The position numbers were made by a program, and so were the translations under genes. Of a stretch of DNA of 62,797 bases, positions 1 to 62,797 are shown in pieces. How positions within the stretch are numbered: the first letter of the stretch is position 1; each line of letters begins with the position of its first letter. This DNA is from Lachnospiraceae bacterium (GTDB lineage Bacteria > Bacillota_A > Clostridia > Lachnospirales > Lachnospiraceae). Location: positions 1-62,797 of the forward strand of contig QXWX01000038.1 in NCBI GenBank assembly GCA_009911175.1, written 5' to 3'. The notes below the pieces were generated by a model, which ran no database searches, had not been told where the DNA came from, and saw only the letters and a list, made by a program, of their open reading frames with translations.

Positions 1-1
1 C

Positions 2-370
2 CTCGGGTTTACACACTACTGTTCGAGAAGTAAGAATGGGAAGTTCAGGGTGAAGAGGAAAACCAGCAAGAAGAAGTTCACTAAGAAATGCAAAGAAATA
101 CACAGGAAGATAAAGAGCATGAGGATATGGGAACTGAAAGATATGATAAAGAGGGTGAACCAGATACTTGTAGGTTACTTTCATTATTATGGGATAACAG
201 ACAACTCAAAAAGTATAGCAAGATTCCGTCATGAAGTGGAGAAAAGCCTGTTTTATTGGCTGAACCGAAGGAGCCAGAAGCGAAGCTATACATGGGAAGA
301 TTTTCGCAGAATGCAGCAAGAGTACCCGCTGGCACCTGCGAAAATATATGTAAGTGTTTATGACAGTTGA
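2..370 (+). CDS. ltrA: group II intron reverse transcriptase/maturase, C-terminal part
   Basis: This is the C-terminal 122 residues of a group II intron-encoded protein; the 5' part lies outside the window and the frame is open from base 2. The first residues (LGFTHYC, then NGKFRVKRKTS) and the later GYFHYYGI stretch are typical of the end of the RT region and of the maturase (domain X) that helps the intron RNA fold and splice. The protein stops soon after domain X at VSVYDS, so I see no HNH endonuclease domain; some intron classes naturally lack it. Intron domains V and VI follow directly, which confirms the assignment. It may still be active if the missing part is intact. Confidence 0.88.
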   Translation, partial: LGFTHYCSRSKNGKFRVKRKTSKKKFTKKCKEIHRKIKSMRIWELKDMIKRVNQILVGYFHYYGITDNSKSIARFRHEVEKSLFYWLNRRSQKRSYTWEDFRRMQQEYPLAPAKIYVSVYDS

Positions 371-463
371 AGAACAATTAACTTTGCAAAGAGCCGGATG
401 CGGGAAAGCCGCACGTCCGGTTCCGTAGAGGGGTGTGGGGAGCAATCCCCACATCTACTCGAC
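371..463 (+). ncRNA. group II intron 3' end (domains V and VI)
   Basis: Bases 391-423 form the domain V hairpin: GAGCCGGATGCGG, a GAAA loop and CCGCACGTCCGGTTC. This is the catalytic core and is very well conserved in bacterial introns. Domain VI follows at about 427-463 as a hairpin with GTGGGGA/TCCCCAC arms. The intron probably ends after ATCTACTCGAC near 463; the last base is inferred from family pattern. Sequence downstream is the 3' exon side. Confidence 0.85.
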
Positions 464-679
464 AGAACAAAACAAGTATAAAAATGGCATTTTAGACATT
501 ATAAAATACCTTTGAAGCAATATCTATTCCATTTTTATCAAAATGAAATAAAATATAAATTGTAAAAGCTAAATACAGTTTTTACATAATAGATAGGTGA
601 TTGTTAGAAACCAAATATAGATATTGATGTTGGTTTTTAACAATGGCTTATAAATATACTAAAGGAAGGAGGCTGCTTT
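464..679 (+). other. AT-rich leader region of the RiPP locus
   Basis: No gene is seen between the intron end and the precursor peptide. The stretch is very AT-rich and must hold the promoter of the RiPP locus, but I cannot choose one -35/-10 pair with confidence. An excellent ribosome binding site, AAGGAGG at 666-672, lies 7 bases before the peptide ATG at 680. Confidence 0.5.
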
Positions 680-799
680 ATGAAGATACCTAAGATTGCA
701 GCCAGAGGCTGGACATGTATAGGCTGTGCAGGGTGTATAACATGCGCATTGTCGCCAACGGCAATTAGCCATGTTTCTGCAGTAAATATGTTAGATTAA
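680..799 (+). CDS. thurincin-H-like sactipeptide precursor (39 residues)
   Basis: A 39-codon gene with a strong ribosome binding site (AAGGAGG, 7-base spacer). It reads as a short leader (MKIPKIAARG) followed by a core starting WTC. Cysteines sit at 13, 16, 19 and 22, each three apart (CIGCAGCITC), and T27, S30, S33 and N36 are also three apart. Radical SAM enzymes of the sactipeptide class join Cys sulfur to alpha carbons in nested pairs; the predicted pairs are C22-T27, C19-S30, C16-S33 and C13-N36. Compared from memory with the thurincin H precursor, M1, P4, R9, W11, T12 and all four Cys align without gaps. The maturase, ABC exporter and protease genes follow. A ferredoxin-like reading of the Cys cluster is unlikely in so short a protein. 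Confidence 0.8.
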   Translation: MKIPKIAARGWTCIGCAGCITCALSPTAISHVSAVNMLD

Positions 800-810
800 C
801 GTTTATGGCC

Positions 811-845
811 TTTAGCAATGCAAGATTTCTTCTTGCATTGCTAAA
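811..845 (+). terminator. perfect 15-bp hairpin between peptide and maturase genes
   Basis: The arms TTTAGCAATGCAAGA and TCTTGCATTGCTAAA are exact reverse complements around a 5-base loop (826-830). It starts 11 bases after the peptide stop. No real T-run follows, so it may be a read-through terminator or an mRNA-stabilising or processing hairpin that keeps precursor mRNA in excess over the maturase. This arrangement is common behind RiPP precursor genes. Confidence 0.75.
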
Positions 846-908
846 AATGTTACATTGGATATCAAATTAAATAATATAAGTCAAATATAACACGATGGGA
901 GAAGCGAT

Positions 909-2255
909 ATGAATCAATATTTGTATTGGAAAGATAAATTACTTTTAGAGCATATAAATGAGGATTTAGTTTGCCTATATGTTATGAAAGAGGGAAAAGT
1001 AGAACGTAGTATTATTAATGACACTGCGGAAGAAATCATTACTTCAATTGATGGAACAAGTACTCTTGAAACTCTGATTGGAAAATTTGCGGAAAGATAT
1101 AAAGAGACAAAAAAAGATGTAGCTGCAAAAATTATTCCTTTTTTAGAGAATTTAAAAAATGAATATAAAATATATATTCAAAAGTGCGATATACCGAGAG
1201 CAAAACCAGTGGAGATAAAGAGAGTGAATCTGTACCCTAAGGTGGCCTCTTTGGAGATAACACACAGATGCAATCTGAAATGTCTGCATTGTTATGGGAG
1301 TTTTGGCGGTTCGGATCAAACCTGTATGCCGGTAAATAAAGTGAAAAAGTTACTCAGAGATTTGGATGATATGGGGGTTTTTATTATTGAGTTGACAGGT
1401 GGAGACTGTTTGGTTCATCCTCAGTTTATAGAAATATTGAATTTTGCACTTTCCTTAGGATTATTGAGAATTAATATACTGACAAACGGGCTTGCATTAA
1501 CAGATGAGATAAAAAAGGTTATTATAGAAAATAGAAAAAAAGTTTTTTTGCAAATTGACTTGCATAGTCTGAATGATGATTACTTGTTCTGGTTTACAGG
1601 AATAAAAAACACACTTGATGTTATCAAAAAAAACATAATGCAGCTTGCAAAAAACAACGTTGGTATGCGTATTGCTACAATAGTTACAAAACGCAATTTG
1701 GAAGAATTGGAGACAATTGCAGATTGGGTGCATGCCTTGGGAGTGGAGACGTATGCCATTACACCTGTAGTAAAATTAGGGAGGGCAAATTATTCTGATT
1801 CGGATATACTGCTCAATGAAGAAGAATATAAGCAGATGTTTGATTCGATAAAAAGAATTAATGAAAAATATGATGGATTAATTAAAATTCATGACAGTGA
1901 TAAGTTTAGACAAGGTCCTAATTGTGGATGCGTGTCTTCCCATGTTACTATTGATGCTGGAGGTGAGATTAAAATATGTACGATGGATACGAGAGAGTAT
2001 GTGAAAGGTAACTGGGGGAATGTTTTTGATAAAAATATTAAAGACATTTATGACGAAAGACAAAACGAGGTGATTTGTTTTTCTCAAATAGTTGCTCCTG
2101 ATGGAATGTCAGAGGAATGCAAAAATTGTAATAAAAGAGGATTTTGTTCATCATGTTTACTGAGAGCATTTGTAGCAAGTAGAGAAAAAAATGGTCAATG
2201 TAAGTGGTATCAAAATATATTGGGAGAACAGATGAAAGAGTTTCTGTTTTCATAA
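909..2255 (+). CDS. radical SAM/SPASM peptide maturase (sactisynthase-like)
   Basis: 448 residues. Residues 1-95 look like the small winged-helix peptide-recognition (RRE/PqqD-like) domain. The radical SAM [4Fe-4S] motif is C121-x3-C125-x2-C128 (CNLKCLHC), followed by a TGGD element near 163-166. The C-terminal SPASM part has C339, C341, C357, C390, C404, C407, C413, C416 and C431, enough for two auxiliary clusters. Enzymes of this build (AlbA, ThnB, SkfB) make Cys thioether crosslinks in the precursor. Its place 109 bases after the four-Cys peptide supports that role. GGGAGAAGC precedes the ATG. The exact crosslink type is inferred. Confidence 0.88.
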   Translation: MNQYLYWKDKLLLEHINEDLVCLYVMKEGKVERSIINDTAEEIITSIDGTSTLETLIGKFAERYKETKKDVAAKIIPFLENLKNEYKIYIQKCDIPRAKPVEIKRVNLYPKVASLEITHRCNLKCLHCYGSFGGSDQTCMPVNKVKKLLRDLDDMGVFIIELTGGDCLVHPQFIEILNFALSLGLLRINILTNGLALTDEIKKVIIENRKKVFLQIDLHSLNDDYLFWFTGIKNTLDVIKKNIMQLAKNNVGMRIATIVTKRNLEELETIADWVHALGVETYAITPVVKLGRANYSDSDILLNEEEYKQMFDSIKRINEKYDGLIKIHDSDKFRQGPNCGCVSSHVTIDAGGEIKICTMDTREYVKGNWGNVFDKNIKDIYDERQNEVICFSQIVAPDGMSEECKNCNKRGFCSSCLLRAFVASREKNGQCKWYQNILGEQMKEFLFS

Positions 2256-2275
2256 ATAATTTGAAAGGAGATTCT

Positions 2276-2989
2276 ATGCTTACTGTAAAATGCCTAAAAA
2301 AAAGTTATAATAATTTTAAGCTTGATGATATTTCTTTTTCATTAAGAAAAGGGAGAATAACAAGCTTTATTGGAAACAACGGTGCTGGAAAAACGACGAC
2401 ATTAAAGTGTGTTTTAGGATTAATTCCGTATGATTCTGGGAAAATTTCGATTGACGGTATTACATTGGCTCAGAATGAGCAGAAATATAAGAATAAGATT
2501 GGAATCGTCTTTGACAGTGGATGTTTTTACGATGAATTTACGCTGGAAGCAATGAAAAGTATCATAGCGGGAGCCTATGGAAATTGGGATGAAAGTATAT
2601 ACTTTGGATATATGGAGCGATTTGGCTTATCACGAACACAACAGATCAGTACGCTTTCAAAGGGAATGAAAATGAAATACAGCCTTGCATTAGCTTTGTC
2701 ACATCATGCGGACTTGCTTATACTGGATGAGCCATCCAGTGGATTGGATCCGAAAACCCGTCAGTTTTTTTGTGATGAGCTTCTGGAACAGAAAGAAAAA
2801 GGGAAAACCATATTTTTTTCTACACACATTACATCGGATATAGATAAGATAGGGGATGACATTGTTCTCATTCATAATGGAAGGATACTGAGAGAATGCT
2901 CTAAGCAAGAATTTCTGGCTGAATCAGTAAAGTATCCTCCAACCGTTGAAGATGCGATGATGGAAATTATCCGTAGGGAGGGGGAGTGA
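2276..2989 (+). CDS. ABC transporter ATP-binding protein of the RiPP locus
   Basis: 237 residues from the ATG at 2276, which has AAAGGAG just upstream; an in-frame start 72 bases earlier would overlap the maturase gene and lacks such a site. The Walker A motif is GNNGAGKT (33-40), the signature region is LSKGMKMK and Walker B is LLILDEPSSGLDP. This is the NatA/BcrA type of single-domain ATPase that pairs with a separate ABC-2 permease, here the next gene only one base downstream. It probably energises export of the modified peptide or producer self-protection. Confidence 0.9.
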   Translation: MLTVKCLKKSYNNFKLDDISFSLRKGRITSFIGNNGAGKTTTLKCVLGLIPYDSGKISIDGITLAQNEQKYKNKIGIVFDSGCFYDEFTLEAMKSIIAGAYGNWDESIYFGYMERFGLSRTQQISTLSKGMKMKYSLALALSHHADLLILDEPSSGLDPKTRQFFCDELLEQKEKGKTIFFSTHITSDIDKIGDDIVLIHNGRILRECSKQEFLAESVKYPPTVEDAMMEIIRREGE

Positions 2990-2990
2990 G

Positions 2991-3647
2991 ATGAAGATGT
3001 TTTATTTATTAAAAAAAGAGATATTATTGGCGGGCAATTATTTTTGGTTCTCGCTGGCCTGCGTGATTGGAGTGATGGTCTTTTTCAGCAATCAGGAGTC
3101 ACCGCGTTTTAGCAGTATTTATACATTGTTTATAGCAGTGAGTTTTTCATGTTATTTTCTTTTCAGTAATATTTTCGCAATGGAAGATAAATATAAAGGG
3201 AATCTATACTTAATGGCAATACCTTACAGAAAAAGAAATATTATTGGAGCAAAATATCTTCTGGCGATTTTGATGTACATTTTTGCTTTATGCTGCTATC
3301 AAGTTATGTTTTTTATCAAAATCCCGGGGATTACTTTGGTAAAATATAAACTGACTTTTTCCTGCGCAGCAATTGTTTTTTTAATTACATCAATTATTTT
3401 AAGTGTTTTTTTCGCATTATATTACTGTTTCTCCTATAGAAAGATAAAAGCTGCGTTAATTGTGGTAATGGTTTTTATACCAACATGGGGACTTATAGGA
3501 CTTGATCGTCTGACAAATTTGAATATTATTTACTATACACCGAAGGTTAGTACGATACCATTAATAATACTGGTGCTACTAAGTATGATTATCATGCGAG
3601 TGTCTGTAGAAATATCATTTTATTTTTTGAAAAAAAGAAATTTATAA
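2991..3647 (+). CDS. ABC-2 type permease of the RiPP locus
   Basis: 218 residues with about six hydrophobic segments and little soluble sequence, the size of a small ABC-2 membrane subunit. It starts one base after the ATPase stop behind GGGAGGGGGAG, so the two are translationally coupled. It should form the membrane pore for the preceding ATPase, moving the peptide out or removing it from the membrane as immunity. The sequence alone does not decide between these. AT-rich codon use matches the rest of the locus. Confidence 0.8.
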   Translation: MKMFYLLKKEILLAGNYFWFSLACVIGVMVFFSNQESPRFSSIYTLFIAVSFSCYFLFSNIFAMEDKYKGNLYLMAIPYRKRNIIGAKYLLAILMYIFALCCYQVMFFIKIPGITLVKYKLTFSCAAIVFLITSIILSVFFALYYCFSYRKIKAALIVVMVFIPTWGLIGLDRLTNLNIIYYTPKVSTIPLIILVLLSMIIMRVSVEISFYFLKKRNL

Positions 3648-3664
3648 ATTGTAGAGAGGAAAAA

Positions 3665-4834
3665 ATGAAAAAAAGGATAAACTTATGTTTGGCAATCTTA
3701 TTATATATAATATTAGCAGCTTCTTTGGCATACGCGGTTAAAAAACTTTCCATTTCTTTCTTGAGAAAAGAAATGTTCGATATATTGACCATTATTAGTT
3801 TCATGTTAGCATATATTTTTTCTATTTTAATTCATGAATTATCACATTTTTGTGCTTTTTGGTGTAGCGGAATAAAGGTTAGAATACTAGCGATGTTTGG
3901 AATTGTGATGATTTTTAATGAAAAGTCCATTAAAATATCTATATATCCGAAAATGTGTTTGAAAGGCGGATGGGTTTTGCCAAGGACATATACAATGGAG
4001 GCCTCTGAGGACTATGAAAAGTACAAAAAAAATTTTTGCTTCTCATTAATTATAGCTCCAATTGTGTCTCTCGCTATGATGTTTATATTAATTATAGTAG
4101 CTGGTCTTATACCAGTGGGGAAAACATATAAGGAATTTATGTTTTTTTATTCATTTTTTGCTATAGTGCTTAATATTACTTCATTATTTAGACTTGACAA
4201 TATGTGGGGAGATTATTATGCTTTTTATAAATACAAAATGGATGATTTCAGCTTCTTATATCATGTTTGTAGAAATTATGCTATTATGAGAAGCAATAAT
4301 GATATACCTTTAGGAATATATATGGTAAAAAAAGTTAAATCGGCACTTATTGAAAATTCAGCAGATATCAGAGAAAAATATATAGATGAAAGAATTGCAT
4401 ATGCAATTAATCTTGCCATTATGCGTTATTTTATATATCAGGAAAAAATAGAAGAAGAGATTGAAGAAATTATTTCTTTTTATATAGATATTCCAGAGAA
4501 AATTGCGATTGATGAGAAAGCAGAAGAGATAAAAATACTATTAATTCATCTCATCTATTATCTGAAGTATAATAATGATGAAAAATGGAAAAAATTAGTC
4601 GTTCTTTGCGAGGATTTGTTTGATGATAAAGAAGTAAATAGATATTATGCATTACAGATTAGACAATTTTGTTTTCAAGAAAATAATTCTGAGTTTTTGC
4701 TCGATAATAGTAATATTAAAACGTCATCCTCTTGGAGGATTGAACAAATGCTTGGGGTGAAACAGTTGGAAGAGAAATATTTATACCAGATTTTTGAGCA
4801 GAAGAATGTTTGTAATATTTTAGAGGCTAAGTAG
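3665..4834 (+). CDS. M50-type membrane metalloprotease-like protein
   Basis: 389 residues. The N-terminal half has several membrane segments with the zinc motif H57-E58-x2-H61 (HELSH) inside one of them, and a later FRLDNMWGDYYA stretch (about 175-186) that can supply the acidic third ligand, as in site-2/M50 proteases. The C-terminal 200 residues are soluble, charged and not recognised. RBS is AGAGGAAAAA before ATG 3665. In related RiPP loci a membrane protease removes the leader or helps immunity; here either role is inferred from position as the last gene of the locus. Confidence 0.7.
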   Translation: MKKRINLCLAILLYIILAASLAYAVKKLSISFLRKEMFDILTIISFMLAYIFSILIHELSHFCAFWCSGIKVRILAMFGIVMIFNEKSIKISIYPKMCLKGGWVLPRTYTMEASEDYEKYKKNFCFSLIIAPIVSLAMMFILIIVAGLIPVGKTYKEFMFFYSFFAIVLNITSLFRLDNMWGDYYAFYKYKMDDFSFLYHVCRNYAIMRSNNDIPLGIYMVKKVKSALIENSADIREKYIDERIAYAINLAIMRYFIYQEKIEEEIEEIISFYIDIPEKIAIDEKAEEIKILLIHLIYYLKYNNDEKWKKLVVLCEDLFDDKEVNRYYALQIRQFCFQENNSEFLLDNSNIKTSSSWRIEQMLGVKQLEEKYLYQIFEQKNVCNILEAK

Positions 4835-5012
4835 GATATTAAATAGGAGAATCAAGGGATAGAATGGGTGCCCGGTAAATAGGAAAATCATAGGAAGAGG
4901 ATGCCGCTATATGCTGCACATCATCAAGGTGTGGCATATAACGGCATTCTTTGATACCATCGTATGCAGAAAGGCTGCCAGTGGCAGGCTTTCTGTATTT
5001 TTCCGAAACCAA
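4835..5012 (+). terminator. hairpins ending the RiPP locus
   Basis: Two inverted repeats lie in this gap. An imperfect one spans 4900-4949 (GATGCCGCTATATG against CATATAACGGCATTC). A near-perfect one spans about 4967-5000 (CAGAAAGGCTGCCA / TGGCAGGCTTTCTG) followed by TATTTTTCC, a likely intrinsic terminator. A diverged copy of the second, with the same GTATGCAGAAA entry, ends the glg operon at about 61484-61520. Confidence 0.65.
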
Positions 5013-5041
5013 TTGATTGTAAGGAGTACAAATGCTATACT
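5013..5041 (+). promoter_or_regulatory. sigma-A promoter, copy 1 of a duplicated segment
   Basis: TTGATT (5013-5018), a 17-base spacer, then TATACT (5036-5041). It lies in a roughly 50-base segment repeated with a few changes at 5464-5515. It should drive the DUF2442 gene. Confidence 0.7.
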
Positions 5042-5133
5042 GAGAGAAAACACAGAGAGCTGCACAGCTGTTGATGAAAAATAGAAAGAAATGTTATTTC
5101 AGATTGAACCACTAAGATAGCGGAGGACTTGTG

Positions 5134-5445
5134 ATGGATGATAAGCTGAAAAAGTATTTTGCAAATCCAAGGAAAATCAAAGAAGTAAAACCGCTTGAAA
5201 ATTATATTCTGCTGCTTACATTTGATAATGGGGAAAAGCGGAAATATAACATGGCATGTGAATTAAAAGGGGTTTTTAGTATTCTAAAGAATAAAGAAAA
5301 ATTTTCCAGTGTTTTCATAAATGAAGTCGGTAATATTGCATGGAATATTGATGAAAATGTAGACAGCTCTGTACATTGGGAGAACCAAATTGACCTTTGT
5401 AAAGATATGCTATATATGGAAAGCATTCCGGCATCTTTTTCCTGA
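5134..5445 (+). CDS. DUF2442 family protein
   Basis: About 103 residues of the DUF2442 type: a small beta-rich protein with the pattern V-x-P-L-x-N-Y-x-L-x-L-x-F-D-N-G near the start and a central Y-N-M stretch. I start it at ATG 5134 because GGAGG at 5122-5126 is 7 bases away; a GTG one codon earlier is possible. Members of this family are often found near toxin-antitoxin or mobile genes, but no activity is established. It lies between two copies of the same promoter segment. Confidence 0.7.
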   Translation: MDDKLKKYFANPRKIKEVKPLENYILLLTFDNGEKRKYNMACELKGVFSILKNKEKFSSVFINEVGNIAWNIDENVDSSVHWENQIDLCKDMLYMESIPASFS

Positions 5446-5466
5446 GAGTAAATTTTTCGCATCTAA

Positions 5467-5495
5467 TTGATTGCAAAGAGCACAAATGTTATACT
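5467..5495 (+). promoter_or_regulatory. sigma-A promoter, copy 2 of the duplicated segment
   Basis: TTGATT (5467-5472), 17 bases, TATACT (5490-5495), with flanks matching copy 1 (TTGATTG.AA.GAG.ACAAATG.TATACTGA.GAAAACACA). It should drive the PF09820-type ATPase gene starting 50 bases downstream. Confidence 0.7.
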
Positions 5496-5544
5496 GAATG
5501 AAAACACAAAGAGTTATGCTAATCTTTGCAGGGCAGGTGAGAGA

Positions 5545-6831
5545 ATGAACCCATATAAAATCCCCTACGGTTTCAGTAATTACAAAGAGATCAGAACCGG
5601 GAATTATATCTACGTGGATAAAACGGAATATATCGAAGCACTGGAAGGTATGAACAGCAGATACCTTATTTTCCTGCGGCCGCGCAGATTCGGGAAGTCC
5701 TTGTTTGTGTCCATGCTGCATTATTATTACGACAGGAACAGCACAGCAGAATTTCAGCAGCTATTTGGAGGCACCTATATCGGGGAGCATCGGACGGCAC
5801 TTGCGAATCGGTATTATGTTCTTCGATTCGAATTTTCCGGTCTGGATGGAAGCAGTGAAGAACATCTGCAGAAGGCATTTTACGCGAAGGTTCATGCGGC
5901 AATCCGGAATTTTATCAAATATTACGGCGAGGATCTGCGGATCATGAAAAATGATACGGCGGATTCTGCCATGCTGCTGAATGATTTTCTGTCTGATTTT
6001 TACTCGGAAGGAAAAAAGCTCTATATCCTGATCGATGAATATGATCATTTTTCTACGAGCATCGTTGAAAATCCGGAGTTTTTCCATTCTGTAACGGGAA
6101 GGGACGGATTTGTGCGGAGGTTTTACGAGGTCCTTAAGGCACATACGGGAACCGGGTGCGTGGACCGCATGTTTATCACGGGAGTGACCAGCATGACTCT
6201 GGACAGCCTGACCAGCGGGTTCAATATCGCTAAGAATATTTCCATGAATCCAAGGGTAAACGCAATGGCCGGATTTACGGAAGCGGAGACGAGAAAAGTT
6301 CTGGGCGAGCTGGGAATCGCGGATTCGGATGCTGTCCTGAACCGGCTGACTGCGTATTACAACGGATATGTATTCTGCCATGACCCAAAGCGGGCAGAGC
6401 GGATCCTGAACAGTAATCTGGTGATGTATTTTCTGGACGAGTATACGGCGTTGGGGGAAGTCCGCCAGATGGCGGATGTGAATATCAAGAGCGATTACGG
6501 CAAGCTGACCAGTATGTTCGGGCTGTACCGGGATGCGGACAGCCGGACGGAGATCCTGCGCAATATAATAGAAGGAAAGCCGGCAGAATCGGATATTGTC
6601 ACGGATTTTACCATGTTTTCCGATACCTTCGGCAGAGATGAATTTTTATCGATGCTGTTTTATATGGGGCTGCTGACAATTAAGGAAACGGGGGCGGTCT
6701 ATGATGTGGTGCTGGAAACGCCGAACGCCGTGATCCGGGATGTATATTATAAATACTATGCGGATTATCTGAGATTGGAGAAAACGGAAAAGCGGGATGG
6801 AGTAAAAAGGGAGTGCGGCTTGGGAAACTGA
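5545..6831 (+). CDS. PF09820-type AAA-ATPase-like protein, C-terminally short
   Basis: 428 residues from ATG 5545 (start MNPYKIPYGFSNYKEI, the usual N-terminus of this family). P-loop-like motif RPRRFGKSL at 45-53 and Walker B-like LYILIDEYDHF. This family is common and multicopy in gut anaerobes and normally runs to about 550-590 residues with a PD-(D/E)XK nuclease domain at the C-terminus. Here the protein ends soon after the linker (VYYKYYADYLRLEK), with an unrelated tail, so the nuclease domain is missing. It may be a decayed copy. Biological role is not established. Confidence 0.75.
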   Translation: MNPYKIPYGFSNYKEIRTGNYIYVDKTEYIEALEGMNSRYLIFLRPRRFGKSLFVSMLHYYYDRNSTAEFQQLFGGTYIGEHRTALANRYYVLRFEFSGLDGSSEEHLQKAFYAKVHAAIRNFIKYYGEDLRIMKNDTADSAMLLNDFLSDFYSEGKKLYILIDEYDHFSTSIVENPEFFHSVTGRDGFVRRFYEVLKAHTGTGCVDRMFITGVTSMTLDSLTSGFNIAKNISMNPRVNAMAGFTEAETRKVLGELGIADSDAVLNRLTAYYNGYVFCHDPKRAERILNSNLVMYFLDEYTALGEVRQMADVNIKSDYGKLTSMFGLYRDADSRTEILRNIIEGKPAESDIVTDFTMFSDTFGRDEFLSMLFYMGLLTIKETGAVYDVVLETPNAVIRDVYYKYYADYLRLEKTEKRDGVKRECGLGN

Positions 6832-6938
6832 GCCGCTGTTTTGCTGTTATTTTCTGGTTTATCCAGGTTAGGTTCATAGATATGACTGCTCCGGCATATC
6901 ATCAACTAAGGAAGAGCTTAAGGAGAGCATTTCATAAT

Positions 6939-7487
6939 ATGGAAAGAAACGAAGCATGTCTGACAAATACCTGCAGCTTTGCGGGCGTAAAACCGATCAT
7001 GGTGGATTTGCCTTATCCGCCGGTCCAGGTGAGGAGGGAGAATCCGGCCTATGCGAATCTGCTGGGTATGGATTACTGCGGGCCAGTGTCGGAGCTGTCC
7101 GCGATCACTCAGTACATCAACAACGAAAACCGCATTTCTCACCAAAAATGCGCTATGGCAAAGACACTTCTGGGAATTGGCATCGCGGAGATGATGCACC
7201 TGCAGAAGCTGGGCCAGCTGATCTGCCTGCTGGGCGGGAAGGTGGATTTTATCGCAAGGCCCTATAACGGACGGCCCAGGATGTGGACACCGGAATACCT
7301 GACCATCCCCGAGCATGTGGGAAAAATGCTGCAGGCCGACATCGCGGCGGAACAGGATGCCATCAGCCAGTACCAGATGCATATCAAGATGATTGATGAC
7401 GACTGTGTAAACGCGGTGCTGAGACGGATCATCCAGGATGAGGAATACCATGTGATGCTGCTGCAGGCATTGGAAAGAGAAGTGTAG
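6939..7487 (+). CDS. ferritin-like four-helix di-iron protein
   Basis: 182 residues. Four helices carry metal-ligand candidates in ferritin order: E52 (SELSAITQY), E84-x2-H87 (EMMH), E138 (AEQDAISQY) and E168-x2-H171 (EEYH). This ligand set is that of rubrerythrin/bacterioferritin-type proteins. The N-terminal 45 residues, with prolines and Cys7, Cys12 and Cys47, are not typical. The start at 6939 is chosen because homology begins there and AGGAG lies upstream, although the 13-base spacing is long; ATG 6882 is an alternative. Likely role is iron or peroxide handling in the cytoplasm. Confidence 0.7.
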   Translation: MERNEACLTNTCSFAGVKPIMVDLPYPPVQVRRENPAYANLLGMDYCGPVSELSAITQYINNENRISHQKCAMAKTLLGIGIAEMMHLQKLGQLICLLGGKVDFIARPYNGRPRMWTPEYLTIPEHVGKMLQADIAAEQDAISQYQMHIKMIDDDCVNAVLRRIIQDEEYHVMLLQALEREV

Positions 7488-7490
7488 GAC

Positions 7491-7523
7491 AGAAGGCTGC
7501 GGATCCAAGTGCCGCAGCCTTCT
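7491..7523 (+). terminator. terminator hairpin after the ferritin-like gene
   Basis: AGAAGGCTGCGG (7491-7502) and CCGCAGCCTTCT (7512-7523) are exact complements around a 9-base loop; only a weak T-rich tail follows. Confidence 0.75.
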
Positions 7524-7545
7524 GTTATAAACTTAAAAGATGTGT

Positions 7546-7619
7546 GAGAAAAAATCTCGTGATATATTGAATAAATTTATGATTTATGATATAAAATAAA
7601 TATGAGAAAAAATCTCATA
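7546..7619 (+). promoter_or_regulatory. paired GAGA(A5)TCTC palindromes upstream of the RloA/RloB pair
   Basis: GAGAAAAAATCTC occurs at 7546-7558 and again inside the longer perfect palindrome TATGAGAAAAAATCTCATA at 7601-7619. Two copies 58 bases apart in front of one operon look like operators for a dimeric repressor. The AT-rich stretch between them probably holds the promoter. Confidence 0.55.
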
Positions 7620-7672
7620 GTAACTTGCAGTTTGAAATCGTTGTATTGAAAGCAGCCAAAGCAGGTGATTTT

Positions 7673-8929
7673 ATGTTTTATGAATTTTCATTTCGTAATT
7701 TTAGATCGTATAAAAATGAGGCGGTTATTGATTTTACAGCAAAACCAATCTCTGAATTTGAAAAATCGCTGTTACATGGAAAGGATACGGATTTACTGCC
7801 CGTTTGTGCAATATATGGACCTAATGGCGGTGGAAAGAGCAGCGTTTTGCTGGCTTTTCACGCGCTTCAGGATCTTGTGCTTTCTCCGTTGACGCAGCTG
7901 GCATTTATGAAAAATAAAAATGAAAAGCTGGCGGAGACTTCTTTGACTGAGTGGAATAAAGGCATTTCAATCAGAAATGAAGATGAACTTTATTATAAAT
8001 GGGACGATGAAGGAAAGTTCATGCCGACAGATTACAGTATTCTGTTCCAGGTGGACGAGCATAAATACCGCTATGAATTGAGCACGAAGGATGCCACTGT
8101 AATAGAGGAGAACCTTTATATGGAGAATGAGGACGGTGATACAGACGCTCTTTTTGAACGGGATGACGAAGGGATTTACCTGTGTGAAGAACTGGAAAAC
8201 CTTGATATTGAAAACCTGAATGAAGGGCTTCCGCTTCTATCCTATATCGGCATGTTTAAAAATATCGAAAAGATCGATAATGCGCTTCGCTTTTTTTATG
8301 GCATACAGACCATCAATTTTGATGCGCCGTCACGTGATCGGACTATATTTGTAAAGTCAATAGAAAGAGATAAAAAAAGAATTCTGAACGTGATTCGCAG
8401 TATGGGCATTGATATATATGATGTACGTGTAGAGTATGAGGAGAGTGGAGATGTCAGGGAAATCTATACAAAACACAAATTAGAAAATGACACATTCCGG
8501 GAATTAAAGTTTCATGAGGAATCCAGCGGAACACGGAAAATTTTCAGTATTCTTCCAGTCATTCTCTCAGGGATAGAAAAAGGGCGGTTTTTTGTTATTG
8601 ATGAACTCGACGCAAAACTTCATCCGGCGCTGTTGCAGAGGATCATTGAATTGTTTACGGATCCAGAGGTAAACCGCAACGGGGCACAGATGCTGTTTAC
8701 ATCTCATGATATGACAACCATGAGCAATGAAGTATTTAGGAGGGATGAGATATGGTTTTCTGCTTTGAATGGGCATGATGAATCTGTGCTGTATTCGCTG
8801 GTAGATTTTCGAAAGGAAGATGGAAAAAAGCCGCGTAAGGATGAGACCTACAGCAAGCAATACCTCGAAGGACGCTATGGAGCTGATCCATATCTTAAAC
8901 GCATGGTAAACTGGGAGGTGGCAGATTGA
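7673..8929 (+). CDS. RloA-like AAA ATPase (AAA_21 type)
   Basis: 418 residues from ATG 7673 (MFYEFSFRNFRSYKNE, a normal start for SMC/ABC-like AAA_21 proteins; AGGTGA lies upstream). Walker A is GPNGGGKSS (49-57), the ABC-like signature is ESSGTRKIF and Walker B is FFVIDELDAKLHP. Proteins of this kind pair with RloB in restriction loci and in AbiL-type abortive infection, where the ATPase is thought to sense the phage and control the partner. The next gene is RloB-like and overlaps by four bases, so the pair is made together. Confidence 0.8.
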   Translation: MFYEFSFRNFRSYKNEAVIDFTAKPISEFEKSLLHGKDTDLLPVCAIYGPNGGGKSSVLLAFHALQDLVLSPLTQLAFMKNKNEKLAETSLTEWNKGISIRNEDELYYKWDDEGKFMPTDYSILFQVDEHKYRYELSTKDATVIEENLYMENEDGDTDALFERDDEGIYLCEELENLDIENLNEGLPLLSYIGMFKNIEKIDNALRFFYGIQTINFDAPSRDRTIFVKSIERDKKRILNVIRSMGIDIYDVRVEYEESGDVREIYTKHKLENDTFRELKFHEESSGTRKIFSILPVILSGIEKGRFFVIDELDAKLHPALLQRIIELFTDPEVNRNGAQMLFTSHDMTTMSNEVFRRDEIWFSALNGHDESVLYSLVDFRKEDGKKPRKDETYSKQYLEGRYGADPYLKRMVNWEVAD

Positions 8930-9615
8930 GCCTGAAGCCGAAAAAGAAAAGCGATCTTAAGAAAATTGAAGCAAAGATGAAGGCAAAAGAAAGTAAAATG
9001 AATACGAGAACCATGCTTCCGCCGTATACGATGATCATCAGCGAGGGCATAAAGACAGAACCAATCTACCTGCGTGGTTTTGTTTCGAGGATTAATGCCA
9101 GATATAAAGATATTACGAAAGAAAATCATATTTCAGTATATGGTACCGGAAGAAATACAAATGGGCTGATTCGATTTGTCGATAAGAAAATTGCTCATAA
9201 TGAATGGAAAAAATATCAGAAATTCTGGCTGGTATATGATAAAGATGATTTTCCTCTGGACAATTTTGACAATACACAATTTGAAGCAGAGTCACGAACG
9301 GATATTTCCATGGCGGTCGCATGGTCTAATGAAAGTGTAGAATTGTGGTTTCTGCTGCATTTTCAGGAATATATCTCAGACAATGGAAGAGCACAGTATA
9401 TTGAGTTATTAAATAAGTATTTCGATTATTCAAAAACGCGAGAAGAACTTTATGATAAATTGTTGGAGCTTGGTTCTTATGAAGCGGCAAAAAGAAGGGC
9501 TAAAAAGGCATATAAAGAATGTCTGGACGCCGGAATAAACGCGCCTTCTGCAATGGTTCCGGTTACAAGGATGTTTGAATTGGTAGAAGAACTGGAATCA
9601 TATCTGGAAGCTTAA
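8926..9615 (+). CDS. RloB-like protein (possible Toprim-fold effector)
   Basis: 229 residues. It starts with TTG at 8926 inside the stop of the ATPase gene (TTGA overlap), with GGGAGGTGG 7 bases upstream. Residues 37-50 (IISEGIKTEPIYLR) and 101-108 (WLVYDKDD) give a conserved Glu and a D-x-D(D) motif in the order expected for a Toprim-like metal site, the usual RloB pattern. RloB proteins accompany RloA ATPases and are assumed to be the nuclease or effector side of the pair. The N-terminal 25 residues are very lysine-rich. Confidence 0.78.
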   Translation: MSLKPKKKSDLKKIEAKMKAKESKMNTRTMLPPYTMIISEGIKTEPIYLRGFVSRINARYKDITKENHISVYGTGRNTNGLIRFVDKKIAHNEWKKYQKFWLVYDKDDFPLDNFDNTQFEAESRTDISMAVAWSNESVELWFLLHFQEYISDNGRAQYIELLNKYFDYSKTREELYDKLLELGSYEAAKRRAKKAYKECLDAGINAPSAMVPVTRMFELVEELESYLEA

Positions 9616-9635
9616 TCCATTTCAGAAGGTCTACC

Positions 9636-9660
9636 CAGGGGCGTCCCGACATGGCCATCC
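9636..9660 (+). repeat. partial copy of the REP-like element seen at 20.4 kb
   Basis: TACCCAGGGGCGTCCCGACATG resembles TACCCAAGGGGCATCCCGTAATGCATG at about 20422-20448. It lies in the short gap before the pilZ gene. Confidence 0.35.
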
Positions 9661-9700
9661 GGCCGTTTCACAAGATCTACATATCCAGCAGGAGGGTTTT

Positions 9701-10396
9701 ATGAAGCTATTTCATTTATTTGGAAAATCTGTAAAAAAGGAACCGATTCAGAAGCCTGAAAAGGAACTCACATTGGAAGCGTGCGGAATTTATTCCGGCA
9801 TGCGTGTCGAGATCATGGACGAAAAGAAGCAGCTGATCTTCATCGCAAAGCTGATGAGTCTGCACGGGAACAGTGCAAAGCTGCACCAGTATTCGGAATC
9901 AGAGTTTTTATTTGACGAAGAGGAAATGAAGATCAGGATCCGCGGTTACAGCGATATTGATAAAAAAGTGATCCACATGGAAGGAACTCTGAAGCAGGGG
10001 AAGAACAGCATCTGGCCGGTGGAGGGACTGACATTTAACAAATCCGGCAATGACCGCGCCTTTTACCGCTTGAATACGGATCTGGACGGCAGTATGATAC
10101 TGACGGAAGGGGCAGAGACAGAAAAGGAACCCTGCAGGCTGCTCAATATCAGCGTAGGCGGCGCATATATCAGGACGGAGCCTGCATTGGAGCTGGGGGA
10201 CAGGTTCTTTCTGCAGGTGAAGCTGCACCCGGACAGAGACAGCTCCCTGATCTTAACAGAAGTATGCCGCATTGTCGAAAGAGAGGATGAGCTGTTCGAG
10301 TACGGATGCCAGTTCATAGAACTCAATGAAGCTGACCGGAAGCAGATCATCCAGGCGATTGAACGGGAGGGGAAGAAAGAAGGCGCAGCCTTATGA
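9701..10396 (+). CDS. PilZ-domain c-di-GMP receptor coupled to jetA
   Basis: 231 residues. The N-terminal part (about 25-110) resembles the YcgR-type domain and the C-terminal part is PilZ. Both c-di-GMP binding motifs are present: R119-x3-R123 (RAFYR) and N149-x-S151-x-G153-G154 (NISVGG). AGCAGGAGGG precedes ATG 9701. Its stop overlaps the jetA start by four bases (ATGA), so it is translated with the SMC-like operon. This suggests c-di-GMP input to that complex, which is inference from coupling only. It is not obviously linked to motility genes here. Confidence 0.8.
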   Translation: MKLFHLFGKSVKKEPIQKPEKELTLEACGIYSGMRVEIMDEKKQLIFIAKLMSLHGNSAKLHQYSESEFLFDEEEMKIRIRGYSDIDKKVIHMEGTLKQGKNSIWPVEGLTFNKSGNDRAFYRLNTDLDGSMILTEGAETEKEPCRLLNISVGGAYIRTEPALELGDRFFLQVKLHPDRDSSLILTEVCRIVEREDELFEYGCQFIELNEADRKQIIQAIEREGKKEGAAL

Positions 10397-11745
10397 ATTT
10401 AATCAGCAAGATCCCAAAAGAGTTTTACAAGCTTTTTGCAAGCAAATATATGGACTATTACCAGCGTTTCCTGACCGCGATCTATGAGGAATCCGGCCGT
10501 TCCTACTCTCTGCTCGGCCTCACAGAGCGGGAATGCCGCATGATTATGAACGAGCAGATCGCGGCGGAGACGCTGGACTGGAGCGAGGAGCAGTTTGACG
10601 AGGAGGGCGAGCTTCTGACCAGGAGCAACATGGCCTCGATCTGTCTGAAACATCTGGAAGACTGGGGATGGCTCAGACGGGACTACGATGAAGTTCTGGA
10701 CAGCTATGTGGTCTCCTTTCCGGAATACAGCCAGCTGTTTGTGGAGCTGTTTCAGCGCCTTTACAGCGAAGAGGACACCCGGGAGCGGGAAAGTGTCCTG
10801 GCAGTCTACAGCTATCTGTACACCTACAGCTCCGACAGCGAAAAAAATAATGACATCCTGAAAAGTGCGCTGCAGGCATCCCGTTCCCTTCTGCAGATGC
10901 TTTCCAACATGCAGGAGGGCATGAGAGGGTACTTTGACGAGCTGTCCAGGCAGAGGAGCTTCCTCGGGATCCAGGAAGTTCTCGTAAAGGAAATGAATAA
11001 CAACGAGAGCAGGAAATACGCGATCCTCACTACCACAGACAGCTTTTACCGATATAAGGAGGCGGTCAAGGAACTGATCGACCGGAACCTCAGTGAAAAT
11101 GAGGCGAGGAAGCAGGAACTGGAGGGGAGGCAGCGGGAGCTTGCCGATGAGGCAATGGACATCATCCTTCTGATCGAACGGGAATTTGACGCCATTGAGC
11201 GCAGATACAATAAGCTGATCGAGCAGAAGACCCTGTTTGCCAGCCGGGCGGCGGCAAGGATTCGGTACATCCTCATGGAGGGCGCACTGGAAGAAGATCC
11301 GACCGCGGTGCTGGTCAAGCTTTTAAACCAGAGCAGACGAAGCACGGAGATTTTGGAAAAGCTCTCCGACCGGATGCGCCTGACAGAGCCCTTCCGCACG
11401 GTCACTGGACAGAGCCTGGCCCGCCGAAGGAATACGGAGAAAACAGCATTTGCCCCCCAGGCGGTGGCCCGGGATGCAAAGCGGCAGGAGGAAGGGCTGG
11501 ATGAATTTGTTCTGAAGCCCCTTTACACCAGACGGGAGATTGCCGAGTTCCGGAGAAAAAATGAACGGAACGGAGCATTTACAGTTACGGAGGATACCGT
11601 GCGTTCCCCGGAAGACCTGGAGAAATTATTTTTCGTATGGCAGGATGCGGTGGAGATTGCGGACGATGCAAAAAAGATTGAGATCGGAGAGGAACTGGAG
11701 AACCGGGAAGGGTGCCGCTTCTCCGCGCTGACGATTCAGGAGTGA
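10393..11745 (+). CDS. jetA: JetA-like kleisin of a Wadjet/MksF system (DUF5716 type)
   Basis: 450 residues, mostly helical, beginning MNLISKIPKEFYKLFASKYM, the form I associate with DUF5716, the JetA of one Wadjet subtype. It corresponds to the MukF/kleisin subunit, which bridges the SMC heads and carries the JetB dimer. A helix-rich charged middle (about 220-300) probably forms the coiled-coil part. The four-base overlap with pilZ and the following jetB and jetC genes make one operon. The family assignment comes from gene order, size and similarity recalled from memory. Confidence 0.75.
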   Translation: MNLISKIPKEFYKLFASKYMDYYQRFLTAIYEESGRSYSLLGLTERECRMIMNEQIAAETLDWSEEQFDEEGELLTRSNMASICLKHLEDWGWLRRDYDEVLDSYVVSFPEYSQLFVELFQRLYSEEDTRERESVLAVYSYLYTYSSDSEKNNDILKSALQASRSLLQMLSNMQEGMRGYFDELSRQRSFLGIQEVLVKEMNNNESRKYAILTTTDSFYRYKEAVKELIDRNLSENEARKQELEGRQRELADEAMDIILLIEREFDAIERRYNKLIEQKTLFASRAAARIRYILMEGALEEDPTAVLVKLLNQSRRSTEILEKLSDRMRLTEPFRTVTGQSLARRRNTEKTAFAPQAVARDAKRQEEGLDEFVLKPLYTRREIAEFRRKNERNGAFTVTEDTVRSPEDLEKLFFVWQDAVEIADDAKKIEIGEELENREGCRFSALTIQE

Positions 11746-11828
11746 CGGAATCAGGCGGCGCGTCCGGTTTAGAGTGAGACTCCAGAGCTGCTGTCCTATT
11801 ACATTTAATATAGAAAGGAATCCTACAA

Positions 11829-12464
11829 ATGATCACATATATGGAAGAGCTATCCGCGTCCGAGGCGGAAAATCTGAAAAAGACCATTTCCAGATTATTT
11901 CGCCAGACCTGCATTCTGCAGCTGCGGTATGATCCGGTCACGCTGACGCCGAGGGATAATCCGGACTATGAAATATGCGTCCGCCACAGGCATTTTATCG
12001 AAAATTATCTTGCCGTGCTGGGGTGCGAGATGGAGCATGACCCGCAGGAGCACATTTTCCGGCTGAAAGGGGAAGGGGCGGAGACAGAAAAGTTCAGCCA
12101 GACCCCCACCATGCTCATCCTGCTCGTACGGATGATCTATCGGGACAAGATCCTGGGGGAGGGGCTGGGCGCAACAGTTACGAGCCTGGGAGAGATCCGG
12201 GAATATGGGGCCAATACCGGGCTTTTGAACCGGAAGCTGACGGCTGCGGAGTGGCGGGAGGCGCTGTATCTGATGAGCAGGCACCAGATGATCGAGCTTC
12301 CGGCGGCGGTCCGTGACGTGAAAGATGAGACACCGATCTATCTGTACAGCACCATCCTTCTCTACGTGAGCGCGGCGGATATGAACGAACTGATCGAAGA
12401 ATACAGGGAGGAGGCAGACGATGAAGCAATCCAAGAAAATCTTCCGGCGGATGCTGATCAATAA
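11829..12464 (+). CDS. jetB: JetB-like MukE-type subunit (DUF4194)
   Basis: 211 residues in the size range of DUF4194/JetB, the MukE-like winged-helix protein that binds the kleisin. It starts MITYMEELSASEAEN with GAAAGGAA upstream. The typical pattern is present: an N-terminal short helix, then RLFRQTCILQLRYDP, and a C-terminal acidic tail. Its last 44 bases overlap the start of jetC, so translation is coupled and the stoichiometry is likely controlled. Confidence 0.75.
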   Translation: MITYMEELSASEAENLKKTISRLFRQTCILQLRYDPVTLTPRDNPDYEICVRHRHFIENYLAVLGCEMEHDPQEHIFRLKGEGAETEKFSQTPTMLILLVRMIYRDKILGEGLGATVTSLGEIREYGANTGLLNRKLTAAEWREALYLMSRHQMIELPAAVRDVKDETPIYLYSTILLYVSAADMNELIEEYREEADDEAIQENLPADADQ

Positions 12465-15400
12465 CTGGGGAGGCATCAGCCATAAGATCATGGAATTTCA
12501 CGAATACGTGAACCTGTTCAGCGGCAAGAGCGGTTCCGGAAAATCCACGGTTATGGATGCGATTCAGGTAATCCTTTACGGCAGCGTGTCGGCTGCCTTT
12601 TTGAATAAAGCGGCGGATGACGCGAAAAATAAGAGAAGTGTCCTCAGCTACCTGCGGGGCGCCCAGAAGGACGGAACCTCAAACCGGGAAAATGTAGACT
12701 TCTGCTCCCAGATCGTGCTGGAGCTGGAGGATACGGGAGGCCGGCTGATGACCTGCATCGGAGCCGTATTTGAGGTGGGGAGCCAGGATACGGAGCTGCG
12801 GAAATACCATTTTTTCAGTCATTCGGGGCGGCTTCCGGAGGACGGATATCTGACGGACCAGGGCATTCCCTACACCTCCGCCCAGCTGAAAAAGTTGATT
12901 GAGGCCCGCAGCCATTCCGAGGACAACCGGGGACGGGTTGAGGTGAACCGGATGTACCCTTCACGGGAAGCCTATCTGGGCACCCTGTACGATTCCATTT
13001 TCGGATACATCGACCCGGGCCGGCTGATGACCATGGAAAAAAGCGCCATTGCGCTTCGGATGGCGGACGGCACCGGGCAGTTCATCAAGGATTATATGTT
13101 TCCAAAAAGTAAGGAGGACACGGTGTCCGCGATCAGCCGGCAGCTTGGCGCGTACCGGGAGATCAAGGAAAAGGTGGACGATCTGGAGCATCGGATCGAG
13201 ATCCTGGATGAGGTCCACAGCGCCAACCAGGAGCTGGTTCGGATCCGGGCGGACAGGATGCGCGCGGAGACGGTCCTTCGGATCGTGGATATCGAAAGCT
13301 GCAAGACCCGGCTGGAAGCAAAAAAAGAGGATCTGGAAGCGATTTCTGTAAAAATTGCCGAGCTGGAGGAGCGGTATGGAACTCTGGACGCGGACAAGAA
13401 GGAAAAAACGGAAGAGCTGATTGAGGTCAAGGCAGAGCTCCATTCCAGCGATTACGGCGTGAAGCAGAAGGAAATGGAAGAACTGAAAAATACCATCGGC
13501 CTTTTGAAAGGAAATGCCAGGCAGTGGCAGGAGATCCTGCAGAATCTGAAGGAATGGGAGACGGACGAGGAGATCAGCGGCTACGTCAGCAACCCCACCC
13601 TGCAGTGTCTGGAGGAGATCCTGGACGGTGAGATATCGGAGTCCGCCCTGGACAAGCTGCGTAATGGCCTTCAGGATGCAATGGAAATGATCGGGGAGGA
13701 GCTTGCGGAGCTCAACGACGGCATCCGCGCCGCGGCCCGGGAGCTGAGTGAAAAAAAGGAGATGGCGGAGGATCTGAAAAATGACCGCAAGCCTTACCGG
13801 AAGGAATTGAAAAGCGCCCGGGCACAGCTCCAGAGCGAGCTGAGCAGCCAGTACGGCCGGACCATCCATGTGGAAATCTTTGCGGACCTGTTTGACATTG
13901 TGGATGAAAAATGGAAGGATGCCGTTGAGGGAAGGCTGGGCCGAATTAAGCACAGCCTGGTGACCGAGCCTCAGTATGCTCTGGACGCTGCCAGGATCTT
14001 CCGCAGGATGAAGCGGAAGGAATACGAGGAAGTGGACCTGATCAATACAGCGGCAATCAAAAGAGACGAACCCGCGGCCGAAGCCGGTACGCTTTATGAG
14101 GCAGTCCGGGCCGGCGAACCTTATGCGGACCTGTGCCTGAGAAGGTATCTGGGAAGGATCTGCAAATGCGAGACCGTGGAAGAGCTCCATGCAGTCCGGG
14201 ACGGGGTGACGCCGGACTGCTATTCCTACAGCAATTATATACTCCGCCATCTGCGGGAGGACGATTACAGACGATTTTCCTGTATCGGGACCAGGGTCTC
14301 CAAGGCGAAGCTAAAGGAGCTGGAAGAGGAGATCTATCAACTGGAACAGCGGCAGATCGGGGATCTGCAGATGCGGGAAACGCTGAACCGGGCGAAGAAG
14401 CTGGAACAGCTGAACCAGAGTTCGGAACAGCTTCTGCGTCTTTCCAAGGCTCACAGAGAGTTGGAGGTTTATCTGGATAAGCAGGAGCAGCTTGCGAAGG
14501 AATTGAAAGAACTGGAAGACGGTACGCTGACCGCAGAGCTGAAAGCACAAAAGGCGCTGTTGGAGCAGGGGATCGCGGAGCTGTCCCGCATACAGGAACG
14601 GGTCAATAAGGAACGGATCGGCCGGGAGGGCGACCTCCGGGCGGCACAGAAGGAATACGGAGACTTTCAGGATAGACTGTCCGCGCTGCAGGAGGGCTTT
14701 CGGGCGGATGAACGTCTGCTGGCGGAGGTCCGGGAAGGTCTGGAATTTCAGAGCGAGGCCGCATACCGCAGAAAGCAGCATGACTTGTGCCAGCATCTTG
14801 CCGGGCAGGAGGAGGAGCAGGAAGAACAGCGGATCCTGGCCCGAAATCGTTTCAACAGGGAATACCCGGCCTATGGATTTTCCGGGGTAGAACATGAGAA
14901 TACTGTGTACGATAAGTTGAGGGAAGAACTGAAACGGGATTATGCGCCCCAGTACAAGGAGGACTTTGAGAACCAGTACCGGCAGGTCTACCATTCCCTC
15001 CGGGAAAATGTGATTGCCACTATCCACGGCGAGATCAAGGCGGCATACCGGCACAAGCGGGAGATCAACCAGATGCTGTCCAGGATCCGGTTTTCCGACA
15101 GCACCTACCAGATCGACATCCTGCCGGCTGAAAACGAGAACGGACAGTTTTACGAAATGCTGATGGCGCCGGAGCTGGACAGCAAGGTACTGGACAATGA
15201 CGGCTTCGAAGGCCAGCTCAGCATCGGGGAGGACGCGTTTTTTCAGAAGTACGAGCAGCAGATCCAGAGGCTGACGGAAAAGTTCATGCCCCCCAGAGAC
15301 GGGGAGGGTGACAGCCGTTCCCGCCATAACCAGGAGATGGAACGCTATGCGGACTACCGTAATTATCTGACCTTCAGCATGTATGAGCGGGTGGAGGACG

Positions 15401-15792
15401 ACCAGGGAAATGTGAAGAAAAACGCGGTGGATGAAATGGCCGGGAGGGACTCCGGCGGGGAAGGACAGAACCCCAAGTACGTCGCGCTGCTGGCCGGGTT
15501 TGCCATGCTCTATATGCAGCAGAGCAACCGGGATTCCAAGATCCGCCTGGTGCTATTGGATGAGGCATTTTCCAAGATGGATAAGGAACGGAGCGAGGTC
15601 TGCCTGCGCTATGCGAGGGAGTTGGAGCTGCAGCTCATCGTCTGCGTTCCGGACGAACGTCTCCAGTCGCTGATCCGCAATGTGGACAGTGTGTATGGGT
15701 TCCGGCGGTATCAGAATCAGATTACTATGATGCATATTGATAAAGGGGAATATCTGGAGCTGATGCGCGGGGGCGGGAGAGGTATTACCTGA
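12421..15792 (+). CDS. jetC: JetC-like SMC ATPase (MukB-like)
   Basis: 1123 residues. Walker A is G35-KSGSGKST, in the usual SMC position after NLFSGKSG. Long coiled coils (about 270-480 and 640-830) flank a hinge-like globular part, and the C-terminal head has the signature region SGGEGQNPKYVAL and Walker B LVLLDEAFSKMD. These are the features of MukB/JetC, which extrude DNA loops. The start at 12421 is supported by GGAGGAGG just upstream. The normal fourth gene, jetD (Toprim nuclease), does not follow; a hicB remnant does, and its homology runs into the last codons of jetC. Confidence 0.85.
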   Translation: MKQSKKIFRRMLINNWGGISHKIMEFHEYVNLFSGKSGSGKSTVMDAIQVILYGSVSAAFLNKAADDAKNKRSVLSYLRGAQKDGTSNRENVDFCSQIVLELEDTGGRLMTCIGAVFEVGSQDTELRKYHFFSHSGRLPEDGYLTDQGIPYTSAQLKKLIEARSHSEDNRGRVEVNRMYPSREAYLGTLYDSIFGYIDPGRLMTMEKSAIALRMADGTGQFIKDYMFPKSKEDTVSAISRQLGAYREIKEKVDDLEHRIEILDEVHSANQELVRIRADRMRAETVLRIVDIESCKTRLEAKKEDLEAISVKIAELEERYGTLDADKKEKTEELIEVKAELHSSDYGVKQKEMEELKNTIGLLKGNARQWQEILQNLKEWETDEEISGYVSNPTLQCLEEILDGEISESALDKLRNGLQDAMEMIGEELAELNDGIRAAARELSEKKEMAEDLKNDRKPYRKELKSARAQLQSELSSQYGRTIHVEIFADLFDIVDEKWKDAVEGRLGRIKHSLVTEPQYALDAARIFRRMKRKEYEEVDLINTAAIKRDEPAAEAGTLYEAVRAGEPYADLCLRRYLGRICKCETVEELHAVRDGVTPDCYSYSNYILRHLREDDYRRFSCIGTRVSKAKLKELEEEIYQLEQRQIGDLQMRETLNRAKKLEQLNQSSEQLLRLSKAHRELEVYLDKQEQLAKELKELEDGTLTAELKAQKALLEQGIAELSRIQERVNKERIGREGDLRAAQKEYGDFQDRLSALQEGFRADERLLAEVREGLEFQSEAAYRRKQHDLCQHLAGQEEEQEEQRILARNRFNREYPAYGFSGVEHENTVYDKLREELKRDYAPQYKEDFENQYRQVYHSLRENVIATIHGEIKAAYRHKREINQMLSRIRFSDSTYQIDILPAENENGQFYEMLMAPELDSKVLDNDGFEGQLSIGEDAFFQKYEQQIQRLTEKFMPPRDGEGDSRSRHNQEMERYADYRNYLTFSMYERVEDDQGNVKKNAVDEMAGRDSGGEGQNPKYVALLAGFAMLYMQQSNRDSKIRLVLLDEAFSKMDKERSEVCLRYARELELQLIVCVPDERLQSLIRNVDSVYGFRRYQNQITMMHIDKGEYLELMRGGGRGIT

Positions 15793-16012
15793 ACCGACAG
15801 CTATTTCAGATGTAAAGACCGGTTCGTCAACGGATATTGTGACGCTTGTAGATGTCGATTTTGTCGAGTACCGCAGAAAAAATGATATGCGGGCGGTGAG
15901 AAAGAATTGTACCATACCGTCATGGCTTAGCTTTGAAGCAGAAAAAGCGGGAGTAAATTTTTCCTCTGTTTTGACATCGGCGCTTAAAAGGGAGTTGAAG
16001 ATACAAAGATAA
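15788..16012 (+). pseudogene. hicB: hicB antitoxin remnant (C-terminal half)
   Basis: Reading from 15788 in the frame that overlaps the jetC stop gives LVDVDFVEYRRKND, then VRKNCTIPSWL and AGVNFSSVLTSALKREL before TAA at 16010-16012. This is the linker and ribbon-helix-helix C-terminus of a HicB-type antitoxin. Similarity (LPEP) seems to continue a few codons back into the jetC tail. There is no start codon or N-terminal half and no hicA nearby, so this is a broken copy left by a deletion. Confidence 0.75.
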
Positions 16013-16034
16013 TGTATACAATAGAGAGAATTAA

Positions 16035-16075
16035 AAAGGGTTCCGGCAGTTTTGAATCAGCCGGAACCCTTTTTT
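16035..16075 (+). terminator. intrinsic terminator after the jet operon
   Basis: AAAGGGTTCCGGC (16035-16047) pairs with GCCGGAACCCTTT (16060-16072) and is followed by a T-run. Confidence 0.88.
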
Positions 16076-16298
16076 AGTCTGGAAAACAATTCACTTTATC
16101 TGATCTACAACCCCCCCCTGATTAGCAACTGGGATCGTTTCTTTATGTCGAATCTTCGTAGAATATCAAATTCTGCGAAAACCTGACGGTAAATAAAAAT
16201 GCGCTGTATATACGGAAAATCATTCTGTGTGATACAGCCAGACATTCCATATTCTTTGTAAAGGGAACAGATTATACATAGGGAAGGATGGACGCAGA
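16076..16298 (+). other. intergenic region without a recognised gene
   Basis: Between the jet terminator and the tnpB fragment I see no convincing gene on either strand. The first part contains a C8 run (16110s). Confidence 0.4.
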
Positions 16299-16983
16299 TT
16301 GCCTGAAAAGATATGCAAGACCATTCACCAGTATAACAAAGAGCCGATTCCAAAAGCCGATATGCAGAAGCTCCTGGAAATCGCGGAGGATTATAAAAAG
16401 GTGAAGAATTATGTATACGGCCGCTACGGGGGCATCGGCAGTTTATTCAAGATCTATCCGGGATATACGGTGCAGAATGAGATGACGAAGAGCGGGCTTC
16501 GGGCAGAGCTGGATATGCCGTCGGTCTATTTTTATCTGGCGATGTTTGACGCGCTGGGAGACATCAAGAGCCAGTGGACCAGGACAAAGTCCAAGGTTCT
16601 CAAGCTGGCAAGAGTGAATCAGAATCTGACAGCAGAGGAAAAGCACTATCTTCGTTTTTTATTGAAGGTCAACAATGCATTCGACGCAGTATTAAATGAA
16701 AGGCCGGTAACGCTGCAGAAGGAAATCCAGCGAAAGTATGATGAATTTCAGGCACAGGTGGATACGGAAAAACTTCACCGCTATCTGTGCAGGCAGGTCA
16801 GAAAATATCATGTGAAGCAGCATGCGGATTCGGCAGCGGGTCTTTCCATTGCAGAACGGGCCTACCGGTATGGAGATTCCGGGATTTATATTTCCACAAA
16901 AGAAAAGCGGAAACGGATTTTCATTCCGCTGACAGATCACTGCCAATATCAGTCTCAACTGTATGTCAAATTATATCAGGAGG
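16299..16983 (+). pseudogene. tnpB: TnpB/IS1341-type transposase, N-terminal fragment
   Basis: About 228 residues match the N-terminal half of a Lachnospiraceae TnpB-like (IS1341-type) protein: an opening IHQYNKEPIPKADM, NYVYGRYGGIGSL, a VQNEMTKSGLRAEL segment and GDSGIYISTKEKRKRIFIPL. Such proteins normally continue with RuvC and zinc-finger domains to over 400 residues. Here homology stops at LYVKLYQE (about 16980) and the frame runs 80 bases into an ispD-like gene. The start is a TTG or lies further upstream. It lacks the catalytic domain and cannot be active. Confidence 0.7.
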
Positions 16984-17659
16984 CACAGGCACCCGCCTGG
17001 CCTCCGATATTCCAAAACAGTATATCGAAGTCTATGGAAAGCCGATCATTTCCTATTGCATAGAGAGCCTCTCGGCCCATAGGCAGATTGACGCAATCCA
17101 GATCATTGCGGATTCCGCCTGGCAGAAACCGATCCAATCATGGCTTCCTGCTTACGAGCCCGGGAAAAAATTCAGAGGATTTTCCGCCCCGGGAAGCAAT
17201 CGGCAGCTTTCCATTCTAAATGGACTGGAAGCAATCAGAAAATATGTGGATGATTCCGACTATGTATTTATTCATGACGCCGCAAGGCCGCTGCTTACCC
17301 CAAAACAGATCACAGCCTGCCTGGATGCGGCAAAAGGGCATGACGGAGTGATCCCTGTGCTTCCGATGAAGGACACGGTCTATTCCAGCGCAGACGGGAA
17401 ACGGATCACCGCATTGCTGGACCGAAGTGAGATTTATGCGGGACAGGCTCCGGAAGTATTTCGGCTGGGGGTGTACTATGCGGCGAATGTCAGACTGCTT
17501 CCGGATCGAATCAAGAATATCAACGGATCGACGGAACCGGCGGTAATGGCCGGGCTGGATGTTGCCATGATTTTCGGAGATGAAAACAATTTTAAGATTA
17601 CAACAAAGGCGGATCTGGAGAGATTTCAAAGCATTGTGAAGGAAGCTCAATCCTTGTAA
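16970..17659 (+). pseudogene. IspD/TarI-like cytidylyltransferase missing its N-terminus
   Basis: About 229 residues of a sugar-alcohol-phosphate or methylerythritol-phosphate cytidylyltransferase. The nucleotide-binding GGTGTRLASDIPKQY is present at the very start, then DYVFIHDAARPLL and a C-terminal GDENNFKITTKADLE. The first 5-7 residues and the start codon are missing; the gene is joined out of frame to tnpB at about 16970-16983. Translation from ATG 16787 inside tnpB would give a 290-residue protein with a foreign N-terminus, so function is doubtful but not excluded. IspD and TarI cannot be told apart here. Confidence 0.7.
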
Positions 17660-17731
17660 AAAAATCTGATTGTGATTTCCTAAATTGTAATTTGAATCAA
17701 TTATATCTGACTGGATACAATTGATTTTATG

Positions 17732-17772
17732 AAAAAAGGGAGTACCGGTAACAGCGGGTGCTCCCTTTTTTA
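17732..17772 (+). terminator. intrinsic terminator after the ispD-like gene
   Basis: AAAAAAGGGAG at 17732-17742 pairs with CTCCCTTTTTT at 17761-17771; the hairpin ends in a T-run and can act on both strands. Confidence 0.8.
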
Positions 17773-17803
17773 GAGGCCTTTTTCATAAAATTAAAGAAAA
17801 TTA

Positions 17804-17873
17804 GATGTAACTATTGACATTACATCAAATGTGTGGTAAAGTCTTTGATGTAATAAACAATATTACATCAAAG
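17804..17873 (+). promoter_or_regulatory. promoter with two GATGTAA inverted-repeat operators
   Basis: TTGACA (17814-17819), 17 bases, TAAAGT (17837-17842). Operator 1 (GATGTAAC 17804-17811 with ATTACATC 17819-17826) covers the -35. Operator 2 is a perfect 12-bp inverted repeat, CTTTGATGTAAT (17843-17854) and ATTACATCAAAG (17862-17873), just after the -10. The arrangement fits repression. The Rrf2-type regulator at the end of the same operon is a likely binder, which is inference. Confidence 0.75.
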
Positions 17874-17950
17874 ACAAAGATATTCCGCGGCGATTTGAAA
17901 ATCTATTCCCGGAAGGAATGGAATATTTTAATGAAACGGAGGAGAAAATG

Positions 17951-18559
17951 ATGAACGAGAAAGCAAAAAAGTATGTAGATTTATTTCGGAAGGTGAAGAT
18001 TGCGTCTGCGGCGACCGTAGACCAGGAGGGACATCCCCGTAGCAGGATCATCAATGTGATGATCGCCGCGGACGAAGGGATGTATATTGTCACATCCAAA
18101 GGCAAGCCCTTTTACGAGCAGCTCATGAATACCGGGGAGATTGCGTTAAGTGCCATGTGTCCGGACTGTCAATCTTTGAAGTTTTATGGTAAGATAAGGA
18201 AGGCGGAAAAGCTCTGGGTGGATCGGGTATTCGAGGAGAACCCGGGAATGAACGAGGTCTACCCCGGAGATACCCGCTATATCCTGGATGCATTTCTGAT
18301 CTATGAGGGCTCCGGAGAATGGTTCGACCTGATGCATTATCCCATCAGCCGGGAGACATTTTCCTACGGGACGGAGGAGGAAATGGCCGGATTCGAGATC
18401 ACGGATGCCTGTATCGGCTGCGGCTCCTGCGTGAAGGTCTGTCCGCAGAAATGTATTGCCCAAGGGGAGCCATACCGGATCGACCCGATACACTGCCTGC
18501 AGTGCGGCGCGTGCAGGGAAGCATGTCCCGCGGGGGCGGTGAGGAAGCTCCATGCATAA
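17951..18559 (+). CDS. pyridoxamine-oxidase-fold flavoprotein fused to 2x[4Fe-4S] ferredoxin
   Basis: 202 residues from ATG 17951 (GGAGGAG 6 bases upstream; ATGs at 17918 and 17948 are poorer). Residues 1-135 form a split-barrel FMN-binding domain of the pyridoxamine 5'-phosphate oxidase-like family. The C-terminus has two ferredoxin motifs, CIGCGSCVKVCPQKC and CLQCGACREACP, for two [4Fe-4S] clusters. It is likely a cytoplasmic flavin reductase or electron-transfer protein; its substrate is unknown. It is the first gene behind the dual-operator promoter and shares the direction of the downstream transporter genes. Confidence 0.8.
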   Translation: MNEKAKKYVDLFRKVKIASAATVDQEGHPRSRIINVMIAADEGMYIVTSKGKPFYEQLMNTGEIALSAMCPDCQSLKFYGKIRKAEKLWVDRVFEENPGMNEVYPGDTRYILDAFLIYEGSGEWFDLMHYPISRETFSYGTEEEMAGFEITDACIGCGSCVKVCPQKCIAQGEPYRIDPIHCLQCGACREACPAGAVRKLHA

Positions 18560-18705
18560 GCGGTAAGGAAGCGATATGCATAAGCGGCGGGAATCTATTT
18601 CCGGCAGAAGCAGAGAAGTCCCACACAGCCGTCCTGGGAAAGAATGTATGCTGGAAATGCATTCCAAAGTCAGAAAAAGTATACGCAAAAGAGGAGAAAA
18701 GACGG

Positions 18706-19347
18706 ATGTTATTCAATGAAGTCATCCAGACTTATCTGGAACGGAAGGACTGGTTTCTGGAGCTGATGCTGCAGCACATCACCCTGGCGCTGATCGCCAT
18801 TGCGCTGTCGGGAGTGCTGGGGCTCCTGGCGGGGATCTGGATCGCGGAGCATGAGCGGATGTCCACCCCGGTCCTGGGGATTGCCAATGTATTTTACACA
18901 ATTCCTTCGATCTCGCTGCTGGGTATGCTGATCCCATTTCTGGGAATCGGAAATAATACGGCGGTGGCGGCGCTGACCATCTACGGATTCATGCCCATGG
19001 TGCGCAACACCTACGCCGGGATTCGGGGCGTATCGCCGGACGTGATCATGGCGGCAAGGGGGATGGGGAGCACGGACTTTCAGATTATGACAAAGATCAA
19101 GCTCCCGCTGGCAGCGGGCGTGATCATAGCCGGAGTCCGAAACATGGTAGTCATGACCATTTCCACGGCGGCCATCGCCTCATTTATCGGGGCAGGCGGC
19201 CTGGGCGTGGCGATCTACAGAGGTATCACAACCTACAATATGGCACTGACCTTCGGTGGCAGTTTTCTGATCGCGCTTCTGGCGCTGCTCAGCGACCTGC
19301 TGCTCGGAAGATTAGAAAAAATGATGAAAAAGAGGAGTGGAAATTGA
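18706..19347 (+). CDS. OpuB/OpuC-like ABC permease
   Basis: 213 residues with five to six membrane segments and the ABC importer EAA-like loop (AARGMGSTDFQIMTKIKLPLA). It matches the permease of glycine betaine/carnitine/choline (OpuBB/OpuCB) transporters. ATG 18706 is chosen with GAGGAG 9 bases upstream; the frame is open further 5' but overlaps the ferredoxin gene. It works with the lipoprotein and ATPase that follow. Substrate is inferred from family only. Confidence 0.85.
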   Translation: MLFNEVIQTYLERKDWFLELMLQHITLALIAIALSGVLGLLAGIWIAEHERMSTPVLGIANVFYTIPSISLLGMLIPFLGIGNNTAVAALTIYGFMPMVRNTYAGIRGVSPDVIMAARGMGSTDFQIMTKIKLPLAAGVIIAGVRNMVVMTISTAAIASFIGAGGLGVAIYRGITTYNMALTFGGSFLIALLALLSDLLLGRLEKMMKKRSGN

Positions 19348-19348
19348 C

Positions 19349-20365
19349 ATGAAGATGAAACAGACAGCAGCACTATTGATGGCAGCCATGCTTGCATTTG
19401 CAGGCGTGGGATGCGGAAACAGCGGAGGAAATGAAAGCGCGGGCGGAAGCGCCGGTTCCGAAAGTTCAGGAAATGAGACTGCAGGCACAGAGGCAGACGG
19501 CAGCGATGCGGGAGATGCTGATGAAAATGGATCCTCAAAGGGCTCTGGGGAGCCGATCCAGATTGCCACCAAGCCCATGACGGAGCAGTATATCCTGGGA
19601 GAAATGCTAAAGCTCCTGATTGAGGAGAACACGGATTATACGGCGGAGATCACAAAAGGGATCGGCGGCGGGACCAGCAATATCCATCCGGCCATGGAAA
19701 AGGGCGAGTTCGATCTGTATCCGGAGTACACATCCAGCGGCTGGGTCATGGTATTGAAGCATGAGGCAGATGAAGTCAGCGATGAGGAAATGCTGGAAAA
19801 GCTGAAAGCAGAGTATAAGGAGCGGTTTGACATGACCTGGGTCGGACTTTACGGCTTTAACAATACCTTTGCGGTCGCCGTGCGCAAAGAAGCGGCGGAA
19901 GAATATGACCTGAAGACCACCTCAGACATGGCGGCGGTATCGGACAAGCTGGTGTTCGGCGGAAATCCGGATTATATCGAGCGGGAGGACGGCTTCAACC
20001 TGCTGTGCGACACCTACGGACTGGACTTTAAGGCAGTGCGGGACATTGACATCGGCCTGAAATACGAGGCCATGGAGCAGGGTGACATTGATGTGACTAA
20101 TGGATTCACCACAGATGCCCAGCTCAGCCGGGATGATATCATGGTGCTGGAAGACGACAAGCATCTGCAGGTGAACTATTTCTGCTCCACCGTAGTTAGA
20201 AAAGATGCCCTGGAAAAATATCCGGGCCTGGAGGATGCATTGATGAAAATGGACGGCATTCTGACGGATCAGGAAATGGCGGAATTGAATTACCAGGTGG
20301 AAGTGGAAGGAAAAGACGAGGTGGAAGTGGCGGAAGTATTTCTGAAAGCTAAAGGACTGATGTGA
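19349..20365 (+). CDS. OpuBC/OpuCC-like substrate-binding lipoprotein
   Basis: 338 residues. A signal peptide with lipobox FAGVGC is followed by a long Gly/Ser/Glu/Asp-rich linker (to about residue 65), then the quaternary-amine-binding fold beginning IQIATKPMTEQYILGEM. The start ATG lies one base after the permease stop and follows AGAGGAG; a GTG 12 bases upstream is an alternative. It captures the ligand outside the cell and hands it to the permease. The family binds betaine, carnitine, choline and related compounds. Confidence 0.87.
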   Translation: MKMKQTAALLMAAMLAFAGVGCGNSGGNESAGGSAGSESSGNETAGTEADGSDAGDADENGSSKGSGEPIQIATKPMTEQYILGEMLKLLIEENTDYTAEITKGIGGGTSNIHPAMEKGEFDLYPEYTSSGWVMVLKHEADEVSDEEMLEKLKAEYKERFDMTWVGLYGFNNTFAVAVRKEAAEEYDLKTTSDMAAVSDKLVFGGNPDYIEREDGFNLLCDTYGLDFKAVRDIDIGLKYEAMEQGDIDVTNGFTTDAQLSRDDIMVLEDDKHLQVNYFCSTVVRKDALEKYPGLEDALMKMDGILTDQEMAELNYQVEVEGKDEVEVAEVFLKAKGLM

Positions 20366-20380
20366 TATCTGCATGAGGCG

Positions 20381-20488
20381 GCATGTCCCTGCGGGACGGG
20401 CGGGCTTCCGTCCGATGAGGTATACCCAAGGGGCATCCCGTAATGCATGTCCCTGCGGGACGGGCGGACTTTCGTCCGATGAGGTATA
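20381..20488 (+). repeat. two 44-base direct repeats between lipoprotein and ATPase genes
   Basis: Copies at 20381-20424 and 20445-20488 differ at two positions. Each contains the palindrome TCCCTGCGGGA and a CGGACGAAAG/CGTCCG-like stem, and ends GATGAGGTATA. The second copy's GATGAGG lies 8 bases before the ATPase ATG and serves as its ribosome binding site. This is a REP-like element placed inside an operon. Confidence 0.85.
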
Positions 20489-20492
20489 AAAA

Positions 20493-21311
20493 ATGGATAG
20501 GATTCGATTTGAACATGTAATAAAAAGTTTTGGAGAAAATTGTATATTGGATGATTTCAGCCTGCAGGTGCGGGAGGGAGAATTTCTGACGGTTATCGGA
20601 AAATCCGGGTGCGGCAAGACAACCATGCTGAAACTGATCAACGGCCTGCTCACTCCGGATGCAGGGCGGATCTTCGTGGAAGGAAAGGATCTGGCGGGGG
20701 CCGACCTGGTGGCGCTGCGGCGCAGGATCGGCTATGTGATCCAGAACGGGGGGATCTTTCCCCACATGACCGTGGAAAAAAATATTACCTACGTTCCAGT
20801 CATCAGCGGCAGAAAAAATAAGGCCGAGAACCGTCAGCTCGCCCTGCGCCTGCTGCGGACCGTGGGGCTGGAGGAAGAGATGGCCGGCAGATATCCGTCG
20901 GAACTTTCCGGTGGACAGCAGCAGAGGGTGGGGATCGCCCGGGCGCTTGCGGCGGAACCCAGGATCCTTCTCATGGATGAGCCCTTCGGCGCGCTGGACG
21001 AGATCACCCGGCAGACCATGCAGGATGAGATCCTTCGGCTGCAGAAGGAATTGAAGCTGACCATCGTATTTATCACCCATGATATCCGGGAGGCCATGAA
21101 GCTGGGGGACCGGATGCTGGTCATGGAGCAGGGGAAGGTCCGCCAGCTGGATACGCCGGAGCAGATCCGGCAGAACCCGGCGGACGCGTTTGTGCGGGAG
21201 CTGGTAAAGGGCTTTGGGCCGGCGGAAGTGTCTGTGCGGGAATCAAAGGCAGATCCCGGGCATTCTGATGCGATGTTCCAGAAAGAGGAATCCAGGAAGA
21301 AAGGAGCATAG
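20493..21311 (+). CDS. OpuBA/OpuCA-like ABC ATPase
   Basis: 272 residues. Walker A is GKSGCGKTT, the signature is ELSGGQQQRVGIARALA, Walker B is RILLMDEPFGALDE and the H-loop follows (FITHDI). OpuCA-type ATPases often carry C-terminal CBS domains that sense ionic strength; here the protein ends in a short charged tail, so that sensor is absent. Its ribosome binding site is part of the direct repeat just upstream. It completes the importer with the preceding permease and binding protein. Confidence 0.88.
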   Translation: MDRIRFEHVIKSFGENCILDDFSLQVREGEFLTVIGKSGCGKTTMLKLINGLLTPDAGRIFVEGKDLAGADLVALRRRIGYVIQNGGIFPHMTVEKNITYVPVISGRKNKAENRQLALRLLRTVGLEEEMAGRYPSELSGGQQQRVGIARALAAEPRILLMDEPFGALDEITRQTMQDEILRLQKELKLTIVFITHDIREAMKLGDRMLVMEQGKVRQLDTPEQIRQNPADAFVRELVKGFGPAEVSVRESKADPGHSDAMFQKEESRKKGA

Positions 21312-21312
21312 G

Positions 21313-21732
21313 ATGCAGATTACAAGTAGATTTACGATCGCGGTGCATATGCTCCTGTGTATGGATGTATTTCAGGAGGAGTACAAGGTGACCAGCGAAT
21401 TTATGGCGTTTAGCATCGGGGTCAATCCTGTGATCGTCCGAAAACTTTTGTCCCAGCTCAAGGATGCCGGACTGGCCGAGGTCCGGCGCGGGCCGGGCGG
21501 GGCTGTTCCTGCCAGGCCGCTGGACGAGATCACATTTCTGGACATTTACCGGGCGGTGGACTGCATCGGGGAAAATACGCTGTTCCATTTTCACGAAAAT
21601 CCCAACCCGGACTGCCCGGTGGGAAAGAATATCCACCGGATCCTGGACGGCCGCCTGGCCCAGGTGCAGGATGCCATGGAGCGGGAATTGGAGTCGATCA
21701 CGCTGGGGATGGTGAAGGCAGAGCTGAAATGA
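21313..21732 (+). CDS. Rrf2 family transcriptional regulator
   Basis: 139 residues starting MQITSRFTIAVHMLL, the classic Rrf2 N-terminus, with the winged helix continuing through RKLLSQLKDAGLAEVRRGPGG. Only two Cys are present (one near the start, one in NPDCPVG), so the three-Cys iron-sulfur site of IscR/NsrR is absent; it is more like the YwnA/CymR group. It starts one base after the ATPase stop with AAAGGAG upstream. Probable target is the GATGTAA operator pair at the head of this operon. Confidence 0.85.
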   Translation: MQITSRFTIAVHMLLCMDVFQEEYKVTSEFMAFSIGVNPVIVRKLLSQLKDAGLAEVRRGPGGAVPARPLDEITFLDIYRAVDCIGENTLFHFHENPNPDCPVGKNIHRILDGRLAQVQDAMERELESITLGMVKAELK

Positions 21733-21774
21733 AGGTGGAGAGACGGCCGGCACAGCATGACGGAAGGGCTTAAG

Positions 21775-22383
21775 ATGAAAAAGGAACTGGATTATTTTCG
21801 GATCGGCAATACTTACGGAGGCAATCAGGACTGGTTTCCGGATTTTATGATGAAGATCGGCGGATGCGCTGCCCTTACAGCCTGCGACAGCTGCATCTGC
21901 CTTGACCTCTATAAAGGAACAACGCTGTATCCATTTGATATACAGCATCTTACCAAAAAAGATTATATCCGGTTCGGAATGCTAATGAAGCCGTATCTGC
22001 GGCCAAGATGGTCCGGGATCGACACGCTGGAGATCTATATGGAAGGCTTCGGGCAGTTCCTGACAGACCGCGGCTGCACAGCCATCGGAATGCGCCCCTT
22101 ATATGGGAACCGAAGTGCCGCGGAAGCAGAAAGCGCGCTGAAAGGCCAGATAGACAAGGGCCTTCCGGTGCCCTGCCTGCTTCTGAAGCACAAGAAGCGT
22201 TCGTTCAAGGATTACGAATGGCACTGGTTTCTCCTGACAGGATATGAGATTCAGCAGAATACCTGTATGGTAAAAGCAGTCACCTATGGGAGCTGGGAGT
22301 GGCTGGATCTGGGAGAACTCTGGGATACCGGCTTTCAACGCAGGGGCGGGCTGGTCGTATACTCCGACCATTTCTTTTCATAG
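21775..22383 (+). CDS. hypothetical protein, possible papain/C39-like fold
   Basis: 202 residues, start chosen at ATG 21775 with GGAAGG 7 bases upstream. I do not recognise the family. Visible features are an early GGCAALTACD segment with a Cys after a short N-terminal strand, and a later EWHWFLLTGYE with a His in front of a strand, followed by YGSWEWLDL. A Cys followed by a His before a hydrophobic strand is the order seen in C39-like cysteine peptidases, so that fold is possible. No signal peptide. Confidence 0.5.
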   Translation: MKKELDYFRIGNTYGGNQDWFPDFMMKIGGCAALTACDSCICLDLYKGTTLYPFDIQHLTKKDYIRFGMLMKPYLRPRWSGIDTLEIYMEGFGQFLTDRGCTAIGMRPLYGNRSAAEAESALKGQIDKGLPVPCLLLKHKKRSFKDYEWHWFLLTGYEIQQNTCMVKAVTYGSWEWLDLGELWDTGFQRRGGLVVYSDHFFS

Positions 22384-22543
22384 ATCTCCAATGTTTCGGA
22401 ATCTGTTTATTCTGCTTGACGGATACGAGGAAACGCCCTATGATTTTAATAACAGAAAAGCATGGTTTACAAGAGCCTATACAACATAATGGTCTGACGG
22501 AATGAAGGAAGAGAAAATCAAGATGGAATTTACGGAGGGACAA
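22384..22543 (+). other. gap without a supported gene
   Basis: A short frame from ATG 22391 reading FRNLFILLDGYEETPYD could be a gene remnant, but it lacks a ribosome binding site. Confidence 0.3.
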
Positions 22544-22987
22544 ATGAAAATTTTAGAGGTTACGGAGAGAACGCCGTCACTGTTAGAACAGTTAATTATT
22601 GTATGGGAGAGATCCGTAAAGGCAACGCACCTGTTTTTATCAGAGATTGAAGTGGAAGAGATCAAAACGTATATTCCGCAGGCATTGAATGGGATTCCGC
22701 ATTTGATCATCGCCAAAAACGAGAACAATTGTCCTGTCGCGTTTATGGGGCTTGAGGAACAAAAACTGGAAATGCTTTTTATTTCGCCCGAAGAACGGGG
22801 AAAGGGACTGGGGAGAAAGCTGCTCCGGTACGGGATTGAAAACTACGCAGTCAACGAATTGGCCGTCAATGAGCAGAACCCGCTTGCGAAAGGTTTTTAT
22901 GAGCATATGGGTTTTCAGGTTTATAAACGAACGGACCATGACGAGCAAGGCAATCCTTATCCGCTTTTATACATGAAATTGAAATGA
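22544..22987 (+). CDS. GNAT acetyltransferase (YjaB-like)
   Basis: 147 residues from ATG 22544 (GGAGGGA 6 bases upstream; an in-frame ATG at 22502 is less likely). The GNAT acetyl-CoA motif is EMLFISPEERGKGLGRKLL, and the C-terminal part has AVNEQNPLAKGFYEHMGF and the YPLLYMKL ending seen in the YjaB group. It transfers an acetyl group to an unknown small molecule or protein amine. Confidence 0.82.
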   Translation: MKILEVTERTPSLLEQLIIVWERSVKATHLFLSEIEVEEIKTYIPQALNGIPHLIIAKNENNCPVAFMGLEEQKLEMLFISPEERGKGLGRKLLRYGIENYAVNELAVNEQNPLAKGFYEHMGFQVYKRTDHDEQGNPYPLLYMKLK

Positions 22988-23081
22988 GCTTAGGAACTGT
23001 ATGGAAATAACCGATGCATCCTGCACAGCCTGCACAAGTTATTTTCCCGCAGCTCCTTACCGATAACAAGGGGGGAATTGT

Positions 23082-23678
23082 ATGACATGTATGAATACAC
23101 CGCGGCTGAAAACAGAAAGGCTGATATTAAGAAAATTTACAGAAAATGACATAGAAGCATTATACTTGATCCTGACAGATCAGGAGGTCAACACTTTTTT
23201 ACCCTGGTTTCCTTTGAAGAGCGTTGAGGAAGCACGGTCTTTTTTTGAAGCAAGGTATGCGGCCATTTATGAAAAGCCACAGGCCTATGCTTATGCGATC
23301 TGCTTGAAAGAGGATAATGATCCGATTGGTTACATAAAAGTTGATATGGATGAAAGCCATGATTTTGGCTATGGGCTTCGGAAGGAATTCTGGCACCGGG
23401 GAATTGCCACAGAAGCCGGAAAAGCTGTGATAGCGCAGGTAAAAAAAGATGGACTTCCCTATATCACAGCGACACATGACATTCACAATCCACGCAGCGG
23501 CGGGGTTATGAGACAGATGGGAATGAGATATCAGTATTCCTATGAAGAACAATGGCAGCCCGAAGATTTTTTAGTTACCTTTCGAATGTATCAGTTAAAT
23601 TTCGATGAAAGAGACCACAGTGTTTATAAAAAATATTGGGACAATTCTACGGTGCATTTTGTAGAAACAGGGATTTAG
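23082..23678 (+). CDS. GNAT acetyltransferase (RimJ/RimL-like)
   Basis: 198 residues. It starts with the typical TPRLKTERLILRKFTENDIEALY, has GYGLRKEFWHRGIATEAGKAV as the acetyl-CoA site, and IHNPRSGGVMRQMGMRY near the C-terminus. AAGGGGGG lies upstream of ATG 23082. Family members acetylate ribosomal proteins, antibiotics or other amines; the substrate here is unknown. It is separate from the previous acetyltransferase by 94 bases. Confidence 0.82.
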   Translation: MTCMNTPRLKTERLILRKFTENDIEALYLILTDQEVNTFLPWFPLKSVEEARSFFEARYAAIYEKPQAYAYAICLKEDNDPIGYIKVDMDESHDFGYGLRKEFWHRGIATEAGKAVIAQVKKDGLPYITATHDIHNPRSGGVMRQMGMRYQYSYEEQWQPEDFLVTFRMYQLNFDERDHSVYKKYWDNSTVHFVETGI

Positions 23679-23817
23679 CTTTTGACTCAATGATCACCAG
23701 AGATTATATTGATAAAGGAAAATATTTTCAGAAATACCACTGCATATGAATATAAGGCTAATGGAGAAAAATAAAAATGTATGAAAATATGTTTTTGATA
23801 GATATGTAAGAAAGTGA

Positions 23818-23846
23818 TTGACGGGTCAACGCCCTAATGCTATAAT
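23818..23846 (+). promoter_or_regulatory. strong sigma-A promoter of the XRE-ImmA-PIN cassette
   Basis: TTGACG (23818-23823), 17-base spacer, TATAAT (23841-23846), 65 bases before the HTH gene. Confidence 0.8.
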
Positions 23847-23910
23847 TTGAGCATTGTAGCTTATTTTGCCGAAGATGTTTTGCAGTGAAGATTATAAAGG
23901 AGGATGCAAT

Positions 23911-24234
23911 ATGGCTAACGTAGGAAGAAAGCTTGGTGTAAACATTAGTACGTGCATACGGGAAGCTGATATTAGTCTTGATAGCTTTGCCAAACATTTA
24001 GGGTATTCAATGAAAGATGTGTGGAATGTTATCGAAGGAAAGGTTATAATTCCTCCAGCTGAATTAGATAAGATGGCAAGTATTCTTAAAACAACAAAGA
24101 GTGAATTGATTAATCATGAATCGGACAGTTTGGTGCCGGAGCTGCAGTATATGAAAGAGTTTAGCAATCCTGATAATTTGGATAGAATATTGGATTTGAT
24201 GGATGAATATGTGGAACTTAGAGAAGTTGTATAA
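23911..24234 (+). CDS. XRE-family helix-turn-helix protein
   Basis: 107 residues from ATG 23911 (AAAGGAGG upstream). Residues 8-60 form an HTH of the Cro/XRE type (ISLDSFAKHLGYSMKDVWNVIEGKVIIP). A short acidic helical tail follows. It is the first gene of an AT-rich three-gene set with an ImmA/IrrE peptidase and a PIN protein; such HTH proteins are usually repressors cut or inactivated by the ImmA partner. A terminator-like hairpin begins at its stop codon. Confidence 0.78.
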   Translation: MANVGRKLGVNISTCIREADISLDSFAKHLGYSMKDVWNVIEGKVIIPPAELDKMASILKTTKSELINHESDSLVPELQYMKEFSNPDNLDRILDLMDEYVELREVV

Positions 24235-24261
24235 AAAGCTGTACGAAAGTACAGCTTTTTT
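24234..24261 (+). terminator. attenuator-like terminator inside the XRE-ImmA-PIN cassette
   Basis: AAAAGCTGTAC (24234-24244), a GAAA tetraloop, GTACAGCTTTT (24249-24259) and two further T residues. It lies between the HTH and ImmA genes, only 10 bases before the ImmA start, so it should reduce expression of the two downstream genes relative to the HTH gene. Confidence 0.82.
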
Positions 24262-24271
24262 GAGGTGGAAA

Positions 24272-25093
24272 ATGGATTGGGAAAAGATAGTGGAACAAAT
24301 TCCAACAGCAATAGAAAAAGTTAGAAAAGATTATGTTTTGAATAATATGATAATTAAGGACGATATATTTGGAATTTTGGAAAAGCATTGTACAGTTGTA
24401 TATTATCCGATAGAGGATGAAATTAACTGTGGTTTTCATACAAAACGTTTTGTTAAAGATAAATTAGAGGACTTTGTATATATTAATACTGCAAAGTCTG
24501 TTGCTGAACAAGTTTTTGTGGCTGCTCATGAGTTGGGACATGTATGGGGGGTTGCTGCCCAAGTGTGGGAACTGGCTGGAGAACAAGGCATATTAGAAAG
24601 TCAGATAGAAGAGCGAATAATTAATAGATTTGCAGCGGAATTGTTAATGCCAGCAAAAGAATTTAGGAAAACCTTTTGGGTGCATATGGAAAAATTGGGT
24701 CTTGACTCTAACAAGCTTAGACTTGTGGATATGATTCGTGTTATGGTGTTACAGATGAATGATTATATGGTTCCGTACGAATCTGTAAGAAGGAGAGCCA
24801 TCGAAACAAAAATAATCACTCAGAAGATTGGAGATGTTCTTTTGAAGAATGAAGAAACCATATTGCCTTTGGTCAATGCTTTTTCAAAGGATCAGAATAC
24901 AATGTTGGATAGGGTGACCGCAAAGAAAACAATTCCCGGTTTAAGAGATTTGTTGGAAACTGTTGAAAAAAGCGGAGAACTGAGCATTTATACGATTAAT
25001 AGGATAAAGAGAGACTTTGATATTGATAATATAAATGGGACTGATGATATTGTGGAAATTTCTATAGAAGGAGGTAAGCATGAGGAAAACTGA
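24272..25093 (+). CDS. ImmA/IrrE family metallo-endopeptidase
   Basis: 273 residues from ATG 24272 (GAGGTGG upstream). The zinc motif is H86-E87-x2-H90 (HELGH) and the third ligand is the Glu in FAAELLMP (about 120-126). ImmA/IrrE peptidases cleave XRE-type repressors in response to DNA damage or other stress. The C-terminal 100 residues are helical and unassigned. It overlaps the following PIN gene by 14 bases. AT-rich codon use like its two neighbours and unlike the flanking GC-richer genes suggests transfer as a unit. Confidence 0.85.
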   Translation: MDWEKIVEQIPTAIEKVRKDYVLNNMIIKDDIFGILEKHCTVVYYPIEDEINCGFHTKRFVKDKLEDFVYINTAKSVAEQVFVAAHELGHVWGVAAQVWELAGEQGILESQIEERIINRFAAELLMPAKEFRKTFWVHMEKLGLDSNKLRLVDMIRVMVLQMNDYMVPYESVRRRAIETKIITQKIGDVLLKNEETILPLVNAFSKDQNTMLDRVTAKKTIPGLRDLLETVEKSGELSIYTINRIKRDFDIDNINGTDDIVEISIEGGKHEEN

Positions 25094-25739
25094 GGTTATT
25101 GTAGACACCTGTTTTCTTCAAAAGTTATCTTCAGAAGGAAAGGCAATAGACAATATAAAAAAAGTATTGGCTGAGTTAGAGTACATTCCCGTTGCTCATC
25201 CGTATATTTATGAACATGAATTATCGTTACATTCATATTTTGTTCGTTTAGTTGAGGAAAAGTATATAAAAGTAATTCAGTATAATGAATTTCAAAAGGA
25301 TGAAATTGATAAACAATCGTATGAAGATTATTATAGTGTACTATATGAAGATATGAGATTGACTTTGGAAGCAATGAATAGTCCAAAGCAAGTAGAGAAA
25401 TTATGTTTACATAAAGGACAGACCATATATAATACACATAAGCAAGGTAGCAGCATGGGGGATGTTCATATGATTTTAATGGCATCTTTTTTGCAAATGC
25501 CTGTTTTATTAACTGAGGATTCAGATATTGAAATGTTGCGTGATATAGCGAAAAGGCGAATGCGTTTAGGTCAATATTCATTGCAAATACTTAATGGTGT
25601 TCAGCTTATAGAAGAGATTGCTAAAAAGCAAAACACTTCGATATCAGTTAAAGAGATAGAATCAATTTTAAAAGCTATGAGAAAACGAGATGTCATATCA
25701 AGTATAAAGGCAGTATGGAGAGAAAATCATACTATTTAA
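25080..25739 (+). CDS. PIN-like putative RNase
   Basis: 219 residues from ATG 25080 (GGAGG upstream). The PIN pattern is VDTCFLQ with D9, an acidic residue near E45/E47, SSMGDVHMILMA with D128, and LLTEDSD with D147/D149. These four acidic positions form the metal site of PIN nucleases. Its overlap with the ImmA gene implies linked expression. It could be the toxic effector of the cassette, released when the HTH protein is inactivated; this is inference. The insertion between residues 50 and 120 makes it longer than VapC toxins. Confidence 0.7.
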   Translation: MRKTEVIVDTCFLQKLSSEGKAIDNIKKVLAELEYIPVAHPYIYEHELSLHSYFVRLVEEKYIKVIQYNEFQKDEIDKQSYEDYYSVLYEDMRLTLEAMNSPKQVEKLCLHKGQTIYNTHKQGSSMGDVHMILMASFLQMPVLLTEDSDIEMLRDIAKRRMRLGQYSLQILNGVQLIEEIAKKQNTSISVKEIESILKAMRKRDVISSIKAVWRENHTI

Positions 25740-25749
25740 ACAATTCCAA

Positions 25750-25781
25750 AAAAGCAGGAGCTGATCATATCTCCTGCTTTT
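25750..25781 (+). terminator. bidirectional terminator between convergent operons
   Basis: AAAAGCAGGAG (25750-25760) and CTCCTGCTTTT (25771-25781) are exact complements with A and T tails on the two sides, separating the PIN gene from the minus-strand ABC permease. Confidence 0.87.
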
Positions 25782-25785
25782 CCGC

Positions 25786-28329
25786 TTATTCCACCGTCTC
25801 AATCGAATCCACAATGCTCATCTTCCCGATCCCATACAGCGGTACGGCAGTCGCCGCCAGACACGCCGCCACGGACACGGCCGCTGCTTCCAGGATTGCC
25901 GCCGCAGGCACAGCCGTGAACTGCAGCGTATCGGTGGCTGCGGCCCTGACGAAGATCGTGCAGATATACCCGCACACCCCGCCGATCACCGAAGCGATCA
26001 ATCCATAATAAGCCCCTTCCCACAAAAAGGTCTGATACAGGCTTCGGCTGCTCATCCCGACCGCACGCTGCATCCCGATCTCATGGATGCGGGTATGGAT
26101 ATTGGTGTAAACGGTATTGATGATATTCAGGATCCCGATCAGCCCGATGAACAGGATCAGTCCCCAGCAGAGCAGACGGATCTGCTCAAAGCTCTCGGCC
26201 AGCTGCGCGTCTGCCTCCCGGTAAGACAGCCAGTGGGTTCCCGGATTCTCCGCGCACCAGCCATCCATCCATTTTTCAAAGGCTTTGGCATCCGCATCCT
26301 CTGCCAGGGTGGGATAGACGATCGAAAACTGTCCGTTTCCCACCAGACGTTCATACATCGAATCCGCAGTCACAACCTGAATGCCGTTGGTGAATCCGTT
26401 GCCGTCCGTTAAAGCATTATCCAGGATTCCGGCGATCCGAAGAGACGTCCCATTTACTGTGATCCTGTCACCTTTTTGAAACTCCGTATGCTCCACCTCG
26501 TGCCCTTCGGCGGCAAATGCAATGGGATTTTTTACAAGGCAGGCTTTGCCGTTTCGCAGCTCCTCCAGATCCGTTTCCGACAGGCCCGAGGCCAGCGCTT
26601 CCAGACGATCCGGATCTACGGTCCCAAGCTGAAATGTTTCACTGGGACCCGGAGTAAAATCCAGATTCACCGGAAATACGCCCTTTTCATCCTGCGAGTA
26701 AACGGTCAGCTTTGTAGCAGAAAGCCCGGATACCATTTCCTGACTTTTGAGCTGCTCCACAGCCTCCGGAGAAATACCGCCGTTTTCATTGGATATGGAA
26801 TAATCTCCCATGTGCATATCCTGCACGTCCTGGCTGGCGTCCAGCAGGCCGCTGAAGCTCTGCAGGGCAACGAAAACGGTGATGCTCATGACAATGGACA
26901 AAATGGTGATCACCGTGCGGCCGGGGTTCCGCCGGAGATTGAGCCGTGCGTAAAATGCTTCGAAGTTCCGAATCTTTTTCTGCTTCCTGCGGCGCCGCCG
27001 GATCTTTACAGTCTGCCCACTCATGGCTGCTGTCGGAGACACACGGGAAGCGTACCGGGCGGATGGGAATGCGGCCAGTACTGCAAAAAGCAGCGTGACA
27101 AAGACACTCAGGAGCATGGGCAGGGGACCGCCGGTCCTGCTGCCTGCGACCATATTATTTAATTCCTGCGTATTCTCAGCCAGAAACAGATCCGGGTTCA
27201 GCATGCCCAGCGCCGCGGTCAGAATCCCTTTTGCCGAAAGGCTTCCCAGCGCCAGCCCCAGAGGAAGGCCGATCCCGCAGAGGATCAGAAGCTGCACAGT
27301 CACCAGAAGATAGAGCTGTTTCTGCTCGCTGCCGATCGCCCGGAGCGTGCCGTATTCGCGGATGCGTTTCGTGACGGCCACCCGCAGGATATTGTAGATC
27401 ACCAGACCGGCAGCCAGCAGGATCAGCACACCCACCAGCACGCACGCCGCCGCCATGAACGGAAAACCATTTCCGGTGTCCGAATCCGATTTTTTGTCAT
27501 AGGAAATGCCCAGCGCATCCAGAAGGACCCAGTTGTACTGGATGTCGTCTTCCGGCACCTGCAGTTTTTCGGCCAATTCCCGCACAATGGATTGAAATTG
27601 TTCCCGGCTCTTTGTCTTAAAATCCGTAGAATACAGGAAATACCGTTCCGGAAGCAGCTTTTCCGCTGATCCCTCGCCGATCACTCCATCCAGTGTTCCG
27701 CTTATATAGCCGATATAGTGATCTTCCAGGATTCCGGTCAGTACGAAATCCGCGGTATACTCATAAGGAGGCTGAGTGTCCGCTTTCAGGCCGACGCTGA
27801 CGGGCAGCGTGACGGTATTGCCCAGACGGATGCTCTGTGATGTGCCGTTATTTTCTTCGCCGCCGATTTGCGATACGTCAGAAGCTTTGCTGTCTATATC
27901 GAACCCCAGATACCGCAGTGCTTCCCCGGAGAGCGCGATCTCGCCTGCTTTCTCCGGAAGCCGGCCCTCCTTCAGTGCTCCGACGGAAGGATATGCCTGC
28001 AGTCCATTGTCATGATATTCCCGAAGAGAAAGAGTCAGGCTGCTGTTTTTCAGAGGGACGGATCCCAGAAAGATCCAGCTGCCTACATCTTCCAGGCGGG
28101 AATCCGACAAAAGGGCCTGATGCTGTGATTCATTCAGTTGATGGAACGTGGCATAACGGTCCCCGTTCAGACCGGCCGCCTGGTCCTCGCGCATCGTCTG
28201 CAGAATGCCGATGGACTGCCCCATGGCGGAGGTCGCGGCGGCAGACAGGATCACGGCGATGAGGATCAGGACAGAGGTGACCTTCTGGGCCTTCAATTCT
28301 TTCCATGCCAGTGCTAAATAAGATTTCAT
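25786..28329 (-). CDS. FtsX/MacB-type ABC permease, 847 residues
   Basis: The N-terminus (MKSYLALAWKELKAQKV) is the usual FtsX-like start with one membrane segment. Large extracytoplasmic domains and two blocks of three membrane segments follow (around 295-430 and 730-835), including an RIREYGTLRAIG loop and a second IHEIGMQRAVGMS loop that contact the ATPase. This is a two-repeat permease of the kind used in antimicrobial-peptide or lipid transport. Its start overlaps the ATPase stop (ATGA). The two-component genes upstream point to induction by its substrate. Confidence 0.87.
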   Translation of the reverse strand: MKSYLALAWKELKAQKVTSVLILIAVILSAAATSAMGQSIGILQTMREDQAAGLNGDRYATFHQLNESQHQALLSDSRLEDVGSWIFLGSVPLKNSSLTLSLREYHDNGLQAYPSVGALKEGRLPEKAGEIALSGEALRYLGFDIDSKASDVSQIGGEENNGTSQSIRLGNTVTLPVSVGLKADTQPPYEYTADFVLTGILEDHYIGYISGTLDGVIGEGSAEKLLPERYFLYSTDFKTKSREQFQSIVRELAEKLQVPEDDIQYNWVLLDALGISYDKKSDSDTGNGFPFMAAACVLVGVLILLAAGLVIYNILRVAVTKRIREYGTLRAIGSEQKQLYLLVTVQLLILCGIGLPLGLALGSLSAKGILTAALGMLNPDLFLAENTQELNNMVAGSRTGGPLPMLLSVFVTLLFAVLAAFPSARYASRVSPTAAMSGQTVKIRRRRRKQKKIRNFEAFYARLNLRRNPGRTVITILSIVMSITVFVALQSFSGLLDASQDVQDMHMGDYSISNENGGISPEAVEQLKSQEMVSGLSATKLTVYSQDEKGVFPVNLDFTPGPSETFQLGTVDPDRLEALASGLSETDLEELRNGKACLVKNPIAFAAEGHEVEHTEFQKGDRITVNGTSLRIAGILDNALTDGNGFTNGIQVVTADSMYERLVGNGQFSIVYPTLAEDADAKAFEKWMDGWCAENPGTHWLSYREADAQLAESFEQIRLLCWGLILFIGLIGILNIINTVYTNIHTRIHEIGMQRAVGMSSRSLYQTFLWEGAYYGLIASVIGGVCGYICTIFVRAAATDTLQFTAVPAAAILEAAAVSVAACLAATAVPLYGIGKMSIVDSIETVE

Positions 28330-29000
28330 GCCGCATTCACCTCCGAAAGTACCCCGTCCACGATCATAAACCGGCGCTCGGCCATCTGTGCGATCCGTTT
28401 ATCGTGGGTAATGATCACCAGCGTTTTTCCCATGCTCCGCCAGATATTTTTCAGCAGCTCCATGACTTCGCCGCCGCTTCGGCTGTCCAGGTTGCCGGTA
28501 GGCTCATCCGCAAAGATGATATCCGGTTTGGCGATCAGGGCCCGTGCAATGGCGGTCCGCTGCTGCTGTCCCCCGGAAAGCTCATGAGGCAGATGGGTGA
28601 GCCGCTCCCGGATTCCCAGCAGTTCCGTAAGCTGATCCAAATATGTTTCATCCGGCTGTTTTTTGTCCAGAAGCAGAGGCATGATGATATTTTCCCTCGC
28701 GGTCAGGACAGGAAGCAGATTGAACTGTTGAAAAATAAAGCCGATGCGCTGCCGCCGGAACGCGGACAGCTCCCGGTCCCGAAGCCCGTAGATGTCCCTG
28801 CCGTCATAGACGAGACTGCCGGAGGTGGGCCGGTCCAGCCCGGACAGCAGATGGAGCAGGGTGCTCTTGCCGCTTCCGGATGGCCCCATGATAGAAATGA
28901 AATCTCCCGAGGCGATCTCCAGGCAGGCACGATCCAGCGCCGTGACCTTCCCTCCGCCGGTTCCGTAGATCTTTGATAATTCCTTTGCTTCGATATTCAT
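28326..29000 (-). CDS. MacB/LolD-type ABC ATPase
   Basis: 224 residues from the ATG at 29000, with AAGGAG upstream; the frame is open further but homology begins here (MNIEAKELSKIYGTGG). Walker A is GPSGSGKST (39-47), the signature is ELSGGQQQRTAIARALI and Walker B is IIFADEPTGNLDS. It couples to the FtsX-type permease downstream. These exporters and detoxifiers are typically controlled by a neighbouring two-component system, which is present here. Confidence 0.9.
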   Translation of the reverse strand: MNIEAKELSKIYGTGGGKVTALDRACLEIASGDFISIMGPSGSGKSTLLHLLSGLDRPTSGSLVYDGRDIYGLRDRELSAFRRQRIGFIFQQFNLLPVLTARENIIMPLLLDKKQPDETYLDQLTELLGIRERLTHLPHELSGGQQQRTAIARALIAKPDIIFADEPTGNLDSRSGGEVMELLKNIWRSMGKTLVIITHDKRIAQMAERRFMIVDGVLSEVNAA

Positions 29001-29137
29001 AAAAATAACACTCTCCTTTTTGTCTGGTTTGACAGCAAAAGCTGTCTGGCCGGAAGGGATTGGGAACATTCCATCCGGTGATGACATAAGAAGAGTGTAT
29101 CTGGTAAATCTCAAGAAACGCTCAAGGTTTTGGAACT
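29001..29137 (-). promoter_or_regulatory. ABC promoter region with CTTGAG direct repeat
   Basis: On the minus strand CTTGAG occurs at 29126-29121 and again at 29115-29110, 11 bases apart, the spacing bound by OmpR-type response regulators. TTGAGA overlapping the second copy could act as -35 for the ATPase-permease transcript. This suggests autogenous control by the adjacent response regulator. Confidence 0.5.
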
Positions 29138-30415
29138 TTATTCTATTTTGAAAAATGCGGCTGCCTTTGCGCCGGAGCCTTCGATATTTTCCAATGTCAG
29201 CCTCCCGCCGTGCTTCAGACATATGGTCTGGCAGCTATACAGTCCCATGCCGAAATGGGTGCCATTTTCTGCTGAGACTTTGGAAGGCTTTGCATCGTCC
29301 ATGATCGTTTCGGAACATGCTGTGCATTCCGCTGCCTTTCTGGAGTATGTTGTGTATTGTTTGACTTTGCCAAATGGTTTCGGCCCGTTCTGCAGCAATT
29401 CGTCAGGAAATCCAGGACCGTCATCCATTACGGACAGCAGTAAAAAGGAATCTGCAATTTCCAACCCGATCATCAGCTCACGCTCTGCAAAACGCGCCCC
29501 ATTCGCAATCAAATTTTCAGCAACCGTCATAAATAATCCATGGTCAATTGCCACGGCCACTGTCTCAATCACTGACGTATCTATCCCGACTGCTTTAGTT
29601 TCCGCCGTCTTCGTTCCAAAGGATTCACACTCCTGCATCGTGATTCGGCAGGAAAGCCCAGGCGCGAGCAGCCGTGCCGTATCCTCCAGTTCCCGATACA
29701 GCAGATCGCATGCAATCATTTTTCTTTGCACAGACACCTGCTCCAGCCGCTGGATGCTGCTCATGCTCTCGATATACTGCTCAATGCGGAGCGTATAATC
29801 CTCCAGCCGGCCGATGGTCTGCTCATCACAGATCCCCTTCCGCAGCAGCTTGGCGGTTCCCTTTAAAACCGTGACCGGATTGCGCAGGTCATGTGCAAAG
29901 GCGGCATTCAGCCGTTTCCGTTCCTCGGCCTGCCGCCAAAGCGTCTGGTTATTGGCCAGCAGGTTTTCCCGCATTTTCTCAAATGCCCCGCAGAGCTGCC
30001 CCAGCTCATCCTGGCCGGAGGGTGCCGGGATCACAAAATCCAGGTCATCCTGCATAATACGCTCTGTACTGCTTTTCAGGATATGCAGAGGTTCTTTCAG
30101 CTTGGTCCGATAAAATAGAATGGAGGTCAGCAGGATCACAAGCGTGAAGATCAGGATCGGCAGGGCGATCAGCAGGACTCCCAGCAGAGAACCGACAGCC
30201 TGGGACCAGGCAGGCGGAGCAGACGCCTCCGGATGTATAATGGTGACCGACGGATTTGAACTGATCTCTATGGAGGCGGTGGCCTGCGGAAGCGTCTGGA
30301 TCAACCGGTTGCATCCGATAAAGGCACCGATGGAAAGAAGGGACGCCAGAAGCAGACCGAAAAACATCATCGCAAACAATGCATTTTTTAAACGCATCCG
30401 CTTTATCCAACCCAT
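29138..30415 (-). CDS. sensor histidine kinase
   Basis: 425 residues. Two membrane segments (about 10-33 and 77-102) bracket a short outside loop of about 45 residues, followed by a HAMP-like region, the H-box AFAHDLRNPVTVLKG with H175, an N-box AENLIANGARFA and the G-box DDGPGF. It should phosphorylate the response regulator encoded upstream, whose gene overlaps it by 13 bases. A stretch rich in Thr, Cys and Ala between the two G boxes (about 350-385) looks like an inserted loop. Confidence 0.88.
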   Translation of the reverse strand: MGWIKRMRLKNALFAMMFFGLLLASLLSIGAFIGCNRLIQTLPQATASIEISSNPSVTIIHPEASAPPAWSQAVGSLLGVLLIALPILIFTLVILLTSILFYRTKLKEPLHILKSSTERIMQDDLDFVIPAPSGQDELGQLCGAFEKMRENLLANNQTLWRQAEERKRLNAAFAHDLRNPVTVLKGTAKLLRKGICDEQTIGRLEDYTLRIEQYIESMSSIQRLEQVSVQRKMIACDLLYRELEDTARLLAPGLSCRITMQECESFGTKTAETKAVGIDTSVIETVAVAIDHGLFMTVAENLIANGARFAERELMIGLEIADSFLLLSVMDDGPGFPDELLQNGPKPFGKVKQYTTYSRKAAECTACSETIMDDAKPSKVSAENGTHFGMGLYSCQTICLKHGGRLTLENIEGSGAKAAAFFKIE

Positions 30416-31074
30416 TTGTAACCCACCCCCCAGACTGTCTCAATATAGCTGCCAGGCGAAGCACCGGAAAGCTTGGCGCGGATCTTCCGGATATGTTCCA
30501 TGATCGTATCGCTGCTTCCGCCTCCGTCCAGCCCCCAGACAAGCTCATAGATCCTCTCCCGGTCAAAAACCTGTCCGGCATTCATGGAGAGCAGCTCAAT
30601 AATGTCAAATTCCCGTTTGGAGAACGAAATATTTTCCCCGTCCAGATGTACGGTCCGGGCGGAATAGTCGATGGACAGATTCCCGAAAAAACGCACCGCC
30701 GCATTGCCCTGCCGCCGCTGCTCCCTCCGCAGATGCGCGGCGATCCGGGCGCCGAGCTCATCCAGGTCAAAGGGCTTTACGATATAGTCGTCGGCCCCGG
30801 CCTGGAATCCGATGATCTTATCCGAGGACTCAATACGCGCCGTCAAAAATAAGACCGGACAGCTGACGTACTCCCGGATCTGCTGGCAGACCGCGAGCCC
30901 GTCCATCTCCGGCATATTGATGTCAAGCAGGATCAGGTCCGGCCGGGCGGAGACCTTTTCCAGGGCCTCCCGTCCGCTGTACGCAGTCAGGATATCGTAT
31001 TCTGATTGAAAATAACTCCGGATCATGTCTACGATGCCGGGTTCGTCATCTACGATTAAAAGTTTTGGTCTCAT
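30403..31074 (-). CDS. OmpR/PhoB-family response regulator
   Basis: 223 residues from ATG 31074. The receiver has the acidic pocket VDDE and phospho-acceptor D51 (LILLDINMPEMDG), the conserved Thr in FLTARI and Lys in KPFDLDE. The C-terminal winged helix ends VWGVGYKWVG. It partners with the kinase downstream and likely activates the ABC genes through the CTTGAG repeat. A TTG 18 bases further up is an alternative start. Confidence 0.9.
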   Translation of the reverse strand: MRPKLLIVDDEPGIVDMIRSYFQSEYDILTAYSGREALEKVSARPDLILLDINMPEMDGLAVCQQIREYVSCPVLFLTARIESSDKIIGFQAGADDYIVKPFDLDELGARIAAHLRREQRRQGNAAVRFFGNLSIDYSARTVHLDGENISFSKREFDIIELLSMNAGQVFDRERIYELVWGLDGGGSSDTIMEHIRKIRAKLSGASPGSYIETVWGVGYKWVG

Positions 31075-31203
31075 GATAATGCTCAACTCCAATCGTGCTC
31101 ATTTGCGCGGCGGCAAACCGACAGTTCCTTACTGGCCTGAGGTTTATTTCAGCAGAACAATACGCCGGCGTGCCTTTCGCATGGGGAATCTTTCCAGGGA
31201 AGG

Positions 31204-31776
31204 TCATTTCGGAAAATGCAGCGTATTCCAGACCGGCGGGCTGATAGTACAGAGGACCTCCGTGATATCATCCGTCTCATTGATGCACGTGTGGGGAATG
31301 TCTTCCCGGATGATGGTCGTGTCGCCTTCCCGAAGGACAATGAGATCGTCTCCGAGCATCAGGTTCAGGGTGCCGGAAAGGACGATCAGCGTTTCCTCGG
31401 AGTGATGTACGATCGGAATCTCGCTGTCCCGGGAATGGGGCTGCATGACCGCCCTCATCACTAAAACCCTGGGCAAAAAATTTTGGGAAGGAAGAGGGGT
31501 GAGAAATTCGTATTCAACGACATTTTTTTTCGTATGCACGGATATCCTTTCTTCCCTGCGGATCGTCAGGCCGTCGTTTTCCTTTTCCTCCTCGATCAGT
31601 ACATAGATCGGCACGTCAAATTCCTTCGCGATCTTCCGAAGGGAGGACAGGGACGGCTCTGCCTCATCCCGTTCCAGCTGTGAAATATATCCGATGGACA
31701 GACCCGTGCGTTCCGCCAGGTCTTTGATCGTCAGGTTTAATTTTTTACGGTATTTTCTGATTTTATTATCTGCCAT
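31204..31776 (-). CDS. XRE-cupin transcriptional regulator
   Basis: 190 residues. The N-terminal HTH (RKKLNLTIKDLAERTGLSIGYISQLERDEAEPSL) is joined to a C-terminal cupin barrel containing HHSEETLIVLSGTLNLMLGD. Such regulators sense a small ligand in the cupin pocket and commonly control amino-acid or polyamine catabolism. It is divergent from the epimerase-transporter-peptidase operon and probably represses or activates it. AAGGAG precedes its ATG. Confidence 0.87.
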   Translation of the reverse strand: MADNKIRKYRKKLNLTIKDLAERTGLSIGYISQLERDEAEPSLSSLRKIAKEFDVPIYVLIEEEKENDGLTIRREERISVHTKKNVVEYEFLTPLPSQNFLPRVLVMRAVMQPHSRDSEIPIVHHSEETLIVLSGTLNLMLGDDLIVLREGDTTIIREDIPHTCINETDDITEVLCTISPPVWNTLHFPK

Positions 31777-31804
31777 AAATACTCCTTATATTGCGATTAC
31801 TTTT

Positions 31805-31833
31805 ATTCTACTGTTTTTGTGTAGATTCTGCAA
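31805..31833 (-). promoter_or_regulatory. promoter of the XRE-cupin gene
   Basis: On the minus strand TTGCAG (31833-31828), 17 bases, TAGAAT (31810-31805), 29 bases before the start codon. Confidence 0.65.
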
Positions 31834-31934
31834 GAAAAATTTCCGCCTGGACAGTTGCAGTCATGTTTACAAAAAGCATATTATGAATATTCGGCTATTG
31901 ACTGAACCGGCAATGATTTCCCTTAAGAAATTAG

Positions 31935-31963
31935 TTGACTGATAATTATACATATAGTAAAAT
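31935..31963 (+). promoter_or_regulatory. promoter of the epimerase operon
   Basis: TTGACT (31935-31940), 17 bases, TAAAAT (31958-31963). The shared gap of about 255 bases with the divergent regulator gene leaves room for operators. Confidence 0.68.
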
Positions 31964-32031
31964 TAAATAAAATATTGAAAGCAAAATTTCGGTATTTTCT
32001 TACTTTTAATTGTGAAAAGGAGAGAGAAGAA

Positions 32032-33096
32032 ATGAGAATTACAGGAATGAAAGTAGAAAAGGTTGCGATTCCCCTGATCGCCCCCTTCAAGGTGGCGTTT
32101 GCCACAGTGGAAGCTCTGGAAAGTGTTTTGATCCGCATAGAGACGGACGAGGGCTGTGTGGGCTTCGGGGAAGCTTCCCCCTTTGCGCCGGTGACTGGAG
32201 AGACGGTGGATGGAGTCATCGCGGTGCTGGACATTTTCCGGCAGGGGCTGATCGGCATGGATCCCATGGATATTGAAGCCGTGCATGCTATGATGGACAG
32301 CGTGATCGTGGGAAACGGAGCCGCTAAGTGCGCCGTGGATCTTGCCATGTATGATCTGATGGGAAAAGCGTTCGGACAGCCGGTGTACAAACTGCTTGGC
32401 GGCTTTGGCAGCAGCGTGCAGAGCGACATCACCATCGGCATCAGCACCCCGGAGGAAATGGCGGCCGAAGCGAAAAAACGTGTTTTCGAAGATGGATACC
32501 GGATCTTGAAGATTAAGGCGGGTATTGACTTTCAGGAGGATATCCGTGCCATGAAGCTGATCCGGGAAGCAGTGGGGCCTGAGATCCGTCTGCGGGTGGA
32601 CGCGAACCAGGGATACGATACCGCCAAAGCACGGCGTGCTCTCAGGGGCTTCCGGGAATACGGCATTGAGGCGGTGGAGCAGTGCCTGCCCCATTGGGAT
32701 CTGGAGGGAGCTGCGTTCCTTCGGGATCATTCGGAGGGAATCCACATGATGCTGGACGAGTCCATCCACGGCCCGGTGGATGCGGCAAGGGCGTGCCGTC
32801 TGGGTTCCGCGGACATTTTCAATATCAAGCTGATGAAATGCGGCGGCCTGTATCCGGCACAGAAGATCAATGCCATTGCGGAGGCAAACGGCGTGACCTG
32901 CATGGTAGGCTGTATGCTGGAGACCAAGCTGGCGATCACGGCGGGTTTAAGCCTGGTGGCGGCAAAGAAAAATGTGACGGAGGCCGACTGCGACAGCTTT
33001 CTGTATTATAAAGAGAACCCGGTGGAAGGCGGATTTATCCAGGAGAAGGATCTCTTTACGCTGCTGGACAAGCCGGGATTCGGTGTGACATTCTAA
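32032..33096 (+). CDS. dipeptide epimerase (enolase superfamily)
   Basis: 354 residues from ATG 32032 (AAAGGAGAG upstream). Catalytic pattern: K160-x-K162 (LKIK), metal ligands D190 (RVDAN), E216 (AVEQ) and D242 (MLDES), and K266 (FNIK). D319-x-D321 near the C-terminus is the pair that in Ala-Glu epimerases binds the dipeptide amino group, so I call it a dipeptide epimerase rather than a general racemase. These enzymes interconvert L-Ala-L-Glu-type and L-Ala-D-Glu-type dipeptides from murein or diet. It heads an operon with a transporter and a peptidase-like hydrolase. Confidence 0.85.
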   Translation: MRITGMKVEKVAIPLIAPFKVAFATVEALESVLIRIETDEGCVGFGEASPFAPVTGETVDGVIAVLDIFRQGLIGMDPMDIEAVHAMMDSVIVGNGAAKCAVDLAMYDLMGKAFGQPVYKLLGGFGSSVQSDITIGISTPEEMAAEAKKRVFEDGYRILKIKAGIDFQEDIRAMKLIREAVGPEIRLRVDANQGYDTAKARRALRGFREYGIEAVEQCLPHWDLEGAAFLRDHSEGIHMMLDESIHGPVDAARACRLGSADIFNIKLMKCGGLYPAQKINAIAEANGVTCMVGCMLETKLAITAGLSLVAAKKNVTEADCDSFLYYKENPVEGGFIQEKDLFTLLDKPGFGVTF

Positions 33097-33207
33097 TCCG
33101 TGCTTATGCAGAAAAAGCTGCCGGAGGCAGTACTCCGGCACAAGATGAGTACAATTTGAAGCTGAGAGATCTGATGCAGCAAAAAAAACAAAAAGAGGAG
33201 AAAAAAT

Positions 33208-34374
33208 ATGCAGTTTCCAATTTTTCAGTCTACGGATTCGATGCTGACAGTCATCCTTCTGATGGTCGCATTTGCTCTGTGGGTACAGAAGTTTAAAGCG
33301 TTTAAGTATATAGGACCGGCGCTGACCGTGATCGTCCTGGGGATGATCCTGGTCAATCTTCATATCGTGCCGGGATCTCAGGACGTGTACGGAGTGATCA
33401 TCACATACTGCGTTCCCATGTCCATTTCCATCTATCTGTTGAATGTCAATCTAAAGGAGCTGGCCAAGCTGTCCGGAAAAGCGCTGGCGGCGCTTGTATC
33501 GGCGGTATTCAGCGTGTGCCTGGTGGCGGCAGTGTTCGGTGTGATCTTCGGCGGAAAGATGCCGGAAGGATGGAAGATCGCCGGAATGTTCGTGGGAACC
33601 TATACTGGCGGCAGCGGTAACCTGACGGCCATCGCGGTTGGGCTGGACGCAGCCAACGATACCATTGCGGCGGCCAACGCAGCAGATTATGTGATCGGCA
33701 TGCCGACCCTGTTTCTGATGTTTGCGGCTCCGGCCTTGTTCCAGAATGTCAAATTCCTGAAAAAGATCTGGCCCTTTGAACTGGAGGAAAAGGAGCGGGT
33801 CGGCGAAGGAGATCACCCGGTGCTGATGGGGGATGAAAAATGGAGCATCAAAGATATTGCCTGGCTCCTTGCGATCTCCATATTGATCGTGACCATTTCC
33901 ACAAAGCTCTCCGCCTTCCTGCCCTCAGATTTTGCCAGTGCGGGAAGGGTTCTGCTGATCTCCACATTTTCCATTGCAGCCGCGCAGATTCCGTTTGTGA
34001 ACAGGCTGCGGGGAAATATCAACCTGGGGCTGTTTTTCGGGATGATGTATCTGGCGATCATCGGATTCAGCGTGGATCTGGCATCGTTCTTCGGCTCCAC
34101 GATGATCATTACCGTATTCTGCTTCTGCGTGATCATTGGAAGCATCCTGCTCCATCTCTTGATCAGCAGGTTTCTTAAGGTGCCCTACGAGTATGTGATC
34201 CTGGGCATCACAGGAGCCATCGCGGACGGAACGACTGCCTCCCTGGTGGCGTCCAGCGCGAAATGGAACCGGCTCATCAGCGTGGGTCTACTCATGGGCG
34301 TGGTCGGCGGAGTATGCGGAAATTATGCGGGAATCCTGGTGGCGTATCTGATCAGAGCGATCATCGGGGCATAG
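33208..34374 (+). CDS. DUF819 family membrane transporter
   Basis: 388 residues with about ten to eleven membrane segments. The pattern of the DUF819/YjcL family is visible: an N-terminal pair of segments, VGTYTGGSGNLTAIAVGL with a Gly-rich re-entrant-like turn, and a matching GAIADGTTASLVASSAKWN near the end. AGAGGAG precedes ATG 33208. The substrate of the family is not established; its place between a dipeptide epimerase and a peptidase-type hydrolase suggests a peptide or amino acid. Confidence 0.8.
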   Translation: MQFPIFQSTDSMLTVILLMVAFALWVQKFKAFKYIGPALTVIVLGMILVNLHIVPGSQDVYGVIITYCVPMSISIYLLNVNLKELAKLSGKALAALVSAVFSVCLVAAVFGVIFGGKMPEGWKIAGMFVGTYTGGSGNLTAIAVGLDAANDTIAAANAADYVIGMPTLFLMFAAPALFQNVKFLKKIWPFELEEKERVGEGDHPVLMGDEKWSIKDIAWLLAISILIVTISTKLSAFLPSDFASAGRVLLISTFSIAAAQIPFVNRLRGNINLGLFFGMMYLAIIGFSVDLASFFGSTMIITVFCFCVIIGSILLHLLISRFLKVPYEYVILGITGAIADGTTASLVASSAKWNRLISVGLLMGVVGGVCGNYAGILVAYLIRAIIGA

Positions 34375-34462
34375 ACGACAGGAAATATCTGCAAGCGGCA
34401 GGCATTCTGCATTGCTTTAATTGCGAAAGCAGAGTGGTTTTCAAAGAACGGAAGGAGAAACT

Positions 34463-36523
34463 ATGGAGCGCTGGGGATTTTATCTGTCAGGTATCCAATA
34501 CGGTATCTGCGAAAAAGAAGGAGAACACATTTACCATCAACCGTTGAATGTAGAGACGGGAGAGTATGGTGAGAGGAGAGTACTGAAAAAGGAAGAGGAG
34601 TGGTATAAAAAGCTGGGGAAGATGGATGTTCTGGACGCCCTGCTTCACACGGAGGAATACGAGCGTGCCCTGGCCAGCAATCCGGAGGGCTTTCAGACCG
34701 CGGCCGGCACCCGCTATGAGCAAAAGAGCGAGACGGAGTATGTGGAGCGTGAGATCAAATTTCCCCAGGACTTTTTGGTAGAAAACGGGCGGATCATCGC
34801 CTTTGTGACGCCCGCCCGGGACTGCTGCTCCCTGCTTGTGCGGGAGGGGTATGAGGACAGGACGATCCTGCCAAGGTGGAAGGAGATGTATCAGGAGCCG
34901 ATCTGCCGCGTCCGGCCGGCGCAGACTTGCATGGTGCCTATGCGGGACGGGATCCGTCTGGCGGCGGATATATATCTTCCTCAGAAGGAGGGGCCGGTTC
35001 CGGTGGTGCTGGTCCGCACCCCTTACGGAAAATCAAAAGACGCGGAGCCTTATTACCGCTTCGTACAGAGAGGCTTCGGCGTGGTGATCCAGGATGTCCG
35101 GGGCCGGGAGGACAGCGAAGGCGAATGGCTGCCCATGTACTATGAGGTGGAGGACGGGGACGATACGCTGAACTGGATCGCCGGACAGCCCTGGAGCAAC
35201 GGAGACGCGGCCATGACCGGAGGGTCTTACCTGGGATATGTCCAGTGGGCGGCTGCGGCCAGCGGCAATCCGCATCTGAAAGCCATGCTCAGCAGCGTCT
35301 GCTCCGGAAGTCCTTTTGTGGACGTGCCGAGAAGGGGCGGGTGTTTTAATTCCGGTATGCTGGCGTGGGCATTTGCCGTATCCGGACAGCGCATGGACGC
35401 GGAGAAAATGGCGCGGGACGACTGGGATGAAGTGCTGAGTATCCGTCCCCTGGAAGAGCTGGCGCCGAAAGCCCTGGGGTATGACGTACCCTTCCTGCGC
35501 AAATGGATCTCCCATATGGACTGTGACGAGCTGTGGCAGCGGGGAAGCTGGAAGGACCGCTTCGGGGAGCGCCGGGTGCCGGCGCTGATCATGTCCGGCT
35601 GGTTTGACGACAACGGGATGGGGACCACGGAAGCCCTGGATCTGTATGCGGATTATGATGAGAAGAAGGTCATCCTCGGCCCCTGGATGCACAGCGGCAA
35701 TGCCAATTATGACATCCACGGGTTTGCCCTGGGAAATAATGCCCTGCGCTATGACATGGATCTGATCTGCTTCGCGTGGCTGGAGCATTATGTCAACGGC
35801 GTGGACAATGGGATCGAAAAGACCCCGAAGGTGGAGTATTATAGCATGGGGAGCAATGAGTGGAAGAGCGCGGAAAACTGGCCCGTTCCGGGAACAAAGG
35901 AATTGGTGCTGTATCTGGATGGGGATGGAGCAGAGAACCGCGGCCGTCTGACCACGGAAAAGGCTTTTGCGGCAGGCGCGGATGTCTATCGCTACGACCC
36001 GAAGGACCCGCCGGTCCATATCATTGACCTGTCGGAAAATGAGCTGGAGGTGCCGGAGGATTATACGGAGGAAGAGAAGCGGAAGGATATTCTGTGCTAC
36101 TCTACGGAGGTTCTGGAACAGGACCTGACCATCACCGGGGATGCCCTGGCGAAGATCTACATTTCCTCGGACTGCGAGGATACGGATCTGGTAGTGCGGA
36201 TCACGGACGTGGATGAAAACGGAAGATCCATGAAGCTGGCGGACGGCGTACTCAGCGTCCGGTATCGGAATCAGTTTACCGATCCGGAATTTATGGAGCC
36301 GGGAAAGGTCTATCCGGTGGAGATCCGGACGACCAAGCTGTCCCATACGTTCCAGAAGGGACATAAGCTGCGGGTGACGGTGACCTCCGGCGCGGAGAAC
36401 TTTATCTTTCCCAACCGGAATACACGAGACGGGTTCAACAGCGTGGAGATGAAAACTGCCGAGAACCGGATCCACCGGGGCGGGGAATACGCTTCGCGGG
36501 TTGTGCTTAGACAGGAGATCTGA
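34463..36523 (+). CDS. CocE/NonD (X-Pro dipeptidyl-peptidase S15-like) hydrolase
   Basis: 686 residues from ATG 34463 (GAAGGAG upstream). After about 150 residues of unusual N-terminal sequence comes the alpha/beta hydrolase core: PMRDGIRLAADIYLP, then S255 in GGSYLGY, an Asp in MSGWFDDNG and a His in LGPWMHSG. The C-terminal jelly-roll domain (about 470-680) is normal for the S15/CocE family, which includes X-Pro dipeptidyl peptidases, glutaryl-acylases and esterases. No signal peptide, so it acts in the cytoplasm, likely on the imported compound. Confidence 0.83.
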   Translation: MERWGFYLSGIQYGICEKEGEHIYHQPLNVETGEYGERRVLKKEEEWYKKLGKMDVLDALLHTEEYERALASNPEGFQTAAGTRYEQKSETEYVEREIKFPQDFLVENGRIIAFVTPARDCCSLLVREGYEDRTILPRWKEMYQEPICRVRPAQTCMVPMRDGIRLAADIYLPQKEGPVPVVLVRTPYGKSKDAEPYYRFVQRGFGVVIQDVRGREDSEGEWLPMYYEVEDGDDTLNWIAGQPWSNGDAAMTGGSYLGYVQWAAAASGNPHLKAMLSSVCSGSPFVDVPRRGGCFNSGMLAWAFAVSGQRMDAEKMARDDWDEVLSIRPLEELAPKALGYDVPFLRKWISHMDCDELWQRGSWKDRFGERRVPALIMSGWFDDNGMGTTEALDLYADYDEKKVILGPWMHSGNANYDIHGFALGNNALRYDMDLICFAWLEHYVNGVDNGIEKTPKVEYYSMGSNEWKSAENWPVPGTKELVLYLDGDGAENRGRLTTEKAFAAGADVYRYDPKDPPVHIIDLSENELEVPEDYTEEEKRKDILCYSTEVLEQDLTITGDALAKIYISSDCEDTDLVVRITDVDENGRSMKLADGVLSVRYRNQFTDPEFMEPGKVYPVEIRTTKLSHTFQKGHKLRVTVTSGAENFIFPNRNTRDGFNSVEMKTAENRIHRGGEYASRVVLRQEI

Positions 36524-36656
36524 AAAAAATTCTACCTGTGTAGATCATCGAACCGCACAGCTGGAAAAATCATGTTTCGTGCTCTTTCAAGTTCTTCCTG
36601 CTCTTACTTGGAAAATACAAGTTCAGCCATCATTTCTAAAAATCTTTTCTGAGATA

Positions 36657-36704
36657 TTGACAAAATGATATTAAAATGATATCATATAGCTATCAAAACT
36701 ACTC
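36657..36704 (+). promoter_or_regulatory. promoter with ATGATAT repeats before the SPFH gene
   Basis: TTGACA (36657-36662), 17 bases, TATCAT (36680-36685). ATGATAT occurs twice within the spacer/-10 and forms a TGATATCA palindrome. The ribbon-helix-helix protein encoded downstream would be a natural binder of such short repeats. Confidence 0.6.
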
Positions 36705-36748
36705 AACAATATTTCTGAAAATTGTATTCTCTAAGGAGGACATGAGAC

Positions 36749-37771
36749 ATGAAAGAAAACGTACTGATGAACAAGAAAAACGGCATTGCCATGCTGATGC
36801 TCTTTTTACTGCTGTACCTGGCGGCGATCGCGGGCACCGTTGTGGGCGGGATCATCATTTCACGGAAGGGACTTCCCATCCTGCTGATCATCAGCTGTAT
36901 CTGGGTGGCTCTGGGCTGGATCCCGTTCTGCGGCCTGAAGGTTCTGAAGCCCCAGGAGGCCCTTGTGCTGACTCTGTTTGGAAAGTATGTAGGAACCTTG
37001 AAGGAAGAAGGCTTCTATTATGTGAATCCATTCTGTGCCAGCGTCAATCCTGCGGCCAAGACAAAGCTGAGCCAGAGCGGGGACGTAGACAGAGGCGTGA
37101 GAAAATCATTTGCGATTTCCATGGAAGGCGCAAACGTGCAGGCAGAAACGCCGGCGAGCAATAAGATTTCCCTCAAGGTCATGACTTTGAACAACAGCCG
37201 CCAGAAGATCAACGACTGCCTGGGCAATCCGGTGGAGATCGGGATCGCGGTGATGTGGAAAGTGACGGATACTGCGAAGGCAGTCTTCAATGTAGACAAT
37301 TATAAAGAATACCTTTCCCTGCAGTGCGACAGTGCGCTGCGTGATATCGTCCGGATCTATCCCTATGATGTATCGCCCAATGTAGACACCACAGGGGACG
37401 GCGTGGCGGACGAAGGCAGCCTGCGGGGCTCCAGCGAGGTGGTGGCGAACCGGATCCGGGAGCAGATCCAGCAGAAGGTTATGGATGCCGGCCTGGAGAT
37501 CATAGAGGCACGCATCACCCACCTGGCCTACGCGCCGGAGATCGCGTCCGTGATGCTCCAGAGGCAGCAGGCTTCCGCGGTTGTGGACGCAAGGAAGATG
37601 ATTGTGGACGGCGCGGTCGGTATGGTGGAGATGGCATTGTGCCGTCTGAATGAGAACCATATGGTGGAACTGGATGAGGAAAGAAAGGCGGCTATGGTTT
37701 CCAATATGCTGGTGGTGCTCTGCGGCAATCATGACGCGCAGCCCATCGTAAACGCGGGAAGCCTGTATTAA
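36749..37771 (+). CDS. SPFH/band-7 domain membrane protein
   Basis: 340 residues. Two hydrophobic segments (about 13-37 and 42-62) are followed by a band-7/SPFH domain: LKPQEALVLTLFGKYVGTLKEEGFYYVNPF, a central VEIGIAVMWKVTDTAKAVFNVDNY and a helical C-terminus (MLQRQQASAVVDARK). SPFH proteins form large membrane rings or scaffolds and often control proteases or lipid domains. GGAGGA lies 8 bases upstream. The next gene is a small ribbon-helix-helix protein starting three bases after the stop. Confidence 0.85.
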   Translation: MKENVLMNKKNGIAMLMLFLLLYLAAIAGTVVGGIIISRKGLPILLIISCIWVALGWIPFCGLKVLKPQEALVLTLFGKYVGTLKEEGFYYVNPFCASVNPAAKTKLSQSGDVDRGVRKSFAISMEGANVQAETPASNKISLKVMTLNNSRQKINDCLGNPVEIGIAVMWKVTDTAKAVFNVDNYKEYLSLQCDSALRDIVRIYPYDVSPNVDTTGDGVADEGSLRGSSEVVANRIREQIQQKVMDAGLEIIEARITHLAYAPEIASVMLQRQQASAVVDARKMIVDGAVGMVEMALCRLNENHMVELDEERKAAMVSNMLVVLCGNHDAQPIVNAGSLY

Positions 37772-37774
37772 AAT

Positions 37775-37975
37775 ATGGCTGAATCGAAAAAGAAGCAGGT
37801 TCCTCTGCGCCTGTCGGAAAAGCTGTACAATGCCATCGCCGCATGGGCGGAGGATGATTTCCGCTCCGTGAACGGGCAGATTGAATATCTGCTGACCGAG
37901 TGTGTAAGACAGAGGAAGAAGAATGGAAAATATGTTTCAGAGCGTCTGGACGAGCCGCCGGAACTGGATATCTGA
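37775..37975 (+). CDS. ribbon-helix-helix (Arc-like) small protein
   Basis: 66 residues with the Arc/MetJ pattern: a basic N-terminus, a short strand [11 protein letters not shown], then two helices ([10 protein letters not shown] and [14 protein letters not shown]). It starts three bases after the SPFH stop, so it is translated with it. Either a DNA-binding autoregulator of the pair or a structural partner of the SPFH protein. No toxin gene is next to it. Confidence 0.75.
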
Positions 37976-38013
37976 AATGACTGTGACCAATATTTCCTGC
38001 AGATTAAAAAAAG

Positions 38014-38049
38014 GAGCCGCCGCTGCTTGTGACAGCGGAGGCTCTTTTT
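38014..38049 (+). terminator. terminator after the SPFH-RHH pair
   Basis: GAGCCGCCGCTG (38014-38025) and CAGCGGAGGCTC (38033-38044), one mismatch, followed by TTTTT. Confidence 0.85.
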
Positions 38050-38108
38050 CGGCGGATTCATTCATGCGAAGCAGCGCGCGAAATAGTCGTGCCTGAGAGG
38101 ATATTTGA

Positions 38109-38699
38109 CTATCCGGTAACCTTCTCAACAATTGCGAGAAGGCAGATTCGTAATGTCTGCAGATCAAACTCATACTTAGGTGAACTTGTATCGGCCTCCT
38201 GCTGTGCATCCGTGTTCAGGACACAGTGCATGATACTGGCAGTGGATTTCAAAAGCCGGTCCGGCTGATCCGGATTCAGTCCCTTTAAAAATAAATAAAG
38301 CATCTGCTTGTATTTGTCAGCCCAGCTTAACAGTCCCTCATAATCATATGTCGCTGATACGAGCAGGCTGGTCTGATGAAGCTTCCGGGTCATTTCATTC
38401 TTTTTGTATTCCTGGGAACGGGCCAGCAGGTAATCGATCATCGTCTCCTGATTCGGAGAAGGAGGCGCCTGGAGAATACTGGTCCGGATAAAATCCGATA
38501 CATAATCATTCCAGATATCCATGAAAAGCTCCTTTTTTCCTTTCCATTGGCGGTAAACAGAGCCGACACTGTAACCGGCCTGGCCGGCGATATCCTGTAT
38601 AGAAGTTTCCTCATAACCATTTTCTAAGAAAAGCTGTCTTGCGGCTTCCTTTAGCTCTGTTTTCGTCATCAGAGATTTTTCCTGCTGTCTGCTTCCCAT
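38109..38699 (-). CDS. TetR family regulator
   Basis: 196 residues. The N-terminal TetR HTH is clear: KEAARQLFLENGYEETSIQDIAGQAGYSVGSVYRQWKGKKELF. The C-terminal ligand domain is not assigned. It is transcribed alone on the minus strand from a promoter with an unusually well conserved sequence also found at 42.0 and 58.8 kb. Target genes are unknown; the divergent chemoreceptor gene is a possible one. Confidence 0.87.
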   Translation of the reverse strand: MGSRQQEKSLMTKTELKEAARQLFLENGYEETSIQDIAGQAGYSVGSVYRQWKGKKELFMDIWNDYVSDFIRTSILQAPPSPNQETMIDYLLARSQEYKKNEMTRKLHQTSLLVSATYDYEGLLSWADKYKQMLYLFLKGLNPDQPDRLLKSTASIMHCVLNTDAQQEADTSSPKYEFDLQTLRICLLAIVEKVTG

Positions 38700-38744
38700 A
38701 AATTCTCCATTCTATGATTTACACTGTTAACCAATAATGCTCTA

Positions 38745-38773
38745 ATTATAACAAAAGAGATTTTTGGTGTAAA
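38745..38773 (-). promoter_or_regulatory. TetR promoter, copy 1 of a recurrent promoter element
   Basis: On the minus strand TTTACA (38773-38768), a 17-base spacer CCAAAAATCTCTTTTGT, and TATAAT (38750-38745), 46 bases before the tetR start. Nearly the same sequence, spacer included, occurs at 42010-42038 and 58819-58847. Confidence 0.8.
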
Positions 38774-39019
38774 GCCTTTGTAGGGGGACTTTGCGCGCTT
38801 TTTCATAACAATGACTACTGAAGAATCAGTAACAGCCTTCGTGAAACAACCCTAACAAAACTATAGAAAGCACTTTCCTTCACGGATAATCTGTGCTATA
38901 CTAAGCAAAAGTCTATCGCCTGTCAGTCGATACAACACACAATATACGACTGGCGGATTGAGCGGCTTTTTATTCTGTCTATTGACACAAAAATTACTCA
39001 GAAAAGGAGTGGCAGAAAC
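38774..39019 (+). promoter_or_regulatory. upstream region of the chemoreceptor gene, possible sigma-28 promoter
   Basis: No gene is seen. AAAAGTCT (38907-38914), 11 bases, GTCGATAC (38926-38933) matches the motility sigma consensus TAAAGTTT-N11-GCCGATAA at 6 of 8 positions in each box, 86 bases before the GTG start. Chemoreceptor genes are typical targets of that sigma factor. Confidence 0.4.
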
Positions 39020-41062
39020 GTGACAGGAAAAGAAGCGGGCTTCCTCGCCGGCCGAGGAACAAAACGGAGCCTGAACAGGCGGATATTGAGAAACACTACA
39101 TTTAATATCCTGATCTTGGTGGTCGTATGCTGTGTGATCATGGCGCTTTCCTTGCAGTCGCTTGCCAACAACATATTGTTGGACAGCCTTCAGCCGATGG
39201 CCCGGCAGTCGGCTAAGACGGTAGAGGCCAACATCCATATGCTTGCCGACCGTATGATGGGCATTGCCGGTGATCCCCGAATGAGCAGTGTAACCGCCGG
39301 TGCTGAACCAGACGAAGGTGGGACGGCTTCCCCGGACACTGCGGCAACGAGGGAAAACCGGGCGGCGCTGCTGGAAGAAGCTGCAGAGACTTATGAACTT
39401 TACACGATCGCCCTGTATGACTTGGACGGGCGGCTGGAACAGGGGATTGACGATGCGCCGGAAAATCTGGACAGTGATTTTTTTGCGCTTTTAAAAGAAA
39501 CAGATAATCTGACGATCGATGCATCCACGATCTTCCAGGGCAGTCTGGGCATTACTATGGGAATGCCGGTGAAAGAAGATGGTGAGACCGTTCTTTATGT
39601 AATGGGTACCTACAAATATGACTTGCTCAACGATGTGATCAGCAGCATCAACCTGGGCAGAAGCGGCATGGCCTATATGGTCAACAGGGAGGGAATCGTG
39701 ACCGGCCACCCGGATCAGTCTCTTGTCCTTGATCAAAGTTCGCTGGTTCAGTTAAGCGGCGGCAACGGGGATGCGGTGGAGCGGGTCACTACCGGAGAAA
39801 CAGGGGCGGCAGAATTTCCCATCGACGGAGAAAAGATGCTGGTGGCCTTTTCTCCCATCCGGGGAACTCAGTGGTCACTGGTCATACAGATTCCAAAGTC
39901 GGATTATGGTCAGTTCATTAATGGGGCCATGCTGGTATCAATTTTGGCCACCCTGGCGGGGCTCGTGATCTCCATAGTGTTGATCCTGCGGTTTGCGCGT
40001 TCCATTTCCCATCCGGTGAAGTGCGTAACGGACCGGATGGTGGCTCTGTCCAATGGAGACCTGCATACGGAAGTGATCCCCGTCAGTACAGGAGATGAGC
40101 TGGAGGTCATGACACAGACTCTGGATGCTACGCTGGAAAGCGTAAACCGATACATATCCGATATCGAGCAGGTATTGACCCGTGTCGCGGACGGCGATCT
40201 TCGGACCGGGCCGCAGGTGGACTACAAAGGCGATTTTGTGCTGATCCGCGGCAGTCTGAGTACCATTACCCGGTCGATGAACGAAACACTCCTGGGATTC
40301 CGTGCCGCCGCAGACCGGCTCACCGCAATGGCAGAGCAGCTGAGCGGGCAGTCTGCGCAGCTGCACCATGCATCCCTGGAACAGAACCAGTCTACCGAAG
40401 AACTGGTCCATGAGGTGACCCATGTGAAAGAGCAGCTGGCCGATGTTGCAAAGAGCAGCGGTCAGACCCGTTCCCAGACGGAAGAGATCACCCGGCGCGT
40501 TCGAAGCGCCAATGAACAGATGTCCTCCCTGTCTAACGCCATGGATGACATCAGCGATAACGCGCAGCAGATCACAAAGATCGCAAAGGACATTGAGGAC
40601 ATTGCGTTCCAGACCAATATTTTGTCTCTCAATGCCTCTGTGGAGGCAGCCCGTTCCGGAGAAGCCGGAAAAGGCTTTGCGGTTGTAGCCGATGAGGTAA
40701 AGCGGCTGGCAGCCAAGAGTGCCGAGGCCGCACAGAGAGCTACGAAGATGGTCGACAATACCAAAGCGATCATCCAGAACGGGGTGGTGCTGACAGCGGA
40801 TACTGCTGGCTCTCTCCGCGCGATCTCCGATGTTTCCGCGCAGATCAGCACAATTTCGGATCAGCTTGCAGCGGCGGTGCAGGGACAGGAGCTTGCACTG
40901 AGCGTAATGGAGGAGCGGATTGCCACGATCTCTTCCATCGCAGACCGCAATCTGCAAAACGCAGGGGAAACGGAGCAGTCCAGCGGATCGCTGGCGAAAG
41001 AAGCGGAGGAGCTTCAGTCCCACGTGCGAAAATTTATTTTAAAGGAGAAAAGCGGCAGATGA
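39020..41062 (+). CDS. methyl-accepting chemotaxis protein with Cache-type sensor
   Basis: 680 residues starting at GTG 39020 (AAAGGAG 10 bases upstream). A membrane segment at about 28-50 is followed by a large extracytoplasmic dCache-like domain, a second membrane segment near 300-323, a HAMP domain and a long signalling coiled coil with the hairpin tip around [30 protein letters not shown], the standard MCP signature. It should relay an outside ligand to CheA/CheW; no other chemotaxis gene is in the window. Its stop overlaps the next gene by four bases (ATGA). Confidence 0.9.
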
Positions 41063-41502
41063 AACGGATTTTTGTCATGCTTATAAGCCTGCTGCTGATG
41101 ATGCCGCTGCTGACAGCGTGCGGGGATCAGGAAGGGCTTCAGGACGGATATTATACTGCTCAGGCATCTGAATTTAGCCATGGCTGGAAGGAATATATCA
41201 CTATTTTGGTGAAAGGCGGGAGTATTGTCTCCGTAGAATACAACGCGGAGAATGCCAGCGGATTCATCAAGAGCTGGGATAACACATATATGCAGAACAT
41301 GCTTCAAGTCTCCGGGACCTATCCCAACGAGTATACCCGATATTACGCAAACCAGCTTCTGGAGGGACAGGGAGAGGAAGGCATCGACGCGCTCTCAGGA
41401 GCGACCTCTTCTCATGGGTCATTTCAGATTCTGTCCCAGGCTGTACTGGAACAGGCCCGCATGGGAGATTCCAGTATTGCGATCGTAGATACAGAGCATT
41501 AA
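41059..41502 (+). CDS. FMN-binding domain lipoprotein coupled to the chemoreceptor
   Basis: 147 residues. Signal peptide with lipobox LLTAC (Cys21), then a small domain with [10 protein letters not shown] near the start and [13 protein letters not shown] near the end. The D-x2-SGAT-S/T pattern is the site where ApbE attaches FMN in secreted flavoproteins. It overlaps the chemoreceptor stop (ATGA), so the two are made together. A function as the periplasm-side redox or ligand partner of the receptor is inferred from coupling. Confidence 0.75.
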
Positions 41503-41568
41503 AGACAGACATGTGTTATGGCGTGCCTACATGGGCATGCTTTCTATGGATATTTGACGGACACAGAG

Positions 41569-41611
41569 AATGCAGGCCATCTTACGCAATTTTGCGGATG
41601 GCCTGCATTTT
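41569..41611 (+). terminator. intrinsic terminator after the chemoreceptor operon
   Basis: AATGCAGGCCATC (41569-41581) and GATGGCCTGCATT (41597-41609) pair exactly and run into a short T tract. Confidence 0.85.
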
Positions 41612-41791
41612 GCTATGATAATTGTTTCCGGCCAAAGCAGATGACCGCCATGGAAATGTATTTACTTGCCAGCTTATTCATAGCCTTTTGCCAGTTCCTC
41701 TACAATTTCTTTGCAGGAATCAATACTTTTAATCAGACTGGCAACATAAAACGTAATAGATTGTTAAGAAAGCCCCTGAGGAGACCGAATG

Positions 41792-42016
41792 ATGGAACAC
41801 ACGAAATTTTTCTGCTCGCTGTGCGAGAAGGGATTCCCCAATTATCAGACAGAATTATCTGAAGATCAAGGCGGCGAACAGTATCCTGAAATCCCGGACG
41901 GACCGATTCCTCCGCAGAATATCCTACATTTAATGCGTGAACGGCATTATGGCATAAAATACAGCATAATAGGCCCGCTTATTCCCGGCAAAACAGAAAC
42001 CATCGAAAATTTATAA
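41792..42016 (+). CDS. hypothetical small protein with a CxxC motif
   Basis: 74 residues, not recognised. GAGGAG lies 8 bases before ATG 41792. It opens EHTKFFCSLCEKGFPNY, a single C-x2-C that could be half of a zinc knuckle, and is followed by an acidic, proline-rich middle (GGEQYPEIPDGPIPPQ). The stop lies within the minus-strand promoter element at 42010. It may be a remnant; a faint helical frame on the other strand ending GYE (about 41673-41755) is an alternative. Confidence 0.35.
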   Translation: MEHTKFFCSLCEKGFPNYQTELSEDQGGEQYPEIPDGPIPPQNILHLMRERHYGIKYSIIGPLIPGKTETIENL

Positions 42017-42038
42017 TAAAAGAGATTTTGGGTGTAAA
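42010..42038 (-). promoter_or_regulatory. copy 2 of the recurrent promoter element
   Basis: Minus strand TTTACA (42038-42033), spacer CCCAAAATCTCTTTTAT, TATAAA (42015-42010). No convincing minus-strand gene follows, so it may be an orphan left after gene loss. Confidence 0.6.
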
Positions 42039-42062
42039 GCCTTTGACCCTCTAAAAACATCG

Positions 42063-42115
42063 TTGACATTTCATGTAAAATGAATTATGATTAAAAAATG
42101 AATCAGATTCACTAA
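42063..42115 (+). promoter_or_regulatory. promoter with TGAATCAGATTCA palindrome
   Basis: TTGACA (42063-42068), 17 bases, TATGAT (42086-42091), followed by the palindrome TGAATC-A-GATTCA (about 42099-42111), a likely repressor site. It precedes the deleted old-yellow-enzyme gene. Confidence 0.7.
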
Positions 42116-42145
42116 ATAACTTTGATTCACAAGTAGGTACGAAGA

Positions 42146-42385
42146 ATGACAGATAAGTATCTGAATCTATTATCAAAAGGAACGATTGGAACTCTGGAGA
42201 CAAGGAACAAGACGGTAATGTGCGCAATGGGGATCAACCAGTCGGACAAGGGGTTTGTCAATGATGCGGTGATCAATCATTATGCGGAGCGGGCAAAGGG
42301 CGGCTCCGTGGGATGTGAGACAGCGGAATATCTGGCAGAACAGGGAAAGAAGGTTACTATGAGCGGACGGTCAGGCCGTGAATAG
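42146..42385 (+). pseudogene. old yellow enzyme (NADH:flavin oxidoreductase) with large internal deletion
   Basis: 79 codons. The first 50 residues (YLNLLSKGTIGTLETRNKTV, then NHYAERAKGG) are the N-terminus of an OYE/2,4-dienoyl-CoA-reductase-type flavoenzyme. They are joined in frame at a GGS triplet to GCETAEYLAEQGKKVT, part of the NAD(P)/FAD-binding domain that normally sits over 350 residues later. The rest diverges and stops within a palindromic repeat. The promoter and operator in front are intact, so the deletion is probably recent. No function is possible. Confidence 0.82.
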
Positions 42386-42392
42386 TAACCTT
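42350..42392 (+). repeat. GTTACT palindromic repeat, copy 1
   Basis: AAGGTTACTAT (42350-42360) and ATAGTAACCTT (42382-42392) are exact complements, with an inner CGG...CCG stem. The related GTTACTGTTCAC motif is at 45113-45154 and a half copy at 48504-48518. Confidence 0.7.
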
Positions 42393-42428
42393 CGCTGCAA
42401 GGCATCCGGCTGATAAAGGTTTTGGCGA

Positions 42429-42458
42429 TTGACAAACACCAGGCACCAGTGTTACACT
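42429..42458 (+). promoter_or_regulatory. promoter of the TPP riboswitch-thi operon
   Basis: TTGACA (42429-42434), 18 bases, TACACT (42453-42458), 22 bases before the riboswitch. Confidence 0.75.
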
Positions 42459-42479
42459 GAAAAAGCAAAATAAATATTC

Positions 42480-42566
42480 AGGGGAGCTTGTATCGGCAGG
42501 CTGAGAGGAAGTAATCAACTTCGACCCTTATACCTGATGCGGATAATGCCGCCGTAGGAAGTCTGA
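42480..42566 (+). ncRNA. TPP (THI-box) riboswitch
   Basis: The conserved THI elements appear in order: GGGGAGC at 42481, CTGAGAG at 42501, GACCC near 42523, ACCTGAT at 42532, GGATAATGCC at 42541 and GCCGTAGGAAG at 42551. It binds thiamine pyrophosphate and should favour the terminator hairpin just downstream, shutting off thiM-thiE-thiD. Confidence 0.95.
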
Positions 42567-42579
42567 GCTGATTTTTTTC

Positions 42580-42611
42580 GGAGATACCGTACCAGGTATC
42601 TCCTGTTTTTT
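42580..42611 (+). terminator. riboswitch-controlled terminator
   Basis: GGAGATACC (42580-42588) and GGTATCTCC (42595-42603) followed by T7, placed right after the TPP aptamer. Confidence 0.9.
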
Positions 42612-42660
42612 TGCGCATAGATACGAAACGGTATCAAAATTGTAACTCAACAGGGTCAAA

Positions 42661-42700
42661 ATCATTCCAACCGCACAGGTGGAAATCATTTTGCCCGTAG
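42661..42700 (+). repeat. CCGCACAGGTGGAAAT intergenic element
   Basis: ATTCCAACCGCACAGGTGGAAATCATTTTGCCC-type sequence lies between terminator and thiM. Related segments occur at about 36546-36572, 45725-45750 and, on the other strand, 57445-57466. Confidence 0.45.
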
Positions 42701-42725
42701 CACAACTGTACGAGGAGGTAATCAG

Positions 42726-43547
42726 ATGCGAAAGGAACTGCTTGAAAATGTCAGAAATTCACACCCGCTGATCCACAATATCACCAATTATGTGACCGTC
42801 AACGACTGCGCCAATATCCTGCTGGCCTGCGGCGGCTCGCCGATCATGGCGGATGATGTGGAGGAAGCGGAGGAGATCACGTCCATCTGCGGCGGGCTGA
42901 ACATCAATATCGGTACACTGAATCAGAGAACCATTCCCGCCATGCGAAAGGCCGGGATCAAGGCAAACGAGCTGGGGCACCCGGTGGTATTGGATCCGGT
43001 GGGGGCCGGCGCGTCCAGGCTTCGTACCGGCACAGCCATGGATCTGCTGGAGCATGTGAGATTTTCGGTCATCCGCGGAAATATTTCCGAGATCAAGACA
43101 TTGGCGCTGGGGAGCGGCAGCACCAGAGGCGTGGACGCGGATCTTGCGGATGCGGTGACAGAAGAAAATCTTGCGGAGGCAGCAGCATTCGCAAAAGAAT
43201 TTTCCGGGAAAACAGGGGCGGTGATCGCGGTCACGGGAGCCATTGATATCGTGGCCGATGAAAAGACGGCCTATTGCATTTTCAACGGACATCCTATGAT
43301 GAGCAGCATCACAGGAACCGGATGCCAGCTTACCGCCCTGACAGCGGCTTATGTCACAGCGAATCAGGAGCACACGCTGGAAGCCGCTGCCGCCGCGGTC
43401 TGCGCCATGGGAATCTGCGGGGAAAAAGCACGGCAGCGCATGACAGAGCAGGACGGAAATGCATCCTACCGCAATCATATCATCGACGCGATGTGCCATC
43501 TTACAGGAGAGGAACTGGAGCAAAAAGCGAGATATAAAGTATTATAA
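42726..43547 (+). CDS. thiM: hydroxyethylthiazole kinase
   Basis: 273 residues. It phosphorylates the thiazole moiety (5-hydroxyethyl-4-methylthiazole) with ATP in thiamine salvage. Conserved ThiM segments are seen: PLIHNITNYVTVNDCANILLA at the start, GGLNINIGTL, LDPVGAGAS and the C-terminal GTGCQLTALTAAY that shapes the phosphate site. GAGGAGGT precedes the ATG. First gene behind the TPP riboswitch; thiE and thiD follow. No thiazole or pyrimidine synthesis genes are present, so the operon serves salvage. Confidence 0.95.
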   Translation: MRKELLENVRNSHPLIHNITNYVTVNDCANILLACGGSPIMADDVEEAEEITSICGGLNINIGTLNQRTIPAMRKAGIKANELGHPVVLDPVGAGASRLRTGTAMDLLEHVRFSVIRGNISEIKTLALGSGSTRGVDADLADAVTEENLAEAAAFAKEFSGKTGAVIAVTGAIDIVADEKTAYCIFNGHPMMSSITGTGCQLTALTAAYVTANQEHTLEAAAAAVCAMGICGEKARQRMTEQDGNASYRNHIIDAMCHLTGEELEQKARYKVL

Positions 43548-43637
43548 GCGATATCCGGAACCGCGGCGTAAGCAGACAAGTCTGCGGCCTGCCGTTTGGA
43601 ACAACTGCCGACTATTTGAAAGCGAAAGGAGAAAAAA

Positions 43638-44279
43638 ATGAAATGCAGAAAAGAAACCATGCGCCTGTACGCTGTTACGGACCGCGCGTGGACAGGAAAG
43701 CAATCTCTGATGGAGCAGACAAAGGCCGCTCTGAAAGGCGGCGTGACCTGTGTGCAGCTCCGGGAAAAGGAACTGGATGAGGAAAATTTTCTGAAAGAAG
43801 CCCTGGAAATGAAGAAGCTCTGCGGGGTATACGGGATCCCGTTTTTTATCAATGACAACGTAGAGATTGCGGTAAAATGCGGTGCGGACGGTATCCACGT
43901 GGGGCAGAAGGACATGGAAGCCGGAAATGTGAGGGCGCTCGTAGGGGAGGAGATGATGATCGGAGTCTCCGTCCAGACTGCGGAGCAGGCAGCCGCGGCC
44001 CAGGAAGCGGGAGCGGACTATCTGGGAGTAGGAGCGGTATTCAATACCACCACAAAATTGGATGCCAGCGAGGTACCTTACGAGACTTTGAAAGAAATCT
44101 GTGAGACAGTATCAATCCCTGTTGTAGCCATCGGCGGTATCTCGAAGAAAAATATGCAGGAGCTTTCCGGCTCCGGGGCAGACGGGGCGGCGCTGGTATC
44201 GGCCATATTTTCTGCAGAAGATATCGAGGAGGAATGCAGGGAACTGCGCAGACTGGCGGAACAGACTTTTTCAAAATAA
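43638..44279 (+). CDS. thiE: thiamine-phosphate synthase
   Basis: 213 residues. It joins HMP-pyrophosphate and thiazole phosphate to thiamine phosphate. Typical TIM-barrel motifs: QLREKELDEENFLKEA, FINDNVEIAVKCGADGIHVGQKD, GVSVQTAEQA, DYLGVGAVFNTTTK and the phosphate loop AIGGISKKNM. The ATG at 43638 follows GAAAGGAG. It lies 90 bases after thiM and 15 before thiD and is under the same TPP riboswitch. Confidence 0.95.
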   Translation: MKCRKETMRLYAVTDRAWTGKQSLMEQTKAALKGGVTCVQLREKELDEENFLKEALEMKKLCGVYGIPFFINDNVEIAVKCGADGIHVGQKDMEAGNVRALVGEEMMIGVSVQTAEQAAAAQEAGADYLGVGAVFNTTTKLDASEVPYETLKEICETVSIPVVAIGGISKKNMQELSGSGADGAALVSAIFSAEDIEEECRELRRLAEQTFSK

Positions 44280-44294
44280 GTAGGAGGAAAACAA

Positions 44295-45149
44295 ATGAGG
44301 ACAGCATTATCCATCGCCGGAACCGATCCCACCGGAGGAGCCGGTATTCAGGCAGACTTGAAGACAATGACCTTGAACGGGGTATTTGCCATGAGCGTGG
44401 TCACTGCGCTGGTCGCACAGAACACCACCGGAGTAATCGGGATCATGGAGGTGACTCCGGAATTTTTGCAGAAACAAATTGACGCGGTATTTGAGGACAT
44501 TCGTCCGGATGCGGTCAAGATCGGCATGGTATCATCCGCCGGCCTGATCGAAACCATTGCGGATCGGCTCAAAGCGTATCAAGCGGAACATATCGTAGTG
44601 GATCCGGTCATGGTCACTACCAGCGGTTCCCGGCTGATCGAGGAGGAAGCAGTGGAAACACTGGAAAAAATGCTGCTGCCTCTGGCATCGGTCGTGACTC
44701 CCAATATTCCGGAGGCGGAGATCCTTTCCGGTCTGCCCATCCGCAATGAAACGGATATGGAAGCGGCTGCGGAAAAAATCAGCAGGACATACGGATGCAC
44801 CGTACTGTGCAAAGGCGGCCACAGTGTCAACGACGCCAATGACCTGCTGTTCGCAGAGGGAAAAGGCACATGGATCATGGGTGAACGCATTGACAATCCA
44901 AATACACATGGGACCGGCTGCACTCTGTCCAGCGCCATTGCCGCGAATCTTGCCAAGGGGCAGGGAATGGAAGAGGCAGTCCAAAACGCCAAGCGATATA
45001 TTTCCGGAGCGCTTGCGGATATGCTCGATCTGGGTGCAGGCTGCGGCCCCATGAACCATGCGTTTGACCTGCACAGTAAATTTGCAAAGCTGCATGTGAC
45101 ACCTTGGCCGTACACTGTTACTGGAGCACCCAAAGGGTGTGAACAGTAA
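44295..45149 (+). CDS. thiD: HMP/HMP-phosphate kinase
   Basis: 284 residues. It phosphorylates hydroxymethylpyrimidine twice to give the substrate of ThiE. Motifs: ALSIAGTDPTGGAGIQADLKT at the N-terminus, DAVKIGMVSS, VVDPVMVTTSGSRL and NTHGTGCTLSSAIAANL for the anion hole. AGGAGG precedes the ATG. The last codons and stop lie inside a palindromic repeat (45113-45154), so the C-terminus may have been altered by that element. Confidence 0.95.
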   Translation: MRTALSIAGTDPTGGAGIQADLKTMTLNGVFAMSVVTALVAQNTTGVIGIMEVTPEFLQKQIDAVFEDIRPDAVKIGMVSSAGLIETIADRLKAYQAEHIVVDPVMVTTSGSRLIEEEAVETLEKMLLPLASVVTPNIPEAEILSGLPIRNETDMEAAAEKISRTYGCTVLCKGGHSVNDANDLLFAEGKGTWIMGERIDNPNTHGTGCTLSSAIAANLAKGQGMEEAVQNAKRYISGALADMLDLGAGCGPMNHAFDLHSKFAKLHVTPWPYTVTGAPKGCEQ

Positions 45150-45154
45150 CACTG
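45113..45154 (+). repeat. GTTACT palindromic repeat, copy 2
   Basis: ACTGTTACTGGAGCACCC and GGGTGTGAACAGTAAC form a long hairpin around an AAA loop at the 3' end of thiD. It may also slow or end transcription, though no T-run follows. Confidence 0.65.
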
Positions 45155-45189
45155 ACTGGGCAGGAAGAAGCACATCTTTAAAAATCAGA

Positions 45190-45218
45190 TTGCCTGTAAG
45201 CGCATTTTCTGGTATATT
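45190..45218 (+). promoter_or_regulatory. candidate promoter of lrgAB
   Basis: TTGCCT (45190-45195), 17 bases, TATATT (45213-45218). CTGTTCAA and TTGAACAG further on form a spaced inverted repeat before lrgA. Confidence 0.45.
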
Positions 45219-45332
45219 AAGAAAGCAAAATAGTACCTGTTCAATACCTTCACAAAGATGCTGTACAGTATATTTCCGAAAATACGGTTTTGAACAGTTA
45301 CCAAAATGATGCGAAAGAAGGGAATTAATCTC

Positions 45333-45680
45333 ATGAAATATATCAGACAATCTGCGATCATCCTTTCGGTGACCTGCGTCGGCGAGCTGTTAAAATATCT
45401 TATTCCGCTTCCGATCCCGGCCAGTATTTACGGACTGCTGCTGTTGTTCGCCCTGCTGTTTTTCAAAGTGGTGAGACTGGACCAGGTGAAGGAGGCGGGG
45501 GAATTTCTGATCGAGATCATGCCGCTGATGTTTATCCCTCCGGCAGCAGGGCTTCTGGTATCCTGGGAGCAGATGCGGGGAATGGTGGTTCCGCTGTGCG
45601 TGATCATTCCCGCAACTACCTGTCTGGTCATGCTTGTGACCGGAAAGGTGACAGATTTTATGCTGAAGCACAAAGATTAG
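45333..45680 (+). CDS. lrgA: LrgA/CidA family membrane protein
   Basis: 115 residues, start ATG 45333 (GAAGGGAA upstream). Four hydrophobic segments with the family's IPLPIPASIYGLLLLF and MPLMFIPPAAGLL stretches. LrgA works with LrgB; the pair has been linked to holin-like control of autolysis and, in Bacillus (PftAB) and Streptococcus, to pyruvate transport. LrgB follows 121 bases later. Confidence 0.88.
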   Translation: MKYIRQSAIILSVTCVGELLKYLIPLPIPASIYGLLLLFALLFFKVVRLDQVKEAGEFLIEIMPLMFIPPAAGLLVSWEQMRGMVVPLCVIIPATTCLVMLVTGKVTDFMLKHKD

Positions 45681-45724
45681 TAGGCGCGGGAGCAGATCAT
45701 TTAAGTGATACGAATTTCCATGTA

Positions 45725-45750
45725 TCATCAACCGTACGGGTGGAAATTTT
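45725..45750 (+). repeat. CCGTACGGGTGGAAAT intergenic element
   Basis: ATCATCAACCGTACGGGTGGAAATTTTG between lrgA and lrgB resembles the element at 42661-42700 and pairs with an upstream GAATTTCCA to form a hairpin. Confidence 0.45.
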
Positions 45751-45801
45751 GTCCTGCGCAAAGCAGCAGGTAATTGAATTTCCCAGGAAAGGAAAATAAA
45801 A

Positions 45802-46494
45802 ATGAATGAGTTTTTTCTGGAATCCGCCACATTGGGAGTCGTTCTCAGCCTGGCAGGTTATTTTATCGGAACGGCGGTAAAAAAGAAATGGAAGCTGCCC
45901 ATCCTGAATCCGCTGCTGATTGCCATTGTGCTGGTAGTTGCGTTTCTTGCCGTATTCAAAGTAGATTATGACGCCTACAACAGCAGCGCAAAATATCTCA
46001 GCTACCTGCTGACCCCGGCCACGGTCAGCCTGGCGATCCCATTGTATCAGCAGATCGAGCTTTTGAAGAAGCATGCGGCGGCTATCTGCATCGGAATCCT
46101 CTCCGGCGTGCTGACAAGCCTGGTGTCGGTCCTCGTTCTGGCCGTCCTTTTCCGGCTGACCCATGAGGAGTATGTGACATTACTGCCCAAGTCCATTACC
46201 ACCGCTATCGGGATGGGCGTATCGGAGGAGCTGGGGGGATATGCGGTGATCACTACGGCTGTGATCATCATTACAGGCGTGTTTGGAAATATGGCCGCAG
46301 AGACCCTGTGCAGAGTATTCCGGATCAGGCATTCTATTTCCAGGGGGCTTGCGATCGGAACCGCTTCCCATGCGGTGGGGACAGCGAAGGCGATGGAAAT
46401 GGGGAAGATCGAAGGAGCCATGAGCAGCCTGGCGATCGTGGTCAGCGGGCTCTGTACCGTTGCGGGGGCGGTTGCGTTTGCCTCGCTTTTATAG
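45802..46494 (+). CDS. lrgB: LrgB family membrane protein
   Basis: 230 residues with six or more membrane segments. Family features: [42 protein letters not shown] and the C-terminal [27 protein letters not shown]. It is the larger partner of LrgA and likely forms the transport unit. AGGAAAGGAAA lies upstream of ATG 45802. Confidence 0.92.
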
Positions 46495-46616
46495 TTGCCC
46501 GAAGGAGTTTGCGCATGGGCCTGGATCAATATCTATAGAAGCGTAAATGCTGTCTCGCTATAGAAAGGCAGTAATATGAAAAATACAGAGGCAGGAAGAA
46601 AAGGAGGTCAGGCAGC

Positions 46617-47936
46617 ATGGCGATCAAAAAGAAAAATAGAATGATCCTTTTTATCATATTGACAGCGACTCTGTCTGTAACAACCGGATGCAGTGATGAT
46701 CATAAAGCAGATCCGGCGCAAGGTAAGAAAAATCAACCTATAGTAACAGAAACGCCAGAAGGCATAAGCGTGAATACGGATTTTGCAGAAGCATTCATGG
46801 AGCTGGAGCAATCTGGAATGGAAGAAATGCTGGAAAAGGGCTATAACCTCCCGCTCTCGCAATCCGCAGAGGAAGAAGCGGAAGCCGACTGCAAAAAGGC
46901 CATGGAGAGGATCCGCGGTATTTATGCGGGATCAGACAAAGGAAACTCGCTCAATCCCACACCGGACGGGGAATCCATTTCTAAAATGTATGAAGCTCTG
47001 CGGGAGACCGGCTGCCCCGTGACTGCCGCGGGTTTTCACTACACCATGGGAAATTATGAAAAAATGGAACAGTTCCTGGAAGAATGCCTGGATGGAAGCG
47101 AAGGTGAACTGACGCTCTACTATATCACTGCAGGCGGAGGAATCAACAGGAGCCGGTTCCTTTTTGACGGTACGCAACTGTATGTGATCGACACGATATA
47201 CACATGGAACGCAAAAGACGATCCGGCGATCGCAGGCAGCTCGCTCAACAGGATCAAAGATTGGGAATACACGGAGAAAGGCTGGTTTGCCTATGAATAC
47301 TGCATGCCCGAATACCCGGATGTGACAGAGCTTGCGAACGGCAACAACCTGCTCCGGGTAAAGCCCATGGAGGAAGCGTACATAAAGATCGCGGAAGAAT
47401 ATCTGCTTCCTATCGGGTATCTGGGCAACAACCTGCTTCGCTCGAACTGGGATGCCGGACACCTGGAAGAACTGGACTACAACGGCCTGTACGAGTACTT
47501 GTTTGCTTTAAAATATGAAAAGTCAATGGGGCTGGGAACCTATGCGGATGGGATTCCGAAAGAAGAATTTGAAACGCTGATGACAGAATATCTGCCTGTA
47601 ACCGTGGAAGAGCTTGCCAGGTATGCGGTATATGACGGGGAAAAACAGACCTATGGATGGAAACGGTTGGGGCCGCTGACCTACATGGCCAACTGGTTCA
47701 GCAATTCCATCCCGGAGGTGAGAGAGATTCAGGAAAATCCGGACGGAACAACGTCGCTTACGATCGACGCGGTCTGCGAAGCCATGGGGGAAGACCGCGT
47801 GATGAGCCATGTGCTTACGCTGCAGATCCGGGAGGATGGAAGCGCTCGGTATCTGGGAAACCAAGTGCTTGAGGACGGGCTGGAAAAAATCACCGAATAT
47901 CAGTACAGGCTGCCGCAGACAGACGCGGGGCTTTGA
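46617..47936 (+). CDS. lipoprotein of unknown function
   Basis: 439 residues with GGAGG before ATG 46617. Signal peptide with lipobox SVTTGC (Cys25), then a linker and a large domain rich in Glu, Tyr and Trp. Mentionable motifs are AEAFMELEQSGMEEML, an FHYTMGNYEKMEQFLEE stretch and repeated YLPVTVEEL/YLLPIGYL segments. I think this belongs to a Lachnospiraceae-specific DUF (possibly DUF6070) but cannot confirm. It should be anchored outside the membrane. It stands alone and is closed by a hairpin at 47996-48028. Confidence 0.6.
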   Translation: MAIKKKNRMILFIILTATLSVTTGCSDDHKADPAQGKKNQPIVTETPEGISVNTDFAEAFMELEQSGMEEMLEKGYNLPLSQSAEEEAEADCKKAMERIRGIYAGSDKGNSLNPTPDGESISKMYEALRETGCPVTAAGFHYTMGNYEKMEQFLEECLDGSEGELTLYYITAGGGINRSRFLFDGTQLYVIDTIYTWNAKDDPAIAGSSLNRIKDWEYTEKGWFAYEYCMPEYPDVTELANGNNLLRVKPMEEAYIKIAEEYLLPIGYLGNNLLRSNWDAGHLEELDYNGLYEYLFALKYEKSMGLGTYADGIPKEEFETLMTEYLPVTVEELARYAVYDGEKQTYGWKRLGPLTYMANWFSNSIPEVREIQENPDGTTSLTIDAVCEAMGEDRVMSHVLTLQIREDGSARYLGNQVLEDGLEKITEYQYRLPQTDAGL

Positions 47937-47995
47937 CTCTCACGGCGGCCGTCAAATATCTGTGTAAGAAAGGCTCGTTACTTCTCGGAAATAGA

Positions 47996-48028
47996 AACGG
48001 AGCGGCAGATTTATCCGACGCTCCGTAT
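47996..48028 (+). terminator. hairpin after the lipoprotein gene
   Basis: ACGGAGCG and CGCTCCGT pair around a 15-base loop; weak T tail, so strength is uncertain. Confidence 0.5.
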
Positions 48029-48056
48029 CATATACAATTTCAATCACTGTCTCTGC

Positions 48057-48490
48057 TTAAGCTTCGTGGGCACTGATATTGATGGTAATGTTATCCTGGG
48101 GCAGATCCTCCATGCTGCCATCGTCCTTACAATTCCGTCCCTCTGCTCTTGTGAGATGTCATTTCCCTGTTCGGTATATAAGGTTACGGAAACAGCAGAA
48201 GCGGAAAAGTCAGCACTGTTGAAGTCATGGATACTGACCAGTGAATCGCTGCCTTCAACGATGGACTGGATCACTTCCTGCAAACTCCTTTCTAAGTCGG
48301 CCTGTTTAACTTTTTCCTTGTCTGCATCATCCATTTCTGCCTGCTGTCCTGCCATATATTGCGCATATGTAATATTATCGGTATTGCGCTCATCGGCTAA
48401 TTTGCGGCTTTCATTCAATTTACCCGAAATTATAAAATAAGCACACAGAATAACGATCAGAAAAAAGAAGATGACAATGTACTGTTTTAT
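48057..48490 (-). pseudogene. degraded membrane protein with an EscJ/FliF/SpoIIIAG-like ring motif
   Basis: On the minus strand a membrane segment (QYIVIFFFLIVILCAYFIIS) leads into an acidic helical part and then IHDFNSADFSASAVSVTLY, ISQEQRDGIV and, after a shift of frame, MEDLPQDNITINIS before TAA. The second half resembles the ring-building motif of EscJ/FliF and SpoIIIAG/AH. The expected start is ATA (48490-48488) instead of ATG, there is no ribosome binding site, and the frame breaks after GIV. So I read it as a decayed gene. The family is tentative. Confidence 0.5.
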
Positions 48491-48503
48491 TTACAAGGTC
48501 AAT

Positions 48504-48518
48504 AAGGTTACTATTCAC
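48504..48518 (+). repeat. GTTACT repeat, half copy
   Basis: AAGGTTACTATTCAC, one arm of the palindrome seen at 42350-42392, without its partner arm. Confidence 0.5.
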
Positions 48519-48553
48519 AGTCACTCAATAAGCAAAAATACAAGAATAGTTTC

Positions 48554-48582
48554 TTGACTTTTTTACTATAGTATACCATAAT
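48554..48582 (+). promoter_or_regulatory. promoter of the DUF234 ATPase gene
   Basis: TTGACT (48554-48559), 17 bases, CATAAT (48577-48582), about 90 bases before the start codon. Confidence 0.6.
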
Positions 48583-48671
48583 AAAGTTAGATGTAATTTA
48601 CTTATTTGTAATTTAGTTAATCATAATACAGCAATTTTAAAACTGAATAATATAAAAGGTGAGGTGGCAGG

Positions 48672-50111
48672 ATGTTTATCGGAAGAGAACGGGAAATGGG
48701 GACGCTGGAGAGGCTGTATCAGAGTGACGCCTTTGAGTTTGTTGTGATCTATGGAAGAAGACGGGTCGGCAAGACAACTCTGATCAGTGAGTTTATCAAG
48801 GACAAAAAGGCTGTTTTTTACCCGGGGATTGATTCCAATGAGAAGCAGAACCTGGAGATCCTGAGCGCCAGTATCATGTCTGTCTTTACGGGAGTGGAGA
48901 TTGGGACCGTGTTCCGGGATTTCAATGAGGCACTGGAGCTGATCTACCGGATGTCGAAGGATGAGCGGGTCATACTTGTGATTGATGAATATCCGTACCT
49001 GGCGAATTGCTACGGCGGGATTTCCTCACTGCTGGCATCCTTTATTGATCACAAGTTTTTGAAATCCAAATTGATGCTCATTCTGTGCGGATCCTCCCTT
49101 TCTTTCATGGAGAACCAGGTACTGGGTTACCAGAGCCCGCTGTACGGGAGAAGAACCGCGCAGATGAAGCTCCGGCCGTTCACATTTGCCGAGTGCGGCA
49201 GATACTACCAGTATTTTGATAAGGAGGATCTGGCTCTGGCTTATGGGATTACAGGGGGGATTCCGCTGTATATGTCGAAGCTGGATGACAGAAGGTCAAT
49301 GGAGGACAATATCAAAAGCAATTTTTTTGAAATGTCGGCGTATTTGTTTGAGGAGCCGGGGAACCTGATCAAGCAGGAATGCCGAGAGCCGATGCAGTAT
49401 AACGCGATCATCAAAGCCATTGCCACCGGATCCAGCAAGATCAGCGAGATATCCGGTGCTTCCGGATTGAACGACACGGGGGCGACCAGCAATTATATTT
49501 CCAAGCTGATGTCGATCGGCATCATTGAGAAGGAATTTCCATATAAGGCGGAGCACTCCAGAAAGACAATCTATAAGCTGTCAGACAGCATGTTTCAGTT
49601 CTGGTATCGTTTTGTTCCGGCGAACCTGTCTCTGATCGGACAGGGGGCCGGGGACAGGGCGTACCAGCGGGTAGAGAAGCAGATCCCAGCATACATGGGG
49701 TTCGTGTTCGAGGAGATCTGCAAGCAGTATCTGTGGCAGGAGAATCTCAAAGGAAACCTGCCGGTTGACTTTCAGGATATGGGCCGATGGTGGGGCAATG
49801 ATCCGGTGGAGAAGCGGCAGACAGAGATTGATATCCTTGCGGATAATGAGGAGGGCGAAGCCATCTTTGCAGAGTGCAAGTGGAGAAATGAGCTGACCTC
49901 GGAAGCGGAGCTGAAAGAACTGCAGCACCAGAGCGCATTGTTCCATTATAAGAAAAATGTGCTGATCTTGTTTTCGAAAAGCGGTTTTACGGTCGGATGC
50001 CGGGAGCTGGCAGAGAAGTGGGGGAATGTGCTGCTCATCCGGTTTGAGGATATGGAGTGGGATAACGCATCCAGCCCATTGAAAAGCATACTCGATATAA
50101 AATATTCTTGA
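48672..50111 (+). CDS. ATPase_2/DUF234 protein with PD-(D/E)XK-like C-terminus
   Basis: 479 residues. Start MFIGREREMGTLERLY and P-loop VVIYGRRRVGKTTLI (about 24-38), Walker B ILVIDEYPYLAN. A winged helix lies near 260-310 and the DUF234 domain at the end contains EIDILAD ... FAECKW, a PD-(D/E)XK-like pattern. Such STAND-like ATPases are widespread in anaerobes and archaea, often near mobile genes; the physiological role is not known. GAGGTGG precedes the ATG. Confidence 0.82.
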   Translation: MFIGREREMGTLERLYQSDAFEFVVIYGRRRVGKTTLISEFIKDKKAVFYPGIDSNEKQNLEILSASIMSVFTGVEIGTVFRDFNEALELIYRMSKDERVILVIDEYPYLANCYGGISSLLASFIDHKFLKSKLMLILCGSSLSFMENQVLGYQSPLYGRRTAQMKLRPFTFAECGRYYQYFDKEDLALAYGITGGIPLYMSKLDDRRSMEDNIKSNFFEMSAYLFEEPGNLIKQECREPMQYNAIIKAIATGSSKISEISGASGLNDTGATSNYISKLMSIGIIEKEFPYKAEHSRKTIYKLSDSMFQFWYRFVPANLSLIGQGAGDRAYQRVEKQIPAYMGFVFEEICKQYLWQENLKGNLPVDFQDMGRWWGNDPVEKRQTEIDILADNEEGEAIFAECKWRNELTSEAELKELQHQSALFHYKKNVLILFSKSGFTVGCRELAEKWGNVLLIRFEDMEWDNASSPLKSILDIKYS

Positions 50112-50205
50112 CAAAAACGGTCGGTATCAAGTATAGTAAAAATAGTTAGCGGTCACTAATGAAATGTGACCGCCTCTTTTCTGAATAGAAGTTAGGCGAA
50201 GCTAA
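50108..50205 (+). promoter_or_regulatory. DtxR-type regulator promoter with two TTAG-N6-CTAA boxes
   Basis: TTGACA (50108-50113), 18 bases, TATAGT (50132-50137). TTAGCGGTCACTAA (50146-50159) and TTAGGCGAAGCTAA (50192-50205) both fit TTAG-N6-CTAA, resembling the outer half-sites of a DtxR/IdeR box. Between them GCGGTCAC/GTGACCGC (50149-50173) forms a hairpin followed by CTCTTTT, a possible attenuator. Confidence 0.65.
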
Positions 50206-50240
50206 TAAAAATTAGCAATGACATCACGGGGCGATGGAAA

Positions 50241-50609
50241 ATGAAACAAAAAAAGACCGTAGAAGATTATCTGAAAGCAATTTATACGATTTCAAAACGG
50301 AAGAAAGTGCACGGCGCCGACATAGCCGATCAGCTGAAGGTTTCCCGCCCAACGGTTTCGGTTGCGCTGAGGGCACTGTCAGAAGAAGGATATCTGTTTC
50401 TGGATGATAAAACGCGTGAGGTGCATTTGACAGACAGGGGAAAAGAGATTGCCGGGGAGATCTATGAACGGCACGATACGGTCCGGAAGCTTTTGACCGG
50501 GTTCGGAGTAGATGAGGAGACGGCAAGCGCGGATGCCTGCGAGATAGAGCACCTGATCAGCGCGGAAAGCTATGAGGCATTTAAGGCGCTGATCAGGAAC
50601 AAAAAGTAA
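50241..50609 (+). CDS. DtxR/MntR family metal-dependent regulator
   Basis: 122 residues. HTH in VHGADIADQLKVSRPTVSVALRAL, then the metal-binding/dimerisation part with the usual Glu/His/Cys positions (EIYERHDTVRKLLTGFGVDEETASADACEIEHLIS). There is no C-terminal SH3 domain, as in MntR. It lies behind two TTAG-N6-CTAA boxes that it may bind itself, and converges on a metal P-type ATPase operon, which suggests iron or manganese sensing. Confidence 0.88.
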   Translation: MKQKKTVEDYLKAIYTISKRKKVHGADIADQLKVSRPTVSVALRALSEEGYLFLDDKTREVHLTDRGKEIAGEIYERHDTVRKLLTGFGVDEETASADACEIEHLISAESYEAFKALIRNKK

Positions 50610-50673
50610 CATTTCTGTTCTGAACGGCAATACAGAAGCTGGTACAAAATCCATTGCTAATTACACAATGCTG

Positions 50674-52761
50674 TCAGGGTCTGTTTTCCGCCAGCAGGTT
50701 CTGCATGCTCTGCAGACTGATCCCCAGAGTGGACAGATTATGCAGGGTCGCGGAAACTGCAGGCTGCAGGATTCCGCTGATTCCCAGCAGGATCAATACG
50801 GTATTGATTCCAACAATCTGCCGGTAATTATGCCGGATACGCCGAACCAGAGCATTGCTGAGGAGTTTTAAGGTCACCAGATCATCCAGCTTATCGGCGG
50901 ATATGGTAATGTCCGCAATCTCCCTCGCGATTTCCGCTCCGTCGCTGACAGCGATCCCTACGTCCGCCGCAGAAAGTGCGGGAGAATCATTGATACCGTC
51001 GCCGACCATCACCACTTTTCTTCCGGCAGCTTTTTCTGTTTCAATAAAGCGTGCCTTATCCTCCGGAAGCACCTCTGAGTCATATGTATCGACACCCACT
51101 TTTTCCGCTGCCGCTGCCGCCGTTCGTTCACTGTCGCCGGTCATCATGACGGCCTTTTTAAAGCCGGCCTGTTTCAGGGCCCGTATGACCGATGGGGCTT
51201 CCTCACGCAGTGGATCTTCGATGCAGAGGACTGCGGCCAGCCGATTCTCAACGGCGAGATACAGATGAGAATACTCCTTCGGCAGATCTGCAAAACGCGC
51301 TTCATATCCTTCGGGGATCCGGCATTTTTCATCTTCAAATACGAAATGTGCGCTGCCGATGACTACTTTTTTCCCGTCAATCTGTGATGAGATCCCATGC
51401 GCTACAATATATTCTACATGGGAATGCATTTCCTCGTGGTCCAGCCCGCGTTCCTGCGCGGCCCGGATCACCGCCTTTGCCATGGAATGCGGAAAATGCT
51501 CTTCCAGGCAGGCCGCGGTTCTGAGCAGTTCATTTTCATCCCATTCGCAGAAGGGAACTACCATTTTCAGGGTAGGCCGGGCTTTTGTCAGCGTTCCTGT
51601 TTTATCAAATACAATGGTCTCGGCCTCTGCGATGGCCTCCAGGTATTTGCCGCCTTTTACGGTGATCCGGTGGGTTCCTGCTTCCCGGATGGCGGATAAA
51701 ACGGCGATTGGTATGGCAAGCTTGAGCGCGCAGGAAAAATCGACCATCAATACAGCTAATGCCTTCGTCGTATTTCCCGTGACAAGCCAGGTAAGCCCGG
51801 TTCCGGCAAGGGTATAAGGAACCAGTCTGTCGGCCAGCCGGGCCGCCTTGCCTTCCAGGGAGGACTTTAGCTTTTCCGATTCTTCGATCATGGCGATGAT
51901 TTTTTCATAACGGGTCGCGCCCGAGGTATGGCGAACCTCTATTGTAAATTCGCCCTCTTCCAAAACCGTGCCTGCGTACACATAGCTGGAAATCCCTTTG
52001 TGCACAGGCAGAGCTTCTCCGGTCAGAGAGGACTGGTTGACCATTCCCTCTCCTTCCGTTACACTTCCGTCAAATGGGATCACATTTCCCATATGTACTA
52101 CGACCTGACAGCCTGGGGAAATCTCTTTCGGGTCAACCAGCACCTCTTGACCATCGGTTTTCAGCCAGACCTTCCGGACGTTGAGGGACATGCTCCGGGC
52201 CAGGTCGTTCACGGACTTTTTGTGGGTCCACTCCTCCAGGATCTCGCCGATGCCCAGCAGGAACATCACCGATCCGGCAGTCTCGGTATCCCGGCGCAGC
52301 AGTGAGACCATGATGGCCGCGGCATCCAGTACGGATACATCCAGGCTGCCTCTGAAAAGACTGCGGATACCCTTACGGATATACCGCCAGGCTCTGACGG
52401 CAGTCCATACCGCGCGCGCCGGGGAGGGCAGGAACAGTTTCGTACATATACGACAGAGTATCTGGCTGACCAGTTTTTCCTGATAGGCCGCATTCAGCTC
52501 CCGCCCGGAATGAATGGGTGCCGTCCCGGATACTCGGGCATTTTCCATTTGATAGAGGCGCAGGATATGGAGCAGCGCGTCCCGGTCACCGGTATAATAG
52601 ATGGCCGCGTCCGCAGTGCGCTCATAGACCTTTACGCGGGTGATGGACGGGATGGCTTCCAGATAGGCCAGCAGACAGTCCGCTTCACGGCAGGTCAGCC
52701 GGGCGGCATGAAGATGGATGCGGAGCCTTCCGGAGATTTCATGCTTGATTATAAATTTCAC
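50674..52761 (-). CDS. P1B-type metal ATPase with SCALK in place of CPC
   Basis: 695 residues starting with GTG right after the stop of the previous gene. An HMA-like N-terminus (1-75) lacks the CxxC metal motif. Actuator TGEA at about 248-251, phosphorylation site D386-KTGT, MTGDSERTAAAAAEKVG and GDGINDSPAL are intact, so it should pump. In the sixth membrane helix the usual CPC/SPC is replaced by S343-C344-A345-L346-K347, pointing to an unusual metal (iron or manganese are guesses from the nearby DtxR-type gene). There are few N-terminal membrane segments, with one amphipathic part near 105-140. Confidence 0.87.
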   Translation of the reverse strand: MKFIIKHEISGRLRIHLHAARLTCREADCLLAYLEAIPSITRVKVYERTADAAIYYTGDRDALLHILRLYQMENARVSGTAPIHSGRELNAAYQEKLVSQILCRICTKLFLPSPARAVWTAVRAWRYIRKGIRSLFRGSLDVSVLDAAAIMVSLLRRDTETAGSVMFLLGIGEILEEWTHKKSVNDLARSMSLNVRKVWLKTDGQEVLVDPKEISPGCQVVVHMGNVIPFDGSVTEGEGMVNQSSLTGEALPVHKGISSYVYAGTVLEEGEFTIEVRHTSGATRYEKIIAMIEESEKLKSSLEGKAARLADRLVPYTLAGTGLTWLVTGNTTKALAVLMVDFSCALKLAIPIAVLSAIREAGTHRITVKGGKYLEAIAEAETIVFDKTGTLTKARPTLKMVVPFCEWDENELLRTAACLEEHFPHSMAKAVIRAAQERGLDHEEMHSHVEYIVAHGISSQIDGKKVVIGSAHFVFEDEKCRIPEGYEARFADLPKEYSHLYLAVENRLAAVLCIEDPLREEAPSVIRALKQAGFKKAVMMTGDSERTAAAAAEKVGVDTYDSEVLPEDKARFIETEKAAGRKVVMVGDGINDSPALSAADVGIAVSDGAEIAREIADITISADKLDDLVTLKLLSNALVRRIRHNYRQIVGINTVLILLGISGILQPAVSATLHNLSTLGISLQSMQNLLAENRP

Positions 52762-53103
52762 TTATTCCGCCTCTTCCTTATAATTCATTGCCGCTTCCGC
52801 CGCTTTTACAACACTTTCCGCAGAACCGGCATCTTTTCTGTGCTCATCGTTCACGATACAGGACGCCTCCTCATCGGCGCGCGCCTCATTGATCTGCTTC
52901 GCTTCGGCCAGGATATCCTCTGCGTTTTCCTGTACCGTAGTTACCGTATCCAGGATACAGTCCTTCGCCCGCAGTACGGCCGCGGTACAGTTTGTATATA
53001 CTTTTTTTGCGTCTCTCCCGGAGAGCGCCTTGATCCCTGCCGTTCCAAATAAAACTCCACCTGCAAATAAAAATACGTTTTTCATCTTCAAAATATCGCT
53101 CAT
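52762..53103 (-). CDS. small membrane-anchored protein (DUF6110-like)
   Basis: 113 residues. One hydrophobic N-terminal segment (NVFLFAGGVLFGTAGIKAL) is followed by a long charged helix (TNCTAAVLRAKDCILDTVTT, then AEDILAEAKQINE) with an acidic end. GGAGG precedes ATG 53103. I believe this is DUF6110, which is seen next to P-type ATPases in Lachnospiraceae. It ends one base before the ATPase start, so the two are co-translated; an accessory role in metal transport is inferred. Confidence 0.72.
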   Translation of the reverse strand: MSDILKMKNVFLFAGGVLFGTAGIKALSGRDAKKVYTNCTAAVLRAKDCILDTVTTVQENAEDILAEAKQINEARADEEASCIVNDEHRKDAGSAESVVKAAEAAMNYKEEAE

Positions 53104-53196
53104 AATTTTCCTCCTGCTGTAAGTAGATTATTTTGTCCTTGAGATTTCGCTGTATGCGGAAAGAGTACCGGCGGCAAGCTTCCCACATCATTTCAT

Positions 53197-53277
53197 TTAC
53201 TTATGCTCATAGCCGGTATAAAATACCATGACCATACAGAAAACGGCTGCCCATGCCCAGAACCTGTGCTGCTTCAT
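53197..53277 (-). CDS. 26-residue membrane peptide (DUF6219-like)
   Basis: A tiny gene starting MKQHRFWAWAAVFCMVMV and ending FYTGYEHK. GAGGTG lies 6 bases before the ATG. It has a basic start, one hydrophobic helix and a charged end, like a small membrane subunit. I recall a family of this form (possibly DUF6219) beside metal ATPases. It is first in the operon with the DUF6110-like gene and the ATPase, 42 bases after the promoter -10. Confidence 0.72.
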   Translation of the reverse strand: MKQHRFWAWAAVFCMVMVFYTGYEHK

Positions 53278-53318
53278 GTGTTTCACCTCATTCTTTCTGT
53301 CAGATTTTATTCTTTCAC

Positions 53319-53348
53319 ATTATATGTGGCGGAGCTGCGGTTAGTCAA
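53319..53348 (-). promoter_or_regulatory. promoter of the metal ATPase operon
   Basis: Minus strand TTGACT (53348-53343), 18 bases, TATAAT (53324-53319). Confidence 0.75.
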
Positions 53349-53586
53349 ACGTAATAGCAGGCTGTCAGTGTGTGACATGTAACCCATTATTCCCGTTATT
53401 GACGATAATTGTGCCGTCTTTATTGCCATTTGTTTGGGAATTATCTATAATAACAGAAAAGGAAATTAAGTATGAAAGAGTAAGAAAAAAGTAATGAATG
53501 TCATTTGCCGATGATAAAACAAAACCGGCGGCAGCTTATGAAAGGACAGGAAACACAGAAACAGTGAGAGAAAGGAAATATGCAAT
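53349..53586 (+). other. divergent intergenic region before the galactanase gene
   Basis: No gene seen. AT-rich at 53390-53510; the promoter of the galactanase gene must be here, but no clear pair of hexamers stands out. AGAGAAAGGAAA precedes ATG 53587. Confidence 0.4.
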
Positions 53587-54579
53587 ATGAAAAAAATGAT
53601 TTACGGTGTAGACTTGGGCTGGGCGAGCCAGTTAGAATCCATGGGCTACCGGTGGCTGGATGAATCCGGAAAGGAGACGGATCTCCTGGAAGCCACTAAG
53701 GAGCTGGGCGCAAATGCGGTTCGGCTGCGTATCTTTGTCAATCCTCCCAGGGAGGCCTTCTGGCAGAAGCAGGAGGATGAGACCTGCATGCTGGGATTCT
53801 GCGACGCGGCGCATGTCGTTCAGATGGCTGAACGGATTAAGAAGAGCGGCATGAAGCTGATGGTGGGCTTTCACTACAGCGACCACTTTGCTGACCCGGA
53901 GCATCAGGACATTCCGGAGGAATGGCTGGATGACAGCGATCCGCAGCTGGAAAAGCGGATCTATGAGCGCACCAGAGAGGTGATGCTCCTGCTCGTGGAG
54001 CACGATGCCGCCCCGGACTGGGTTCAGGTGGGCAATGAGATCAACAACGGGATCCTGTGGCCAAGGGGAAGCCTGAAAGAAGCGCCAAGGCAGCTGGTAC
54101 GTTTTCTGAACGCCGGCTATGACGCGGTCAAGGAAGTGTGCCCGGAAAGCCAGGTGATTACCCATCTGGCATCAGTGTTGAATGACGATCTGTGTATGCC
54201 CTTTCTGGAAAATTTTTTTGCGGAAAAGGGAAAGACAGATATCCTGGGATTTTCTTATTATCCGTACTGGGAGCAGTTCGAGAGTGACAAGGACGTGCTG
54301 TCGACTAAGCTGAAAGAGTATACGCGGAAATATCATAAACCGGTGATGATCGCAGAGGTCGGCGGCCTGGATCATGACGAAGAGGGAACCTACAAGATCG
54401 TGTCGGACTGCATCGGGGCAATGCGGGAGCAGGAAGGACAGGAAGAATGCGGCGTCTTTTACTGGGAGCCGGAGGTGACTGCGGCGATCCTGCCGGACGC
54501 CTATCCGTTGGGCGCGGCGAAGCTGGCGGGGGAGAAAACGCTGCAGTATACGAAGGCGCTGCGCGCCTATCTATCATGA
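53587..54579 (+). CDS. GH53 endo-beta-1,4-galactanase, cytoplasmic form
   Basis: 330 residues. GH53 features: the opening GVDLGWASQLESMG, LRIFVNP, FHYSDHFADP, acid/base E151 in QVGNEINNG, FSYYPYW and nucleophile E257 in IAEVGG. GH53 enzymes cut beta-1,4-galactan of pectin and plant arabinogalactan. There is no signal peptide, so this one would act on imported short galactans. No transporter or other glycosidase is beside it, which is unusual for a gut polysaccharide gene. Confidence 0.9.
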   Translation: MKKMIYGVDLGWASQLESMGYRWLDESGKETDLLEATKELGANAVRLRIFVNPPREAFWQKQEDETCMLGFCDAAHVVQMAERIKKSGMKLMVGFHYSDHFADPEHQDIPEEWLDDSDPQLEKRIYERTREVMLLLVEHDAAPDWVQVGNEINNGILWPRGSLKEAPRQLVRFLNAGYDAVKEVCPESQVITHLASVLNDDLCMPFLENFFAEKGKTDILGFSYYPYWEQFESDKDVLSTKLKEYTRKYHKPVMIAEVGGLDHDEEGTYKIVSDCIGAMREQEGQEECGVFYWEPEVTAAILPDAYPLGAAKLAGEKTLQYTKALRAYLS

Positions 54580-54647
54580 GTATGCATAAAAAAGGCTACA
54601 CGCTGGAACAGATTGCAGATGTGGCAGAGATCATGGAGCTGAAATAA
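54576..54647 (+). pseudogene. C-terminal remnant of an Rpn-type transposase/nuclease
   Basis: 23 codons in frame from ATG 54576: MHKKGYTLEQIADVAEIMELK, like the extreme C-terminus of PD-(D/E)XK Rpn-family proteins. It starts in the galactanase stop (ATGA). Probably a fossil of an element that once lay here. Confidence 0.45.
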
Positions 54648-54742
54648 CCTGCGCTTTAAATCAGAATTGTACTTTTTTCTAAAGTCATTTATCATATATT
54701 CTAAAGCTGCGGATATCGAAACTGATTCAGGAGGTGCTTACA

Positions 54743-55468
54743 ATGCGGGATACCGGGAAAACCCCCCGTGTTTTGATCGTGGAAGACGATGCGGACATCA
54801 ACCGTCTGCTCTATAAAATCTTAAAGAAAAACGGCTATGTCCCGGAGCAGGCATTTTCCGGGACGGAGGCCAGGCTGCTGCTCCAGGCCGGAGTCTATGA
54901 CCTTCTTCTTTTGGACTTAATGCTTCCGGGAATGACCGGGGAGGAGCTGCTGGATTATATCCGCAGGGAACGCAGGCTTTCCATTCCGGTCGTGATCTTA
55001 TCCGCCAAGGGAAGCCTTCATGACCGGGTAGAGCTGCTTATGGACGGCGCGGATGATTACCTTACCAAACCTTTCGAACCAGAAGAGGTCCTGGCCCGTG
55101 TCTGCGCGGTTCTGCGCAGATGCGGGACGGAACAGCTGAATACAGTGTCAGACAAGAAAACAAAATCGTATACCTTCAAGAGCCTGGCCGTATATCCGGA
55201 GGCGCGTCAGGTTTTAGTAAAGGATACAGAGATCCCTCTGACTGCCCATGAATTTGACATATTACTTCTGCTCATCCAGAATCCGGACAAGGTCTATTCC
55301 CGGGAAAACCTGTACGAACAGGTGTGGAAGGGCGGATACTACGGGGAAGACAATACGGTCAATGTCCATGTCAGCAACATCCGTAAAAAGCTGGCCAAGG
55401 CGGATCCGGATGAGGAATATATCCAGACGGTTTGGGGAATCGGGTTCAAGATGAAACGCGGTATATAA
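54743..55468 (+). CDS. OmpR/PhoB-family response regulator (bacitracin-module type)
   Basis: 241 residues from ATG 54743 (CAGGAGGTG upstream). Receiver with EDDAD, phospho-acceptor D58 (LLLDLMLPGMTG), Lys in KPFEPEE, and a C-terminal winged helix ending VWGIGFKMKRG. The kinase gene lies beyond the ABC transporter genes, so the order is regulator, ATPase, permease, kinase. It likely controls the ABC genes from TTTCTT repeats upstream of them. Confidence 0.9.
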   Translation: MRDTGKTPRVLIVEDDADINRLLYKILKKNGYVPEQAFSGTEARLLLQAGVYDLLLLDLMLPGMTGEELLDYIRRERRLSIPVVILSAKGSLHDRVELLMDGADDYLTKPFEPEEVLARVCAVLRRCGTEQLNTVSDKKTKSYTFKSLAVYPEARQVLVKDTEIPLTAHEFDILLLLIQNPDKVYSRENLYEQVWKGGYYGEDNTVNVHVSNIRKKLAKADPDEEYIQTVWGIGFKMKRGI

Positions 55469-55678
55469 GGAATAGCTTGCTCAATAAGCATAAGCGGATC
55501 GGAGTAACGGAGAGTGTATATGACGGAAAACAGATTTTGGAAGTGATTGTATAGTATGATGTTTAAAAGCTCCTTTACGATTTCTTTAATCTTTCTTGAG
55601 GACAAATTAATCCTCCGGCTGCTATGATTCCATATGTAGACGGAAGATGTTCAGGAAAACAGAAAGGAGTCGAGAGCC
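55469..55678 (+). promoter_or_regulatory. regulatory gap before the BcrA-like ABC genes
   Basis: TTTCTT occurs at 55581-55586 and 55592-55597, 11 bases apart, the second being followed by GAG as in the TTTCTTGAG site near 29115. This suits an OmpR-type regulator. A GAGGA/TCCTC stem follows at about 55598-55615. Confidence 0.4.
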
Positions 55679-56599
55679 ATGAACGAAGCAGTCATTGAAG
55701 CCAGAGACATTACCAAACAATACAATGATCTGGCGGCCCTGGATCATGTGGATCTTACCGTCCGCCGGGGCGATATCTACGGATTGATCGGGGACAACGG
55801 CGCCGGAAAATCCACATTTTTAAAGCTGGTCACAGGACAGATCTTTCCCACAGGCGGCTATATCCGCCTCTTTGGAAAGGAGGACGAAAAAGCAATGCAA
55901 AAAGGCCGTTCCCGCATGGGCGCTCTTGTGGAAAATGCCGGATTTTTCCCGAAAATGAGCGTGGAAAAGAATCTGGAATATTACCGGATTCAGCGCGGGA
56001 TTCCGGGAAAGGACAGGGTGGAGTCGGTGCTTCACACGGTCAATCTTCTGGGAAAAAGAAAGGTAAAATGCGAAAAGCTGTCCATGGGGATGAAGCAGCG
56101 CTTCGGCCTTGCCCTTGCCCTCTTAGGGGAACCGGAGCTGCTGGTGTTAGATGAACCGATCAACGGTCTGGATCCAAGCGGCATCATCGAGACGCGCGCG
56201 CTTTTGCAGAGGCTGAACCAGGAAAAACGGATTACCATCATCCTGTCCAGCCACATCCTGTCGGAGCTGGAGCAGATCGCGACAGTATACGGATTCATGA
56301 GCCATGGCATTATGCTGGAAGAGATTTCCGCAAATGCGCTCTATGAAAAATGCGCCAGCTACATTGACCTTCGGCTGTCAGAATCCGATAAATATGCAGC
56401 CCTCCTGGAAAAGGAATTTCCGGATACCACATACCGGATCCTGCAGGACGCGACCGTCCGGATCACCAATCCCACGGAGGAACCCGCACGGTACGGCCGT
56501 CTGGCATATGAGCACGGGGTCGGCGTGCAGGGGCTGGATGAGCATCATATGTCCTTGGAAGATTATTACGTCAATATCAAGAACAGGGGGAAACTATAA
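55679..56599 (+). CDS. BcrA/NatA-type ABC ATPase
   Basis: 306 residues. Walker A GDNGAGKST, signature KLSMGMKQRFGLALALL, Walker B LLVLDEPINGLDP, and a C-terminal extension of about 90 residues typical of the bacitracin/lantibiotic self-protection ATPases. It works with the next gene's permease to remove a peptide or antibiotic from the membrane. GAAAGGAG precedes ATG 55679; the stop overlaps the permease start by one base. Confidence 0.9.
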   Translation: MNEAVIEARDITKQYNDLAALDHVDLTVRRGDIYGLIGDNGAGKSTFLKLVTGQIFPTGGYIRLFGKEDEKAMQKGRSRMGALVENAGFFPKMSVEKNLEYYRIQRGIPGKDRVESVLHTVNLLGKRKVKCEKLSMGMKQRFGLALALLGEPELLVLDEPINGLDPSGIIETRALLQRLNQEKRITIILSSHILSELEQIATVYGFMSHGIMLEEISANALYEKCASYIDLRLSESDKYAALLEKEFPDTTYRILQDATVRITNPTEEPARYGRLAYEHGVGVQGLDEHHMSLEDYYVNIKNRGKL

Positions 56600-57399
56600 T
56601 GGCGAATTATATGAAAAGTGAATTTTACCGGATCCTGCAAGGAAAGACGATCTACTTACTGACCCTGACTTTGATATCGCTCCCGGTTCTCATGAATGTG
56701 GTGCTGTTTCTGTTTATGACCTATGCGCCCGGATTTTATTATGGAACCGTGCGTTTTTCCTTTATCTTGCCGATCTCAGATATGCAGATATTCTTTATCG
56801 GAGGTTTTCTGGTCGTGATGCTTTTGTCCTCCGATGAATATAAAAACGGAGTCATGAAAAACGCGGTCGCGGGCGGAATGAACCGGATCCACATTTTCAT
56901 CGGGAAATGCATCGTATACGGAATCGTTGCCATGATCAGCGCGGCCGTGATCCTTGCAGTCTATATCTTAACCACGTATGCTCTTCTGGAAGCAGATTTT
57001 TCCGTGCCTCTGGAATCCACACTTCCATTAAAAGTGCTGCTCACAGGCACGGCGGCGAATTTACCGTTTTCACTGGCTTCTGTGATTCTGACCGTGGCGC
57101 TGAACCAGATCTTTCAGAAGGAGATCCAGGTGAGCATCGGCTGGGCCTCCGTGATGTACCTGATTCCGCTGGCCGTTCGCCTGCTGGGAATGCAGATTCA
57201 GCCGTGCGCCCGGATCGCCAGCTGGCTGCCATGGAATTTTCTGAGTACAGAAGTGAGCGTGGCATTTGGCAGCATGCAGATGGATGCCCTCTGGATGCAT
57301 CCGGAAGGATTTCTGAAAGAAATGATCGTAGGTGCGGTTGGGATCCTTCTGTTCAGCGCGGTTGGAATCTGGGGGATTCACAAGAAAGATATTTCCTGA
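56599..57399 (+). CDS. ABC-2 permease (BcrB/lantibiotic immunity type)
   Basis: 266 residues with six hydrophobic segments in the usual order: N-terminal MANYMKSEFYRILQGKTIYLL, a pair near 55-80, SDEYKNGVMKNAVAGGMNR loop and a last segment near 240-258. It forms the membrane part of the exporter with the ATPase upstream (TAATG overlap). Confidence 0.85.
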   Translation: MANYMKSEFYRILQGKTIYLLTLTLISLPVLMNVVLFLFMTYAPGFYYGTVRFSFILPISDMQIFFIGGFLVVMLLSSDEYKNGVMKNAVAGGMNRIHIFIGKCIVYGIVAMISAAVILAVYILTTYALLEADFSVPLESTLPLKVLLTGTAANLPFSLASVILTVALNQIFQKEIQVSIGWASVMYLIPLAVRLLGMQIQPCARIASWLPWNFLSTEVSVAFGSMQMDALWMHPEGFLKEMIVGAVGILLFSAVGIWGIHKKDIS

Positions 57400-57444
57400 T
57401 TGAAAAGCAATGTGACGGCCGCGGGGTGTGAGTTTTGTATGCAA

Positions 57445-57494
57445 GATTTGTCCACCTGTACGGCTGCTCCTTGGAGCATCCATCCGTACAGGTG
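57445..57494 (+). repeat. hairpin with ACCTGTACGG arms
   Basis: CCACCTGTACGG (57448-57459) and CCGTACAGGTGT (57483-57494) pair around a 23-base loop between permease and kinase genes. It matches the CCGCACAGGTGGAAAT-type element of 36.5, 42.7 and 45.7 kb. Confidence 0.5.
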
Positions 57495-57562
57495 TAAATG
57501 TTTTGCTCAAATGGTATTGAAGGAATATGCAAAATTGCTTTGATCCGAGGTGAATGCAAGAA

Positions 57563-58588
57563 ATGTTTGGAATTGTTCTGGCAATCGCGGTCTACGCCGC
57601 GTTTTACTGCGGTATACGTTATACACGGCTGAAACGGAGCATACGGGAAATCAATAAAGACCTTGCGGATATCACGCGGCAGATCGAAGAAAACCGGATC
57701 CTGAAGCTGCATGCTTCCCAGCGCGAAATGGAAGAACTGCTGGTCACGCTCAACCAGACTCTGGAACAGATCCGGGCGGAACGCATTTCCTGTGAAAAGC
57801 GGGAGCGGGAATTTCAAAGGCAGCTGGAGGATATCAGCCATGACCTGCGTACCCCGCTGACCGCCATTCAGGGTTACTTAAAGCTCATTGATCGGGAAAG
57901 CCTGGACAGCGAAGAGCAGGAATATCTGGAAGTGGTTCGGCGCAGGTCTGCGCATCTCCAGCATTTGATCAACCAGTTTTATGAATTTTCCACACTGGTT
58001 TCCGGTAATTTAAAAATGGAACTGCAGCAGGTGGACCTGGCCCGCATGTGCCGGGAGCAGGTGCTGGGGTATTATCAGCAGTTCGAGGACGCAGGCATTG
58101 AGGCGCAGATCCACATCCCGGAAAAACCGGTTTTCATTCAGGCAGACGAAAACGCGCTGTCCAGGATCATCGGCAACCTGCTGCAGAATGCGGTCCGCTA
58201 TGCAAAGGATCAGCTGACAGTGGAGGTCAGGGAAGCAGAAAGTCCTGTACTGATCTGCAGGAATGACGCGGAGAACCTGACCGGAGAGGATGTACGCCGG
58301 ATGTTCGATCGGTTTTACACCGGAGACCGTGCCAGAAGCCAGGGCGGAACGGGACTGGGGCTGGCGATCTCACGCCGGCTGGCAGAGCAGATGGGCGGAA
58401 GCATGACAGCGGAATGCGGGAAAGAGGACGGTGATATATCCGGAGAAGATCAGACGCGGTACGGCGGAATAGAAGACGGCATTATGAGTGGAAATGGAGC
58501 GGACAACAATCCGCCAATGCAATGCATGCGGCTGACGATAAAAACCGTGTTTCAAAGTGGAGAACTATATAATTTCAAAAAGGTGTAA
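57563..58588 (+). CDS. histidine kinase of the bacitracin-type module
   Basis: About 341 residues. One N-terminal membrane segment and a coiled coil replace a real sensor domain, as in intramembrane-sensing kinases that read their ABC partner. H-box EDISHDLRTPLTAIQGY (His at 93), N-box RIIGNLLQNAVRYA and G-box GGTGLGLAIS. The last strand is interrupted by about 35 extra residues (GDISGEDQTRYGGIEDGIM and on) before LTIKTVF. GAGGTG fits ATG 57563 better than ATG 57554. The stop lies inside the following terminator stem. Confidence 0.87.
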   Translation: MFGIVLAIAVYAAFYCGIRYTRLKRSIREINKDLADITRQIEENRILKLHASQREMEELLVTLNQTLEQIRAERISCEKREREFQRQLEDISHDLRTPLTAIQGYLKLIDRESLDSEEQEYLEVVRRRSAHLQHLINQFYEFSTLVSGNLKMELQQVDLARMCREQVLGYYQQFEDAGIEAQIHIPEKPVFIQADENALSRIIGNLLQNAVRYAKDQLTVEVREAESPVLICRNDAENLTGEDVRRMFDRFYTGDRARSQGGTGLGLAISRRLAEQMGGSMTAECGKEDGDISGEDQTRYGGIEDGIMSGNGADNNPPMQCMRLTIKTVFQSGELYNFKKV

Positions 58589-58622
58589 AGTTCCATCTGA
58601 TTCGTGAAAAACTTTACACCTT
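58580..58622 (+). terminator. bidirectional terminator
   Basis: AAGGTGTAAAGTT (58580-58592) and AACTTTACACCTT (58610-58622) are exact complements with A/T tails on both sides, so it ends both the kinase gene and the small minus-strand gene. The stem repeats the GGTGTAAAG of the nearby promoter element. Confidence 0.85.
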
Positions 58623-58629
58623 GCTGCAT

Positions 58630-58758
58630 TTACTTTGCATCTTTTTGCTTGGCTTCTGCGATTACTTCATTGATAAGCTCTAAAGCCTTATCCTTGTTGT
58701 CGCTTTCCAACAGTGCTTTTATGGAAAGCAATACCGTTAAAAGTTCTAATCGTGTCAT
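58630..58758 (-). CDS. 42-residue helical protein of unknown function
   Basis: A small gene on the minus strand. It starts MTRLELLTVLLSIKALL and continues to a charged helix ending AEAKQKDAK. AAAGGCGGTGATTAG before the ATG is almost the full complement of the 16S 3' end. It has its own strong promoter (58847-58819) and a perfect terminator, so it is very likely expressed. I do not recognise the family; a small helical regulator or membrane-surface peptide are both possible. Confidence 0.72.
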   Translation of the reverse strand: MTRLELLTVLLSIKALLESDNKDKALELINEVIAEAKQKDAK

Positions 58759-58818
58759 CTAATCACCGCCTTTTTCTTAAAATTCGTTCATATTGCAATT
58801 GCAGGATGCCTTTGCTGT

Positions 58819-58847
58819 ATTATATCAAAAGGAAATTTTGGTGTAAA
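58819..58847 (-). promoter_or_regulatory. copy 3 of the recurrent promoter element
   Basis: Minus strand TTTACA (58847-58842), spacer CCAAAATTTCCTTTTGA, TATAAT (58824-58819). Drives the 42-residue gene. Confidence 0.8.
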
Positions 58848-59123
58848 GTCTATATTCAGTCGATAATAAAGTTACTATGATACAAAATTAGAACTGGATA
58901 TTTTTAGTAGTATTCCCTTAAAAAGCATCAGTGCGAGATAGAAAAATTGGTGTGGCAAAGGTATTGAAAAAAGAACAGAAAAAGAACGGAAAAGGACTAC
59001 CTATTCTCCGAAATTTGTGCTACAATTTATTTACAATTTTGTAACGATCCGGAACAGCAGACCTGTCTGGAGCCTGCTGTCCCGAGCCGCTGCATAATAT
59101 TAAAAAAGAATAGGGGATAAGAT
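58848..59123 (+). promoter_or_regulatory. glg operon upstream region
   Basis: No gene seen. A possible extended -10 (TG-C-TACAAT, 59018-59026) lies about 97 bases before glgC, but without a good -35. The middle is very A-rich on the plus strand. Confidence 0.35.
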
Positions 59124-60332
59124 ATGGCAAAAGAAATGATTGCAATGCTTCTTGCCGGCGGTCAGGGTTCACGTTTGTATGCCCTGACGCAGAATCTGGC
59201 AAAACCTGCAGTTCCTTTCGGCGGAAAATATCGTATCATCGACTTTCCGCTGTCGAACTGTGTAAACTCCGGCATTGATACTGTCGGCATTCTGACCCAG
59301 TATCAGCCGCTCGTTCTGAATGAGTATATCGGCAACGGCCAGCCGTGGGATCTGGACCGTCTGCACGGAGGAGTCCATGTGCTTCCGCCGTATCAGCAGG
59401 CATCCGGCTCTGACTGGTACAAGGGAACCGCAAATGCGATATACCAGAACATTTCCTTCATTGAGCGTTACGATCCGAAGTACGTCATCATTCTGTCAGG
59501 AGACCAGATCTGCAAGCAGGATTACAGCGATTTTCTGAAGTTCCACAAGGAAAAAGGCGCGGAATTCAGTGTCGCTGTTATGGAAGTGCCGTGGGAGGAG
59601 GCTCCTCGTTTCGGCCTAATGGTAACGGACGAGAACGACAAGATCACGGAGTTCCAGGAGAAGCCCAAGAATCCGAAGTCCAACCTGGCTTCCATGGGTA
59701 TCTATATTTTCAACTGGGATGTACTTAAAAAGTATCTGGTAGAGGATGAAGCAGATCCCAATTCCGAAAATGACTTTGGAAACAACATCATTCCGAATCT
59801 TCTGCGCGACGAGCGTACCATGTATGCATATCGTTTCAGCGGATACTGGAAGGATGTAGGAACTATTTCCTCACTGTGGGAGGCCAATATGGAGGTTCTG
59901 GATCCGGAGCACAGCGGCATCGACCTGTTTGACGAGAACTGGAAGATCTACAGTCGGAACAGCGGTATGACCGGCCACAAGATCGGTGCGGACGCGGTGG
60001 TAGAGGATTCCATGATCACTGACGGATGCCGGGTTGCGGGAGATGTGAAGCACTCCATCCTGTTCGCGGGCGTTAAGGTAGAGCCGGGCGCGAAGGTAGA
60101 AGACGCCGTGATCATGGGCGGCAGTGTGATCAAATCCGGCGCGGTGGTAGAGCACTGTATCGTAGCGGAGAACGTCGTGATTGGTGAGAACGCCAGAGTC
60201 GGAGCTATGCCGAGCGGCGGTGAGAACGGAGTAGCGACCGTTGGCTCGGGCGTAGTGATCGGGGACAATGCGAAGATCGGCCCCAATGCCATGGTCAATC
60301 ATAATGTAAAGGACGGTGAAGAGCAATGGTAA
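59124..60332 (+). CDS. glgC: glucose-1-phosphate adenylyltransferase, catalytic subunit
   Basis: 402 residues. It makes ADP-glucose from glucose-1-phosphate and ATP for glycogen synthesis. Motifs: [35 protein letters not shown], the substrate site [29 protein letters not shown], and a left-handed beta-helix C-terminus. It overlaps glgD by seven bases, so the two subunits are made together. Confidence 0.95.
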
Positions 60333-61465
60333 ATTCAAATGCAGATGTATTGGGCATCATTTTCCCAAATAGTTATGACGCTTTAGTACCGGAGCTGGTG
60401 ACGGACCGTCTGATGGCTTCCATTCCGTTTGCGGGACGTTACCGCATGATCGACTTCATTTTATCCAGTATGGTGAACAGCGGGATCGACAATGTTTCCA
60501 TCATCGTGCGCCAGAATTATCATTCCCTCATGGACCACCTGGGTTCTGGGCGTGAGTGGGATCTGACCCGCAAGAACGGCGGTCTCAATATTGTACCTCC
60601 GTTTGCTGAGAAGAATGTAAAGATCTATAACGGACGCGTGGAAGCGCTGGCAAGCGTGTTAAGCTTCCTGCAGCACCAGAAGGAAAAATACGTGGTCATG
60701 TCAGATGCCAATATCGCGGTGAACTTTGATTTCTCCGCATTTCTGGATGCCCATATCCAGAGCGGCGCGGACGTGACGGTTGCCTATACGGAGGAGGAGC
60801 TTCCGGAAAGCGCGCTGAAGGCTGAGACGGATAACAAGGCTTTGTATTATACATTGGATCTGGAAAAGAACCGTGTCAACAATATCAAGATTAATTCCCG
60901 GTCCAGCGGAATCCAGAATTTCTCGATGAACATTTACGCGATTGAGAGAGAACTGCTGATCGACCAGATCAGACAGGCTTCCGTGCGCGGCTATGTATAT
61001 TACGAGCGGGATATCCTTTCACCTCACCTTGTCACCCTGAACGTGCAGGGCTACAAGTACGAAGGCTACACCGCGCGGATCAGCGACATGGGAAGTTATT
61101 TCAAAGAGAATATGAAGATGCTGGATGACGCAAATGTGGACGCGCTGTTTGCAGATCCGATCTACACCAAGATCCGTGATGACAACCCGACCAGATACAT
61201 ACCGGGCTCCAAGGTGAAAAATATCATGGCGGCTGACGGCTGTGTGATTGAGGGTGAAGTGGAGAATAGCATCCTGTTCAGAGGCGTGAAGGTCGGCAAG
61301 GGAGCTAAGGTGAAGAACTGTGTGCTCATGCAGGATACCGTGGTTGAAGCAGGGGCAGATATCCAGTTTGTGATCTCCGATAAAAATGTAGTGATCTCCG
61401 AAGGGAAGGAACTCAAAGGGACAGATACATTCCAGGTATTTGTAGAAAAAGGAAAGACTGTATAA
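60326..61465 (+). CDS. glgD: GlgD, regulatory subunit of ADP-glucose synthesis
   Basis: 379 residues. A GlgC homologue with the fold kept ([22 protein letters not shown], a [15 protein letters not shown] in place of the GTADA catalytic loop, and a beta-helix end) but lacking the N-terminal GGxGxRL nucleotide loop (here [16 protein letters not shown]). In Firmicutes GlgD lacks activity and stimulates GlgC in a heteromer. Confidence 0.93.
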
Positions 61466-61483
61466 GAAACCTGAATATCATTG

Positions 61484-61520
61484 TATGCAGAAAAGCTGCC
61501 GGCGGCAGGTTTTTTGTATG
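61484..61520 (+). terminator. terminator after glgD
   Basis: GCAGAAAAGCTGCC and GGCAGGTTTTTTG form a hairpin with a T-run; a diverged copy of the one near 4967. Confidence 0.7.
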
Positions 61521-61537
61521 CGGATGAGATAAGACAA

Positions 61538-62060
61538 GGGGCTGTCGGGAAATAGCACTTTTTAGCCCCGTTTCCCCAAAAAGACATCTCCCGCGGAATT
61601 CCGTGCCTTTCAGCATGGACTCTTCTGCGGGAGATGTCTTTTCCCTTGTTTCCGTCCGGACATGCCTCAATTCCCGTCCGTCATGGCATATGTAATAATG
61701 CCCGTCCTCAGAGACCTGGCGCTTCATGTTGTAATACTTCCCAATGTCCTCCCTATAGGCACGGGTTTTCCGCTGCTCATGATCCTGGAGCTTGATGTAG
61801 CTGGCAATTGCGTTTTCCTTCAGATATAGAAGATTCTTCTCGCTGCAGTAACCACTGTCAGCGGTTACCTCTTCCAGTATGTCCCCAAATGCTTCCCGGT
61901 GTTTCTCAAGCACCGGAACCAGAGTATTATAATCTGTACGGTCATTACTCACATATCCGTGGATGATAAAATAATTTTCCACCGCGACCTGGACATTATA
62001 AGCCGGTTTTAACTGTCCGTTCAGCATATGGTCTTCTTTCATCCTCATAATGTGGCTTCC
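61538..62060 (-). mobile_element. IS1182-family remnant
   Basis: The minus-strand frame from about 62060 to 61650 matches the middle of an IS1182-type transposase: MRMKEDHMLNGQLKPAYNVQ, SNDRTDYNTLVPVLEKH, VTADSGYCSEKNLLYL and KLQDHEQRKTRAY. The N-terminal part is lost and the C-terminal part is replaced by a 16-bp hairpin (61579-61594 with 61627-61642) that ends in AAAA/TTTT. GGGGCTGTCGGGAAATAG at 61538 looks like the terminal inverted repeat. It cannot transpose. Confidence 0.75.
61579..61642. repeat. 16-bp perfect inverted repeat at the IS remnant
   Basis: AAAAGACATCTCCCGC (61579-61594) and GCGGGAGATGTCTTTT (61627-61642), exact complements around a 32-base loop. Probably a terminator carried at the end of the element. 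Confidence 0.85.
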
Positions 62061-62322
62061 AGAGTATAATAGTAAGTATAAATCCAAACCACTTTTTCCG
62101 CAGTTCTTAATAATATCAAATGTGTGGGCATCTATGGCAAGTAAAAAACTGTTATTCAGATCACCTTCTACATAACAGTTCATGGTGATTATGTCCCCAT
62201 TGCTTTCAATATTTTTCATTAAATCAATATGAACATGCGGGTCTTAGACCATTTATAAAAATCTTTCCAGAATCAGCCAGTTTTCTTCCATGTGCAATGA
62301 TTTCATCTGTTTTTATCAGTCT
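62061..62322 (+). other. region between IS remnant and esterase gene
   Basis: The minus-strand frame of the remnant stays open to 62219 but no longer resembles IS1182. No other gene is seen. Confidence 0.35.
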
Positions 62323-62797
62323 CTATATCCCGCCGTTCTCCAGCAATTTCTCGAAAGAGGATTTCTCCGGCAGCGGCAGCGCAAATCGCTTTTTCAGCCA
62401 CTCTCCCGCCAGATCCGCCCATTTTGCCGCATCCGGATATACCTGCGACAGGGATTCTGCCGAAGACTGGTCCGAAAGCGCCAGACCGTGGGGGCCTTCC
62501 TCAAAAATATGCAGTTCAAACGGAATCTTCTTGTCTGCCAGCGCATGTGCCATCCGGATCGAATGCTGCACCGGGACCAATTCATCCTCCGCCGTTGCCC
62601 ACAGAAAGGCAGGCGGCATATGCTCCGTCACATTTCTTGCCGGACTCACTGCTGCCAGAACCTCATCCGAAGACTCCGTCTCTCCCAGAAACGCCGTATT
62701 GGAAGCCGCAAAAAATTCCTGATCCATGGGACTGGCGCCCTTTACGGCCTCTTTCATGTAGATATAATCACTGAGCATATACCCCAGGATGGCTGCC
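62323..62797 (-). CDS. alpha/beta hydrolase (acetyl-esterase-like), C-terminal part
   Basis: 158 residues, 5' end outside the window. The late catalytic residues are visible: Asp in ATAEDELVPVQHS and His in FEEGPHGLALS, the usual Asp-His order of acetyl-esterase/BD-FAE-type hydrolases. The nucleophile Ser lies before the window edge. Substrate unknown; many relatives remove acetyl groups from xylan or other plant sugars. Confidence 0.8.
   Translation of the reverse strand, partial: AAILGYMLSDYIYMKEAVKGASPMDQEFFAASNTAFLGETESSDEVLAAVSPARNVTEHMPPAFLWATAEDELVPVQHSIRMAHALADKKIPFELHIFEEGPHGLALSDQSSAESLSQVYPDAAKWADLAGEWLKKRFALPLPEKSSFEKLLENGGI

Follow-up and report, generated by a model that had tools for sequence, protein, structure and literature searches.

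A predicted thurincin H-type sactipeptide operon with its own M50-type protease gene in a Lachnospiraceae bacterium

Introduction

By 2026 the number of characterised sactipeptides was still only about ten (PMC13239113). Thurincin H of Bacillus thuringiensis is an antibacterial peptide with the links C4-S28, C7-T25, C10-T22 and C13-N19, and the published account of its thn cluster describes three identical precursor genes, the protease thnP, thnD/E/T, thnR and thnI (PMC8172795). A thurincin-H-like peptide, gnavucin D, was published in 2026 from Mediterraneibacter gnavus HB038, a human gut member of the Lachnospiraceae; it is antibacterial, its precursor has a leader of 9 aa and a core of 29 aa, and its masses fit four crosslinks (PMC13239113). 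The gnavucin cluster contains five tandem precursor genes, one radical SAM enzyme, the regulator ganR, the exporter ganT and ABC genes predicted to confer immunity, and its authors report that no leader peptidase gene was found in it (PMC13239113). Two further sactipeptides have maturases related to the enzyme considered here: subtilosin A, matured by AlbA, is macrocyclic with three thioethers (PMC8172795, PMC13239113), and the sporulation killing factor maturase SkfB forms a single thioether in a cyclic peptide of 26 aa (PMC8172795).

Here we analyse a predicted operon near one end of a 62.8-kb stretch of DNA from a Lachnospiraceae bacterium (hereafter the window, meaning the whole stretch). 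As in the thn cluster, one radical SAM enzyme with an RRE is combined with ABC genes, and as in the gnavucin D cluster the probable leader is of nine residues, with a putative core of 30 aa and four predicted crosslinks; the window has a single precursor gene instead of three or five, and, unlike the gnavucin cluster, an M50-type protease gene. The likeness to gnavucin D is one of published description. The first-pass annotation of the window had treated a thurincin-H-like peptide outside Bacillus as unexpected; since gnavucin D comes from M. gnavus, that taxonomic surprise is removed. Searches of open-licence papers returned no record of this very operon. The other paper found on Lachnospiraceae and sactipeptides concerns SCIFF-type peptides of pig isolates.

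Results

Gene content and borders of the operon

The five genes lie on the plus strand within the first 5 kb of the window, in the order precursor peptide, radical SAM enzyme, ABC ATPase, permease and M50-type protease, and all five frames between 680 and 4834 are open. Positions 1..465 (plus strand) are the 3' part of a group II intron that extends past the left edge of the window, with the C-terminal end of a maturase at 50-370 and an Rfam group II domain at 389-463 (RF00029, 51.4 bits; GIIM, 38.7 bits). Copies of the intron were identified in two congeneric genomes, one at 99.8% identity ending at window position 467 (contig C33 of G001, the nearest genome compared, which has 23% of the window's sampled words in common) and one at 92.7% ending at 465 (contig C303 of G004). 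Because copies occur elsewhere in congeners, the intron was dropped as a component of the operon, and its end at about 465, some 215 bases before the peptide gene, is the left border of the sequence assignable to the operon. On the right side, positions 4839-5062 and 5453-6799 match a 4.4-kb contig of G004 (C318) at 96%, the remainder of which holds other genes without any part of the operon. Because the enzyme had matches in 0 of 12 genomes of the genus (E up to 1e-20) and C318 carries no operon genes, the operon is an accessory piece in this lineage. No regulator and no exporter resembling ThnT or GanT was found in 466-4834, the window itself starting just 679 bases upstream of that for the peptide, and no phage DNA matched positions 1-5600.

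The precursor peptide gene

The precursor gene (680..799, plus strand) encodes 39 amino acids and is preceded by a strong ribosome-binding site, AGGAAGGAGG (663..672, plus strand), read directly seven bases before the ATG. The first-pass annotation had described a peptide with a WTC motif and four cysteines at a spacing of three, and this description was confirmed, the cysteines being residues 13, 16, 19 and 22. The pattern CxxCxxCxxC occurs a single time in the six frames of the window, the DNA pattern for WTC(xxC)3 was present once in the window and in none of 100 shuffles, and 466-950 contains one precursor ORF. The polypeptide probably comprises a 9-aa leader, MKIPKIAAR, and a 30-aa core, GWTCIGCAGCITCALSPTAISHVSAVNMLD; if cut after R9 and carrying four thioethers, the core would have a computed monoisotopic mass of 2985.295. 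No Pfam or NCBIfam model matched the peptide at E up to 1.

A precursor with 69% identity to that of the window, MKTPKIVARGWTCVGCAGCTACWASATAISHVSAANIFG, occupies the same place in a related locus, L098. Over 40 codons including the stop, 11 are the same, 17 differ synonymously and 12 change the residue, with 6, 8 and 25 base differences at codon positions 1, 2 and 3 (dN 0.23; dS 4.1, saturated). This predominance of synonymous changes indicates that the precursor is a real gene. Searching 5.8 billion predicted proteins with the L098 precursor yielded a single cluster, with 98% identity to the query, and did not recover the window peptide; precursor genes of this enzyme group are therefore mostly missed by gene callers, as had been expected of so short a gene.

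Between the peptide and enzyme genes, a strong hairpin is predicted at 797..852 (plus strand; -23.7 kcal/mol). Such a hairpin follows the peptide gene in six of the eight loci folded (z -4.67 in the window, -6.13 in L098, -6.28 in L099, -3.21 in L106, -3.20 in L084 and -4.02 in L107) and is unclear in L102 (z -1.58) and L003 (z 0.08). The hairpin sequences, judged by eye, are unrelated across loci, and therefore its place is kept, not its letters. It is probably a partial terminator or an mRNA stabiliser, and may allow excess production of the precursor.

Likeness to thurincin H and crosslink register

Aligned without gaps to the sequence that we take to be the thurincin H precursor, the window peptide has nine identities, M1, P4, R9, W11, T12 and the four cysteines, exactly as had been claimed. 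Nine identities were reached in 101 of 100,000 shuffles of the whole peptide, and the same nine in 26,805 of 100,000 shuffles with M1 and the four cysteines fixed. By count alone P4, R9, W11 and T12 add little, and a significant likeness beyond the cysteines was dropped; the argument therefore rests on cysteine spacing and gene context. As in the thurincin H sequence so assumed, the four cysteines at a spacing of three lie on the N-terminal side of the core behind a short leader, given the predicted cleavage site. A search of plasmids with the same thurincin H sequence gave no match at E up to 1.

The acceptors of thurincin H lie 6, 9, 12 and 15 residues after the last cysteine. In this register the window peptide has A, H, A and M, and one residue earlier T, S, S and N. 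Among the precursors compared (window, L098, L099 and L106), the earlier register reads T, S, S, N in L098, G, S, S, A in L099 and L, G, G, T in L106, the last of which does not conform. We infer from these alignments a turn one residue shorter than that of thurincin H, whose core is of 31 aa compared with the predicted 30 aa here, and predict the crosslinks, in core numbering, to be C13-T18, C10-S21, C7-S24 and C4-N27.

The radical SAM enzyme

The second gene (909..2255, plus strand) encodes a 448-aa radical SAM enzyme with an RRE, which domain models, motifs and fold comparison identify as a probable sactisynthase. It matches Radical_SAM (71.1 bits) and PqqD (26.7 bits, cut-off 23.4), and SPASM at 21.1 bits, just below the cut-off of 21.5; the enzyme, ABC pair and M50 gene were found as first annotated. 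The SAM-cluster cysteines C121/C125/C128 (CxxxCxxC) are present in 20 of 21 aligned rows, the exception (P0002) beginning at residue 140. Near the C-terminus are C404, C407, C413, C416 and C431, of which C407, C413 and C416 are present in all 21 rows, so that CxxxCxxC, RRE and C-terminal auxiliary-cluster cysteines of a sactisynthase are all there. The cysteines given for the thn enzyme, 165/169/172 and 449/455/458, are numbered 42-44 further on than those of the window enzyme (PMC8172795). A protein considered as a candidate ThnB, P0018, is probably not ThnB, its first cysteine being at 134 compared with 165 in ThnB (PMC8172795); it matched 0 of 299 genomes in a single order-level sample centred on a Bacillus genome, an empty answer that is uninformative.

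The similarity to sactisynthases on which the initial reading depended was evident in both models and folds. The best curated NCBIfam model was AlbA (NF012164; 143.1 bits, far short of its cut-off of 850), itself a 448-aa radical SAM enzyme, and weak matches were obtained to PapB (58.7 bits) and the SCIFF maturase (58.1 bits). Identity to an AlbA-like protein of Bacillus tequilensis (locus L005) was 27% over 409 residues. SkfB (PDB 6efn) was top in both fold rankings, at 17% identity in the fold alignment. Among the relatives identified by name, a protein of a Hespellia MAG is 56% identical and one of a Lachnospiraceae MAG 42% identical.

The ABC pair and the M50-type protease

The ABC ATPase (2276..2989, plus strand) is PmtA-like (NCBIfam PmtA 214 bits, cut-off 350; ABC_tran 92.7 bits) and is followed by an ABC-2 type permease (2991..3647, plus strand; PF13346, ABC2_membrane_5, 60.1 bits). 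ATPase relatives at 46-77% identity were present in L098, L099, L101, L106 and L083. Against solved structures, the best matches of the ATPase were ABCA-type chains, followed by bacterial ABC ATPases, a ranking that tells little about its function. The ABC pair is also present in the congeneric genome G008 (locus L101; 77% and 63% identical); the 15 kb read around it showed neither a precursor nor an enzyme gene, and searching that genome with the enzyme gave no match at E up to 1e-20. This occurrence fits a role in self-protection.

The last gene (3665..4834, plus strand) encodes a predicted M50-type membrane metalloprotease of 389 aa, with HELSH at residues 57-61 and a match to the curated model PF02163 (Peptidase_M50; 28.0 bits, cut-off 27.2). 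Both HExxH and a later GD are kept in all four M50 sequences compared, including the first piece of that in L098, and a search of the PDB gave no sequence relative at E up to 1. The M50 protein is a candidate leader peptidase.

Related loci and distribution

The enzyme is rare: at E up to 1e-40 it matched 3 of 397 genomes in a family sample representing 334 genera, 3 of 392 in an order sample and 2 of 398 in a phylum sample. These samples overlap, and the matching genomes are seven in all, one (G074) being in two of the samples. A genome-contig search with the single enzyme as query gave no match; when the alignment was used instead, 80 of 529 loci were retained, with identities of 21-35%, and gene order was read in L003, L004 and L005 only. 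A scan for cysteine-rich small ORFs covered 67 loci (L001-L067). Viral contigs gave 18 distant enzyme matches at 20-27% identity, which were set aside.

Genes and small ORFs were catalogued in thirteen loci, the other loci of the alignment search being left out as distant; twelve contain a relative of the enzyme, and L101 has the ABC pair alone. A small ORF with cysteines at a spacing of three precedes the enzyme gene in eight of the twelve, two of which (L100 and L107) have identical enzymes, and none was found in L004, L005 (the AlbA-like locus), L083 or L108, where the contig ends. The peptide gene and the five-gene set sought in related loci were thus both recovered, the latter in the order of the window in L099 and in L098, where the M50 gene is apparently broken by an insertion. 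In L106 the peptide and enzyme genes are followed by a weak M50 match, the ATPase gene and a 230-aa ORF without a match. The L102 enzyme has a stop inside, and in L083, on a Paraclostridium plasmid, annotated AgrB and autoinducer peptide genes lie directly before the enzyme gene.

Discussion

A small precursor gene adjacent to that of a sactisynthase-group radical SAM enzyme, with related loci, enzyme family and fold in agreement, gives good support to the operon type proposed by the first-pass annotation, and we consider it highly likely that this is a chromosomal sactipeptide bacteriocin operon of thurincin H type. In the mechanism that we propose, leader residues 1-9 would be bound by the N-terminal RRE of the enzyme, which would generate a 5'-deoxyadenosyl radical and link the four core cysteines to alpha-carbons of four acceptor residues. 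The result would be a nested hairpin with the pairing predicted above and the geometry of thurincin H, except that the turn is shorter by one residue. Cleavage after R9, probably carried out by the M50 protease, would then remove the leader; the ABC pair would expel the peptide and so protect the producer, perhaps serving in export too, and the product would be expected to inhibit Gram-positive competitors.

RRE-radical SAM-SPASM enzymes make both sactipeptides and ranthipeptides, and with PapB and the SCIFF maturase among its weak matches the enzyme might link cysteines to beta or gamma carbons instead. A ranthipeptide is nevertheless very improbable: AlbA scores 143 bits, SkfB heads both rankings by predicted fold, and tight nested cysteine spacing is thurincin H-like and not that of ranthipeptides or SCIFF peptides. 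We also regard it as quite unlikely that the sactipeptide is a signal or a self-acting killing factor and not a bacteriocin against others; the AgrB and autoinducer peptide genes before the L083 enzyme point that way, but the ABC pair fits immunity, and thurincin H (PMC8172795) and gnavucin D (PMC13239113) are both described as antibacterial.

A decaying or silent cluster, giving no product in this strain, is unlikely. The intron so close upstream could part the peptide gene from a regulator or promoter, and the apparently broken M50 gene of L098 and the internal stop in the L102 enzyme point the same way, but in the window all five frames are open, the SAM and C-terminal cysteine motifs are present and the ribosome site of the peptide is strong. 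For the ABC pair, a role as exporter and not as immunity device is a serious possibility, though short of probable, with no other exporter seen in 466-4834 and with PmtA, by its model name a phenol-soluble modulin exporter, and one that also protects its producer, as best family. Against this, G008 has the pair with no precursor or enzyme in the 15 kb read around it. The pair looks more like immunity than export, with immunity and/or export the probable function of the ATPase.

In summary, the operon is real and intact and very probably makes a thurincin-type sactipeptide. Beyond the known kind, it offers the prediction of a shorter turn and a built-in M50 gene. Tentatively, and with considerable doubt, we suggest a clostridial, probably Lachnospiraceae, subfamily of thurincin type in which the turn is shortened by one residue (acceptors T, S, S, N) and an M50 intramembrane protease encoded in the operon cuts the nine-residue leader; orphan ABC pairs in congeners lacking the peptide would then confer resistance in a contest between gut bacteria fought with bacteriocins. 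Being compact and having a precise predicted mass, the operon would provide a test of whether M50 proteases cut sactipeptide leaders and of how the enzyme sets the hairpin turn.

Relatives of the enzyme and precursors at related loci

Two close relatives of the 448-residue radical SAM enzyme, P0001 (99% identity) and P0002 (81% identity), are represented here only by proteins of 309 amino acids, which start at the position equivalent to residue 140 and lack the cysteines of the SAM cluster; they may represent either gene-calling faults or broken genes. At a locus on a Paraclostridium plasmid (L083), annotated genes for AgrB and an autoinducer peptide are directly followed by a gene encoding a relative of the enzyme. 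A search of this locus for a precursor with cysteines at a spacing of three did not identify one. An orphan ABC pair (L101, 3181-8110; 77% and 63% identity to the pair of the operon) was identified in the congeneric genome G008. Genes adjoining this orphan pair appeared agr-like, as judged by eye without a family search.

Subtilosin-like precursors (CKLCAGCTxCMFCGP), with five cysteines at a spacing of three, were identified at four loci (L003, L084, L100 and L107), where they adjoin genes of a related enzyme clade; one of the four lies on a plasmid from Anaerococcus that was classified as conjugative. It is possible that these precursors form a bridge between the subtilosin and thurincin types.

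Genomic surroundings of the operon

Downstream of the operon, at positions 4950-5000, there is an element of approximately 50 bases containing a short inverted repeat. Among the congeneric genomes, G001 and G004 carry dozens of copies of this element, whereas several copies are present in both G006 and G008. Elsewhere in the window, a TPP riboswitch (69 bits) is followed by a hydroxyethylthiazole kinase gene (42470-43547).

To the right of the operon, an AbiLi/AbiLii pair of the abortive-infection type was detected (7625-9615; PADLOC, 266 and 79 bits). Wadjet-type genes are located at 10393-15792; their products are JetA (PF18982, 266.5 bits) and a large ATPase whose Walker B motif is of the SbcC type. 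Together with AbiL, the Wadjet-type genes suggest that a defence island adjoins the bacteriocin operon.
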